Source: Beroe forskalii (Eukaryota; Ctenophora; Nuda; Beroida; Beroidae). From it: a DNA stretch of 64,000 nucleotides. A program made the translations under genes and the position numbers. Positions 1 through 64,000 of this stretch are shown here, piece by piece. The notes beneath the pieces are model-generated. The model had not been told where the DNA came from. It ran no database searches and saw only the letters and a list, made by a program, of their open reading frames with translations. Position 1 is the first letter of the stretch; every line of letters begins with the position of its first letter. Where the stretch lies: NCBI GenBank assembly GCA_011033025.1, contig WFMF01000064.1:124001-188000 (forward strand), read 5' to 3'.

Positions 1-176
1 AGAGAGATAAGACAAATCACAAGGACTTACTGTGTGAGGTAGAGAGATAAGACAAAATCACAAGGACTTACTGTGAGGTAGAGAGATAAGACAAATCACA
101 AGGACTTACTGTGTGAGGTAGAGAGATAAGACAAATCACAAGGACTTACTGTGTGAGGTAGAGAGATGAGACAAAT
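1..176. repeat. 40-bp tandem repeat
   Basis: Four to five head-to-tail copies of a 40-bp unit beginning AGAGAGATAAGACAAATCAC. Copies differ by one or two bases, and the array probably continues upstream of the window. Confidence 0.9.
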
Positions 177-180
177 GAGA

Positions 181-1052
181 GCTATCACTAGAACCACTAC
201 TGAGAAGAGGGTTTTCCATTGCGGTGCTGTAGTTTTAACTCTCTGTCCACCCTCGCTTGAGTCCACGTCAGACGGACTGCTGCAATTGGATGTGTATTAA
301 CTTCTTCACTTCAGCCGATGCCTTCAACCTGTTCGGTAGTTTCATAGATCTGGTTCACTTACCATGTACCAGTTCCTCTTTTACTGTCGACATTTGAGCT
401 ACTTACATATTATTACGAAGCACCAAGGTTGAGTAAAAAGTTCAACAAAAGCACAAACGACTACCCTCCCAAAGTTCTGGTATGAAAAGAGACATTTACG
501 ATACGTTACCTCAGGCTTTGATCCATAACGAAGTACCTCATGGCTTAGTTTCACAACTTCTCCAGTGAAGTTGCCTGAAACGAGCAGCGATCAGAGTAAA
601 ACAACATCTTAGCTGCTATACACTATAACCAGAATTAGTGAGATATGCAGTAGTGAACACACGCCAAATGTCTCAACTTACGACAAGGTCACAGAAATTT
701 GGTCTGCTGTCTATTCTATGGTGTTAAACGAATTTAAAACGGTAAACACAATGCATAATGTATAGTATTTACTCGGTATTTATCAGACAGAAAAGGTTCC
801 ATAATTCATGGGAAAACGACTGAAGAGTAAAAACTTCAGTGAGCAAACCGAACATTGAGCAATGTACATTATGTGCAGTTGAGGTACATGAAATCGTTGG
901 TTGATGCTATAATGGCCGTCGATAGTAAACGATACCTACACAGCAGCAGCTACTACCTTACTACCTGTATATAAGTGAGATGTATACGAATCATGGCATG
1001 TACTCTTGTAATGTGCAATTGTTACTAGGTTATTATGTCCAGATGGTAAAGA
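181..1052. other. no recognised feature
   Basis: AT-rich sequence between the 40-bp array and the large palindrome. I see no coding exon, RNA gene or repeat here on either strand. Confidence 0.5.
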
Positions 1053-1487
1053 GCATGCCACGAAAAAACTTAATCCTGGCCATCCTAGATACATGCAAAA
1101 TCCTTTTCAAAATATGCAGTTTTGAGATATTTCCAACTCCCAAGACAAAAATGCATAAATTACTTGAGCTTTATCTTTATTTTAGAAACGAATGTGCATT
1201 TTAGAATAAAATTGTACATTTTTGTATTTATCGACTTTCCATATCAGGGATTCTTGGCAGTAGCTGTGAAAATGAAAGTGCATTTTTAAGCACTGAAATG
1301 AAAATTATGCATGTTTCAATTATACATGTATCAAATCTCATTTGTATTAAAAATAGTAATTGTATTCATAGAAATTGTACGTTGAATAAAATTACGATTT
1401 TATGCATAATATTAGTTGCCCCCAGATCCCATTCTACTGGATTTAATCTTCATCTCTGTAGAAATTTTGGTCGTATGAAAGTATACC

Positions 1488-1743
1488 AATGACCCCCTGC
1501 TGACCCCCTGCTGACCCCCTACTGACCCCCTGCTGACCCCCTACTGACCCCCTACTGACCCCCTGGTGAACCCCTACTGACCCCCTGGTGAACCCCTACT
1601 GACCCCGGCCCCTACTGACCCCTTGCTGACCCCCTATTGACCCCCTGCTGACCCCCTACTGACCCCCTGGTGAACCCCTGGTGAACCCCTGGTGAACCCC
1701 TGGTGAACCCATACTGACCCCCTACTGACCCCCTACTGACCAC
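1488..1743 (+). repeat. CTGACCCC minisatellite block
   Basis: Tandem CTGACCCCCTA/CTGACCCCCTG/GTGAACCCCTG variants of about 11-12 bp. Three related blocks lie at 2,165-2,352 (reverse), 4,212-4,392 (forward) and 4,848-5,075 (reverse), so each palindrome arm holds one pair in inverted orientation. Confidence 0.85.
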
Positions 1744-2040
1744 TTCCTGATCATAATTCTAACATATATCATGAATGTTTTAAAAGCATTTAAAATAGCA
1801 CTCAGCCTTATAATGACGCTTTATTGGTCAATTGCCACTCGATCAAGGCACCCTAAACGCACGAGTCAGTTATATTTTTCATGTTCGTTATGTTATTCTG
1901 TTATTCAAGTCAGTCAAATAAGTCAGGACAGTCACGTTAGTCAAGTTATTCAAGTCATTCAAGTCGTTCTGTCAGTCGGGTCAGTCAGGTCGGTCAAGTT
2001 AGTCAAATTAGTCAAGCCACTCAAGTCAAGTTACTTTGAT

Positions 2041-2140
2041 CAAGTCATGTCATGTCAGTCATGACAGTCATGACAGTCATGTCAGTCATGTCAGTCATGA
2101 CAGTCATGTCAGTCATGTCAGTCATGTCAGTCATGTCAGT
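2041..2140. repeat. CATGTCAGT 9-bp minisatellite (left arm)
   Basis: Nine-base units CATGTCAGT/CATGACAGT, with the mirror array at about 4,440-4,545. The period is a multiple of three, which leaves an open Gln-Ser-Cys frame; I do not regard it as coding. Confidence 0.8.
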
Positions 2141-2429
2141 CATGATATATGTTAGAATTATGATCAGGAAGTGGTCAGTAGGGGGTCAGTAGGGGGTCAG
2201 TAGGGGGTCAGCAGGGGGTCAGTAGGGGGTCAGTAGGGGTTCACCAGGGGGTCACCAGGGGGTCAGTAGGGGTTCACCAGGGGGTCAGTAGGGGTCAGCA
2301 GGGGGTCAGTAGGGGGTCAGCTGGGGGTCAGTAGGGGGTCAGCAGGGGGTCATTGGTATACTTTCATACGACCGAAATTTTAACTACATTACATTTGCTA
2401 AGGTACCTTGATCTTAAATTACGCTGAAA

Positions 2430-3110
2430 TAAAGAAATAAGAGTTATATAATCCTATTGAGGCGACAATTTTATTCATAGAAAACGTCTGCTTCACATGT
2501 TATCAATCGTCTTAAGTTATAGGACAAAAAGAGTTAAAATCCTATTGAGGCGCCAATTTTATTTAAAGAAAACGTCTGGCTTCTGGGGGCTGCCGCCCCC
2601 AGACCCCTGCTTCACATGTTATCAATCGACTCAACTTACAGGACAGAATTAAGAGTTAAAATCCTATTGAGGCGACAATTTTATTCATAGAAAACGCCTG
2701 GCTTCTGGGGGCTGTCGCCCCCAGACCCCTAAGTTCATGTTATCAATCGACTCAACTTACAAGACAGAATTAAGAGTTAAAATCCTTTTGAGGCGGCAAA
2801 TTTATTCATAGAAAACGCCTATTTCTTAAGGGCTGTCGCCCCAGACCCCTGCTTCACATGTTATCAATCGACTCAACTTACAAGACAGAATTAAGAGTTA
2901 AAATTCTTTGAGGCGGCAAATTTATTTATAGAAAACGCAACTATTGGGGCTGCCGCCCCCAGACCCCTGCTTCACATGTTACCAATCGACTCAACTTAAA
3001 GGACAGAATTAAGAGTTAAAATCCTTTTGAGGCGGCAAATTTATTTATAGAAAACGTCTGGCTTCTGGGGGCTGCGACCCCCAGACCCCTGCTCCACTTA
3101 TTAGAAATCA
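2430..3110. repeat. 110-120 bp tandem units with GC hairpins (left arm)
   Basis: Five to six copies of a unit containing AAGAGTTAAAATCC, GAGGCG, a GAAAACG block and CTTCACATGTTATC. Most copies include a hairpin of the form CTGGGGGCTGCCGCCCCCAG. The reverse-complement array occupies about 3,570-4,120 in the other arm. Confidence 0.75.
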
Positions 3111-5517
3111 ACTCAACGTGCAGGGAGCTTTTAGGGTGCTGCTGAGAGGAAATTTTGAAATTGATTTCGTGCACCTGTGAATAATTTTTGTTGTATATGT
3201 AATCAGAATTTGCCTGCGCAAAAAATATGCAGTTTTGTGATTTCAAACTCAGGATACATGCAGAAAAATATTTTTTCGAGGTATGGTAAAGAGTTGCCAC
3301 CATATTACTTTGTTCTTTATTTGTTGCGCGTATGACATAGAAACTTGTCTGGGGGGAAGTAAAAAGGTGCAGGTTTGGTCCCAAGATCCAGATTTCATAC
3401 CTCGAAAAAATATTTTTCTGCATGTATCCTGAGTTTGAAATCACAAAACTGCATATTTTTTGCGCAGGCAAATTCTGATTTCATATACAACAAAAATTAT
3501 TCACAGGTGCACGAAATCAATTTCAAAATTTCCTCTCAGCAGCACCCTAAAAGCTCCCTGCACGTTGAGTTGATTTCTAATAAGTGGAGTAGGGGTCTGG
3601 GGTCGCAGCCCCAGAAGCCAGACGTTTTCTATAAATAAATTTGCCGCCTCAAAAGGATTTTAACTCTTAATTCTGTCCTTTAAGTTGAGTCGATTGGTAA
3701 CATGTGAAGCAGGGGTCTGGGGGCGGCAGCCCCCAGAAGCCAGACGTTTTCTATAAATAAATTTGCCGCCTCAAAAGGATTTTAACTCTTAATTCTGTCT
3801 TGTAAGTTGAGTCGATTGATAACATGTGAAGCAGGGGTCTGGGGGCGACAGCCCCCAGAAGCCAGGCGTTTTCTATGAATAAAATTGTCGCCTCAATAGG
3901 ATTTTAACTCTTAATTCTGTCCTGTAAGTTGAGTCGATTGATAACATGTGAAGTAGGGGTTCGAGTGGCAGCCCTGCAGCCAGACGTTTTCTTTAAATAA
4001 AATTGGCGCCTCAATAGGATTTTAACTCTTTTTGTCCTATTACTTGAGACGATTGATAACATGTGAAGCAGACGTTTTCTATGAATAAAATTGTCGCCTC
4101 AATAGGATTATATAACTCTTATTTCTTTATTTCAGCGTAATTTAAGATCAAGGTACCTTAGCAAATGTAATGTAGTTAAAATTTCGTAAAATGGTCGTAT
4201 GAAAGTATACCAATGACCCCCTGCTGACCCCCTACTGACCCCCAGCTGACCCCCTACTGACCCCCTGCTGACCCCCTACTGACCCCCTGGTGAACCCCTA
4301 CTGACCCCCTGGTGACCCCCTGGTGAACCCCTACTGACCCCCTACTGACCCCCTGCTGACCCCCTACTGACCCCCTACTGACCCCCTACTGACCACTTCC
4401 TGATCATAATTCTAACATATATCATGAATGTTTTTATCATGAATGACTGACATGACTGACATGACTGACATGACTGACATGACTGACATGACTGACATGA
4501 CTGACATGACTGACATGACTGACATGACTGACATGACATGACTTGATCAAAGTAACTTGACTTGAGTGGCTTGACTAATTTGGCTTGACTAACTTGACCG
4601 ACCTGACTGACCTGACTGACAGAACTGACTTGAATGACTTGAATAACTTGACTAACGTGACTGTCCTGACTTATTTGACTGACTTGAATAACAGAATAAC
4701 ATAACGAACATGAAAAATATAACTGACTCGTGCGTTTAGGGTGCCTTGATCGAGTGGCAATTGACCAATAAAGCGTCATTATAAGGCTGAGTGCTATTTT
4801 AAATGCTTTTAAAACATTCATGATATATGTTAGAATTATGATCAGGAAGTGGTCAGTAGGGGGTCAGTAGGGGGTCAGTATGGGTTCACCAGGGGTTCAC
4901 CAGGGGTTCACCAGGGGGTCAGTAGGGGGTCAGCAGGGGGTCAATAGGGGGTCAGCAAGGGGTCAGTAGGGGGTCAGTAGGGGTTCACCAGGGGGTCAGT
5001 AGGGGTTCACCAGGGGGTCAGTAGGGGGTCAGTAGGGGGTCAGCAGGGGGTCAGTAGGGGGTCAGCAGGGGGTCATTGGTATACTTTCATACGACCAAAA
5101 TTTCTACAGAGATGAAGATTAAATCCAGTAGAATGGGATCTGGGGGCAACTAATATTATGCATAAAATCGTAATTTTATTCAACGTACAATTTCTATGAA
5201 TACAATTACTATTTTTTAATACAAATGAGATTTGATACATGTATAATTGAAACATGCATAATTTTCATTTCAGTGCTTAAAAAATGCACTTTCATTTTCA
5301 CAGCTACTGCCAAGAATCCCTTGATATGGAAAGTCGATAAATACAAAAAATGTACAATTTTATTCTAAAATGCACATTCGTTTCTAAAATAAAGATAAAG
5401 CTCAAGTAATTTTATGCATTTTTGTCTTGGGAGTTGGAAATATCTCAAAACTGCATATTTTGAAAAGGATTTTGCATGTATCTAGGATGGCCAGGATTAA
5501 GTTTTTTCGTGGCATGC

Positions 5518-7125
5518 CAGATTTAGAAGTTTTTCCATGAGAAAAAGACTCTAATTTGGTTTGGATGATTTCAAAGTGATGTCTGAAACTCTTACCTGTT
5601 TTTGTCGGCAACACAATTCTTGATTCCCATGATATAGGTCTTTGTTGTTTTATCAGGTATCACTCGATTCAAATTCAACAAATGAATACATAAATCTACA
5701 ACAATTCAAAATAAATCAAAAACTCAAAAAGTATTTTTAGTGGTGTAGCCATATTCCCCAGACCCTGGCCCTAATCAACCTCACGTTTCATTATTTCAAC
5801 TTCACTCGAAGGAAACAAGTTCGTTTAGCTGGGGCTTAGCCAGGTGGAGCACGATGCAACGGTCACCTCCCTCTTCGACAATGATCATTGATAATTGATC
5901 ATGAAAAAATTCAAAGAGAAGAGCTTGGACCCAAGCGAAATAAAACTTTAAACGCTTTCAACTTGAAATTCGAATGTAACTCGGATACCCTTTTCCTCAA
6001 TCCTGGCAATGCTCTTGACTTGACCGCCTTGGGCTGTACAAGGATCCTCTTGGTGCAAAAACCCGTGAACCAGAAAAACTAGTAAACAGGACTAAAGCTG
6101 AAACCATTTACCCCTTACCCCCTGTGGCCTGTACTCCCACATTGGTTTTTTTACCCGAATTGAGCCCCGGTTTTTTTTAATGTTGATCCCACCGTAAGTG
6201 TACATTTTTGGTATATTTGAGGAACAAAAGAAACAAACTCGATTCGACTTGGCACAAATATCAAGGTGACCTTGTTTGCACATCTGATTTAATTATCACA
6301 CAATCATGTTCCGTGGAAGTGTACACTGTGCATTGTGATTTTCCATACGAGTTTTGGGAGTTATAATCCCCTGGATTTTTCATCAATTAGACAAATGTGA
6401 TGATTGACACCCTACTTTGGAGTTTGGCACGAATTTCGATTTCTCTTTCTACTCCTTTCAAATAACACGGTATATTTTTCATCGAACATTTTGTACATGA
6501 TTGGATCATGATAATGACAAATTCGATTAGAAGTTCCACGTTTGATGCCCTCTTTTTTCCATGGAACCACGGAGTTTTTGTATCTTCTGCGGAACGTTCT
6601 CATCCCAAGTCAGTGCTTTGCGGACTGAAATGGCAATAAAGATGCCTAAATTATGGGAGTATTTTATTATCACTCGGTTTTACGGCATTGTTCTGCAGAA
6701 ATAAGCGCTCATTTTCCTTATGAGAGATTTCACCAGTGCTAGGAATACAAGAATAGGCTGATGGATTAGCCAATGACTAAGAATGACTAAGAATACAACA
6801 GTAGGCTTATCTTATCCTCTGCGGATATGAATTGTGCCAGCCAAGTTTCTGGTCGCTCTACAACGAAACGATTGATGAATCAGAACGTGAAATTTGGAAA
6901 TTCGCAGTCAACACTTAGTGAATGAGATTTCATAGGTATGGCGAGTATAGTGATTAGTGGGTGTAAGTTAGTGCTTCAGATATTGTACCAAATACGTTCA
7001 AAGTCACGGGTGAAAATTAGATAATTCCCTAAAACCGGAATAGTTTCACTCAGTTGGCATTGTAACATAAAGAAGCTTAAGAAAATATCTAATAAATTAG
7101 TTAATTTTAGTTAATTAGTTAATTC
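5518..7125. other. no recognised feature
   Basis: AT-rich unique-looking sequence between the palindrome and the LINE remains. Short open frames here show no family signature. Confidence 0.5.
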
Positions 7126-7127
7126 CA

Positions 7128-7760
7128 TCCTTAAGAGAGCATCTGTGACTCCAGTGTTTAAAAAAGGAGACTCAAGATATCTTGATAATTATCGACCTGT
7201 TTCTACCCTACCACTCCTTGGGAAAATTCTGGAAAAACTTTATTTATAACCGTTTGTATAGCTTTTCTCAGCAAAACAATACAATATATGAAAATCAGTA
7301 TGGTTTCCGAAAAAACCATTCGACAAGCCACGCTGTAAATTTTTCTGTGAAACAAATTATAAACGAAATAGAAAAAAAGACATGTAATTGGTATATTTAT
7401 AGACCTTAGCAAAGCATTTGATACAATTTCTCATGAAAAGCTAATTTATAAGTTAAATTTCTATGGAATTAGAGGTATCAGTCTTAAACTGATCAAAAAG
7501 CTATCTTTCTGGAAGAGTACAATCTACAAAGTTTCAATCAGAAAATTCTGAGGAAAGCAATATTGAGTATGGCGTGCCACAAGGGTCCGTTTAGGACCTT
7601 TGTTGTTTTGATATATGTGAATGACATTGTGACAGTGTCAAACACAGGAAAAATTTGTATTGTATGCTGATGACACGAATATTTTGTCTGCTGATTCTGA
7701 AGCTGAAGTGTATAAGAAAGCACAACAAGTTCTGGATGCTATCTATGATTATATGTAGAA
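7128..7760 (+). mobile_element. 5'-truncated LINE fragment (reverse transcriptase), copy 1
   Basis: Conceptual translation across several frames gives non-LTR reverse-transcriptase blocks in order: VTPVFKKGD, NYRPVS, LPLLGKILEKL, ENQYGFRKNHST, GVPQGS and YADDTN, the catalytic motif. The frame is broken by several indels, so this is a dead copy. It stops shortly after YADDTN, where an unrelated copy begins. The blocks suit the Jockey/CR1/L2 side of the LINE tree; I cannot place the clade more finely by eye. Confidence 0.75.
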
Positions 7761-7784
7761 GTTTTGGCATACTGTCTCGGAAAG

Positions 7785-8757
7785 ATCTTTGCAGACGACA
7801 CAAACTCATTGGTAAGATTGGCTATGAAACTGACAAAGACCAAGTACAAGAGGATCTCTTACGTGTCATAGCATGGGCTGCAACAAACAATATGAGCCTA
7901 AACGAGCCAAATTTGAGATAGTCAACTACACCCTGAGCAGATCTAAACTTCTCCGTGAACTGCCTTGCACAAATGGATACCTTAGTTACAAGACATCAGA
8001 TGGTAAGGAGTTAGATCCTCACAAGTCGTCAAGGATCTCGGTGTACTAATTTCAAATGATTGCTCATGGAAACCCCAAATAAAAGAAATGGTCAAGGCAG
8101 CCTGTTTGATTGCTTCATGGGTACTAAGCGTCTTCAACAACCGTTCAGAAGTGGTTATGTTGACACTCTACAAGACAATGGTTAGGGTAAAGTCAGTACT
8201 GTTCTCCTCTATGGAACCCAACGAGCATCATGGACATCCAGGCAATTGAGGGCATCCAGAGGAACTTCACCCGTTACATCACAGGATGCAAAGACCTCAA
8301 CTACTGGGAAAGACTCAAGAAACTACGACTGATGTCCCTTCAGAGAAGGAGAGAACGTTACATCATTATACAAGTCTGGAAAACCACTCATGCGCTAGTT
8401 CCAAACAGCACAGACCTGAACTTCCGGGACCATCAGACTTGGACTCAAAGCAATCGTACCAATGCTGAACCCCCAGAGCACAAAGGATCGTTCAATCAAG
8501 ATATGAATGCTCCTTTGGTGTGTCCTTCAACTAGGCTATGGAACCTGTTGCCCAAAGATGTAAACAAAGCAGAATCCCTTGATGAGTTAAAAGCCAAACT
8601 TGGTAGGTTCCTAGAAAAGTGCCAGACACGCCACCAATCAAAGGGTTATGTTGCTGTGAATAACAACTCTCTTTTGGACTGGAGCCTATGCAACTTTGTT
8701 GATGGAACTTCAGATCGAGAAGTCGGAGAAGGTGCACGATGCCGTATCCGGATGTGA
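7785..8757 (+). mobile_element. 5'-truncated LINE fragment (C-terminal half), copy 2
   Basis: A second FADDT catalytic motif at about 7,791 starts a different LINE piece: the downstream RT/thumb region (ELDPSQVVKDLGVL-like), then an intact stretch at 8,230-8,757 with the typical LINE C-terminal block IQRNFTRYITG and YWERLKKLRLMSLQRRRER. Two consecutive YADDT/FADDT motifs show that two different truncated LINE copies lie end to end here. Confidence 0.75.
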
Positions 8758-8846
8758 TCCCAGCTTAACTCACCCAAAGGTACCCAAAGGTAAGGTTGAA
8801 ATTATCCCCTTTTTTACGAGTAATTACGGTGCATAATTCAGTTTAA

Positions 8847-8975
8847 TAACTCGTAAAAATTGCAAACCTCTGTAATAAAAACCTCGGCCTTCGGCCTCGG
8901 TTCTTAATACGATATAACACACTCGGGCCTTCGGCCCTCGTGTGTTATATCCCGGTTAGCAATTTTTACTCGTTA
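8847..8975. mobile_element. hairpin MITE
   Basis: A 129-bp element with about 22-bp imperfect terminal inverted repeats (TAACTCGTAAAAATTGC at one end, GCAATTTTTACTCGTTA at the other). Inside are two GC-rich stem-loops, CTCGGCCTTCGGCCTCGG and the longer one around CGGGCCTTCGGCCC flanked by GATATAACACAC and its complement. No target duplication could be assigned. Confidence 0.6.
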
Positions 8976-10434
8976 CTAAACCCTTCATTTTGAATGCGTA
9001 TTAATTTCGAAAAAGTTGATTTCCTCAAAATTCCTCTTACCGATTTTCATTACTATACTCCGCACGTCTTGACGAATAATCACCTGTTTAATGCGTACAA
9101 AATTGTACGCATTAGACAGCGATTTTTCAACAACAAAAAACTTTGTCTATGATGATATAATATTTTGAAGTTCATGCGATAAAATCGATCATATCTCGGA
9201 TTCAGCGCATAGATATTCCTTGAAACTTACACAGTACACTACACTAATTATGTGCCTCAAGGTATCCTGAAATTTGGTGAAAATCTGTAAAATAAATTCT
9301 GTGTGAATCGACTTCTTCGAAATTTCAATGGTGTTTCAAATATATGCTTGTTTGAAATATTATATGCTTGTTAATGGGTTCCAATTATGCGTGTTATGTA
9401 ATCCTTCAAATTTGGTCCGATTTGATCACACGAAATTCAAAATATGTCCCACATAAACTTCTTTTTTTTTTGAAAGAACACAAATATCGCTGTTCGATGC
9501 GTACATAAATAAAGCGCCTGCAAAACGAGGCAACGGGACAAACAAGAATTGAGCCTGCTGGCGCAATTCTTGTTAATTCAAATATGTTATCATCGGTTGG
9601 TGGGTAACTTTCTTATTTCATCATTTTGAAAAAATACCTTAGGAGGTGTATTTATTTGGGATAAAATTTCGGCGTTTCAAATTTTGGTTAGTTGAAAAGA
9701 TGGGGATTTTTCAATCCAATGTCTTATCTATAGAGAGGTTTTATTACAAACATAACAAAAATATTATCGATTTTCTTTGTTGACATGTAGGCGGAAGAGA
9801 CTTTGAATCATCAGCGGTTACCCCACAGTTGTACGGCTTCCCTGCCATCTGCGATTTAGGTGGCCCATCAGACTTTGTAACCATCTAGGGTTTCGGCCCA
9901 TCCCCTACGTTGATGTTCGCTGGGCCACCCAGGACTCGACAATTAATGACGTCATTTGAATTGTCATGGTACTGATAAAACCGATTTTCTGAAAAATCCC
10001 AAATTACAACTTATAAATAAACCTGTATATTATGAATAATGAATGCTATGAGCATTTGGTTACTTTTTTGAAAATCAAACTGGATACGGAGCACGCGAGG
10101 TTTTATTTGAATCACAAAATTATTACAGTCTTTGTTGAGTGTAGAAATTTCTTTGCGCGGCTATTTATCAACCGCGATTTTCCCAACTTTGTAACCATCT
10201 ATTAGCATCTACGTCGATGTTCGTAATGATCGACAATTACTTGATTGTCAGGGTACTGTATACCGACTTATAACGGTATAACAACTAATTTATGTATATT
10301 ATGAATGCTATGAGCATAATTTTGAAATCCAACCTGCTTTAAGTTCCAACAATACTTAAACCGTTATGAAATCATTAAAATGATATTTATCAACCCTTTT
10401 CCCAATAATTTTACTCTGTTAATGACCACACAAG
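8976..10434. other. intergenic or upstream intron; local duplication
   Basis: No exon recognised. Blocks 9,876-10,080 and 10,190-10,330 are diverged copies of one another (both carry a TACGTNGATGTTCG stretch and TATTATGAATGCTATGAGCAT). The missing first exons of CCP1 may lie here or upstream of the window. Confidence 0.4.
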
Positions 10435-10491
10435 ACGTGTCTCTTCACCTGAACACCATCCACATCCTAGAGCACATCGCTTCCTCCTCAA
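10435..10491 (+). CDS. AGTPBP1: CCP1 exon 1 (first recognised)
   Basis: Encodes [18 protein letters not shown], matching the armadillo-like segment DLQTTLNILSILVELVS of vertebrate AGTPBP1. The donor reads CTCAA|GTACCT. Joining to the next exon is one base out of frame; an AAG|GTACCT donor, one G longer, would restore it, so a one-base sequence error is possible. Confidence 0.65.
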
Positions 10492-13400
10492 GTACCTAAT
10501 TAGTGAAAGAATAAATATTATCTTCCGAATTTCTGTTGTCCCTTCAGATTTTCCCTATTTACATTTAACTCATGCTGATATTCTCATATTTTGAACTTCT
10601 GTTGTCCATTCAGATTTTCCCTATTTACATTCAACCCATACTGATATTCTTTTGTTTTGAACTTCTATTGTCCCTTCAGATTGCTCCTATATAAATTGCC
10701 CCCACACTTCCCTCAAGCAATACCTCTTCCTCCTCAAACAGTAAATGTACGAGGCTAGTCAGACAAGGAGCTCCCCACGCCCTGTTACGTAGCATAGCCG
10801 CCACGTCCCGTGTCAGACCCCTGTTGGAGGAACTGTGTATTAGGCAACACTTGCTACTCCTCAAGCTTGCTGTCAAAGGTACCACGGGAGGTATTTGATA
10901 AGGAATGCCCAGATTTTAAGCAGTACAAGGAATGCAAGTTCGTAGTCATATCTGCCGGTGTCTGCATGAAGTGTTTTGAATGATGGAAGTGATCAGCCCG
11001 ACGAACGCACACTTTTTGCGTTCAATGTTCGCACTTTTAAATCGTAAAGTAGGCACTTAAGACGTTTTGTCCATTGACCATTGGCTGACAGTTGACACTT
11101 GCAGAGAAGAAGCTGGCTCTCAAAGCAAGGTTGTGCGGCGTTGTAACGGTTACGCTGGACCTCGCTAAGCAATGCATCAACAACATCGACCTCAGCACGC
11201 CCCTCTTACAGGTTTGGGCGTCATTCAACTGTAGGCTAGTTGATAAGGAATGATTAGATTGGGGAAGGCTTTTATCTTTTCCTTCCACAATTCTAAATGC
11301 CCATATAACTTATAAGGCAACGATAATCGAGGTGTTGATGTTGATCGCTTTTAATTATTCGATCGTTAATCGTTTCTTTTCAATAAGGGTCATCAGCACC
11401 CAACCAGTTCAGTCAACTTTTATTATTTGAGCTCCGACTTTGGTAGATAGGAGTCCCATCCTAAATCAGAGTCGTATCTCCTCAGGTTCTAAAAATCTAC
11501 GCTTCGAACAGTTCCAATTCAGTATCACTTGTGAAGAACGGAGTCCTAAACCTCATGGAAAGGTCGGTGCGAACTTCCTTGAAACATACTTTGTCTGGAT
11601 TGAGGATTCAGAGACAAATATCTTTCATCTGCACAATTTAACCTCGCCACAAATTAACATCGCCGCTCCCACAGATACCTACAGGCATTATTGTTATCGC
11701 AATGTTTCTATTATCGTTATCTCAATCTCTCTGTCATCTTTATCTCAATCTCTCTGCTATCTCAATCAATCAGTCTCTGCTATCGATGTCTCAATCTCTC
11801 TGTTATCCCTCAGGTATTTCTCCCTGTACGGTAAACAGAACATAGCAGTTTTCAGACACGCCCTCGACCTCTACACCCAAGTCCTGTCCTTCAGATCTAA
11901 CGCCAGTAAAGCAGCATCCAGTGGAGCCACTAGGTACTTTCCTAAAAGTGCGGTATTTGTAAAAATATTTCAGTATTCGTCCCGCATATGGACATGTCAC
12001 ATTGCCGGCAATCGGTAAATATTGCAGAATACCGTAATCACTGGTTACACCTGAATGTCCATCAGGAATTTCAATGGCTAACCGGGCTTAGCTAGATAAT
12101 TTTCAGTTTCTTGATGCACTGAGAAAATTTTTCGTCAATAATATTGCCTTCTGAGATGATGAGTATCTTGATCGGCGTTTTGGTTGAAGGTTCTTGAACT
12201 ATCTAGACTTTTAGACTAGAGCCTAGATAATGAATTTGCTGAGCACAAACATAAATGATGATTTGTGGCCATGTTGGGTCTTTAATATGACTCATGACTC
12301 ATGGAATATCCAATGATTACCCCCTGTAAACAGTAAATATGCTTTCCTGATTTCTCAGTCAGCATATTCCACATTCCCAGAATGCTTTGCTAATTTCATG
12401 GACACAGCGCACGAAAAATAAACGAACACTGTTTATTCTGACAAATGTTCGTCATTTCTAATGGCTCACTCCTCCAGGAAAATGCTTGATCTTTACGTCT
12501 ACTGGACTGACATGGACAAGCTGCAGAAGTTCATACAAGTCCGGAAGTCAATACTCAACTCAGTGAAGCACCTGGTGGGCAATGAGAGCGGAAGGAAGGC
12601 CCTCATCAAGTCAGACGGCATTGCCATCCTCTACGCCACTGCCAAGCAGGTGAGCCGCCCTACTTTCTAGGTAGCCGCTGCAATTGGGTGAGCTACCCAA
12701 CTTCTTATTAAGAAGCCGCCTCAATTCCGGAAAAGCCGTCATTGCATTGAGATTTTGAGTGACTCACATAGTTAGCCGCCAGTCAACCTGGTCAGCCCGA
12801 AGTCGCTCACAAATTTAAGGCTGCAAACTCAACTTTGTCGCCTTGAGTCTAGGAGACTGTGAGTAATGGACTGAGTTAGCTGCTTGTGATCCAAAAATAT
12901 GCGTTTCCCTACTCCTTTCGCTCAACCCTGTAATGACTTCTTATAAAAGTTTGCGAGTTGATTCTAGGCAACGTAATTGCCTCTTTTTACGTAGTAGCAA
13001 TCACATATATTTCATTCTCCTAAGAACTGTTTTCCTTGCTTCCCGATTGGAGAGAGTCTCCTTATTTATAGTTGTCACTATTGTATGATCTATTGTTGTC
13101 TGATCTCTCTGGTTTACCTAGAACCCATACAAACAATTGCTTGCTACCCTTTTAAAGTTGCGGAACTTCGCCACAACCTCTAGTCCTCTGAGCCCAAAGT
13201 CCCTTCCTACCATTTAACTCATGGTGAGCATTGAGAGCCGACCTAAATACGTGCTTATACGTCTTTTTCTTATTCCTCACTCTTTATACAATGCTCATTG
13301 CTCATGATATTGGGACCTCTACTCAACCGTTGCCACTAGTGGCACAAATTCATGTATTCTATTGAGCGGAATTTGCACCACTGACAACACTCACTGCTGA

Positions 13401-16400
13401 ACGCTGATTACACCTTCCCATGTCCCTATTTTCCCTCTTCGCACTCTCTCACTTTCCCACTCCCCGACCTCCCCACTCTCCCGAGTTTCCCACTTTCCCG
13501 CAGTCCCACTTTCCTTATATTTTACCACTTTCCTATTTCCTCATCTCCCCCAGTCCCCCACTTCCTATTTCCCTCTTCCCATATTCCCCCCTCCCCACTT
13601 TGGCACTTTTCCACTTTTCCACGTGCTCATTTCCCACATCCCTACTTCCCCACTCCCCCGCAGTCGGACGAGATGAAGCAAGAGATCCAGCGGAACTGCA
13701 CCTCCAACCAGATGGACTTCAAAGTGCGGTGCACGAACTCCACCGGTCCCCAGGAGCTCTTTAAGAAGACGGGGAGCGAGCAGCAGGCTGCTAATCCCAA
13801 TGGTAAGTGGCACTCCGGGGCTGGGGACGGTGTGACGTCATCAACTCTCCTGTGTAAACCATGATAATGACGTCACTCTCAACCGAGTACACTTCGCTAA
13901 GGAGCTGTATTATCCCATGTATGTAACTTAATTTATATAACTTATTTCGTGCTGCTGTGCACGACTCTAAGTTAAATATAGGCATAACTAAGTTGTGTAG
14001 CTGGTGAGTTGTGAGGTCCCAGGACTCTCTTTCTCTCGGGAGTCTGAGGTGCGGTATTCTTTAAACCCGCGCAGAAATAGCTAAATTAGCTAAATTAGCT
14101 TTATCATCGTCCTGTCACGTACCGCCTAATGAAACCCGCTCCATCATCATAGTTGCTAATGATAAAATTGAGATAGCTGACCGCCGATCTTACGCGCGCT
14201 GTAATAGTTTTAAGTATGAGAGCTGTTATTAAAAGAGGCATCAGAGAGATTTTCCATGTAAAATCCTGAGCCTGTATTCGCTATTACTCTTCACTATCAA
14301 ATGTATAGCCATTTGTGAAGTTAACGCTTGTTCAACACACTGATAAATCAGCATTCAGCTGCCTCCTTCTTTTCCTAAAAGGCCTCCTTTTGCGGGCTAA
14401 ATAGCCCCACATACCAATCAGTTCAAGTCTTAATTTCACTGTTTCAATGTGTATGAAGTTAAAGTAATATTTTCGTGTATTATTGATGAATCGGGACTTA
14501 TTTTTATCATTTTTCTCGTAATTGTCACAGCTTAGCTCCAGTGTGATAGGAGGAGAAACACCATTGAATGAACTAGTATTTTACAAACAGATCAAAACTT
14601 GGCGGTTTTAAAAATCTCCGACATTTTGCACGACAACAGCATTCGGCACAAAGTCTGATGAGCTACGAAAACAAACAATGTGTATCATCCCCCACGCACT
14701 AATTGTACTATATCTCACGTCAAGCTATTCTGCATGAGATTGACACAAAATAAATATATATGTGGGTGTCAAATACGAGAACATTTTGTCGGAAAACTTT
14801 CGTTCATTCTACATTTCTATTCTTGCGCATTCTAATTCACATTGATATACTAATCTATTTCAATTCACACCGATCATGTTCACACAGAGACAAGTATCAG
14901 TTATTAAAAGCGATAGATTGTACTTATATTATACGAGTGGACCTCTGGTAGTTTAAATAGCGTGTATCTGCTGTGAATTGCGTGCACGTACGCCGGTACA
15001 TTCCACATAGCACGTTATCGGTGGAAGTGCGCAGTCTATCACGGTATCACACTGCACACGAGCAACGTCTTACTAGGTCTAACTATCTCGCACTACATCT
15101 CTTTCTCAGTAATTATTCCTTATAAGGAAATAAACTGATTATTTGCCTCCTATTTTGGCATAATCATTACACGGGTACCGTCTAGAGGTCTCACCTATTC
15201 GCTCTCTCACTCTCTCACAGGCATTGGTGGCACTCTGAGTGCCACCTCTCCGTGCCACCTCAATGCCACCTGGCGTGCCTCTTTAATGGTATCGTGTCAT
15301 CAAAGTAATCTCCGCAAGCCGTCAACCTGTGATCTTCCCATATCGTATCGGGGGATGATGGAATGTCGGGCCATTGCGCACAATTACTTTTATCGGATTG
15401 TGTCATTTGCTGTTATGTTTGATATTTAAAACGTTGCAGGAATGTCAAAGATTGGAAGATTGTAGCATTTCGCATTTATAAATCCGTGTGGGGGCCCTTT
15501 TTTATTAACATTTTGCATCGCGTTGAGGGTTTGTTTTTGTGATTTAGCACGATTTAAAGAGTATCGTTTTCTGCAGTTGGTCTTAAAAAGTGATGGATGG
15601 TGTAAACTGTTGAGTCTACGGTTATCCTGGTCTCAGCCATGTCTTCCCAGTCGCAGCTCCTTCCTTGAATTATGTCATCGTCTATATTTAAGTGGCTATT
15701 TATAACGCAGTCAAATTATGTTAGGTAATGCTTGGCTTGTTTTCCAGAAGCAAATTCAATCCATCAGTGCCAGATTTGAACGTTAAAATGTGTTAAATAT
15801 ACTATTAAATCACATGTTAATATTAACTTGGTTGCCAGAGGCAGCGACATAACGTAATTATCGAAAAAAATCGAAAAAATTATTTTATTCAAATTTAAAT
15901 GTCATGTAAAGAGCTAACGTAAAACCCAGATCATTCCAGTGTCCGCTCTGAAAGTTAGATCCGTGCTATTCTTCACAACTTGGTTTACTATAATTATCAG
16001 ATCATGAAAATACGAGGAGTGGTATCTAAAAGCAAATGGTATTCTCGAAAGAGGAGATTATCAGGTTTTCTGCAGGTAATTGAAGAGAACCGTATTGGGA
16101 CAACTTTTAGAGCTCTGGGAACTGGTTAATTAAAGTTCTCCGCTTACCCGATGAGACAGAAGTGTTTCTAGGCCTTCTCTTGCTGTTAATACTTTGACCC
16201 GTGCTTATCGGGTCCATCTTGGAATGCTTCCCAGAGTTTAACCCAAGGGAGGAACCAGGTTGAGGCCCGCAGCCATTAGGATGGAAGACCCGATGAGCCG
16301 ATGAGGCCAGGGTTCATGTATTGTAAACACCGAGAAAAACTTCAGAGTAATTAATTGATTGATTGTTTCAAAAAAGTTCTACACAAAATATTCCTGTGAC

Positions 16401-19400
16401 TATAATTTACTCTATCATGCCCTACGGAGGATAAGTATATCAAGTCATAGTCGAACTTCCTTATGGCCATGTGTTCTTTCCGGGGCGCGCTATCAATTTT
16501 CTGAGAGTGATGCCGTTTTCATGGCGTGTAATAGTTATTGATGATGTCAAACTTTCCTTCTCATCTCTGTTTCATTCCTTCTGTGTCTTTTCATCAATCA
16601 TTGATTCAGTGCCTGTTCATCACTCATTCCTTCTGTGTCTGTTCATCACTCATAACCCATCAGTTTATGTGTATAAGAGCTACCTCTGCTCATGAATGTA
16701 ATGAACGGCCACTAATCCTACCAGAGGTTGCCATGACACCAATGTTTATGTGACATTTCATGTGGATGAGTGGACCATAACATTAAATTTGGCAGCAGCA
16801 TTTAACGCTGATTGTGATTATGTTCATTCAATGCATACAGTGACACCGCCTAGAAAATGCCAAACCCTGTTTTCGAACTTAAATGGTGTCTTCATAAACA
16901 CTATTTTATAAACACTACTTCACAAACACTACTTTGTAAACTCTATTTTTGCATAGGCTTGAGATACCAAGGTATCTTTCACCCTTAGCTCAGTGGGAAT
17001 GGCAGGGAATCGAACCCGGGAATTTTCGATCACGAGCCAGACTAGAAACCAATGTCCAATACACCATTTTAATGAACAATGATTATAAACACTACTTTGT
17101 GAACACTTAAGACAATCAAATTGAGTTTGAAAACGATGAACATTGAAATATGAACGAACTAAAAGTTTTCACTTTGTGGGATATCGCCAGCTCCCACTCG
17201 GCATCCATTCAGTCAGATAAAAATCATTTCATCGCGAATCTGGTGAGAAACCTATTTAAAGCTATAAATGAGTATATGCTAATTGTATCAATGGAGTGAT
17301 TTAAGGGGTGAAAGAATACCCCGAAAACGTCAAACCCTTCAGTCAAGACGTCGCTGACAAACATTATACTATTAGAATTTTATCATTGTAAAAAGTTTAC
17401 TGTCTTGAAAACTGAAAACTCCTGGTGAAGGAAATGAAGGATGAGTTACATGGATCATTATGATTGCTGCAAGTCCATTATGTCCGATGTTTTTTCTGAA
17501 ATTGCCATCATTTTGGACGGTAATTTCAAGGCTGCACCGAGTTTGCAGAGTTTTCATAGATTTGATGAGCTGATGTTCTCCATTTCTCTGATGGCCAGGG
17601 TTGTTTTGGAGCTGAGAATGAATTTGTTTTGAGATTGAATATGTAGTAGTTTGAAACCATAAGACGTTGTACACTAGTAGTAATAGTAGTGCACTATAAT
17701 ATTTGAAATATAGTTAAAAAGTCTTTTTGCTTTGCCTCTGACCGCACTGTGATGAATAGTCAATGTACTGCGATGCGATAGTATCAAGCAGGTTTTAGAT
17801 ATATCCATGATATAAGATGGTCAAGTTAGTTTTAATTTGGTTAAATTAAATGCTCAAAATTTTATTCAATGAACACTGTATGCAGTCAATGAACACTGTA
17901 TGCAGTCAATTATAATAAATCCAATTAAAACAGGCATATCAAATACACAGTGTACAGATATGCTCATGCTATGTTATGTGTCGAATGAAGATGTTTATAC
18001 CGAATAATGTTGTCGAGGTTGTTAAAATTCTTGTGGAACAATGCGTTTGTGGACTGACTATCTGTGGTCAAAAGGACTCAACTGTGGTCAAAAACTGAAT
18101 GCTGAATTATGAGTCGCTCTACTGCTGTAAAAAGTGTACAATTCTAAAAACGTGCGATGCATACAATTCAAAGTTGTTTTACGTGTTCTTTCCTCAGAGA
18201 TTGTACATTTAACAGTCCTGTACTTTGTACCTCGCCAGAACAGAAGACTGCGCTAAGTCACATCACTGTTCAAAGTGGTTAATGCAGTCGAGCCACACGT
18301 TATTTGACAGCAGTCTACTGACAACCAGCGACTGAGGAAGATTTGATGCCGACACACAAGTTGTTTCATTTGATGCTGGTTGCTCTGTAACGCACTGTAT
18401 ATATGAATTTCCTGTTTCATTCTTTCATTCTGTTCATTCGGCTCATTTTTCTAATCTATCCATTGCTGTATTGTGCTGTGTATACCACTGTGGGTATGCC
18501 AGCGTAATGCTGCAATGGCATGGCTCGAATGAGTGTTGCAGATGTTGTTATCGTTCATTTCTTCAATAGGATGCCTGTCTCAAGGTGTGGGAGCCAATGC
18601 TTCATTCAGTAAACTAAAGCCGTTGCCTATCCTATTACACACAGCCACGTCACTAGAATTTTTGGCCAGGGGATGCATGCCAAATTGTAAGGGATGCTGA
18701 ACAACCGATTTCGACCAATATTCACAGATGATGCAAGTTTCTCAGATGATGTAAGCCAACTTTGCAGGGGATGCAGAGCATCCCCTGCATCCCCACTGGC
18801 TACGTGGCTGATTACACAATTGCAGGAGGTACTTCTAGAAATCCTCCAACAACGGTTTTTGAAGTGCTGTAAAGCTATCTTCTTGGTGTACTCCAGGTTT
18901 CTCAAAGCAACCTCCACCAGGCTCCTTTCTATTGGGATTTGGGTTACAAAAATCCTAACTTTTAAAGCAACGTCTTGTTACAATTATCCAATTCGATGCG
19001 GCTTATTTCGTACCAATATTTCGTTGAAAATTGAGATTTATCACCAGGAAATAAGAACCATTTCATGCAATTGACGTCCAGTAACTTAGAAATTCTGATG
19101 CAGGATCCGATTGAGCCAAGCACCAAACTTTAGAACCACAACAGTGCTAAATTCTAGGTAGGTTCGGTACGATTGTGCGGCTCAGTATAGGTATTTCGAT
19201 ATTTTAAGCTTTTAAGGTAATCTCTATACTAAACATCGAAGTATGCCGATCCGCACAATCATATCGAACATAATAACGTACCGAACTTGCCTAAAATTCA
19301 GCACTGTAAACTTTGATTGCTTATGCGCTGTCCCTGGTACAGCAGTAGACAATACGACAAAACAAATATATGCGGCCAATAAACTGCAAAAATCTGCACA

Positions 19401-22400
19401 GCTTCGTCCCTTTCAATGAATGTAAAATGTGGGCATTTAGCAGATTGTCTTTACAGTGCACTGGTGTGAAAGCAAATGATATTTTCCAGTAGCTCCTGGG
19501 CTGTTTTGCTCTGACTTTCCACCGTACAGTGCTTTTGCAGTGTATACAAAAGATGGGACATGTCGAATATCTGATGAATTTGCCACTTTAAACCATGATA
19601 ATGACGTCATCTCCAGTCACTATTTTCTTTTTGCGTAAACAATGCTCCGACCACCCTGGAGTCGGGAGGACTAGGTCGTTACTCCGTTACCCATCATCCG
19701 GCGGAGCTAAACGAGACGGGGCTGAAACGAGACGGGCGTTGAAGCGTAACCACTCTGCAATGCTGCAGGAATCATTGTCTATTTCCTGCCATTATACATC
19801 CCATTGCAGGGAACTTGCCAAGGAGGCTCAGGAAGGGGTTTTCATCCCGTGTTTTGTAGACCACGCAGGGTACCGTGTAATTACATGGCGTACCTGGCGG
19901 ATAATCAGTCCCAAGCCGTCATTTGCCACTTTAGAGGGTGTGTACTGTGTACTTGGTTCCCAAAGTAAGAATTTGGGAATGCCCCAGGGTTTTTATTTCT
20001 TGAAATCTGTCCTATCAACCTACAGCTTACTAAAGTACAAACGCCACAAACTGCTACCTACTTGATATGAAGCACACCAGAGCCCTAAAACGTGTCGGAA
20101 ACGACAAAACATTAAATCTCAATAATAATGACGAGGATTTAAATGGATTATCAAATGATCAAATTTAATTTGTGTATTGGTCTAAGTTTAACACACATTA
20201 ATCTTAGATCTATAGCGTAATGCATCGTGTATATTTGCTATTTATTGATTATGGAAGTTGTGGCTCCTCTGCCCACTGCAGATCTACCGTTTTCTGACCT
20301 GCTAAAAATAATATTGGAAAATATTAAACTACGTCATTCAATAAGGCAGTGAGAATTAGGCCAGATCAAAATGTTAAATTAAAGTTTTTGTGTGGCGTGT
20401 GTCACTGGATAATCTATATTTCAGAAAGTTTAGAGTCTTAGAAGTAGACGTTGGACCATCTGAAATTTGTGTTATTACTTGTTCAGTGCTAGATCCCATC
20501 ATGAGATTTTATTACAAGTCCTAATCACAAATTAATGAGATAGTTTTTAGTCGAATAGTTAATATATTCGAATAGATTGTGATAGCATTGTATGACTTAT
20601 TCCGGAATTTGATGTTGCGGCCCCACTCTCTGCTAGATTTCCACTGTTCCATACTGCATGGGCCAGCTGGTATCACCTGTTCTCTTGATGCACAGTTTAC
20701 ACTTTCTACTTTAATTCTGGACTTACATGAGGGCTGATTCCATTTTTCATAGTTAAGCTGTAAACCAGGGAAGTTTCGCAACTTACAAATAAAGACCCAA
20801 TTTCGTAAGTTTTTTTGAAAAACGCTGTTTCCAAAAAGTCGATTTATCTAATCTGAGATAAAATAAACGTAAATGCTTTGCTTGTCGAGGAATAGCTTTA
20901 TAAACGCCAACAACTCATGTTTTTAAACCTAGTTTGTAACTTCGTTCTTAACCGCGTGCGAGCCATAAAGTTGTCTTTTTCGTCGTGTAATTTAAACGTT
21001 GTTTAGCTAAATTCCTCTGTTTCTACTTTCTGTGGAGATTTGATTTTAGTGAGATTTTAATGATTTCTATGGATATTTTGATACAAACAAACATTTTATT
21101 ATTCGAAATATTGCCTATATTGAAATATTAACATCTGCTGCTGAACTCTCAATCGAATGTACCCCTCAAAGTGTCACCATAGTAAAGGCTCAAAACTCCA
21201 TGGAATGCTTGGGTCCGAGCAGGATCTCAAAGAATTTGGCGCTACGCCAGCAGCACAGTCTTACCAAATGTTGGCTGCAAGGCTCAGGTAAAGTGATTAG
21301 GGACCGGTTTGCTCCTTATCCATATGTGTGCACATGCATCGATCGATATTCGATGAAGGGATTGATAAAGACGCGCATTTTACAGTGCGCGAAATTTACT
21401 TTCAGTATAAATTTCTGTCGTACAAATAAACATCCCAATTTCGGACTCGGTAAGATTTTTTTTCAAAGTCGAATTTGAAATGTTAATTTAAATTCGGCAG
21501 AGGAAAATGTTCATATTTTTAAGTCAAGTGTCACAAATATGTTTCATTCATGAGCAAAAGGAATATGATGTGATTTTAAATTGGTTTCATTTTTTTGCAA
21601 AAAACGGCGGGTTTGTGATCAAATTTCTTTAACCAGGACGTGAACTCTTAGAAGTATATCAAAAATCTTCGTGTTGTGCTGTTAATTATCAATACCAAAT
21701 TGACTTTACATTAGAAATGATTGATGCAAAAAACCTAAAAATTTTCGCCCTGCGGCGGGCTTTTGTGATCAAATTTTGATTTTCAAGACACAGCCACGGA
21801 TATATAGCAATTAAAATTTTCGCTTATGGATTGTTATTTTGAGAGGCAAACCTAAAAACATTTGATCAATTTGGTTTCAGGCCTATATTGAAACTTGAAA
21901 AAATTTTCTTTGCATGCTGAACTCTGAATCAGGCAGATTTCTTATAACGATACAAAATATTCTAAAAATTTTCGCCTGCGGCGGGCTGTTTTGATCAAAT
22001 TGCGTTGATAAAATGATAAATGGGACTTAGACACAGCCAGAGTGAAGTGCATTTAAAATTTCATGCCGCAGACTGCTGTAATCAAATTATCAGCTGCAAG
22101 TTGACTTTATATTAGAGCAGATTCAGATGCAAAAACCCCCTAAAAATTTTCGCCTGCGGCGGGCTGCAGTCAAATTGTTCATTACCAAATTGAGGCAGAT
22201 TCAGATGCGAATAACCTAAAATTTACGCATGTATGATCAAATTGCAATGAATTGGTTTTAGACCCATCAGATGTGAAACATATAAAATTTTCGCGGCATT
22301 GTAAAGCAATTTATTGATACCAAATTGACTTTAGGGCAGATTCAGACACAAAAATTCCTAAAAATTTTCGCCTGCGGCGGGCTGTTGTAATCAAATTATA

Positions 22401-25400
22401 CAGATTCCTGCAAATAAGCAAATATGAATACAAAACACCAAAAATTTTCGCCTGCGGCGGGCTGTTGTGATTCATTATCCTACTAAATTGGTCCTTGACA
22501 TATTTTCGATGTGAAACTTAAAAAATTTTCACCTGTAGGCGCTCAGAAAGATCAGTAGGACTAAAAACTAGAATTACAAATGAACAATATTGTCGTATTA
22601 TCATTCCTTGTATTTATTTGTGGTCTTCTTTTAGCATGTTAGTCAGGTTAGAAATCATAAAAATGGGTCTCAGAGGAAATTCAAAATTTTCTGGATGTGG
22701 GTGAATCAATCCATTGCACACATATGGGTCGCGAATTTGTAACATTTTTGGAAAACTTTACGAATCTGAAGAACTTAACGAATCTTAACTTGAAACTTGG
22801 TTATTACTTTGTATATTATGATTTATAGTATCGTTATTCACCAATAAACCCCCTAGAGCAAACTATAAATACTATATTATGTGGTTGCTGGTAGCATTTC
22901 TATACTATTTGAAGAACCATAGGTATCCAAATTTTTGATCGTTGCCCAATCATCATTTTAGAATCTAAATCATGTGTCTACCAGCTACTTTCATCGTCCG
23001 CAGATCTAAAACTCGATACAATTTAAAAGTATCAGTTCGTTCACAGCAGTTTTTGATGTTTCCTGTACGTGAAGACTTTGAGATAACTGTGTCTGTGACG
23101 TCAGAGTATTAACGATAATAAGACGTTGCCTTATCATCCGACAAAAACAACTTTCTCCTCTGGACTCCTTTACGATTGTTTTTTAAATCACATATTTACA
23201 ACAAGCTACTTAAGTATTTTCATTAAACAAGTGTTGCCAATGTTGTTCATGTGCCCGCATATACTTGAAGTTTCAAAACGTGCTTGTCAATACTAAAATC
23301 TTGATAAAAATGTGCGTGTCAATTAAACACGTCTGTTATGCGTGTCAATGGAAATAATATGTCTGGTCTGTTGGGAAAAATTATCTTACAGCCGGATCAT
23401 GGAAGAAAATTGGACAGATTCGGACGTATCTGTGGGCATTGCCCCCGTGGGAAAAAGTTTTTTGTCGAATGAATTTTTTGCACTTTTTCGATTTAAAAAG
23501 TATGTTACCGCTAAAACTAAAACCACTGCACATTTCAATTTCATGCAAATTAAGACCACAAGAGGACGTCGCAGACCTTAGAATGAGGTCACTATATCAT
23601 AGTCTAAACTCTCTCTAAGGAACTACGCCGTGTTCATTTCATGAGTAATGTCAGCCGGCACTGCAGGCATCCAGCTTGCAAACATCCAATCTTTTAATGA
23701 TGGAGAGTTCTCGAAAAACGTGCGGAGGTTGTGCAGAAAACTTCTGGAAAAGACTTCGTAATCACTGAAAAGTAGCAATCCAAGGAGTCATTTTGTATCT
23801 AGCTACACATCATACATACACAACTTAGATTGTAGGACTCGTCTTCTGCTGGTCACGACCTTTCATAGATAAGTCAGGGCATTATCACAGATCACAATCC
23901 GGCCATTTCTTTCTTTTCAGGAAATTTCGTCTTCTCAGGAAAGAATATGAATAGGAGACAATTAAACCAATATTCGTTGCGCAGACTTGAAGCAGGCTTA
24001 GAAAACATTGCCTGCATTTCTCGTCTTGGGACTGATTGAGTGTTTTTACCTTTTGTGTTTATGCGAGTATGATCTGTGACTGTCTGTGTGACTGTCAGTA
24101 TGACTGTCTGTATGAATGTACCTGTGTACTGATAATGATATCAGCGAGTGTTTATGTGCGTGTCATATAGTCGGCGACTCCTGCTCTTCCTTGAATTACT
24201 ACTAGCGTGCTGCTTGCTTCTAAATTAACCCCCAACTACCAATCTCTTAAATTATGATGAGAGCGCGATCTACTACTGCAGCTCACTCTCCAAGAGGCCG
24301 TGACAGCCAATCAGATAGCCAAGGCCGTGTCATGTGACCTGACGGACCAATAAGACGGCGTGATGTGCTCGAATTAGGCACGCTGAAGTGAGCCTAAGCC
24401 ACTGGTGTAACTCGAGCAATCAACTGGTTCACATACTAGAGGGAAGTGAAGGAAATATACCCCCTGGTGTAGCGCCCACTGCAGGGTGCCGCTCTATTTG
24501 CCAAGTTAGATAATACTCCCCGGATTAAATGCCGCTCAATACGCCGCACACTGCGCCGCCACACTGCGCGTTGCAATTCGTGTGAGTGTGTTTGTGAGTG
24601 TGTTCGTGAACGTTCAAAGAATTTGAGCTGCTGGTCTCCGGCTGCTGCAGGTGGCTCGTGACGTGGCTCTCTCTCCTCCTGGCGAGCCTGACAAGCAATA
24701 CTGAGCGAGTGTGTGTACGTACTGTACTCACTATATAATGCTGCTGTCTGCACACGCATCACGCCAAATCTCTTGTTTTCTTTCGACCGAGGTGTTCTCT
24801 CCGATTGCTAGTCGCTGCATAACATATTGGTAAACCTGTGTCGAGTCATTTATTATCCACCCCTTTTTCACCCTGTTGATTTGTTCTAGTAGTTTTGGTT
24901 TACTTCATTGCACGCTGAGTATAAAAAAGAAGTCTGGATTCTCTAAAACCCGCATCTCCCTCCGTCTGCCACCATCCGACCCCGCTCAGCTGATCCACGT
25001 CGCCACGGTGCCGAAGTGTCCGTGTGGCGGCGCCCCCAACGGCGCCCCCCACTCCAAGAAGTGCGGCAAGGTGCGCCGTCGGAGGAGGCGCCGGAGGGCG
25101 GCGGCTCACGCAGCGGCGCAGGAGCAGCGATCCAACTCACTGAAACTGCCTGATGTGGTGGATCCCATGTGCTGTGACCCTTGTGCAGTGGTGAGCAAAA
25201 GTGAGGGAGATAACTTTGCAGTGGAGCAAAGGTGAGAGGTGGGAGATAACTTCGTGGAGGAGCAAAGGTGAGAGGTGGGAAATAACTTGCGGTGAAGCCA
25301 ATGTGAGTGTGGAGGAATAAAACTTTACAGTGCAGCCAAGATGCGGGGAGGGAGATAACTTTGCAGTGGCTCTGAAGCCAAGGTGACAGATCGGAATGGT

Positions 25401-28400
25401 TTGCATGGAGTGACATAAAAATCGTGATGAAACGGCATCACGCTATTGTGAAGCGGCATGGTATGACAGGAAATGTGTGACATGAAGTGACATGGCAGAG
25501 AGTGATATAATGAGTCATGCCAATGGTGTGACATGGCGTGAAATATTCAAGATACAAGGCGTGAAATAGCCTTACATGACAGAGAAATAGGATAGGTTTG
25601 GTGTGCCATGGCCATGTCTTGACATGTTCCATTCCTGTGAGCATAGGCAAAAGCGACATGGCGTCATGGAGATCGTGTTATAGATTCCAATGAATACCCT
25701 TAAATGATTTTTCTGTGAAAAATCTCCGCGAATTATCCACTTGATCACAATAACTTTCCGCAGTAATTTATGTAACATTTACTCGGCCCATCCCACTCGT
25801 ACAGTAAGCTGCTGGTGTTGAAAGGCACTCATAACTATCATAATATGACATGTCATGTTTTTGACTCCTTGATTCGTTGCAAGGCACATGGGCGTGCCTT
25901 CCCATATGTTATAATTATTGCATCACGTAGAATAGGTGCGTCAACATTCTAAACTCAACTCCCTGCTCGATTTATCGGTGGTTCGATGTGCCGTCATTAT
26001 CATGACTTAAGATAGTGAGTTGATGACGAATCCCCAGTATTCCGAGTGCGGGGCAAACGTGAGAAAGGAGAAAGGAGAACACTCTCATGTCATATCAATC
26101 TGAGATTGAAGTTTTCAGATAAACATAATTTTTAACAAAATATTAATCCTGCTGCCTGTCAACTGCTATCAAGCTCACATGTCATGATTAATTTTACTGT
26201 GCATTTGGAATGTGGAGAAAATTACGTAGATTTTAACATATTACATGGCCCTTGGGGAGCTTGACACTTAAACAGCTACATCACAATTGATGAAAATCTA
26301 TCACAATTCTCATTGTTCAAAGAAGAAATTTTAGGTGGGGAGTGGGGACATGGATATTTCCTACTAGGGTGGGGACCATACATCGCTAATGTTACCAGAT
26401 GATCATAGCGTATTCACGATATGTAAATCATGAAACCTGACGACCAGGTGCTAAATCCTTGCTGGAGAGTCGATAAGATTGTCAGGTGTCACGGTATTGA
26501 TAATTTTTATTTACTATTCGTCATACTATTCAATAGATTCATTAAAAATGAATTACGAAGGCGTGGTATCGCTCCTAAAATACTGCGCTAAGTTGTCAGA
26601 GAATGTTTGGTGCCAATAAAGAACTTAATTTGTATGATTCGCTGTAAGAATTTCCCTGATTACGAGGGATCATGAGACCAATCTGAGAATCTCGTGCCTG
26701 GTCGTGATAATTCCGTCCAGAGCCGGTGGGAAATATGTGCGACTCACCTTCATTCCTTCAAGTGTTTTGCAGAATAATTATAGTTAAGAATTCATGTTAG
26801 CAATGCAAAGGAATCCCTGCTATTGAAACGTTACAATATTCACATAGATCAATATCACTACTTTAAATGGCTATGTTTTACTCACAAAGTTATGAATGCA
26901 TATTTTCCTATGGCAGGCAGGAATAACTATGACGAATATCGAAAAATGACAATGGGAGATTTAACCCAACGAAAATACCTACCAGTATCATTAACACGAA
27001 GATTATTGCAAGACCAATTTAGTTGAATTTGAAACGTGCAAGACTTGTTCCTTCCACAGCTCACCTCGATTCTGCCAAGATTATTCTGATAAATCCACTA
27101 ATAACGCCCTACAATATCACAAATTGTCTGTTACAATGAAACATCAAGTGTTTTCTTATCGGAGGTTGACATTTAGGGTGTACGACAGTTCATCTCACAT
27201 TTCATCTCAGGACACTTCGTCTCCCTGTCCTGACCCTAACCAAAACCCTTACCGTAACCGGAACACTAACTCTTACCCATACTCAAACCCTAACCCAGAC
27301 CCTTACATTTGCTTAGAGTTGACATATTGCGCGATAAAGTGTCGTGAGATGAAGTGTCGTGAGATCTGAAATGTCCGTTCCCCGATATTAATTGGACCAA
27401 GACCTCGCTGTTTTAGGTAAAGCTATCGACAACCTCGCGCTGACATGCAGCCAGATAATCCGGAAGAGTATGCCGAAGCTGTGCCTGCCCATCCCCTCCC
27501 TCCACGGACCCGTGTACTTCGACGAGCCCACCCTCGAGTCAGACACCTACTTATTACAGGTACCTTTTCACTGACCCTCGAGTCAGACACCTACTTGTAA
27601 CAGGTACCTTGTTCACTGACCCTCGAGTCAGACACCTACTTGTTACAGGTACCTTGTTCACTGACCCTCGAGTCAGACACCTACTTGTTACAGGTACCTT
27701 GTTCACTGACCCTCGAGTCAGACACCTACTTGTTACAGGTACCTTGTTCACTGACCCTCGAGTCAGACACCTACTTATTACAGGTACCTTGTTCACTGAC
27801 CCTCGAGTCAGACTCCTACTTATTACAGGCACCTTTGTTCAAACTCACCCTCGAGTCAGACTCCTACTTATTACAGGTACCTTGTTCACTGACCTCGAGT
27901 CAGACACAATCTACTTACCTTAACAGGTACCTTGTTCACTGACCCTCGAGTCAGACACCTACTTGTTACAGGTACCTTGTTCACTGACCCTCGAGTCAGA
28001 CACCTACTTGTTACAGGTACCTTGTTCACTGACCCTCGAGTCAGACACCTACTTGTTACAGGTACCTGGTTCACTGACCCTCGAGTCAGACTCCTATTTG
28101 TTACAGGTACCTGGTTCACTGACCCTCGAGAAAGATACCTTCTTATTACAGGTACCTTGTTCACTGACCCTCGAGTCAGACACCTACTTATTACAGGTAC
28201 CTTGTTCACTGACCATCGAGTCAGACTCCTACTTATTACAGGTACCTTGTTCAAATGTTCACTTACCCTCGAGTCAGACTCCTACTTATTACAGGTACCT
28301 TGTTCACTGACCCTCGAGTCAGACACCTACTTATTACAGGTACCTTGTTCACTGACCCTCGAGTCAGACACCTACTTATTACAGGTACCTGGTTGTTTAG

Positions 28401-31400
28401 TGACCCTAGAGTCAGACACCTACTTGTTACAGGTACCTTGTTCACTGACCCTCGAGTCAGACACCTTCTTATTACAGGTACCTTGGTCACTGACCCTAGA
28501 GTCAGACACCTTGTTACAGGAACCTTGTTCACTGACCCTCGAGTCAGACACCTACTTGTAACAGCAGGTACCTTGTTCCCTGAGGAGGAGTCAGAGTTAC
28601 CACAGTAACTCCTACCCTAGTAACTAGTAACCATAGTAACACTCTCCTCGTGCAGGAGTTCCGTGAACGAGAGGAGGAGTCCTCGAGGAGAGGAGTTGTA
28701 ACTCCTACCCTAGTAACTAGTAAGGTAACACTATCCCTGCAGAGTTCCGTGAACGAGAGGAGGAGTCCTCGAGGAGGAGTTACCACAGTAACTCCTACCC
28801 TAGTAACTAGTAACCAGTAACACTCTCCCTCGTGCAGGAGTTCCGTGAACGAGAGGAGGAGTTACCAGAGGAGGAGTTACCACAGTAACACCTACCCTAG
28901 TGACTAGTAACCATAGTAACACTCTCCTCGTGCAGGAGTTCCGTGAACGAGAGGAGGAGTCAGGAGGAGTTACCACAGTAACACCTACCCTAGTAACTAG
29001 TAACCATAGTAACTCTCTCCTCGTGCAGGAGTTCCGTGAACGAGAGGAGGAGTCTCAGAGGAGGAGTTACCACACAGTAACTCCTACCCTAGTAACTAGT
29101 AACCATAGTAACACTCTCCCTCGTGCAGGAGTTCCGTGAACGAGAGGAGGAGTCTCAGAGGAGGAGTTACCACAGTAACTCCTACCCTAGTAACTAGTAA
29201 CCATAGTAACACTCTCCCTCGTGCAGGAGTTCCGTGAACGAGAGGAGGAGTCACCAGAGGAGGAGTTACCACAGTAACTCCTACCCTAGTAACTAGTAAC
29301 CATAGTAACACTCTCCCTCGTGCAGGAGTTCCGTGAACGAGAGGAGGAGTCACCAGAGGAGGAGTTACCACAGTAACTCCTACCCTAGTAACTAGTAACC
29401 ATAGTAACACTAGCCCTCGTACAGGATTTCCGTGAACGAGAGGAGGAGTCACCAGAGGAGGAGTTACCACAGTAACTCCTACCCTAGTAACTAGTAACCA
29501 TAGTAACACTCTCCCTCGTGCAGGAGTTCCGTGAACGAGAGGAGTCCTCGAGGAGGAGTTACCACAGTAACTCCTACCCTAGTAACTAGTAACCATAGTA
29601 ACACTCTTCCTCGTGCAGGAGTTCCGTGAACGAGAGGAGGAGTCAACAGAGGAGGAGTTACCACAGTAACTCCTACCCTAGTAACTAGTAACCATAGTAA
29701 CACTCTCCCTCGTGCAGGAGTTCCGTGAACGAGAGGAGGAGTTACCAGAGGAGGAGTTACCACAGTAACACCTACCCTAGTGACTAGTAACCAAAGTAAC
29801 ACTCTCCGTCGTGCAGGAGTTCCGTGAACGAGAGGAGGAGTCTCCAGAGGAGGAGTTACCACAGTAACTCCTACCCTAGTAACTAGTAACCATAGTAACA
29901 CTCTCCCTCGTGCAGGAGTTCCGTGAACGAGAGGAGGAGTCCCCCGAGGAGGAGTTACCACAGTAACTCCTACCCTAGTAACTAGTAACCATAGTAACAC
30001 TCTCCCTCGTGCAGGAGTTCCGTGAACGAGAGGAGGAGTCTCAGAGGAGGAGTTACCACAGTAACTCCTACCCTAGTAACTAGTAACCATAGTAACACTC
30101 TCCCTCGTGCAGGAGTTCCGTGAACGAGAGGAGGAGTCCCAGAGGAGGAGTTACCACAGTAACTCCTACCCTAGTAACTAGTAACCATAGTAACACTATC
30201 CCTCGTGCAGGAGTTCCGTGAACGAGAGGAGGAGTCCCCCGAGGAGGAGTTACCACAGTAACTCCTACCCTAGTAACTAGTAACCATAGTAACACTATCT
30301 CTCGTGCAGGAGTTCCGTGAACGAGAGGAGGAGTCCCCTGAGGAGGAGTTACCACAGTAACTCCACCTAGTAACTAGTAACCATAGTAACACCTCCTCGT
30401 GCAGGAGTTCCGTGAACGAGAGGAGAAGTCCCCGAGGAGGAGTTACCACAGTAACTCCTACCCTAGTAACTAGTAACCATAGTAACACTCTCCCTCGTGC
30501 AGGAGTTCCGTGAACGAGAGGAGGAGTCCCCAGAGGAGGAGTTACCACAGTAACTCCTACCCTAGTAACTAGTAACCATAGTAACACTATCCCTCGTGCA
30601 GGAGTTCCGTGAACGAGAGGAGGAGTCCCCCGAGGAGGAGTTACCACAGTAACTCCTACCCTAGTAACTAGTAACCATAGTAACACTCTCCCTCGTGCAG
30701 GAGTTCCGTGAACGAGAGGAGGAGTCACCAGAGGAGGAGTTACCACAGTAACTCCTACCCTAGTAACTAGTAACCATAGTAACACTATACCTCGTGCAGG
30801 AGTTCCGTGAACGAGAGGAGGAGTCACCAGAGGAGGAGTTACCACAGTAACTCCTACCCTAGTAACTAGTAACCATAGTAACACTATCCCTCGTGCAGGA
30901 GTTCCGTGAACGAGAGGAGGAGTCACCAGAGGAGGAGTTACCACAGTAACTCCTACCCTAGTAACTAGTAACCATAGTAACACTCTCCCTCGTGCAGGAG
31001 TTCCGTGAACGAGAGGAGGAGTCCCCCGAGGAGGAGTTACCACAGTAACTCCTACCCTAGTAACTAGTAACCATAGTAACACTATCCCTCGTGCAGGAGT
31101 TCCGTGAACGAGAGGAGTTACCAGAGGAGGAGTTACCACAGTAACTCCTACCCTAGTAACTAGTAACCAGAGGAGGAGTTCCGTGAACGAGAGGAGGAGT
31201 CCCCTGAGGAGGAGTTACCACAGTAACTCCTACCCTAGTAACTAGTAACCATAGTAACACTATCCTCGTGCAGGAGGAGTTCCGTGAACGAGGAGGAGTC
31301 ACAGAGGAGGAGTTACCACAGTAACTCTACCCTAGTAACTAGTAACCATAGTAACACTCATCCCTCGTGCAGGAGTTCCGTGAACGAGGAGAGTCCCCAG

Positions 31401-34400
31401 AGGAGGAGTTACCACAGTAACTCCTACCCTAGTAACTAGTAACCATAGTAACACTATCCCTCGTGCAGGAGTTCCGTGAACGAGAGGAGGAGTCCCCAGA
31501 GGAGGAAGAGGAAACTCCGGACGAGGTGCCACTCACGCTCACAAATGTGGACGATTTCCTGAAATTCTTCCCTGAACTCACTGAGTACCAGGTATATTGA
31601 AAGAGGATGGAAGTCTGCCAGAGGTGGAATATTGACTTTCTTAATAATCTTAATATTCACTGTATAATTGTTTTGTTCCAGAACCAAAATCACTGAAAAT
31701 GTTTAAGACAACTATGTTCTGTCAGATTTTAAACAAGCCGTGATTTAGAATTCCAAGTATCTTGTAAGTGAAAACACCTTTTCCCCACTCAGAATAGAAC
31801 AGTGTTACTGGATCACCTGGCTGAGTACAGGAAGGAATACCTGACCCTGGTGCCCCAAACACCCATCAACAGCAACAACGAGCTCTCTGACGAACGATCT
31901 GATACAGGTGAAGTCTTTTAAAAGATGGGAAGAGTAAATTTGCGGACAAATTGGGAATGGAGTTTATTATGAGGAAAATCCCGTTTATTCTTGATTTGAA
32001 TAACTTAGTGAACTAAGTACTTATCATGGAAAACAACAAGAATGTTATTGTACCTTGCACTGCATAATATTTTTTGTACCATTATTCTGGCAATTTCACC
32101 TTCGTAAATCATAACCACCCGCCTTAGGTCCTATCAGTGTAATAGTGAAACCAATCAACGGATCCTCTCAATCCTCGCAATCTCATGTCAGACCTGCCCC
32201 TCTCAAAGCCCCTTCAGACCCCCTCAGAAAACCCAGCTCCTGTGAGAACCCTCCCTCTGGCGGCCCTGTGTGAGTACAAACTCTCTCTCTCTCTGTGTTT
32301 TGACGGTCAATTAGTGACCGATCTCTAAGATGATCTGTCGACTGTCCGCATGTTACCGTCTGACTTGTCCTACACGGACAATTTCCACTGCTGACCACCT
32401 CTCTTATCTGCCTTACCTAACATATAATTTACTCACTTGTTACCATCTCAGTAGGCCAGGGGGCGTATCCAAGAGGCCCTGCCGTAACACCGTGAGGACT
32501 GTGACGGAGTCTCTCAACTCCATGGCGCTGGAGGACAGCAGTAAAGTCCTGTCAGCCACCTACACGCCACCACCAGCCAACGCCGCCAAGCACTTTGTCA
32601 AGGTAAGCTGTGATGCATGGCGAAAAATGGGGACCATCACCCCACCATAGTTGCGAATGGGAAATTTTCTTTAAATTGAGTATTTTGGGTAATTGTCAAC
32701 CGAATTATGTACTGAGCGTAAAATATGCCAGTCTCTGAAAGTTTCGTTCCCCACAACTCTTATTTTTCGCATAGCTGGGTAATGGTGGATAAGATGGGGA
32801 AGGATTTCAGGTGTTAGGCCGATTGCGATATCAAAAGATTGGATTTCACTAATTGAATGATGTGTTATAATTGTCTTATCAAAGGTTGATTATCCCCAGT
32901 TGCACTTAGCAGGCTAATAGTATCCCTGTGAGGGTGGTGGTGTCAGTGATAAGATCCACCCTCCTCGTGACGAGAAGTCACCTGACCACGTCACCTACCA
33001 CGTGATCGCACACCCATCCCATTGGGTGGTGTCAGGGGACAAGCCAATTATCACTCATCTGCCATGGATCAGATATCAGTGGTGAGTAGTATATAAAGCC
33101 GGTGCTTCACTATATTCCATATTCAACGAGTACTTCCTACAGACTACCAGCGACTCTGAAGACTACATACCCTCCTCTACAATGAAGATGCCAAGTTCCC
33201 TCCAGAAGCTGAAGGAGAAGTGTAAGTCCACCCGGCGGTTGAGTGGTGGACCCCCCCTCCTTCCTCCTCCTCCAAGAGGCTGTCCTTCACTCAGCGAGCT
33301 GATTCCGCCCCTCCTGCCTGTACGACACCTCCAACACAGTCAACATGGCCTTTCTCCAGACAGCCCTTCCAGGAAGAACATGCCCAAACCCCTCACTAAG
33401 ACACCTTCCCTAAAACTTGGCAAAAGCCCCGGGACCGTTCTTCCTCCGGCAGACTTCGTCCCGAGCAAAGCCCCCATCCCGAGGACCAGCCTGGATCTTC
33501 TATCTACGAAGCGTCGTCTTTCAACCTGCTCCCCTGCCCCATCCCTGGCTACGTTGTGTGAAGGAGACACTTGCTCCGAGCAAGAAGAGTGTTTGGTGTG
33601 CTCTCTGGCCAGACCCGAGCTCACGAGGCGACATAGTGCTATTATAGGCATCGGATCCTTCAGAAACTTCGATTAAAGAATTGTTTTTAAACATTATAAG
33701 TTTGATATTACTTAATACTTGTGATTAATTTAATTGATTTGAGATTCAAAAAACATTTGTTACAGTAGTCTCACGACATGTTCAGCACAAAACGACCATA
33801 TCTCCTTTGGCACAGGATCCCCTTTGATACTAAAGGATCAAGTTTTCTTGTGATGACGAAGAAACAAACTGCAGTTTTAAACCACCACCTATCTGAGTCA
33901 TAGACTTCATTGAAAGGCCTCTTTTGATTATTTATGCTATGACACTCAAACAGACATGCTATGACAGATAAATAAACACCTGAATGTATTTATTTATCAA
34001 TAACAGAAAATTTTCACAAAAATTTTCACAAAAATCATTTCTCCTGTCAGACTGCCTTCCATAAGCCTGTTCCGATAATCAGTTTATGATTTCCCCTTAA
34101 TTTAAATCATAAAATTATCATAAGAAATGTTGCTGTATCACTCTCAAAGGTCTTGATGGCTGTCATCAGAGTACAGGTGTCCTGATGAATGGCACATTCA
34201 AACTTCACTTTGTGCTGCATCACTTTGAAGTTCTTCTTTGGGGGTATGGTGAAGGGGTAAAGGGACACTTGACCCCCCGACATTACATCCTCCGACACTA
34301 CATCCCCCGACACTTCACCCCCTACTACAGTAATGTAAATCTAAAGAGGAAAGCGGGGGGTCAAACGTCGCAGTTCGACAATTGCTGCGACATTTGACCC

Positions 34401-37400
34401 CCCAACAATATATCCCCCGATGAATAAACATAGATCAAACGCACTGGTCCGCGGCTTGACCAAGGTGTCTAAGTGCAACATTTGACCCCCCCCCCCCGAC
34501 ATCACATCCCCTCTATAGGCACAGTAAACTCCCATGCAAATCATGTCTATCACATTTTTAGTAACTACAGGGGGTCAAGTGTCGGGGGATGTAATGTCGG
34601 GGGGGTCAAGTGTCGGAGGGTCAAATGTCGCACTTTCGGTGAAGGTAATGGCCTCTGTCTTTGACCAACTTGATTCACTGCTACTCTCGAAGCTGTTTTC
34701 TATTTCCTGAGAGAATTCAGCCGAAGCAGTCATACCATAAATACTTGCCTCCATGGATGTGGAAAAGGTGGTTGTGCTTCTTGTGGAGCTTGACTGAGAT
34801 TTTACCACTCCAGTTGTTACCGAGACATCTTAATTATAATTTCGTAAGAGCACGTGAATAATGTTTGTTTGTGCTCCCGTACACAATTAAATTTGAGCTT
34901 GCCAAGAAAATATCAAGAGAAACGAATGCAAACAGGCGAAAAGAGGTACCGTTGCTATGGAAACAAATTTTGTGCACGTGCAGGTTATGATCAGTTCTAT
35001 GCGAGTGCTTTCTATTGCGCAACAACTGTTAAATGCTTTGCTGTAGTTTTTGAAAATTGGACGTTTTCTTAACTTCAAATTCAAGATCTAAAGATGGAGA
35101 ATGGGCATAACTTGAATAACGGAGGATATTTCGAATGGATTGCTTTCATTGTGGCAGAGGTTGGTCGATAATAAAAGTTGAGTCGGTGAAAACAGTAGTA
35201 ACTGCAGTTGCGAAATTAACCGTTAAGGTTACAAGGTGTGCACAATTCAATCGAGTCGAATGTAGGTGTATAACAGATTTCGAAGACAGTTCCTGGCCTG
35301 TGAACAAAACAAAATTATCCAATGTCAGTGTCAGTATGAGAATCAGTTGTCAGAATTAACATCATCTTGCAATCAAAACGGAACGCTGGAACAAAACTCA
35401 CGTGGTTTAGACTTAAGCACGTCTACGACTAACCGACGAATTCGATCTATTTTCCACTCTGCTCCTTCATAAATTTTGTTTTCAATATTTGATTTTTTAA
35501 ACATAACTTTGATGTAATTGGGATTTTTTGATGCGGTAAAACGTATCCAATCAATTCAAATGGCAGTGTTTTAAACTTGCGAACGAGGTGCTGCGTAGCA
35601 GCGCCGAGTGAGCTGTGTTTGCAGGCCCATCGGGCCTGCTAGTCTTTTATAATCTCGGTGCTCCCCTGTCTATTGTCATAGTGGAAGATGACATCAGTGT
35701 AGATATTTGCTGTAAATCTGGGAACCAATTTCCAGAGCTGATCATCGTACCTTGCTCCCCAGTAACTTCCTACTTGTGCGTTCCCAGGTCCGTTCTTTAC
35801 TATCCTCATATTCGTGTCATGGCAGTTGTAAATGTAGTAGAACCCACCATTTTGACCAGATGGTACTAAGTCACCGTCCCTAAAACTTTGCAAAAGCTCA
35901 TGGACGGTTCTTCCTCCGGCAGACTTCGTCCCGAGCAAAGCCCCCATCCCGAGGACCAGGCTGGATCTGCTAGCTACGAAGAGACGCCTCTCAACCTGCC
36001 CCCTTGCCACCTTAAATTCTACAATTTCAGCATGATGGTGTCATATGAAAATTCGCTGTAACCTAGATGACGTGGTTACTTGTTCTGTAGGCTTTATGCT
36101 TACTATATTTCCCTCCAAAATGGTTTACTTCAATGAATGGGCTACTGTCGATCCAATCGATCAAGTTGACCTTCAAAAATAGGGTCTGTGGTGGAAAAAG
36201 TGAGCCTGAATGATGGAACCAGTATTCTAGGAGGGAGGGCTGTGACAACCTTACCGTCATGAACCGCATGATGACTGATGACCTTCAGGCTCAATCAATG
36301 CGGATAAAACCGAAAGACTATCAGAGGAGGGAGAGTTCTACTCTATGTCGTTAAATACGGTTTTTTTTTTATTACAGCGATATTTTTAAAGAAAATTTAC
36401 GTAGGGAGTGCAATAATCAGTCGGAAGCATCGTTCAACTTTTATGATTAATTTTTATCGCCATGTGTGCAAAAACGTTGCGTGCGCACCTTAAATGTTGA
36501 TGATATCAAAATTTTATTCGGTTGTGTGCTGCGCGCGTACTTAAACTTTTTCACGTTTTTTACAACCCCTATTCAGACCTGAAATTGCCATTTTTATCGC
36601 GTACCTTTGAAAAAATATGCGTATTGTTCTCCAGGAGCGAATACAGCATACTTTTCACGATTTTTGCACGTATTCATCAATCCAGGTTCTATTTTAATTT
36701 CAGAACTAAATAAAAAGACTCACTGATTTTTCAATGCAATTATAAGTGACAAGAATTTTCACAATAATTTGTTGATCATTCCTCCTATCAGACTGTCTTC
36801 CATAAGCCTGCTCCAAGAATCAGAGTCACTGTTTCCCCCTTAATTTAAATGATAAACTTGTCCGGGTCAGAGAACGTTGCTGTGTCACTCTCAAAGATCT
36901 TGATTTTCGTCATCAGAGTACAGGTATCCTGAGGAATGGCACCTTCAAACTTCACTTTGTGCTGCATCACTTTGAAGTTCTTCTTTGGAGGTATGGTGAA
37001 GGAAATGGCCTCTGTCTTTGACCAACTTGATTCACTGCTACTCTCGAAGCTGTTTTCTATTTCCTGAGAGAATTCAGCCGAAGCAGTCATACCATAAATA
37101 CTTGCCTCCATGGATGTGGAAAAGGTGGTTGTGCTTCTTGTGGAGCTTGACTGAGATTTTACCACTCCAGTTGTTACCGAGACATCTTTTATAATGGGGC
37201 TGCTCCCCTGTCTATTGTCATAGTGGAAGATGACATCAGTGTAGATATCTGCAGTAAATCTGGGAACCAATTTCCAGAGCTGATCATCGTACCTTGCTCC
37301 CCAGAAACTTCCTACTTGTGCGTTTCCAGGTCCATTCTTGACTATTCTCATATTCGTGTCAACACAGTTGTAAATGTAATAGAACCCATCATTTTTACCA

Positions 37401-40400
37401 GATGGTACCAGCCTGAAGAGTTGGTCATCAAAATATCCACCTTTGTAGACGATCAGTCCATTTTTTTTGGATGAAGCCAGTCTGTAGTATGGAAAAGCCT
37501 CGTTCATCAAGTAGTAGCATCCCGTCTTCCATGGATGAGGGTCAAATTTCCACAGTTGGTTGTCACTTAATTCAAAGTCATATGTTCCAAAATTGCGCCA
37601 TCCTGTGCCATATTGTCTCAGCCTTGATTTGTGGTAGGCCTTGTTGTAGAGAAGAAACTCATTGTTGGCAATAACTAAGTCAGACATTGCTTGTGCAAGC
37701 AATGTGCTTACCAACAGAAGAGTAACACCAATAATTGTCATCTTCTTTCGCTGAGAAAATAGATAACATAAATGTCAAGACATTATTATGGTAAAAGTGG
37801 GAAGTTAGATAAAAGTGGGAAGTTACCTACCAAATTATGTATGTGGGAAAAATATTCGCCCAATTGCACAGTAAATTAGCTGACTGAAGACATTCAAATT
37901 GGTAATGGATCAAAGGAAAAAATTGGTCGCCAGTGTCCAATCAAGCCCCTGATTATGACAGATTGACATAATATTCTGGACTGGTATGTTTGATGAGTGG
38001 GCCTTTTTATATTAGAAAATTTTTGTGCGCTACAATAATGTGAATAATGGATTTGAAACACAATAGCAGTTGGTATTGTTCTTTTGATTCAAATGTTCAG
38101 AGCGACATGAGGCAACAATAGATATTTATGACTCGTATTTGTGTTACACATCATTAAAATAGTATTATATTCATGAAGGCCCGAGAAGAAAATGTCCATG
38201 CAAATTTTAATCACAATAAGTAACCGTAGGTATTCTGTCCCTTTCAATTTCTATCGTTCACAAATATGAAACAATAAATATTATGAAACTTTTCTATTGA
38301 AATAAACATTCAAGTTATGTCTGTGTTGAAATAACTCACATTACAGCTTTGATTGGATGATAGATTGGAAAGTTTTAAAATTATTTGAAATATTTACTGA
38401 CTTCATTCGTACTGGGTCATATATTCCTCTGGTCCGGAACGAGCTTCTTTCTGGATCTTGAAATTTTTCCTTTAATTTCGAAATATGAAATTTTTCCGAG
38501 CCTAAGGGACTAAAGTAAATCAAATTTTAGCAATCATGTGTTTCTTACGGACCTTGACTGAGATTTTACCACTCCGGTTATCACCGAGATTTCTCTTACA
38601 ATGGGGCTGCTCCCCTGTATATTGTCATAGTGGAAGATGGCATCAGTGTAGATAGCAGCTTTAAATCTGGGAACCAATTTTCAGAGCTGATCATTATACC
38701 TTCCTCCCTAGAAAGTTCCTACTTGTGCTTCCCCACATTCTTGATTCTCGTCATATAGTAAGGGCTATACTGAACATGGGTGTGAAATAAATATTGATCT
38801 TGGTTTGAGGGTTGAATCTGTTAGCATATACCAAGGTCAATTATACACCAAAAAGTCTCAAAAATATTCGATGTGGAAACCCAAGTAAACAATTTAATTA
38901 TCAATTTCTTGGAACTTTTACAATCAAATTCATCAATAGCAGCCAGAATGTTAGTTGGCCTTTTTTGACATTTAAAGGCTTCTGTGCAGTGAAATAGGCA
39001 TCCCGGGTGATTGAAAACAGAAAAGAACTCTTTGATATATATATCATTTGCAGGAAAAATAATTCAAATACGACCTTGCATATATCATTTGCAGGAAAAA
39101 TAATTCAAATACGACATTGCATTGAGATTGCACGACCTTTGTGGCCCGGTTGAGACCAGCATAGCCCGGCCTTCTTAACCTCAATATCCAACACAGAAGA
39201 GAAACCAGTCCTACACCAAACTGTAGTACCCATGGCCACTACAAGTTGACATGGACAGATCCAGGCTACGCTGCTTTACTTTTTCTGTGGTCTTGTCGAA
39301 GAGGTGGTGTACGCGCACGCGTAGACGACCTATTATTCCCACTTCCGGGAGGGAGAGGGCCTGCCCTGAAGTTGTCTTACCAACTTGTATTACCCATGGT
39401 GGCTACAAGTTGGTGGCATTAAACAGGTCCTACCTCTTTTTGGTGTTCCTCAGGGATAAATCTTGGTCCCGTTTTCCGAAAAGAGGCCATCAATAAAGGA
39501 TTTCCGCAAAATTTCGGCCATTTCAGACCCCTCCCCCCCCCCCATTGTCCGTAAACGTCCGTAATCCATAAACCCCTCCCTCCCCCTGGACGTCCGCATT
39601 TTTCTTGAAAATTTTTTGGGTCATCATTTTTGGCCCGAAATTTTATGATTTTCTAGTGATATAGCCGCCAAATCGCCCAAAATTTCCATGAATTGCGGAC
39701 GTCCGCATTTGGCCGAACACCCCCCTCCGGCCTCCCCCTACGTCCGCAAACATCCGCATTGACCAGACTCCCTCCTCCCCCCTCGTTGCGGACGTCCTTT
39801 TATGTCGCATCACAAACTTAGCCTCAATACTGCAACACAAGCCATTGAAAACATATTTTTGATACAAAGATGAAGGTGAAACTGTCTAGGATCACCTCAA
39901 ACCAAAATTGAGCACAATGGGATGAATTGGTCGCCCTCTGGGGGATTTTATCTAGAAATTTGGCCTTGTTTTAGCCTCAAATGGACAACGCAAGGTCAAA
40001 AACTCCCAAATTTGAACCGGAGAAATATATATTTAAATATATATTTAAGATTAAATTTCTTTTAGGGGACTTCCATGAAGTTAAAAATGGCTAAAAACTG
40101 CAAAATCCAGGTTTTCAGATTTCGGGACACAATTTTAGCCTCAAGACAGCAACACAAGCCAATGAAAACAGATCTTTGATGATATCTCAGCTTCTATTTG
40201 AGAAAACGTTACTAATGACGTTGAATTGTCGGTTTTGGTAGGATAAAACATGGTTCAAGGTTCTATCTCAATTCGTTCCCGAGATAATACCAAATTTGGC
40301 CATTTTGGCTGTCCATGAGGCCCAATTCGGGAATTTGGGCAGCTTATAATGAGATGGTGATTGGATAACATCAGAACCATGTGACTCGACTGGAAATGAT

Positions 40401-43400
40401 CGGTTTATGAGAGTTATAGAGCATGTTTTTAAGGCTCTATCTCAACCCGTTCCCCCAAATTGGCCATTTTGGCTCAGGTCCATGAGGCCCAATTTGGGCA
40501 GCTTACGAGATGGAGAACATCAGAACCATGTAACTCGACTGGAAATGATCGGTTTATGAGGGTAGAGCATGTTTCTAAGGCTCTATCTCATCCTTTTGCC
40601 GAGATAATTTGATAAATTGTGGACCTTTATGGCTAACTGAGGTGCTCAGAGTAATTACTAGCTTAGTCATCAAGAAATAATCGATTTGTGGTGTAGAAGA
40701 TACTTGATCCCAAGGGCATATGTTGACTTTGCAATCGGCGCCGATCAGCGCTGATCAGCGCTGATCCACTGCCGATCGGCGCTGATCGTTGCTGACCAGG
40801 GTTGATCGATCAGCACTGATCAGCGACACCGCTGATCAGCGACACTGCTGATCAGCGCTTATCGGTGCCGATTGCAAGGTGTGCTCAGCGCTGATCAGCG
40901 CTGATCTGGCCCGATCAGCGCTGATCAGCGACACCGCCGATCAGCGCTGATCACTGATCAGCGCTAATCAGCGCCGATCGGCGGTGAATCGGCGCTGATC
41001 AGCGCTGATCGGCGCCGATTGCAAAGTCAACATGTGCCATCTCAAGTTCTTCACGAGATAATTCAACCTATCGCCATATTGGATACAATTGGGGAAGATC
41101 TCTCCTGCACCGATGAGTGGGGTTTTACCGAGGCCTTGGCCTCGGTCAGAATGGTAAATCTTCGGATTGCCTCATGATTGAAAACCCCTGGGGGCACCAC
41201 TGAGGGCTTAGAAACTTTATTACAATCTTAATAATAAAGTAAATTCACACGTGAATAATGTTTGTGCGGGCGCACACCATTAAATTAGAGCTTGCCAAGG
41301 AAATATCAAGAAAAAGAAAGGCTAAGCCGGGCTTAGTCGCACCGTTGCTATGGATACAGATATTCTGCACGTGCAGATTAATCACGCGCTTTCTTTACGG
41401 TTTAATGCTGTTTTGATTTCGGAGCTTTATAACTTTTGGTGTGATTAGAATTTTTTGATGCGGTAAAAATAATTAAGTTGATTTGAGTTGCGGGGTTTGA
41501 AATTTTCGAACGAGGTGCTGCGTAGCAGCGCCGAGTGAGCTCTGTCTATGCAGGCTCAACGGGCCTGCTAGTCTTAATAATAAAGTAAATTCACACGTGA
41601 ATAATGTTTGTGCGGGCGCACACCATTAAATTTGAGCTTGCCAAGTAAATATCAAGAGAAAGAAAGGCTAAGCCGGGATAAGCCGGGCTTAGTCGCGCCG
41701 TTGCTATGGATACAGATATTCTGCACGTGCAGATTAATCGTGCGCGCGTTCTTTACGGTTTAATGCTGTTTTGATTTTTTGGTGTGATTAAAATTTTTTG
41801 ATGCGGTAAAAATAATTTAGTTGATTTGAGTTGCGGGGTTTGAAATTTGCGAACGAGGTGCTGCGTAGCAGCGCCGAGTGAGCTCTGTGTATGCAGGCCC
41901 AACGGGCCTGCTAGTAAATGAATAAAAACAAATCAATCCCAAAAATAATTACGCATACGTCATCATAAACATTAAACATACCTTCACGCATACATCATAA
42001 TAATATCTTAATTTTGGAGAGATCATTCCACAAAAGAAATCATTGGACTCTGATAATCAAATGAGTCAAAAGTTTTTGATCGAGTTACCGAGAGTCATGG
42101 GTGTTCCGTGATTGTTGATCACTGCGTTTATAACTCTATTAAAGGAGCAGTTGAATGCTTGAAAATTGATCACATACGACCAAATTTGGTCGCACGCAGC
42201 ACACCACCTATCTCAGATTTAACAGTATGCGTAGAGGTAGTATACTCACAACCCCCACAAAACACGATTGGGAACCGGAAAAAATTGGTAGCCAGTGTCC
42301 AATCAAGCCCCTGATTATGACATATTGATTATTGACATAATATTCTGGATTGGTATGTTCGATGACTCCGCCATTTTATTTTAGAAAATTTTGTTGCACA
42401 ACAATAATGCGAATGAAGAATTTGTTACACAATAGCAGTAGGTATTGTTCTTTTAATCCAAATGTTCTTTAGCATCAAGAAAAGCTCTGTGCGACATGGA
42501 GACAATAGATATTTGTAACTCGAATTTGTGTCACACATCGTGAAACCAGTTTTATATTCATGAATGGCTGAGAAGAAAATTTCCATTTCTTGAATTGCAA
42601 ATTTTAATCACAACAAGGTCACCGTATACTGTCATTGCTATTGCGACATATGTGATTATACAGATAATATTTATATTTCCATTTCTATTGTTGACAAATG
42701 ACAAAAAATAAACAATGAACATTATGAAATGATGCTATTGAAATAGACATTCAAGTTATGCCTGGTATGTCTATGTTGAAATAGGTCACATTACAGCGTT
42801 GTTTGGATGTTTGGAAAGGAAATTTTCAAATTTATTTAAAATCTTTATTGACTACATTCATACTGGGTCATATATTCATCTGGTCCGGAACGAACATCTT
42901 TCTGGATCTTGAACATTTGTCTTTAAATTCGAAACCCGAGGATGTTTTTTAAGAGAGGATAGGGGTGATGGAATTTAAGGAACTAAAGTAGGTCAACCAT
43001 GCTCATAATTTTCTAATCATGAACAAAAACAAGATATCCCTTGAAAGATCGAAAAGACATTTTTGTTCATATCTCGATATTTCATGAGCATGAAATATAT
43101 CTTTATTAAACTTCATAGAATTAAAATAACGGGCAATTAAGGTCCCTATCATTCTATCAAGAAAGTATTGTTTAAGAGTTTAAGTGACTCTGATGGACAT
43201 GCGGGGTCTTATTTTGGATGGACCTGTCACTATTTTATTAAACGAGCATGTGTTACCTCAATCGGGCTTTCAATGTCCAAGAATGTGCCTGTATTGTCTC
43301 AAATGGACCTGTGTGGTCTCATTTGGCCCTTTCTATGTCTTAGATTGGCCTGCCATGTCTCAAATGGGCGTCCATTTGTGTTTGTATTGACTCAAATGGA

Positions 43401-46400
43401 CATGTGCTGTCTCAATTAATGGAGTAATGGGCGTACATTGTCACAAATTCGCCAGTTTTGTACAAAAAGGGCCTGTGATGTCTCAAATGGACCTGTTTAG
43501 TGTTTAGTGTTTTCCAAAAGAAGGGCATGTGGCGGAAAAAGTGGGCCTTAAGTCTTAACGACATAAAACTCCTGCATCCTGAAAAAAATACCTTAGCTAT
43601 CCCTCATGCTCCCACTCTGTCTCACTCCCGCTACCCTTGTCCAACTCCCTCAATCCCACTCCCCTACTCCAACTCCCCTTCTGCCTCACTCCCACTTCTC
43701 TACTCCAACTCCCTCTGCCCCACTCCCACTCCCCTTCATGAGCATGGGGTCTGCACGACCCTATCCTCTTCGCGCAGCAGACCCTCATGCCCTCTCTCTG
43801 CCTCACTCCCACTGACCCACTCCTCCTGTCTCACTCCCACTCCCTCTCACTCCCTCTCTGTATCGCTCCCACTCCCCCGCTGTCTCACTCCCACTCCCAC
43901 TCCCCCGCTGTCCCAATCCCTCCCACTCCCACTCCCCCGCTGTCCCACTCCCCCGCTGTCCCACTCCCTCTTACTCCCACTCCCTCTAACTCCCACTCCC
44001 TCTAACTCCCACACCCTCTCACTCCCACTCCCCCTCTGTCCCACTCCCTCTAACTCCCACTCCCCCGCTGTCCCACTCCCTCTGTCCCACTCCCTCTAAC
44101 TCCCACTCCCCTAACTCCCACTCCCTCCCACTCCCTCTAACTCCCACTCCATCTAACTCCCACTCCCTCTAACTCCCACTCCCTCTAACTCCCACTCCCT
44201 ATAACTCCCACTCCCTCTAACTCCCACTCCCTCCCATCCCACTCCCCCGCTGTCCCACTCCCTCTAACTCCCACTCCCTCTAACTCCCACTCCCTGTCAC
44301 TCACTGTCACTCCCACTCCCTCTAACTCCCACTCCCTCTAACTCCCACTCCCTCTAACTCCCACTCCCTCTAACTCCCACTCCCTCCCATCCCACCCCCC
44401 GCTGTCCCACTCCCTCTAACTCCCACTCCCTCTAACTCCCACTCCCTGTCACTCACTGTCACTCCCTCTAACTCCCACTCCCTCTAACTCCCTCTAACTC
44501 CCACTCCCTCCCACTCCCACTCCCCCGCTGTCCCACTCCCTCTAACTCCCACTCGCCCAGGTTTCTGCTCCGGACATGTACTCGCACCGGCCTCCCCACT
44601 ATCTGGAGCAGCTGTACGACCCCATCCCCTCAGTTCAGCGGACCCTCATGCTCCTGGACATCGCCAGAGCTGTCCATCCCGAGACGCTGATCAACAGGGT
44701 CGCCTACGATCAGGTTAACTGATACTTAACTCAATTTCAAGTTAGTTTCAAAGAACCAGTCGAATGCAACAGATTATTGCAATATTTCGGATTTCCTGCT
44801 CATTTTGAGGTAACAAAATCATTCAACAGATATTTAAACCAACTCACGTGGCATTTTCATGTTATAGTACATCAGAACATGAAGTTTTATTTGGATTTAG
44901 CCTGACAAGAAGGTGATAAAAACATCTCAATGACCACATCACCAGGACGACCTGGTTAAGACGGAGGACTCGTCGCAGCGAGCGCTGAGCAACGTCAAGT
45001 GGGACGCCGGACTGCGGAGGTGTAAGATCCTGCCGTCCATCCCCCAAACTAGGATCAGTGCTGACCACCATGCTATCCCCACGGCAGGGGTGCTGACCGA
45101 CGAGAACTCCAGTGGAACTGTCAACATCCCAATCTTACAGTTCGAATCAAGATTTGAATGTGGAAACCTCCGGAAGGCTGTTCAAGTAAGAGTGTACACT
45201 TTACTTAGTTACTGGTTGTCATGATGGAATCAATGGCTGAAATTGGATGGTTTCTAAAAATTATGTTATCCGGCGTCAGATAATTGTTGACAAAGGGCTT
45301 CATTTATTCCATTTGGCTGTGGAATTCGAAAATCGAAACTGTGAAATTTGATTGTTAACTAGCAAGGTAGGTACTCTGGTAGCAAAATATTAACCGATGG
45401 AAACTCCAATCACTCCCTTTTGTTGCAGTGTATGATGAGATTGGGTTAAACTTGGTTTGTGCTGAGAAACACAATAAACCAACATTTGACATGATAGCTG
45501 TTCGGAGTTGGGAATAATAGTTGCCTAATATGAGCATTTTAACTTTATCAGAATAGTAGAGTAAACAAATGTGTTATCATGAACCCTCCCCACTCCCCAG
45601 TCTCATCACTCCTCTAAATCATCTGACAAGTGACACACACGTCCTCCCCAGGTCCGTATATTCGAGTACGATCTAGTATTAAATTCAGACATAGGCTCCT
45701 CCCGTCACCACCAGTGGTTCTACTTCGAGGTACAGAACATGGTCGCTGACTTCCCCTACCGCTTCAACATCATCAACTGCGAAAAAAGCTGCTCCTCCTT
45801 CACCCAAGGTACAGTACTAGCAATGATCGGCCTCAGTTTGGCCGAAAATTAATATTTTATCTCCAAGGACCCGGCCTCGGTCGATCAATGGAGAGTTTTA
45901 CCTTTCATCGCTTGACTCCATTGTCGACACCCGAAGACGAAATTTCGGATGGGTTCAGGTGGGTTTGGATGGTTTCGGGGTGGTACGGGAGGTATCGAGG
46001 CTACATCTGGTGGGTTTGGGGTAGGTTTGGGTGGATTTGAGGGTTTCGGGTGGTTCCTGCTTTTAGTATCGACCCTATCGATGTTAACTTCATCCCAAGA
46101 TGGAATCTAGACAAATGAACATCTAGGAATAGGATTCTGGAATTATAATCCTCGGCTGAAAGTTGTGCCAATGTGTCCGATGCTTCGCGGAAATCATTTG
46201 AAATCATTTCTAAGAAAATGTTGCAAAAATATCTGGTATATACCTCCAATCGTTCCAACTGTCAAACTAGTCGGTTGCTTCTTTCTACTAATTGGTAAGC
46301 AGTGAGACATGAGCTGAAACATTCTCTCCTCCCTGTCAGGAATGCAGCCTCTGCTCTACTCCTCTCACGACGCTTTGTCTAACGGCACTGGATGGCAGCG

Positions 46401-49400
46401 GAGTGGGAAGAGGATATGTTACTACAAGAACAACTTCATCAGGAAGCCTTCAGAGGACTCTGATAAGAGACTCACTTGAGTGCTAATTCATATGTCCGTT
46501 GGAACTTTTAAGTCATGGCATTTTGCACTTATAAACTAGCTAATGCTCTAATAGCTTGGATGTTCTTATCTGGTTCCTCAATCGAATGTGAGTTGATTTC
46601 TTGCTTTACACACCCTTGTTAGATCACGTTCCACTAACCCTGAACCGCAAGTGCCTCCCCCAGATAAGATCTACACGTCTGGGAGGGCGGGGAACTCAGC
46701 CCAGAACATGTACACGCTGACATACACCATCTGCTTTCCCCACTCCAACGATACCTGTTACATCGCCTACCACTACCCCTACTCCTACTCAACGCTACAG
46801 GTACGATATGCCACTCCCCCTATATCTCTTTCCCACTCCCCCTCTACCTCACTCCCACTCCCCCTCTTCCCCACTCCAACGATACCTGTTACATCGCCTA
46901 CCACTACCCCTACTCCTACTCCACACTACAGGTACGATATGCCACTCCCCCTATATCTCATTCCCAATCCCCCTCTACCTCACTCCCACTCCCCCTCTTT
47001 CCCCACTCCAACGACACCTGTTACATCGCCTACCACTACCCCTACTCCTACTCCACACTACAGGTAAGTTATGACTGCAACCAATCGGTAATGAGCTTTT
47101 AAACTGAGTGTTAAGCAATTCTTCTGATATCTGTCTCACTCTAACCCCCACACTTCATCCCCACTATAGCGCTCCCCCTCTATCTCACTGCCAGCCCCGT
47201 CTATGTCACTCCCACTCCGCCTCACCTCACTCCCCCTCCGTCTCACCCCCATTCCCTTCTGTCTCATCCCCCCTCCCCCCTCTGTCTCACTCCCACTTCC
47301 CCTCACTCCCACTCCCACTCTCAACAACCACTCCTACCCTGTGTCACTCCCATTTCCCTCTCACCCCCGATCCCCATTCTACCTCATCCCCGCTCCCCTC
47401 TGTCCCACTCTTAGTCCCCCTCTGTTTCACTCCCACCCCCCCCTGTTTCATCCCCACTCCCACTCTGTTTCACTCCCACCCCCCTGTTTCACCCCCACTC
47501 CCGCCTCTGTCTCACTCCCACCCCCCCTCTGTCTCACTCCCACTCCCTCTACCTCCCAACCCCTCTGTCACCCCACTCCCCCCTCTGCCCCACTCCCAAT
47601 CCCCTCATTCCCCTCTTCCCCCAGGCCCACTCCCACTCCCCCTGTCTCACTCCACCCCCTCACTCCCCTACCCCTCTGTCTCACTCCCACTCCCCTCACT
47701 CCACTCCCCCCCTCTGTCTCACTCCCCTTCACTCCCACTCCCCCTCTGTCTCACTCCCACTCCCGCCTCTGTCTCACTCCCACTCACGCCTCTGTCTCAC
47801 CCTCACTCCCCCCTCTGCCCCACTCCCACTCCCCCTCACTCCCACTCCCGCCTCTGTCTCACCCTCACTCCAGCCTCTGTCTCACCCTCACTCCCCCCTC
47901 TGTCTCACTCCCACTCCCACTCTGTCTCACCCTCACTCCCCCCTCTGCCCCACTCCCCCTCATTCCCCCTCTTCCCTCAGGACCACCTGCTGGAAGTGCA
48001 GCACCTGCACGGCGGCAGTTCCATGTTGCGCCGGCAGACCTTGTGTTACTCGCTCTCCCTCTATTCACTCTTAGCCCCCTCTGTGTCCCTCCCACTCCCC
48101 CCGTTGCCCCACTCCCACTCCCCCTCTGTCTCACTCCCACTCCCCCTATGTCTCACTCCCACTCCCCCCTCTGCCCCACTCCCACTCCCCCTCATTTCCC
48201 CTCTTCCCTCAGGCCCACCTGCTGGAAGTGCAGCACCTGCACGGCGTCAGTTCCATGTTACGCCGGCAGACCCTGTGTTACTCGTTGGGTGGTAACCCGG
48301 TGGATGTCCTGACCATCACTCAGTTCTCTACCCCCACCAGCAAAGTCTCCGTTACCGCCATGAGTACGTGATTTCCTGGTGGATCCCGACCCTGGAATCT
48401 GTTTGGATTCTCGTATTGGAGAATATTCCATCATGTTGTAGAATGTTACCGATAACTTGATTCTCGAATTTTATCTGCGTATATCAGATGTTTTTCGGTG
48501 AAAAACGGCAAACATCTAGACTCATTTCTTCATTTCCGGCGGAAAATGGCAATTTTACGTCCGTATGTTTCCTGTTCAAACCAACCAGTAATTACTCAAT
48601 CGTGATTTCAGGGCATGGACCAATGTAAACTGAAAGTCATTGAAATGAGCTGATTTGTAAATCGGTCCTCAGTTCATTCCAACTTCAACCCACGGCTTTC
48701 CTTTGTTCAATTTAGTGAGAGGCAATTTTACTGGTTGGACATCCCTAATCCACAGTACAATTGCTTACAAAATCTCTAGAACGTTCCTTCCTCCTTCAGA
48801 CGACAGAGACTATGTGGTGCTATCAGCCCGGGTGCACCCTGGTGAATCCAACTCCAGTTGGATCATGAAGGGTGCCATCAACTTCCTCCTCTCTGACAAC
48901 GAGAAAGCTGTCCAGCTGAGGAACAAGTTCATATTCAAGGTACTCGGCCAATGACAGTCCGTTGACTCAATGTTAAGTGATCAACGTTAGGTGTTGGCTG
49001 GCTTGCTGCTGTCCATAGGTACTAACATCGAATAACAGTTGAATCATGACGAACATCAGACCGTTAGAATACTTGTATAATGTATATTACTGAATTGCCT
49101 CTTACTCAACATAAGACCCATCCCTTATTCCGCAGATTGTTCCCATGTTGAACCCTGACGGAGTCATCAACGGCTCACACCGGTGTTCACTCCTCGGTGT
49201 GGACATGAACCGGCAGTGGATCAATCCACACCCACAACTCTACCCCTCCCTCTACAATATGAAGGGAATGGTGAGTTTGAGGAGTCCCTCGGATTCCAGA
49301 AAAAGCGTGGTATTAAAACTTCCCCATTCAAACTTCTCTATTTGAGCTTGTCTATTTTAGCTTCCTACCTGAACTTCCATTTCATTGGTAAGAATGAGAA

Positions 49401-52400
49401 GCTTATCATGCTACCCTCTTGATTCGGTTCTATACTGCTCGCCGTTTGAAAGCACCACTTCCACACAGATACAGTTGCTGGTGGCGTTGGGAAGACGCCC
49501 GGTCCTGTACTGCGATTTCCACGGTCACAGTCGCAAGAAGAATGTCTTTATGTACGGGAACATAACACAACCCTCAGAAAACGCGGCAGTCAAGGTTCGA
49601 TAAATACTTATTGTTTAATTATTATCTTCCTGAAATAGCCGGAGAAATTAGTGAAATCGGCACCACCCTCTAACACCCCCACTGCCATCTAACTCACCCC
49701 ACACCCCCTCTAACTCCCACTCCCCCTTTAACTCCCCACTCCCTCTTGCTCCCTTACTCCCCCTCTAACTCCCCCACTCCACCTCTAACTCCCCCACTCC
49801 CTCTAACTACACCCATACCCCTCTTACTCCCCCACTCACCCTCTAACCCCCTTCTAACTCCCCCCTCTAACTCCCCACCCTTCTAACTCCCCACTTACCC
49901 CCACTCTAACTCCCCACTCCCCCTTCTAACTCCTCCACTCCCTCATACTACACCCATACCCCTCTTACTCCCCAACTGCCCCTCTTACCCCATTCTAACT
50001 TCCCCTAACCCCACTCCCCTCTAACCACGTGAGAACACTCCCTCTAACGTCGCCCTCTAACCCCCCTCCCCTTCTAACTCCCCCCAATCAGGAGCTAGCT
50101 CCTGCCCACTATCCTGGATATCCACGCTCCTGCCTTCTCCTTCTCTGGGTGCTGCTTCACAGTAGAGAAGTCCCGTGAGAGCACAGCTCGAGTAGCCCTG
50201 TGGAGGCAGTACGGCATAAAAAGGAGCTATACTCTGGAGAGTACGTACTGCGGTGCAGACCAGGGACTTTACAAGGTATGCACCATTTGTATACCATCAT
50301 TTATAATTCACTTTTGGACGAACCATGGATGATGTTTTCTCTCCCCTACGCCTTTTTTTCTTACCAAAAAACTGCAATCCCCCCATGTATTTGAGACGAA
50401 AAGTGAAGAGTACCTGCTTATGCTTATGAGCGATCCCGGTAGTAATTATATTAATTCAAAAGCAACTTGGCTAATGATATTATTGTCGTGGTCTTACCAC
50501 GTTGAACGTTCCAACCAAAGTTTGTCTCTGATTCAATAATTCATGTTTTCTGCTTATAATTCTGCATCCCATCTATAATTTCTACATTATCTCTTTAAAA
50601 TGGGACGAAATCAAGATTATTCCCATTATTGGATACTGAATACTTCAGTTTTGTAGTCATCCACACTCCCAGCTCCAACATGATATCCATTGACATTGAG
50701 GGATGTGAAAGCCCAAAAGTTATCTCCAGAGTTCGTTATCTTAACTTCTTTGATTTCTCCAATGTCGGCGTTATCATAAAAAGAGCATTCGCCAGAAGCA
50801 CCCTTTTCTTTGTTTGCTACACAATCATGGGGAATTGTTTCACCGTTTGTACCGATAATGGTGAACATGTATCCTTTGGTAGCCCCGCCATCCCATTCTC
50901 CATTTCCAGTCTCGTGAGTGATTGTGTACTGTGTCGTTTGATCTCCTTGAAATTAAGCTTGGTCAGTCATCAATATAACTAGGAAAAAGCGGAGAAAAAC
51001 AAATTTTGTGATAAAAGTATTAAGTCAGAGACTCATTTTTCAATTTTGGAGGCAACATGATTCAGGGGTCTGAAAATGATTTAAACCGGTTAATTGAGCT
51101 GAAATGGAGCCAATTTGTACTTACTCTTCCAACAAATTTTGTACCTTATGAATTTCAAATATGGTTCGTATTTACGTACGTTGATTCATTCCCGTTGATA
51201 CTACAAACAGGAACTGGTCGAATGAAGCCGGAACAAGTGGAACAAACCGAAACCAGTAAACCACTCCAAACCAAACCAAAAATATCCCCGGATCAAGCCA
51301 ATTAAACGAGCCGAAACAAGGGAACAACCCCGACCCTAACCCGGGTTGATTCGCTTGACCGCTTGTTTCAAGCTGTTTTGCTTGTTTCGGCATGATACTA
51401 CTTCTGGACTAGTTCCAGCTTGTAGCATCAACGAATTCAATCCTTAAAATCCTAGAGTGTGAACAGGAAACGTGTCTTACCGTCACATGTCTTCTCACAT
51501 GCTGCAAGTTTTCTGTCGAGTTGATCGCATTTCTTTTTCTTCGCGTGCATCTCGCTCAGCTGCGATGGGTCCCCCTGTGATTCGCATCCTGCTAAAGATG
51601 ATTCATAGCCATTCCTCAGACACTGCGTCTTGTAAGTCTTTAAGGTTTTGGCAAGCTTTTCCTCCGAGAGCTTACAGCCATTACTAAGGTGAAGGAGTGG
51701 CAGTGTAGTAAGCACCAGGAGGAGTCCCAAACTTGTACTGTGCATCGTGGCTGGTTATCAATCACGCAGACTTGAAATTTCAAAAACTTTTAGTTTTCAC
51801 ACCACTACTGAAATCACGGAATAAATTGTTTTCGTGATCATCACATTAGAACACATCATGAATTGGGGCACATGAAATGATGTCTGTATAGCGAAAGAAT
51901 CCAAGGTCAGCACAGTTGCTTGTAACTATTATATTCAAGATCTGAGAGCGTCATCCTGTTTGCTCTCCGCGTTGAACCACATGGAAATCATTTTGTAACC
52001 AACTCTAAATTTAGACCGGATTGGAGGCAGTGAGGCATCGAAGCAATCATGAGAAAGAACAATGTTAAGAGGGTGTTAATTATAGACTCTAAAATGAAGC
52101 CCTGTTTCAATCGAAGGGGACAACACATCGTTGTGTAACTTTGAAGGTGTTATTTTATAGATGTCTCGAGGCTTAAGCCAAGAATTTAGATATAGCCACA
52201 ATTTAAATAGTTGCCATAATTCTTGAGGCAATGGAACACACAATTTGTTGTGATCAAGAATTGTTCAAGTTAGCCTCTTATTGATATACTCGTCTGGGGT
52301 CTGTGGTCACCTCAAACTCTGACATAACAATATTATGACCATACAAGCTGAATCACTTAACAGCTGAATTTCTAAAAAAGTTAAATTCACTTATTAATTG

Positions 52401-54749
52401 CTTTAACCATCAATTTTTACCGACCACACTTCCCATCTGTTGGGATCTGCCGTGTCTGGTTCCCACTTCGTCATCATCATATCACCGCTTAGGGGGAAGG
52501 CAATTAAGCTCCTGCAAACGGGAAGAACGGACAAAGTTCTCTTATGTAATTGTACCACTTTTCAACCTGGCGTATTTCAGGGGTGTCAGATAGGAACGCA
52601 GCATCTGGAAGAGATGGGAGCTAAGTTCTGCGAGGGTATCCTCATAATGTCCTCAGCTGATCAGCCCTGCTGTATGGAGGAGGATACTGAGGAGGAAGAT
52701 GACAGGAAAGGTTCAACTGGAGTGGTGTCAAATTATACAATGTTTTCAACGTGGAGTGGTGTTAATGTGGAGTGGTGTCAAGAGAATGGTATCAATGTGA
52801 AGTGGTGTCAACGTGGAGTGGTGTCAACGTGGAGTGGTGTTAATGTGGAGTGGTGTCAAGAGAATGGTATCAATGTGGAGTGGTGTCAAGGTAGAGTGGT
52901 GTCAAGAGAGTGGTTTCAAGAGAGTGGTGTCAATGTGGAGTGACTCCACGTTGACACCACTCCACATTGACACCAGCGTCAATGTGAAGTGGTGTCAACG
53001 TGAGTGGTGTCAAGAGAGTGTCGTCAATGTGGAGTGGTGTTAATGTGGAGTGGTTTCAAGGTGGAGGGGTGTCAAGAGAGTGGTTTCAAGAGAGTGGTGT
53101 CAGTAGTGACTGTGGAGTGGTGTCGATGTGGAGTGGTGTCAATGTGGAGTGGTGTCAAGAGAGTGGTGTCAAGAGAATGGTATCAATGTGGAGTGGTGTC
53201 AAGGTGGAGTGGTGTCAAGAGAGTGGTGTCAATGTGGAGTGACTCCACGTTGACACCACTCCACATTGACACCAGCGTCAATGTGAAGTGGTGTCAACGT
53301 GAGTGGTGTCAAGAGAGTGTCGTCAATGTGGAGTGGTGTTAATGTGGAGTGGTTTCAAGGTGGAGGGGTGTCAAGAGAGTGGTTTCAAGAGAGTGGTGTC
53401 AATGTGAAGTGGTGTCAATGTGGAGTGGTGTCGATGTGGAGTGGTGTCAATGTGGAGTGGTGTCAAGAGAGTGGTGTCAATACAAAGTGGTGCCAATGTG
53501 GAGTGGTGCCAATGTGAAGTGGTATCAATGTGGAATGCTGTCAATGTGGAGTGGTGTCAATGTGGAGTGCTGTCAAGAGAGTGGTATCAAGTGGAGTGGT
53601 GTTTAAAGTGTTGTTAATGAAGAGTGGTGTCAATGCGGAGTGGTGTCAATGTTGAGTGGTGTCAAGAGAGTGGTGTCAAGAGAGTGGAGTCAAGAGAGTG
53701 GTGTCAATGTGAAGTGGTGTCATTAGGAAGTGGTGTCAAGGTGGACTGGTGTCAAGAGAGTGGTGTCAATGTGGAGTGGTGTCAATTTGGAGTGGTGTCA
53801 ATGTGGAGTGGTATCAAGTTGGAGTGCTGTCAAGAGAGTTGTGTCAATTTGAAGTGGTGTCATTAGGGAGTGGTTTCAAGGTGGACTGGTGTCAATGTTG
53901 ATTGGTGTCAATGTGGAGTGGTGTCGGTTTAGATGTACCAGTGTGGAGAAGTGTCAGTTATGTAACTTGTCAGTGTGAAGCTTTGTCAGCGTCAAACAAT
54001 GTCAGTAAAGTGGTGTCAATAACCACGTGTTGTTATTTTTCACTATAAACAGAATCCATCTTAATCCGTCACCATGACAGGAAAGTGTCTGGAAAGCATC
54101 GGAATAAAAACAGTATGTATGGAGTCAATGCTATAATCTGCTAACTGCGCTCATTGCTGATTTGCTGGGGGAATGCTTTAAGTTGTAAACGTGAATTTAA
54201 TCCTCGTCAAAAAGGTCTATGTTGTAACCGTGTATGATCAACGAATTTCATCTCAAATGTATCACAATATTGCTTCCAATTTCCATATTAACGATTTTTC
54301 ATAGTTAAAACTCAAAATTTTGCCTTAATTATTTTTCGTACCGAAACATTACATTTGTGTCGAAATAATTTTGTATTTGTATCTAGTGGATCATCATGAA
54401 TGAAATACGAGTCAAATCAGGTCAAATAATCAGGATTATTGGCTCAGTAACAGCTCAAATTCACAAAATTTTCAACGAATAACTTCCTCAAAAAGAAGTC
54501 GAACTGTTCTGTAGCAGAAATAATGTTATTGAAATGCTATTTAAATTGCTATTCAAATGCTATTCAAATGCTATTTAAATGCAATTTAAATGTTATTTGA
54601 GTTGCCAAGTTGCTTTTTGTAAATAAACCATTAATTTTCCCTAGAAATTAGATGTTTAAAAGCACAAAATTCTATAAACTCCGTGTTTCCCCAGCTTCTA
54701 CTCATCGGACAGCGAAGACAGTGAAGACGACGACGACTCGAGCGCGTGA
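10435..54749 (+). CDS. AGTPBP1: cytosolic carboxypeptidase 1 (CCP1/AGTPBP1-like), whole gene span
   Basis: An M14D zinc carboxypeptidase that in animals trims polyglutamate chains from tubulin and other acidic C-termini in the cytosol. About 1,050 codons in 23 exons are visible, matching vertebrate AGTPBP1 colinearly. Exons: 10435-10491, 10742-10878, 11105-11211, 11486-11562, 11814-11933, 12478-12649, 13664-13802, 27417-27559, 31469-31591, 31793-31907, 32128-32269, 32452-32602, 44561-44713, 44946-45185, 45652-45808, 46340-46462, 46664-46800, 48213-48363, 48800-48939, 49136-49270, 49469-49594, 50099-50275, 52581-52710, with 3' exons doubtful at 54081-54112 and 54695-54749. The zinc ligands (His and Glu of HPGES, His of CDFHGHS), the NRQW substrate motif and the catalytic Glu of YTLES are all present. 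Phases match at every junction except exon 1-2 (one base short) and the 3' end. The start codon was not found. Confidence 0.93.
10742..10878 (+). CDS. AGTPBP1: CCP1 exon 2
   Basis: Begins after AAACAG with [15 protein letters not shown] and ends ...LLLLKLAVK, one base into the next codon (AAAG|GTACC). It matches the armadillo-like region RVSFLVTKGGSQILLQLL in order and spacing. Confidence 0.75.
11105..11211 (+). CDS. AGTPBP1: CCP1 exon 3
   Basis: Encodes [20 protein letters not shown] and on to LSTPLLQ, close to vertebrate KKFGVKARINGALNITLNL. It starts with two bases completing the codon left by exon 2 and ends in phase 0 at CAG|GTTTGG. Confidence 0.9.
11486..11562 (+). CDS. AGTPBP1: CCP1 exon 4
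   Basis: Encodes [20 protein letters not shown], matching [20 protein letters not shown] almost residue for residue. Acceptor CCTCAG, donor AAAG|GTCGG; it ends two bases into a codon. Confidence 0.92.
11814..11933 (+). CDS. AGTPBP1: CCP1 exon 5
   Basis: Encodes [20 protein letters not shown] and on to SGAT, aligned with [20 protein letters not shown]. The open frame runs upstream only by chance through the intron; the exon is bounded by CCTCAG and TAG|GTACTT. Confidence 0.88.
12478..12649 (+). CDS. AGTPBP1: CCP1 exon 6
   Basis: Encodes [20 protein letters not shown] and then [20 protein letters not shown], matching the vertebrate IYVDWHR...[20 protein letters not shown] segment at the end of the armadillo-like domain. 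Bounded by CTCCAG and CAG|GTGAGC. Confidence 0.93.
12650..13419. other. intron 6, proximal part
   Basis: No gene. AGCCGCC-like heptamers recur at irregular spacing between 12,653 and 12,782; nothing else was recognised. Confidence 0.4.
13420..13663 (+). repeat. pyrimidine-rich minisatellite up to the exon 7 acceptor
   Basis: Degenerate CCCCACTTTCC/TCCCACTTCC units on the + strand run directly into CCCCCGCAG, so the array itself supplies an exceptionally long polypyrimidine tract for exon 7. Confidence 0.75.
13664..13802 (+). CDS. AGTPBP1: CCP1 exon 7
   Basis: Encodes [20 protein letters not shown] and on to QQAANPN, ending one base into a codon at AATG|GTAAGT. The leftover G joins exon 8 exactly as GGT (NPN-GKAID). 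I do not recognise a vertebrate counterpart for these 46 residues, so this may be a lineage-specific insert in the linker; the matching phases support it. Confidence 0.75.
13803..16200. other. intron 7, first part
   Basis: No coding exon seen. It contains a copy of the recurring CRE-bearing motif (13,832-13,876) and a perfect small hairpin GGTGGCACTCTGAGTGCCACC near 15,227-15,247, among GTGCCACCT repeats. Confidence 0.45.
16203..16300. repeat. interspersed repeat with CGGGTC/GACCCG ends
   Basis: Starts GCTTATCGGGTCCATCTTGG and ends GACCCGATGAGC, giving short inverted ends. The CGGGTCCATYTTGGAATRCT core recurs at 56,487, so this is a low-copy MITE-like family. Confidence 0.5.
16985..17075 (-). 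mobile_element. tRNA-derived SINE-like promoter region
   Basis: On the minus strand a perfect pol III B box (GGTTCGATTCC, 17,006-17,016) lies downstream of an A box (TGGTTTCTAGTCTGG, 17,037-17,051) at normal tRNA spacing. The T-arm and acceptor do not pair properly, so this is better read as a tRNA-derived SINE head or a tRNA pseudogene than as a working tRNA. Confidence 0.5.
17076..18633. other. intron 7, middle part
   Basis: No exon seen. Only an exact 20-bp tandem pair (TCAATGAACACTGTATGCAG) at 17,875-17,914 stands out. Confidence 0.45.
18642..18810. mobile_element. hAT-type MITE with 8-bp target duplication
   Basis: A 169-bp element whose ends read CAGCCACGTCACTAG and the complement of CAGCCACGTAGCCAGT, flanked by identical 8-bp copies ATTACACA at 18,634-18,641 and 18,811-18,818. 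An 8-bp duplication with CAG-starting ends points to the hAT superfamily. The inside repeats AGGGGATGC and its complement. Confidence 0.82.
19142..19306. mobile_element. MITE with CAGTGCT ends
   Basis: A 165-bp near-palindrome. The left end CAGTGCTAAATTCTAGG and right end (complement CAGTGCTGAATTTTAGG) pair over about 30 bp, continuing through GTTCGGTACG. No clean target duplication is seen. The CAGTG ends suit hAT or a related class. Confidence 0.65.
19307..21325. other. intron 7, no gene recognised
   Basis: One copy of the recurring motif ATGATAATGACGTCAT lies at 19,595-19,610. The open frames at 19,595-20,065 and 20,521-20,781 show no domain or splice context. Confidence 0.4.
21590..22560 (+). 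repeat. diverged tandem repeat with TTTTCGCCTGCGGCGGGCT core
   Basis: About ten diverged units of 80-110 bp sharing AAAATTTTCG, often followed by a CGCCTGCGGCGGGCTG hairpin core and then GATCAAATT. Good cores lie near 21,745, 21,973, 22,151, 22,369 and 22,449. Unit lengths are irregular, as in an old satellite. Confidence 0.7.
22561..24875. other. intron 7, no gene recognised
   Basis: AT-rich DNA, with short TGTCTGTGTGACTG-type simple sequence at 24,075-24,120 and TGAGTGTG repeats near 24,590. No supported exon. Confidence 0.4.
24941..25189 (+). CDS. possible Arg-rich exon (unassigned)
   Basis: A GC- and CpG-rich open stretch in AT-rich surroundings, encoding [19 protein letters not shown], eight consecutive Arg, then [18 protein letters not shown], ending at a strong donor GTG|GTGAGC. 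It lies in CCP1 intron 7 but starts and ends in phase 0, while that intron is phase 1, so it cannot be an ordinary CCP1 cassette exon. It may be an exon of another nested gene or an alternative first exon. The Cys pattern suggests metal binding but matches nothing I know. Confidence 0.3.
25190..25400 (+). repeat. short tandem repeat containing donor-like GGTGAG
   Basis: Four to five diverged units of about 40 bp with GCAAAGGTGAGAGGTGGGA and GATAACTTTGCAGTGG, beginning exactly at the donor of the preceding Arg-rich open stretch. Confidence 0.6.
25401..27164. other. intron 7, distal part
   Basis: ATGGCATGACATG-like simple sequence to about 25,640, a copy of the CRE-bearing motif at 25,991-26,028, and an open frame 26,823-27,023 ([20 protein letters not shown]) that looks protein-like but has no partner and may be a transposon remnant. 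Confidence 0.35.
27165..27376. mobile_element. foldback/MITE-like element with telomere-like core
   Basis: The two ends share GGACACTTCRTCTC / GAGATGAAGTGTC inverted motifs; the middle (27,228-27,305) is degenerate CCCTAACC/CCTTACC sequence resembling interstitial telomeric repeats. It ends about 40 bp before the exon 8 acceptor. Confidence 0.5.
27417..27559 (+). CDS. AGTPBP1: CCP1 exon 8
   Basis: Encodes [20 protein letters not shown], then [14 protein letters not shown] and LESDTYLLQ, aligned with [21 protein letters not shown] of vertebrate CCP1. Starts after TTTTAG with two bases and ends in phase 0 at CAG|GTACCT. Its last 29 bases are the exon part of the 45-bp repeat that follows. Confidence 0.9.
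27531..28583 (+). repeat. 45-bp minisatellite of the exon 8 / 5' splice-site junction
   Basis: About 23 tandem copies of a 45-bp unit made of the last 29 exon bases (CCCTCGAGTCAGACACC through ACAG) plus the first 16 intron bases (GTACCTTGTTCACTGA). The first copy overlaps the real exon end. Most copies keep a usable-looking ACAG|GTACC junction. A few copies are short or carry small insertions (27,830-27,920; 28,250; 28,390). Confidence 0.93.
28584..31505 (+). repeat. 99-bp minisatellite of the 3' splice-site / exon 9 junction
   Basis: About 30 copies of a roughly 99-bp unit: intronic TTACCACAGTAACTCC, CTAGTAACTAGTAACCATAG and CTCCCTCGTGCAG, then the exon 9 start GAGTTCCGTGAACGAGAGG. The last copy is the true exon 9; upstream copies run from the exon-like part into TAA within the unit, so using an earlier acceptor would give a short dead frame unless spliced again. 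Units of about 88-95 bp occur at both edges. Confidence 0.93.
31469..31591 (+). CDS. AGTPBP1: CCP1 exon 9
   Basis: Encodes [20 protein letters not shown] followed by [16 protein letters not shown], the acidic linker and the YEHLFPELVDDF-like block of vertebrate CCP1. 41 codons, phase 0 at both ends. The first 37 bases are the exon part of the 99-bp repeat. Confidence 0.92.
31793..31907 (+). CDS. AGTPBP1: CCP1 exon 10
   Basis: Encodes [20 protein letters not shown] and on to DERSDT. Bounded by CCCACTCAG and ACAG|GTGAAG; it ends one base into a codon. Linker region, poorly conserved between phyla. Confidence 0.82.
32128..32269 (+). CDS. AGTPBP1: CCP1 exon 11
   Basis: Encodes [20 protein letters not shown] and on to ENPPSGGPV, a Ser/Pro-rich linker. 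Phase fits both neighbours; donor CCTGT|GTGAGT. Confidence 0.8.
32452..32602 (+). CDS. AGTPBP1: CCP1 exon 12
   Basis: Encodes [20 protein letters not shown] and on to NAAKHFVK. Two in-frame acceptors exist three bases apart (CTCAG at 32,451 and TAG at 32,454), a NAGNAG-like choice. Ends in phase 0 at AAG|GTAAGC. Confidence 0.82.
32986..33098 (+). promoter_or_regulatory. TATA promoter of the nested intronless gene
   Basis: In order: CCACGTCA (32,986-32,993, complement of TGACGTGG, the ATF6/XBP1-type UPRE), an E-box CACGTG (32,999-33,004), inverted and direct CCAAT boxes (33,021 and 33,044), and TATATAAAG (33,090-33,098), about 85 bp before the ATG. The arrangement is that of an inducible compact promoter; stress control is inferred from the motifs only. 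Confidence 0.6.
33182..33676 (+). CDS. nested intronless gene, Ser/Pro-rich 164-residue protein
   Basis: A single open frame of 164 codons inside CCP1 intron 12, same strand, with its own TATA/CCAAT promoter and an ATTAAA possible poly(A) signal overlapping the stop region (33,673). The protein has a basic start ([20 protein letters not shown]), a Pro-rich stretch, several KTPSLK/RTSLDL/TRRHS-type basic-Ser sites typical of kinase targets, and a short Cys cluster [15 protein letters not shown] near residue 130. No signal peptide or membrane segment. I do not recognise the family. A diverged partial copy of codons about 76-120 lies at 35,870-36,005, which shows the locus has been duplicated. 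Short, intronless, with stress-type promoter motifs: possibly an immediate-early or stress regulator (inference). Confidence 0.65.
   Translation: MKMPSSLQKLKEKCKSTRRLSGGPPLLPPPPRGCPSLSELIPPLLPVRHLQHSQHGLSPDSPSRKNMPKPLTKTPSLKLGKSPGTVLPPADFVPSKAPIPRTSLDLLSTKRRLSTCSPAPSLATLCEGDTCSEQEECLVCSLARPELTRRHSAIIGIGSFRNFD
33677..34014. other. 3' flank of the nested gene
   Basis: AT-rich sequence without a recognised feature; probable 3' UTR to about 33,720. Confidence 0.4.
34256..34637. mobile_element. foldback MITE with 8-bp target duplication
   Basis: A 382-bp insert flanked by GGTGAAGG on both sides (34,248-34,255 and 34,638-34,645). The intact paralogue has a single GGTGAAGG at 36,995-37,002 and no insert, so the element boundaries are exact. 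Its two ends are inverted and built of short repeats such as CCGACACTTGACCCCCC and CGACATTACATCC. The 8-bp duplication points to hAT-type transposition. Confidence 0.85.
34828..35642. mobile_element. non-autonomous Helitron, copy A (815 bp)
   Basis: Begins TCTTAATTATAA after an A and ends with the hairpin GCAGGCCCATCGGGCCTGC running into CTAG before a T: the canonical Helitron pattern A|TC...CTAG|T without target duplication. The intact aerolysin paralogue shows the uninterrupted A-T site near 37,185. It shares both ends and the GTGCTGCGTAGCAGCGCCGA block with copies B and C but is longer inside. Confidence 0.88.
35870..36005 (+). pseudogene. partial copy of the nested 33-kb gene
   Basis: About 135 bp closely similar to 33,406-33,542, including the GTTCTTCCTCCGGCAGACTT and GCAAAGCCCCCATCCCGAGG blocks, fused directly to the end of the aerolysin fossil. 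It has no start, end or promoter and is a duplication scar. Confidence 0.85.
36006..36844. other. between fossil and intact aerolysin gene
   Basis: No gene recognised. The last about 100 bp (36,745-36,844) is the 3' flank of the intact gene, shared with 34,015-34,110 of the fossil. Confidence 0.5.
36845..37741 (-). CDS. secreted trefoil-lectin/aerolysin-like protein (intact)
   Basis: One coding exon of 298 codons. Residues 1-20 are a signal peptide ([20 protein letters not shown]). Residues about 22-160 form a beta-trefoil-like lectin domain with three regularly spaced QLW/QLF motifs (62-64, 107-109, 154-156) in NQLWKF/DQLFRL/DQLWKL contexts. Residues about 165-298 are an aerolysin-type module with the Ser/Thr-rich alternating stretch (about 188-250) expected of the membrane-inserting hairpin, followed by [11 protein letters not shown] strands. 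Such proteins in invertebrates are secreted and act in defence or prey handling. The ATG is preceded by a good 3' splice site (TTTTCTCAG, then CGAAAGAAG), so there is a non-coding upstream exon that I could not place. It lies antisense in CCP1 intron 12. Confidence 0.9.
   Translation of the reverse strand: MTIIGVTLLLVSTLLAQAMSDLVIANNEFLLYNKAYHKSRLRQYGTGWRNFGTYDFELSDNQLWKFDPHPWKTGCYYLMNEAFPYYRLASSKKNGLIVYKGGYFDDQLFRLVPSGKNDGFYYIYNCVDTNMRIVKNGPGNAQVGSFWGARYDDQLWKLVPRFTADIYTDVIFHYDNRQGSSPIIKDVSVTTGVVKSQSSSTRSTTTFSTSMEASIYGMTASAEFSQEIENSFESSSESSWSKTEAISFTIPPKKNFKVMQHKVKFEGAIPQDTCTLMTKIKIFESDTATFSDPDKFII
37895..38535 (-). repeat. duplicated 5' flank of the aerolysin-like gene
   Basis: This upstream segment is paralogous to 42,265-43,015: both share CCAGTGTCCAATCAAGCCCC and CTGGGTCATATATTC, with moderate divergence. 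The second copy has no toxin gene next to it. Confidence 0.8.
38552..38758 (-). pseudogene. short aerolysin-like fossil fragment
   Basis: About 200 bp similar to the middle of the intact gene (junction of the trefoil and pore modules), more diverged than the fossil at 34-36 kb. A broken remnant of an older duplication. Confidence 0.8.
38759..39470. other. intron 12 filler, 41-bp tandem pair
   Basis: A near-exact tandem pair of a 41-bp unit (ATATCATTTGCAGGAAAAAT...) lies at 39,040-39,120. No gene recognised. Confidence 0.5.
39475..39800. repeat. C-rich repeat with GCGGACGTCCGCA palindromes
   Basis: Runs of CCTCCCCCCC with GTCCGTAAACGTCCGTAA and GCGGACGTCCGCATTTGG, in both orientations, looking like a MITE or foldback element. 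Exact ends were not determined. Confidence 0.45.
39818..40600. repeat. two diverged tandem duplications
   Basis: A 310-bp spaced pair (both with TTAGCCTCAANACNGCAACAC, near 39,818 and 40,135), followed by a 160-bp tandem pair (GGCCATTTTGGCT...CGGTTTATGAGNGT) at 40,300-40,600. Confidence 0.65.
40715..41038. repeat. GATC-saturated foldback element
   Basis: 324 bp bounded by inverted repeats of about 43 bp starting GGCATATGTTGACTTTGCAA / GGCACATGTTGACTTTGCAA. The whole inside is variants of CGCTGATCAGCG and CGCCGATCGGCG, with about 20 GATC sites. Almost every decamer is itself palindromic. Confidence 0.9.
41226..41571 (+). mobile_element. non-autonomous Helitron, copy B
   Basis: 346 bp from TCTTAATAATAAAG to the hairpin GCAGGCTCAACGGGCCTGC ending in CTAG, preceded by A. 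Internally GTGCTGCGTAGCAGCGCCGA and an ATTCACACGTGAAT palindrome near the 5' end. Confidence 0.88.
41572..41914 (+). mobile_element. non-autonomous Helitron, copy C (tandem with B)
   Basis: 343 bp beginning at the base after copy B ends, with the same TC start and hairpin-CTAG end, followed by T. B and C are highly similar and form a head-to-tail dimer with no intervening base, as rolling-circle transposons can produce. Confidence 0.88.
42265..43015 (-). repeat. second copy of the aerolysin 5' flank
   Basis: Paralogue of 37,895-38,535 (see there). Marks the upper edge of a duplicated aerolysin locus in CCP1 intron 12. Confidence 0.8.
43165..43500 (+). repeat. degenerate repeat of TGTCTCAAATGGACCTGT
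   Basis: Irregular units of about 30-40 bp with CTCAAATGG and GGACCTGTG cores. The open frames across it are not credible genes. Confidence 0.55.
43600..44552 (+). repeat. CTCTAACTCCCACTCC minisatellite up to the exon 13 acceptor
   Basis: About 950 bp of 16-18 bp pyrimidine-rich units on the + strand, ending only a few bases before the acceptor CTCGCCCAG of exon 13, so the array serves as its polypyrimidine tract. Confidence 0.88.
44561..44713 (+). CDS. AGTPBP1: CCP1 exon 13
   Basis: 51 codons, phase 0. Encodes [20 protein letters not shown], then [20 protein letters not shown] and LINRVAYDQ, matching [20 protein letters not shown] of vertebrate CCP1. Confidence 0.94.
44946..45185 (+). CDS. 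AGTPBP1: CCP1 exon 14
   Basis: 80 codons. Ends with [19 protein letters not shown], the conserved LKFNSKFESGNLRKVIQ block opening the pre-catalytic N-domain. Donor CAA|GTAAGA. Confidence 0.94.
45652..45808 (+). CDS. AGTPBP1: CCP1 exon 15
   Basis: Encodes [20 protein letters not shown] and [17 protein letters not shown], the beta-rich N-domain signature of cytosolic carboxypeptidases ([17 protein letters not shown]). Confidence 0.96.
45955..46050 (+). repeat. GGTGGGTTTGG/GGTTTCGGG simple repeat
   Basis: G-rich decamer variants in intron 15, after a GGCCTCGGTC inverted motif at 45,830-45,880. Confidence 0.6.
46340..46462 (+). CDS. AGTPBP1: CCP1 exon 16
   Basis: Encodes [20 protein letters not shown] and [18 protein letters not shown], matching GMQPLMYSVQEAL...DICYYKNHF. 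The frame requires the exon to end at TCTG, but the intron then begins ATAAGAG instead of GTAAGAG; no GT donor with the right phase lies nearby. Confidence 0.92.
46664..46800 (+). CDS. AGTPBP1: CCP1 exon 17
   Basis: Encodes [20 protein letters not shown], then [20 protein letters not shown] and TLQ, matching [20 protein letters not shown]. Phase fits exon 16 and exon 18 only with the donor at 46,801 (GTACGA). Confidence 0.94.
46801..47063 (+). repeat. two further copies of the exon 17 / donor junction
   Basis: A unit of about 131 bp holding the last 65 bases of exon 17, the donor and about 65 bp of CACTCCCACTCCCC sequence. Junction copies end at 46,800, 46,931 and 47,063. The third has the best donor (GTAAGT), but only the first is in phase with exon 18. 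Confidence 0.92.
47150..47975 (+). repeat. CTCACTCCCACTCCCC minisatellite in intron 17
   Basis: Pyrimidine-rich units of about 15-27 bp fill the intron up to the acceptor-side duplication. Long Pro/Ser/Leu frames across it (395 codons) are repeat artefacts. Confidence 0.88.
47961..48212 (+). repeat. extra copy of the acceptor / exon 18 junction
   Basis: Acceptor CTTCCCTCAG at 47,980 followed by about 70 bp nearly identical to the start of exon 18 (ACCTGCTGGAAGTGCAGCAC), then CACTCCCC repeats leading to the true acceptor CTTCCCTCAG at 48,212. The copy keeps phase 0 but does not continue into the rest of the exon. Confidence 0.92.
48213..48363 (+). CDS. AGTPBP1: CCP1 exon 18
   Basis: Encodes [20 protein letters not shown], then [20 protein letters not shown] and KVSVTAM, aligned with VLCETLSGNSCPLVTITAM. 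Ends one base into a codon at ATGA|GTACGT. Confidence 0.93.
48800..48939 (+). CDS. AGTPBP1: CCP1 exon 19 (zinc site HPGE)
   Basis: Encodes [20 protein letters not shown] and [10 protein letters not shown]...FIFK. His and Glu of HPGE are two of the three zinc ligands of M14 carboxypeptidases. Confidence 0.97.
49136..49270 (+). CDS. AGTPBP1: CCP1 exon 20 (NRQW)
   Basis: 45 codons: [20 protein letters not shown], then [25 protein letters not shown] and NRQW are signature blocks of the cytosolic carboxypeptidase family; the Arg binds the substrate C-terminus. Confidence 0.97.
49469..49594 (+). CDS. AGTPBP1: CCP1 exon 21 (third zinc ligand)
   Basis: 42 codons: [20 protein letters not shown] followed by [11 protein letters not shown]. 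The first His of FHGHS is the third zinc ligand. Donor AAG|GTTCGA. Confidence 0.97.
49665..50085 (+). repeat. CTCTAACTCCCCCACTCC minisatellite up to the exon 22 acceptor
   Basis: Same family of pyrimidine-rich units as before exon 13, again ending immediately before the acceptor region of exon 22. Confidence 0.85.
50099..50275 (+). CDS. AGTPBP1: CCP1 exon 22 (catalytic Glu)
   Basis: 59 codons from acceptor [47 protein letters not shown], then [24 protein letters not shown] carries the catalytic Glu. An AG at 50,091 would give a stop, which fixes the acceptor. Confidence 0.95.
50276..50625. other. intron 22, proximal
   Basis: AT-rich; contains the 3' end of the antisense PLAT gene next to it. 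No canonical AATAAA seen on the minus strand. Confidence 0.4.
50626..51745 (-). CDS. secreted Cys-rich/PLAT-domain protein (two coding exons)
   Basis: Antisense inside CCP1 intron 22. Exon 1 (51,745 down to 51,481) encodes a signal peptide ([18 protein letters not shown], cut near residue 23) and a charged, probably helical domain with six Cys (about 24, 42, 54, 73, 83, 87). It ends GACG|GTAAGA. Exon 2 (50,945 down to 50,626), after acceptor TTTCAAG, joins in phase and encodes a PLAT/LH2-type beta-sandwich: [32 protein letters not shown], then [20 protein letters not shown] and the stop. Total 194 residues. PLAT domains bind lipid or membrane-associated partners; the small secreted form is known in invertebrates, but its role is uncertain. 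No vertebrate counterpart is recognised for the six-Cys part. Confidence 0.85.
51746..52580. other. intron 22, distal; 5' flank of the PLAT gene
   Basis: AT-rich. Should contain the PLAT gene promoter on the minus strand, but no clear TATA was assigned. Confidence 0.35.
52581..52710 (+). CDS. AGTPBP1: CCP1 exon 23
   Basis: Encodes [20 protein letters not shown], matching [20 protein letters not shown] at the end of the catalytic domain, then the acidic [12 protein letters not shown]. Ends one base into a codon at AAAG|GTTCAA. Confidence 0.94.
52730..53930 (+). repeat. GTGGAGTGGTGTCAA minisatellite with inverted blocks
   Basis: About 1.2 kb of 15-18 bp units (GTGGAGTGGTGTCAATGT, AAGAGAGTGGTGTC). 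A higher-order block of about 300 bp is repeated (52,800-53,100 and 53,105-53,400), and each copy includes a reversed segment CTCCACGTTGACACCACTCC, making strong stem-loops at 52,935-52,975 and 53,235-53,275. Confidence 0.88.
54081..54112 (+). CDS. AGTPBP1: possible CCP1 microexon
   Basis: 32 bp between CATGACAG and ACA|GTATGT; in phase with exon 23 it would give [11 protein letters not shown]. Offered only because phase and sites fit. Confidence 0.25.
54695..54749 (+). CDS. AGTPBP1: probable last CCP1 exon (acidic tail)
   Basis: After TTTCCCCAG, one frame reads [17 protein letters not shown] and stops at TGA 54,747-54,749, an acidic tail plausible for this family. That frame does not match the phase left by exon 23 or by the possible microexon, so the exact 3' splicing is unresolved. 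AATAAA at 55,047-55,052 could end the transcript. Confidence 0.45.
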
Positions 54750-55046
54750 GGGGGGCAAAACATGAGCTGGGTGAAAGGGGATGCAAAACAGGAGGGAAAG
54801 ATGACGTTATGATGATGGTGGATAGTTTTCAAAACAGAAGATAAGCCTTCTTTTGAAAATTGTATCGTCGAGTTTTGTCAAGTACCCGCTTTATTTTCAG
54901 TAAGCCAAATTTTATCAGAGTTCGAAAATAGATTTGTTCCAGAGATTACACTAGGATGAAGAATGAATGTGAAAAACTGATACAAACAGGAAGAATGGAA
55001 GGTTCAAAAACTCTTAGTCCCATATTTGGAGAATGGCAGAATGCAG

Positions 55047-55052
55047 AATAAA
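55047..55052 (+). terminator. candidate poly(A) signal for CCP1
   Basis: AATAAA about 300 bp after the probable stop codon. Confidence 0.4.
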
Positions 55053-56484
55053 GCTCAATATGATGATTTTGATATGAATACAGTTACTCGAATTTATTTT
55101 GATTTTCAACTAGGTGGGACTAGGGATAATAATTAACACATCAGTTTAGTTTTGGCATGTTAAGATTTTATTTATTATCTCAGGAGCCAGCCATGATGTT
55201 TCCCAAAATTTTCAAATACTCTGTGGTATCCAGTTGGAGCTTTTATAAGTTGTTGAAATTGAGAACACAATTCGTTGAAAGTGGGAACACAATCATAGAT
55301 TAAAATGTCTTCAATCTTCAGTTGTGGGAAGTTGACCATCTCAGTTACAGATCCATTTCCAGTGAAAAATGCACCACAGTTGAATTCGAATCGTGTCCGG
55401 GAAATATGGCAGGCTTCCTGTTTACTTTTTAAATTCAGTTAATTTAAGCCTCGTGCATAAGTTGTACTGATGAGTTTGAGCATGTGGAAACTGTGTGAAA
55501 TACGCGTGTGTGGATATCATATGATTTTATCATTATTTTGAAACAATCCTTAAAAACAACAAAAAATACAATACCTATCACAACTGTTTGAGATTGCATG
55601 ATATTAATAATAAATAAAATGATTATCGAGATGTACATGCTGTAAATTGTATAAAGTTGTTAAATTAAAGACTAATTCAGCCTTTTAGATTTAGACGTTC
55701 TTTTGTTATTCGTTTCACGCCCATTAACAGTCTTGAGACCAATTAGAAATTTTTTGATAGCTCATAGCTGATATTATAAAATGAGCATTGACCGATGACG
55801 GTTTATCAGTTTAGTTATTTTGCTTTACTGCATGTTTCTGAAGTAAACGAGCTAATCTAACCAGCTAATCCAACACTTGTCATAGGATATGTACGTCGTA
55901 CGATTGCCTCCAGACAGATTTCCAGCCATGGATACATTTCCAGCCATGGATACATGCAGCATTCCTCTCTGACAGACGCTCCACGTGACATGGGGCTCTG
56001 GTCACGTGATATGGGACACTGGTCACATGACATGGGTCCCTGGCTCCCTGGACGTGACTTTGGACTTCTGAATATTATGCTCCCTGGACTGTGCTCTCCC
56101 AGCAGTTTACCCCGGATTTCTCGGAAAAAGATGGAGCATGAACTCCAACAAGTTCATATTATTACCACCTAGGACATTTAATACAATATTCAGTTATGTT
56201 ACTACTACTACTGTTATATCAGCATAATTATGTCACATATTGTTATTAATATTACAACTACTGTTTAAATGTTAGTATGCAATTCATCAAGGTCTTGACT
56301 CCCCTCTTCTTCGCTGGAAGCAGAACTGTGATAATGGTTCATTGGTAGAAACAGCCTATAAATTCGGTTATTCTATGGCAATCCACAGTATTGGCCACTA
56401 CAGTGAGTCCAGAGGTTGGACTGTGTGAGCCTCCGGGCTAGAGATCTAATCCAGACATTTGATAAGATGTAAAGACACGCGCCA

Positions 56485-56537
56485 ATCGGGTCCATTTTGG
56501 AATACTCCCCGAGGGTGGAAACCAATATGGACCCGAT
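56485..56537. repeat. palindromic repeat ATCGGGTCCAT/ATGGACCCGAT
   Basis: Arms ATCGGGTCCATTTTGG and CCAATATGGACCCGAT around a 21-bp loop; the left arm recurs at 16,208. Confidence 0.65.
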
Positions 56538-57401
56538 CAGGCGATAGTATCTATTTATGAGTATCTTAGAATGTTTCTTTTTAGTTTTGTTTTTTTTGAA
56601 ATCTATGATGATAACATCTCTCCTATTTGACAGATGGACATGAGGACGAATACCAGTGACATTGGACTCTTTACCTGAGATAGGGTGCCAGGACGTCTCA
56701 GTGGAAGCTAGTCTGAATCATGATATCTTGAAAGTCAAGTAAGTCTTATTCATGAAATTCTCACAAGACACTTATTTTACTGATGAAAATCTGTTGGGTC
56801 AGTACTATAAGCGCGTACTCGTGACACCTTAATGGGCTGTTTTTGGCTACTTTTCAAGAAACCACTGGTTTCACCAAACATTAATTTACCGAATACATGA
56901 GTTTTACAATTCTCTGTCGCGACTGTTTGCAATTGAGACGATGAGCTAATACGCAGCAGACAACTTTAATCTTCCAATTAGCTTCTAGGACTCAACTATC
57001 GGGACAAACCCCCTCCTTCCAGGCAAATGTTGGTCTCAATATTGCAACATTTTCCCACTTTTCTGGTCATGCTGTACTTTTTCTTGCATAAACAGCTTTG
57101 CTGTCGCAGGGTTTCATTGGACTTTAAGACGAAGAGGAAATGTGCACTTCTTCGGCAGAAAGCATTTTATCATTTACTCTTGTTGGTCCCCAATTTCATG
57201 ACGCCTTGTTATAACTGTAGGTCTAATTTTACTATGATTTCACATATCCTTCATTTCAGTCTACTCTTGTTTTCAATTAGATTTTTCATTCATAACGTTA
57301 TATTTTACGAAGAATTGTTATTATTTCATTATTTTATGGCCAAGGGGCCGTATCTTACGACGTAAGCGCATACCTCGGGGGCGTGTTCCAGTAATTAATG
57401 A

Positions 57402-57465
57402 TGACGTCAACGAACGTTTCCCTTTTTCGAAACACCCTTACTTTAGGGTGTGTTGCCCTATAAAA
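57402..57465 (+). promoter_or_regulatory. candidate promoter: CRE plus TATA box
   Basis: TGACGTCA (57,402-57,409) and TATAAAA (57,459-57,465) lie about 50 bp apart, followed by pyrimidine-rich sequence and TTCTTTCAG at 57,515. This could start a non-coding first exon, possibly of the serpin 4.6 kb downstream, whose first coding exon also begins at an acceptor. Inference only. Confidence 0.35.
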
Positions 57466-57519
57466 CCTTCCTTATCTCCCAAAAACTCACCTATCGTTCT
57501 GTTCATTCTTTCAGAAAGT

Positions 57520-60500
57520 TTGAATCGTCATCCTCCCAGCTCTTTGATTTACTCTCATTATCCCGGGACTATTACAAATAATTTGCCGTGATATTTGACT
57601 TTTTGCAATCGTAATATATTTCCGGCTGATATTTCAGAGTATATCCGGATGTGCCATGATTTTTACGAAGGTGGAGTCTCTAATTATCAGTCAGAACTTC
57701 CACCCTGCACGTTTCATGGTATTTACTTGTTGCGCGCAAACGGCAGGCGCGCCAGATGACGTCACTATCATAGTTTAGAATGGTGAGTTGATGACTCTGA
57801 GCCGCCGATTTCCCTTGCGTAGGATTACTCAAGTTTGACATCGTGGGAGTTTTTAACAGCCGGAGGATATCTTATTTAACACTCTGGGAAGGGCGATCAT
57901 AATTCACTTCACTTGTTTCCTGTTTTCTTAGTGAAGGTTCACAGTTTAATTGAAATTTTTTTCTTCGAGACAGTGAATAGCAATTAAAAGTTCACTGAAT
58001 ATCATTGCATTGGAATGCCACAGTACGAATATTCAACTGAATTAATAGAGGTCGTTGACTTGTAAGCGTTGATAATCATACGATACTGACTCGAAAATGA
58101 AGTTAAAGGTAACCTTTGATAGTTTGTGTCACCACTTTTCCCAGTCCCACTCCTCCTCGCATAATGAGTAATAAGATTCGTCATACAAAGTCACGTGACC
58201 CGTTGGGAGGGTTCATTTGATGGCGACATTCCGTGTTTCATTGCGACATGTTATCTGGAATGTGGACAAGGAAACCCTGTGTCTCATCCTAACGCGAGAT
58301 TTTCCTTATATGCGACTTTCTGATGCAATTTTATGTTGTCGATAAGCGACCTGTCGTGAATCTGTAATTATTAACTGATAAGATTAAGTATTGTTCTTGT
58401 TGGTCCATAACCCTCCCGTTGCAACTGTGCATGTCCCCATGTAACGAAAAAAAGCAATTTGCAACTGTCGGAAAACGCTTTATTAGACGATTGGATAATA
58501 TTGGCGCCGTTACGATGCTTTTTTGGAGCGCAGTTAATGACCTTGCGCCGCCTATTCTTCTCGTGGGGCAGTTTAATGTAGCACTTTTAGAATCCCCAGT
58601 CCACTCATTGCACTGACGCAATAAACGCGAATTAATTATTTTAATTTCGGGACGCTTCGTTGGAAGTTTCAGTTATTCCGGACGAGGTGTCAATAAAAGA
58701 GGCGCCTCGGCAATACTCACCACCCTTTCCTCTAGAAATATTTCATTTCTATTTTCCCCGGTATAGTACTTTGCATTGCAATCTTGTTACAATCAAAAAC
58801 AGTTTGATCTGTAAAAATCCAACGCTAATATCAAATCAGTTTCAAATTGTTCGGTGGATCCCACATGTATCTCTGTATTCAACCACTGTGTTGACCAAGC
58901 AAGCATCCGTGTGCCCGCTGACCAGTTTAAGATTTTTTATTAACTTCAGTTTCAATTTGCATGTCGTCAAATGCTCGCATGACGCATTCCTCCCAGTGGG
59001 GGAGGGGAGATCGAGGGGCTTTAATATGAACCTTGATGAGCCTTAAGTTTAATATTGGTTTGAAATTGCTGAAAATCTTATTGCAGATTTTCAAATGAGC
59101 CAATTGACCACTCTCTTTGGCCAGCCAGGGCCAGGGTACGTTCCATATTTAATGGTTCATGGTTTATATCATGGCAATGGTCAGGATATCGATAGCTTTT
59201 TTCAAACGATCTCTCTACAATTTCCCACGCTATAATTAGCATTAGTGGATGTAAATTGGGTGAAAGGGCCGGTGGTATGCGTGGAATTTGAATAGCGAAT
59301 TAACGATAGCCGATACAAGAGGGTGCTGACAGGACTCCAACTGTTTAACTTGCGAACGAAGCCTTAGCACCGCCCTCATTTGTGAATTACAAATTAGCAA
59401 GTGCTCCTGATGACGTTCATGCTCAGGAATGTTGATGACGTCATCAACAGAAAGAACTTTTCCTTTGCTTCCCTCCTATCAAAGTATCGGGAAAGCAAAA
59501 AGAGGTTGGGTAGGGAAAGATAATTGCATACTTTCCATAGAAGTGGTGGTGATGCAATTGCAGCTGGAAACTGGACAGTTGTCACTGGATTATTGATCTC
59601 CATTCTTCACATAGTATTAGGTCAGAGTTTTCACTGAAAATCCAGTGGAGCAGTTAGAATTTTGTGTTTGCAAAAATTGGCGCATTCAGGGCCCTGGGGA
59701 AATATAATCTTTCACCGATGGGATCGATTCGATAAGTTGTTTCAATTTCTTGACATTCTGTTCTCACCCGATATATTAAAGTTGCGAGGGCTAGACAAAT
59801 TTAGGGAAACCCCAAGGATTCACCTGGAATCTGGATAATGTGCGAGGGGAGTGAGAAAGGGAAGACAGCAGAGTGAGGGCTTTAAGTTTGTTACTGTCAA
59901 ATTAGTTGACGCACCCGTTCTTTTGTAAATCCTGTAAATTCACTATTTCCTTGACAGACGTTTTTCTTTTGTGATCACTCATCTTTATCGGAATATTGGT
60001 ATATTCTAATGTTACCCTCAAGTTCACCAGCGTGAATATGAGCATAATTCTATCAAAAAGTTAGCACAAACTGAGGATTGAATCGTTCAGCAACTGAATA
60101 CAGATGATTTAGATTTTGATTACCAGAAATAGAATATTTTCGTAATCGAATATCTAAATGGCTAAATGAAAAAGATCTTTCTCTTCTAAATGCAATTCTT
60201 CAACCGCAATAAATTTGATGACAGATTTATCCATATTCAGAACGATTTAATCTCTTTTGAAGTGAAATAAGCCTACTAGAATCTCAGGTTAAATCCCTGA
60301 TATCTTATCTCAGGATCTCCTATCTCCCTGGGATTGCTTTGGGCATGCATTCCTCCCACCTCCTATCTTCCCAGACTATTTCCAGCGTTTTCTTGGAATG
60401 CAGTCCGCTAGCAAGCAGGAAGGCTGGTTTAACACCTTTAAACGCCCGCCTCTCCTTGCATCCACGGTTGCTGCATATCCCCCACCATTACCCTGCAGCT

Positions 60501-62057
60501 CTATTATCAGGGAGGAGGAGGAGAGTTAAACACGCCGCTATTTTAACAGAGTAACGAGGCCTATCCACGCCCAGAGAGCTCTTACCGGGTGTTGATTAAG
60601 TTATTGATAAGTGCCGAACACCTGTTGATGGCTCAGTTCACTCTGATGCAGTGGCTGTGGTGGGCTACCCTTCCCTGCGGATTTTAAGAGGTTTTCCAGA
60701 AGCATAATTTGAGGTGATTAGGAGGCTGGTTTGCAAGCAAATCATCGCCTGACGTGTTGATCCATGAACCTTTTCTCCTGTGAAAGCATACTATGGAATG
60801 CTATTTAGTGCTTATGTCACTGCCCTCTCGTTCTATGTTAGGTTTTTAGGAATGTTGATCTTATCAGTTGACAGAAAATATGTGCAACTATATGAACCCT
60901 TTGTTCTTGTTCACTCCAAGTTCATCAGAACGCTTTGTTTTTGTTCCCTCCAAGTTCATCAGTTCATTGAGTTCTGTCATTCGTATGACGTGTTTTTGTT
61001 CGTAAAGTTGATTTGTGATAGACTCATGAAGATCATTTCCAAACTCATTTCAGTTTGTCCGTTTAACAATCTTCATTATACCAGTCCCATACTGAAGTAG
61101 AAAACAGACTGACGCCCCTTTTTGTTTGAATTCTAATATGCCTTACATTTTCAAGCAAGATTGTTAAATACGGCAAAAACTACGGCACGTATTTTTGGCT
61201 GAAACTACCGTATTTTTCCTCATCAGTTTTGCTTAAATTTAAAATCAGCCGTATTTTCACGTCTTTTTCACATATTTAACCTCTATCGATTCATTTTTTT
61301 TTCATTTTAAGACACGTATTTTGTAGGAAAATACGCGTATTTTTTCAGATCTCACGTCGCTTTTTTTGCGACTTTTCCTCCCGCTCATACCATTACTCTT
61401 TTCCACTGTCAAGTGTTGCTAAATTTACTAAAACGCCCCCGCTTAAAATGAACGTTGTTTTTGGCTGTTGCTGTGCCTGTTATCATGCATATTAAGTTCA
61501 TTGTAGACATGAATAGCTCAGATTCCGGGAGCCTGGATTCTTGGAATCCATGTGTGATTTATGATCATGTACTTTTTTCATCAGATTTGTTGTGCGTTCT
61601 TGGAAAATCTCCAATTGATTTTTGCATAAATAATTCGTCCAGGGACTGTTAAGTCATTTGTCGCTGAATTCTATTCAACTCACGTTTGATAGAAAATTAA
61701 TGAATTTCTATTTTTACAACTTCTTCATACTCACGCCTTTGAAAGTCACATGAAAACGTGTCTTATTCTTATGTAACTTATGTTCCTTCCCTTCCCCTTC
61801 TATGCTGGTTTCACTACTACCAATAGACAAATCGAGTCCAACTACTGTGGTTTGTGAGGTTAAATATATGATCAAAACGAAAAAAACATTTCCTCTAATA
61901 ATCACCACTATCTTCACCAATTTTCGCTCAAAGCGATCGTTTGAGCGTCGGAAATTTACCATTTTTGAAATGAAAATTTCTCCAAAGTTCAATTTAATTT
62001 CAATCCATCTTCATGATATTGATTTCTGGGTACTATGCTAACTCACCTCCCCTCTAG
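57520..62057. other. intergenic or serpin 5' intron
   Basis: No coding exon recognised on either strand. Contains another CRE-bearing motif copy (57,756-57,795) and the exact 18-bp palindrome GTTGATGACGTCATCAAC near 59,430. Confidence 0.4.
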
Positions 62058-62073
62058 CCATACACCCACTGCC

Positions 62074-62307
62074 ATGTCTACTCTCCTCCTCCTCCTCCTC
62101 TCCCTCCTGTCCCTCTCCTCCTCTCGTCCTGCCTCCCATCTTGACACCGCTGAAGATGACACCGCGTGCTGTGACACCTCCCCCCGGGCCTCCAACACGG
62201 CACAACTCTCCCACAAGTTCGCCTACGAGCTGATTGGCGACCATGCCAGACAGAATGGGAACCAGGACGTGGCCCTCTCTCCCTACAGTATCATCAGTGT
62301 GCTGCAG
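62074..62307 (+). CDS. serpin coding exon 1
   Basis: 78 codons from the ATG at 62,074 to CTGCAG|GTAATT, phase 0. Contains the signal peptide, an acidic pro-like segment (DTAEDDTACC) with Cys pair, and serpin helix A. Confidence 0.93.
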
Positions 62308-63987
62308 GTAATTATTAGCCGGTAATTAGTCAGTAATTGAACATCGGTGCCGACCTTGTTTTTCCGCATTTTGCCCGATGCGTATAACGTGGCCCTGTTC
62401 CTCTCCTTCACCCTTTTGCATGTGGAGTTTACCTCGGATATGGGTGCAAAATGGGATAATGGTGCAAAAACTGACCAAAAAAGAAGGAAGCAAAGGAAGG
62501 CATCGGTGGAATAGCCAACGACCCGTTAATCTTCACAATAGGTTCTGGAATGAAGTCTATTTAATTTGTATTAGACTCATGGTCGAACCGCTCAGACTCC
62601 AGTCTAACAAAAACTAATTATATCTCGCTGATTTCTTAGCCTTGATTTAATTAAACCGCTGCACTTTTCAAAAGTCTGACGAAAATCTCTGAACTATACT
62701 TTCATGACTGATTTATCCTGTATTCTGTGTTGGAGTGCCCCAGAAGAAGTATCAGATCTTTACAGACCGTGTTTTACAGGCGCTCTCACTCGGAACGAGA
62801 GGAATGACTAGACTGGAAATCGATTCTAGACTAAAGTATACGACGGACGAGAATCACGAAATAATGAAATGCAGTCTCGACTCCTTCAAGAAGGTAAAGT
62901 TGAGAATGTTCCGCAGTGAAGGGCCGCTCAAGTTCACGCCCCGGTCATTTAGAGTGTGTTTAGGGTATAGGGTTCATTTAGGGGGCTTTAAGTTTAAGGT
63001 GCGTCAGGGGACTGGTCATTGGCCCATTTATGTTGTAGCATGTAACAACCTTACATCATGAACTGTTACGAGATCGTTAAAAGGAAATTAAAGACAATAA
63101 TGTAATGAGTGGAATAGGACTTTTTCCGCAAATTTTTTCTTCTGGTAAGTATTTCCCTGAGGATTCAATCAAATAAAGGCAGCTTTGTTTGGCTTTTTAA
63201 CCCCTCACACCAAAAATAGGTGTTTAAACGTCATGAACTTACAACATTGCGCTATGATAATGACGTCATCTTGACCGCCTATATCCCAGGAATCTAACGT
63301 GACGGTGCTGGTGGCTAGCCGGCTGTTCGCGGAGGATTACCTGATGAAGTGTCTGGACCCTGTGTTTGCGGCTGAGCTCAAGTACTACTATAACTCAGAC
63401 GTGGAGGGGGTACCCTTCACCAGCGAGCCGGTCAAGGCCTGGGCCAGGATCAACCAGTTTGTGGAGGACAAGACCAACGGCATCGTGTCCGACTTCATGC
63501 AGAGGTGAGGGCATTATTACCTGGGTTAGCTGCTTCTAATTAACGATTCAATATATTGTAAACTCAGGTTGACAGATGGAGTTTTACTGAAGTTTACGTC
63601 TCATTAGTCATTCCTTAGCCTCCCCTTACACCAAACCCTTTCACCTCTTAAAGATATGTGTGTACATGACTTGGTCGATGAACTTGAAGAGACGCGCATT
63701 CTGAATTTCAGTGCGCGCAATCAACAAGTTCTCATAGAATTTCTGTCAAAAGTACAGTCTTTTTACGCGTCTTTGCGTCCGCCAGGTACGACCAGACGGA
63801 AGTGATGTACGTGAACACGATCGTGTTCAAGGGACAGTGGAAGCAGCAGTTCAACAAGTCGATGACCCGGGCCGGGTCATTCTACCCTGCCCCGCACAAG
63901 AGCATCAGTGTCCCCATGATGACCGTAGACGGCATCTTCCGCTCTAACACTCTCTACAAATACAGCTACTACGGGGACAACCTCAAG
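62074..63987 (+). CDS. secreted serpin, 5' part (four coding exons)
   Basis: Coding exons 62074-62307, 62744-62893, 63290-63504 and 63786-63987, all in phase, about 267 codons before the window ends at AAG|GTATGT. Starts with a signal peptide (MSTLLLLLLSLLSLSSS) just after an acceptor (CCCCTCTAG), so the 5' UTR is spliced. Serpin landmarks: FAYELIGDHARQNGNQDVAL, then SPYSIISVLQ (helix A/B), ALSLGTRGMTRLEI (helix D region), VLVASRLFAEDYL, ARINQFVEDKTNGIVSDFM (shutter and helix F), and VNTIVFKGQWKQQF (strand 3A). The reactive-centre loop lies beyond the window, so inhibitory status and target cannot be judged. Confidence 0.95.
62744..62893 (+). CDS. serpin coding exon 2
   Basis: 50 codons, phase 0 at both ends: KKYQIFTDRVLQALSLGTRG and on to SLDSFKK. 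The LGTRG block matches the conserved LGARG of serpins. Confidence 0.9.
63290..63504 (+). CDS. serpin coding exon 3
   Basis: 215 bp after ATATCCCAG: ESNVTVLVASRLFAEDYLMK and on to VEDKTNGIVSDFMQ, ending two bases into a codon at AGAG|GTGAGG. Confidence 0.95.
63786..63987 (+). CDS. serpin coding exon 4
   Basis: Starts with the base completing Arg, then YDQTEVMYVNTIVFKGQWKQ and on to YSYYGDNLK; donor AAG|GTATGT, phase 0. The remaining exons lie outside the window. Confidence 0.94.
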
Positions 63988-64000
63988 GTATGTCTGTTCT

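Follow-up and report, generated by a model that had tools for sequence, protein, structure and literature searches.

The CCP1 locus and its repeat-filled intron

The window analyzed here, a stretch of 64,000 nucleotides from contig WFMF01000064.1 of Beroe forskalii, harbors a gene that, judged by its sequence, is CCP1/AGTPBP1-like. The gene aligns with protein P0001 of the ctenophore Bolinopsis at 76% identity over 99%, and a Pfam search detected the M14 peptidase domain PF00246 above the cut-off (3.4e-07); together, these two results support the naming as CCP1 in the earlier note. The CCP N-terminal domain PF18027, searched on one exon piece, scored just below the cut-off (2.3e-04). Two exons of this gene are of concern here (all features lie on the forward strand): an upstream exon at 27417..27559, located by tblastn with P0001 residues 341-389 (86% identity) and with boundaries read from the sequence, and a downstream exon at 31469..31591, placed by the P0001 alignment and the sequence. 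They are called exons 8 and 9 following the numbering of the earlier note, with residues 1-67 of the Bolinopsis protein unplaced on the window. The intron between them (27560..31468) runs from GT to AG, measures 3,909 bp and is composed of two tandem arrays, while the predicted joint YLLQ/E(F/Y)(R/K) agrees with P0001, no insert being present at the joint.

Array 1 (27530..28583; Tandem Repeats Finder (TRF): 45 bp × 23.0, 89% match) starts within the exon ending at 27559 and thus overlaps exon end and donor. Its unit combines 30 bp of exon end with 15 bp of the donor side, and copy 1 is the genuine CCP1 exon end and donor. GT is kept at 21 of the 23 junction copies, the remaining two reading GC and GA, and AG and GT are juxtaposed in 21 of the 23 units. 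Individual units measure 42 to 53 bp (44 bp for the first donor unit), and the decoys diverge by 5.2% in their exonic versus 6.4% in their intronic part. The self-similarity of the donor within the intron reached 37.5 of a possible 40, compared with at most 10.5 in 20 shuffles.

Array 2 (28594..31506; TRF: 99 bp × 30.0, 90% match) follows after a spacer of 10 bp according to TRF. Here, the unit comprises 63 bp of the acceptor side and 36 bp of exon start, and it is the last copy that represents the genuine acceptor and exon start. The AG is in register in 29 of 30 copies and off by one base in the other; one copy with its AG in register has lost the pyrimidine tract. Unit lengths range from 79 to 101 bp, and decoy divergence amounts to 9.6% in the exonic versus 5.3% in the intronic part; taking both arrays together, the exonic portion of the decoys is no better conserved than the intronic one. 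Acceptor self-similarity was 40.0 of a possible 40 (20 shuffles: at most 10.0). A distance of only 88 bp, as in a short intron, separates the innermost donor (28568) from the first acceptor (28655).

Two junction-derived arrays filling the intron had been described before, and their outer TRF ends fall within 1 bp of the coordinates given then; likewise, the count of 23 donor and 30 acceptor junction copies bears out the figure of about 50 extra splice-site copies. The statement that both periods are multiples of three applies to the modal units (45 and 99 bp). It does not extend to the individual units with their variable lengths, nor to other junction arrays of this genome with periods such as 131, 34, 32 and 49. 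Growth of the CCP1 intron thus seems to have come about through its exon-facing edges being copied again and again. Long arrays are hard to assemble and the array length may be wrong, but an assembly artefact is hardly credible as the source of the pattern: the copies bear many different variants, the window contains no N, two- and three-copy cases of like kind exist elsewhere, and the array 2 unit sits at one place of the assembly, where a 120-base query gave at least 31 matches with every listed one inside array 2. The same matches led to the rejection of an introner-like element, for which near-identical copies at many loci would be expected.

Recurrence in other introns

A second CCP1 intron (46801..48212) also carries copies of its own donor and its own acceptor junction, with self-similarity scores of 35.0 at both ends (shuffles at most 11.0 and 13.0, respectively). 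At its donor end, exon end and donor are repeated with a 131-bp unit × 2.6 (46734..47073), giving three junction copies according to TRF, tblastn and self-similarity. The acceptor end (47618..48240; tblastn and self-similarity) holds decoy copies with exonic parts from 47625, merely 6 exonic nucleotides, and from 47981, followed by the true exon start at 48213. Depending on how one truncated copy is counted, the copy numbers of the two ends are 3:3 or 3:2.

In total, 42 introns of seven genes of this genome were surveyed, the shortest measuring 104 bp. Junction-derived copies occur in five of them and copies at both ends in three, two in CCP1 and one in POLR1C; hence, the two-ended amplification first noted for the reported intron holds there and recurs. 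The genes counted are those recognized in the window and in 17 loci, two flanking the window and 15 taken by contig number; in four further loci open frames and repeats were inspected and no genes counted. This gene set was not blind, as the repeats of locus L022 had been seen before POLR1C was recognized in it. Exon boundaries outside CCP1 were placed by eye, with alternatives existing for ASH2L-i3 and MED4-i2. Three CCP1 joints that lack a GT donor, the last SSU72 joint and the POLR1C 5' acceptor (17.5 vs 9.5), which has no paired donor, were left out of the intron count, as were chitinase, THEG, kringle, cathepsin, oxidoreductase and retroelements, for which no adjacent exons were recognized. 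Donor-like words in arrays of L014, L023 and L009 were dropped because no adjoining coding exon was recognized, and a donor-like array at L028 8940-9130, behind a coding-like stretch without a Pfam match, was dropped as unproven.

In a genome this rich in minisatellites, arrays and pairs could land on junctions by chance. TRF covers 19.2% of the 233,218 sampled bases, and with TRF alone five junction arrays were counted against 2.78 expected (p = 0.12), so that no excess over chance was shown and junctions are at most modestly over-represented as array sites. Similarly, a general enrichment of splice motifs was not shown: of 74 arrays of 20-200 bp, 10 contained the donor motif and 6 the acceptor motif, compared with 7.0 and 3.8 in random segments (p = 0.17 each), and of the 31 arrays with at least four copies, 3 contained the donor motif and none the acceptor motif, compared with 3.2 and 1.7. 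This candidate was rejected. What speaks against coincidence is the pairing of ends in the 42 introns, with a Fisher p of 0.00087 at a score threshold of 16, which was fixed after the first junction scores had been seen; the value is 0.0066 at a threshold of 15, the SSU72-i1 donor and the CCP1-i11 acceptor lying just under 16 at 15.5 each, and 0.0073 once the reported intron is excluded. When TRF units were placed at random, p was 0.007 for at least two pairs; with the reported intron excluded, two pairs were observed against 0.09 expected (p = 0.003, with collapsed lengths entered by hand). Overall, a neutral coincidence is regarded as unlikely.

Reading frame and choice of splice sites

Frame analysis singles out the outermost sites of the reported intron. 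The outermost donor (27560..27561) is predicted to be the sole frame-keeping donor of 23, in agreement with the YLLQ/E joint in P0001, and the outermost acceptor (31467..31468) the sole frame-keeping acceptor of 30, in agreement with the P0001 alignment. Every later donor runs into a stop at residue 51, before any acceptor, which on the frame analysis would exclude productive use of the inner CCP1 donors. Since only one of 23 donors and one of 30 acceptors avoid a stop, the approximately 50 inner copies look like decoys, and the frame together with the relative's protein fits a CCP1 mRNA in which the outermost donor is joined to the outermost acceptor. The arrays were also considered as coding sequence, a reading rejected because no open frame continues beyond the first copy.

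In POLR1C, too, the frame is open only from the outermost pair, that is, in one of 43 GT donors (46 copies) and one of two acceptors. Its relatives P0121 and P0122 (67% identical, on contigs of about 1.1 kb) contain DWLPGGVRF, corresponding to the outermost joint; P0123 lacks the whole stretch ahead of the joint and speaks neither for nor against it. One of 11 acceptors keeps the frame open in PTP, and two of six acceptor-like sites do so in ASH2L, one inner acceptor thus included.

Selection might keep the decoys as poison splice sites or functional redundancy, tuning CCP1 output via nonsense-mediated decay. Indeed, 20 of 22 donor decoys keep GT, 28 of 29 acceptor decoys keep AG in register, and all lead to a stop. 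However, sites should stay intact without any selection in copies that have diverged by no more than about 5-10%, and the pattern is also found in the unrelated genes POLR1C, PTP and ASH2L; such a role is considered highly improbable.

Recursive splice sites are zero-length exons in which AG and GT meet behind a pyrimidine tract. Array 1 resembles them in the juxtaposition mentioned above, and either AG/GT ratchets or removal of innermost pairs, whose sites lie close together in CCP1, could clear the long intron stepwise. In addition, the nine core positions around CAG/GTACCT show only two changes in 198 cells of the 22 decoys, fewer than elsewhere in the unit, the copies being non-independent. 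Nevertheless, AG/GT arises wherever a donor follows the common exon consensus and is no independent sign, and, as a difference from recursive sites, all 42 defined introns exceed the 45-bp unit in length. Nested removal is also at odds with the unequal copy numbers of the two ends, 23:30 in CCP1, 46:2 in POLR1C and 3:3 or 3:2 at 46801-48212, because strict nesting would leave stop-containing remnants at 23:30 and 46:2. Given these inequalities and the outermost pair alone being open, stepwise removal, which the earlier note had raised, finds no support and is judged very unlikely.

An ordinary candidate answer to the choice of outermost sites is exon definition combined with a preference for the first donor. 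In libraries of human tandem donors, the first of two equal donors was favored and acceptors showed no order preference, as excerpted from PMC6783452. Conserved genes of a single animal here provide natural introns in which tens of nearly identical donors and acceptors lie in cis. With them it becomes testable how the spliceosome chooses among equal sites, whether an early-branching animal lineage uses exon definition, and whether introns can grow from their own junctions. They are also a warning to gene annotators, as repeat masking and short reads may mishandle such junctions.

Comparison with known systems

The closest relative of array 1 in the sources consulted is human IFI6 (6-16), whose minisatellite contains multiple splice donors (Turri, Cuin and Porter 1995, as excerpted via PMC4526556). 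Array 1 likewise is a minisatellite whose units are potential donors (21 of 23 with GT in CCP1), and it overlaps an exon end and its donor. According to the same excerpt, two downstream repeat units of IFI6 are used as donors, giving three mRNA species, whereas the inner donors of CCP1 and POLR1C are predicted to give stops; moreover, IFI6 is a single case, set against copies at either end, as many as 46 and 30, in several genes here. On the acceptor side, the potato RdRp gene carries a tandem duplication across an intron-exon boundary (excerpt of PMC4974935). As in array 2, the duplication crosses the acceptor junction and exonic sequence turns intronic, but in potato a single duplication made a new intron, while here many copies would lengthen an existing one.

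Intron gain by tandem duplication of an AGGT-containing exon is a third system, represented in the excerpt of PMC4974935 by Rogers 1989, ATP2A1 and multiple 24-bp duplications in fission yeast, including one gene with an intron spanning four repeat copies. Splice signals within the repeat copies are a shared feature. However, AGGT duplication makes an intron from exon sequence, whereas the CCP1 units hold two different intronic sequences, 15 bp on the donor side and 63 bp on the acceptor side. Therefore, the intron probably existed before the amplification, and intron gain from a duplicated exon was rejected for CCP1. As far as the excerpts of these two sources go, the donor-side minisatellite of IFI6 (PMC4526556) and the acceptor-crossing duplication of potato RdRp (PMC4974935) do not support the earlier note in treating such a mode of intron growth as undescribed. 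Junction arrays that are two-ended, many-copied and recurrent were not found in the open-licence literature searched.

Proposed origin and growth

Most of the pattern can be explained by ordinary tandem duplication, given that tandem repeats make up 19% of the DNA, combined with outermost-site choice. As a whole, the observations are probably best accounted for by junction duplication, amplification, outermost-site use, exon definition and paired growth. The starting point would be a short intron, already in place, in which microhomology-mediated slippage or end-joining produced short tandem duplications that by chance spanned the exon/intron boundaries. Slippage or unequal exchange may then have expanded them to 23 and 30 copies, as the copies themselves suggest. 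Throughout, the original outermost sites would still make the mRNA, consistent with frame analysis and the relative's protein, and the inner copies would be removed as intron; if used, they would lead to premature stops. The outermost sites presumably win because each of them faces, across its exon, the splice site at the far end, i.e. by exon definition, and among several equal donors the first would tend to win. Finally, growth of one end may lengthen the intron and thereby bring about exon definition, leaving the other end free to amplify, which could be why amplified ends come in pairs.

A bolder version would see self-licensing introns in ctenophores, in which the first duplication lengthens the intron, exon definition follows and both junctions amplify without limit. 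Paired minisatellites would then form a genome-wide class with only the outermost sites functional, and removal might be partly recursive via inner copies; this extension is put forward tentatively and seems rather doubtful.

Hairpin-driven amplification was also considered and rejected, as only two of seven junction units stood out against shuffled units in tandem. Under this null, z was -3.1 for the 99-bp unit, -2.1 for the 131-bp unit and -0.6 for array 1, with a mean of -0.3 over 45 arrays, seven of them below -2; the larger values for pieces of array 2 (-11.7) and array 1 (-6.2) stem from shuffles that destroy periodicity. Microhomology was inspected in two introns only. In the two-copy acceptor case of POLR1C (32 bp), TCAC is found at the repeat edges, and in the CCP1 intron 46801-48212 all three donor copies begin in CCCCACTCC, which is common to the exon and to intronic pyrimidine repeats.

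Junction arrays in the CCP1 intron

The 3.9-kb intron of the CCP1/AGTPBP1-like gene was described in the earlier note as two arrays derived from its own splice junctions, a description on which TRF and direct reading of the sequence agree, giving 45 bp x 23.0 copies for donor-side array 1 (27530-28583) and 99 bp x 30.0 copies for acceptor-side array 2 (28594-31506). The 45-bp unit reads as the exon's last 30 bp plus the intron's first 15 bp, the 99-bp unit as the intron's last 63 bp plus the following exon's first 36 bp, and together both arrays fill the intron (27560-31468, 3,909 bp). When joined, the window's exons yield a protein 76% identical over 99% length to a CCP1-like protein from Bolinopsis microptera, a ctenophore; the remaining 119 matches, among the 120 of 2,499 listed, display 36-55% identity and 41-98% coverage. 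Exons were placed by mapping the Bolinopsis protein, its first 67 residues excepted, back onto the window, whose assembly comprises 216 Mb in 1,134 contigs. At the joint, the window's YLLQ/EFRER aligns with YLLQ/EYK of Bolinopsis, and the acidic stretch that follows exceeds its Bolinopsis counterpart by a few residues. Hence, the relative's protein corresponds to splicing between the two outermost sites.

With the frame taken from the upstream exon, only donor 1 of the 23 donors gives an open frame, while the other 22 run into a stop at residue 51, immediately past the first copy (unit 44 bp). In combination with donor 1, a single one of the 30 acceptors, the last, keeps the frame open. GT is kept in 21/23 donors and AG in register in 29/30 acceptors, so that many extra splice-site copies do lie in cis, as previously claimed, and the inner ones, with stops behind them, are intact-looking decoys. 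Their exonic part is no better kept than the intronic part in either array 1 (5.2% vs 6.4%) or array 2 (9.6% vs 5.3%), and thus reveals no coding constraint.

Recurrence in other introns and genes

The pattern is not unique to this intron but recurs in the genome. CCP1 has 20 defined GT-AG introns, two of which carry copies of their own junctions, each at both ends (27560-31468 and 46801-48212). Additional genes (POLR1C, a receptor-type PTP, ASH2L, SSU72, MED4 and a serpin adjoining CCP1) were recognised by open frames, Pfam, PDB sequences and homologues in loci of the same genome. Over the resulting 42 introns, donor copies occur in three and acceptor copies in five: both ends are affected in three (CCP1 twice, POLR1C once), the acceptor only in two (PTP, ASH2L), the donor only in none, and 37 are free of copies. 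Junction copies were found in 4/8 introns longer than 1 kb vs 1/34 shorter ones.

The POLR1C intron (L022:2453-4149) carries 46 donor copies (34 bp) and two acceptor copies (32 bp). GT is present in 43 of the 46, one of which keeps the frame, as does one of the two acceptors. The resulting joint, DWLPGGVRF, is present in the POLR1C relatives P0121 and P0122; a third relative, P0123, lacks the stretch preceding it. On the acceptor side, PTP (L019:6200-7120, minus strand) has 11 acceptors, one of them open, and ASH2L (L020:4960-5160, minus strand) six acceptor-like sites, two of them open.

The 3' end of SSU72 intron 1 (L021:7890-8300) is a copy of the preceding exon's end (CTCAAGAAG), and its donor scores 15.5 vs 11.0 in shuffles. 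Just 5' of the POLR1C start codon, a 77 bp x 2.9 array with an acceptor-like site (L022:1194-1414) could be an amplified trans-splice or 5'UTR acceptor. A donor-like array, ATACTG/GTTAGT, immediately 3' of a coding-like stretch (L028:8940-9130, minus strand) is a candidate further junction array.

Two-end association over the 42 introns is significant (Fisher p 0.00087), also with the threshold lowered to admit two scores of 15.5 (p 0.0066) or with the reported intron left out (p 0.0073). When founder units are placed randomly in introns, TRF-defined junction arrays are not significantly enriched (5 vs 2.78 expected, p 0.12), this test having used period 368 for array 1, which raised the expectation; at least two both-end introns have p 0.007. 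Copies defined by similarity, with collapsed lengths entered by hand, number 8 vs 2.5 expected (p 0.0014); excluding the reported intron leaves 6 vs 2.3 (p 0.016) and 2 pairs vs 0.09 (p 0.003). A splice-motif test across 74 arrays was negative. As the gene set is small and was not assembled blind, recurrence is a firm claim, pairing of amplified ends in the same introns a fairly confident one, and any targeting of junctions by amplification only a weak one.

Origin and splicing of the arrays

In CCP1 intron 46801-48212, each of the three donor copies starts in CCCCACTCC, which is common to the exon and the intronic pyrimidine repeats, and the 32-bp two-copy duplication across the POLR1C acceptor has TCAC at its edges. 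Both features point to microhomology-mediated tandem duplication, which would have been followed by unequal exchange. Similarity is hardly higher between neighbouring than between distant copies, as after repeated exchange inside an array. Hairpins were rejected as a general cause of amplification.

The earlier view that no such mode has been described is not supported. The donor-side array resembles the IFI6 minisatellite (cited in PMC4526556, PMC2572611, PMC3618361) and the acceptor-crossing side a potato RdRp duplication (PMC4974935), a source also reporting AGGT multi-duplication in fission yeast, so one-sided cases are known. Two-ended amplification found no counterpart in titles and abstract openings of the open-licence literature among the matches listed. 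For Hormiphora, 13% tandem repeats and nested intronic genes are described, and junction arrays are not mentioned in the consulted passages of that genome paper (PMC8527503).

Given two equal donors, human libraries favour the first one, whereas for acceptors no preference by order is seen (PMC6783452). Here, the first donor is also the outermost, and among the acceptors it is the outermost that lies nearest to its own exon's donor, the position that exon definition would require. First-donor preference plus exon definition may thus be a sufficient ordinary mechanism for the choice of outermost sites. Strict nested removal appears very improbable, as it would need roughly matched numbers of copies at the two ends, and these are unequal in both CCP1 27560-31468 and POLR1C; AG/GT ratcheting is a possible but unlikely alternative.

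Other features of the window and loci

Four homology-implied exon joints lack a GT donor (window 10493-10741, 46463-46663 and 52706-54694; L021:9178-9343); read with an AG acceptor, these introns would begin with TACCTA, ATAAGA, GAAAGG and ATTTGT, respectively. Non-canonical donors, errors in the sequence or wrongly set joints could account for this. Pyrimidine-rich minisatellites lie 5' of CCP1 acceptors (13411-13654, 43829-44554, 47233-48191, 49666-50005), a layout suggestive of amplification of the polypyrimidine tract itself. CCP1 intron 32603-44560 holds a long open frame (33086-33673) and a shorter similar one downstream (35856-36032). Candidate readings of the long frame are an alternative exon and a duplicated segment. 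A single 40-bp array of nearly 2.9 kb spans the window's left edge (window 1-176 plus L009:7290-10000); its minus-strand unit contains ACACAGTAAGTCC, and no adjoining coding exon was recognised. Tandem arrays at 1490-5075 appear to form a large inverted repeat. When the 121-bp array 2488-3124 is aligned with the reverse complement of 3557-4071, the score is 414, vs 29 in direct orientation. Finally, reverse-transcriptase-like open frames of retroelements were seen by eye at window 7149-8754 and in loci L024 and L026.
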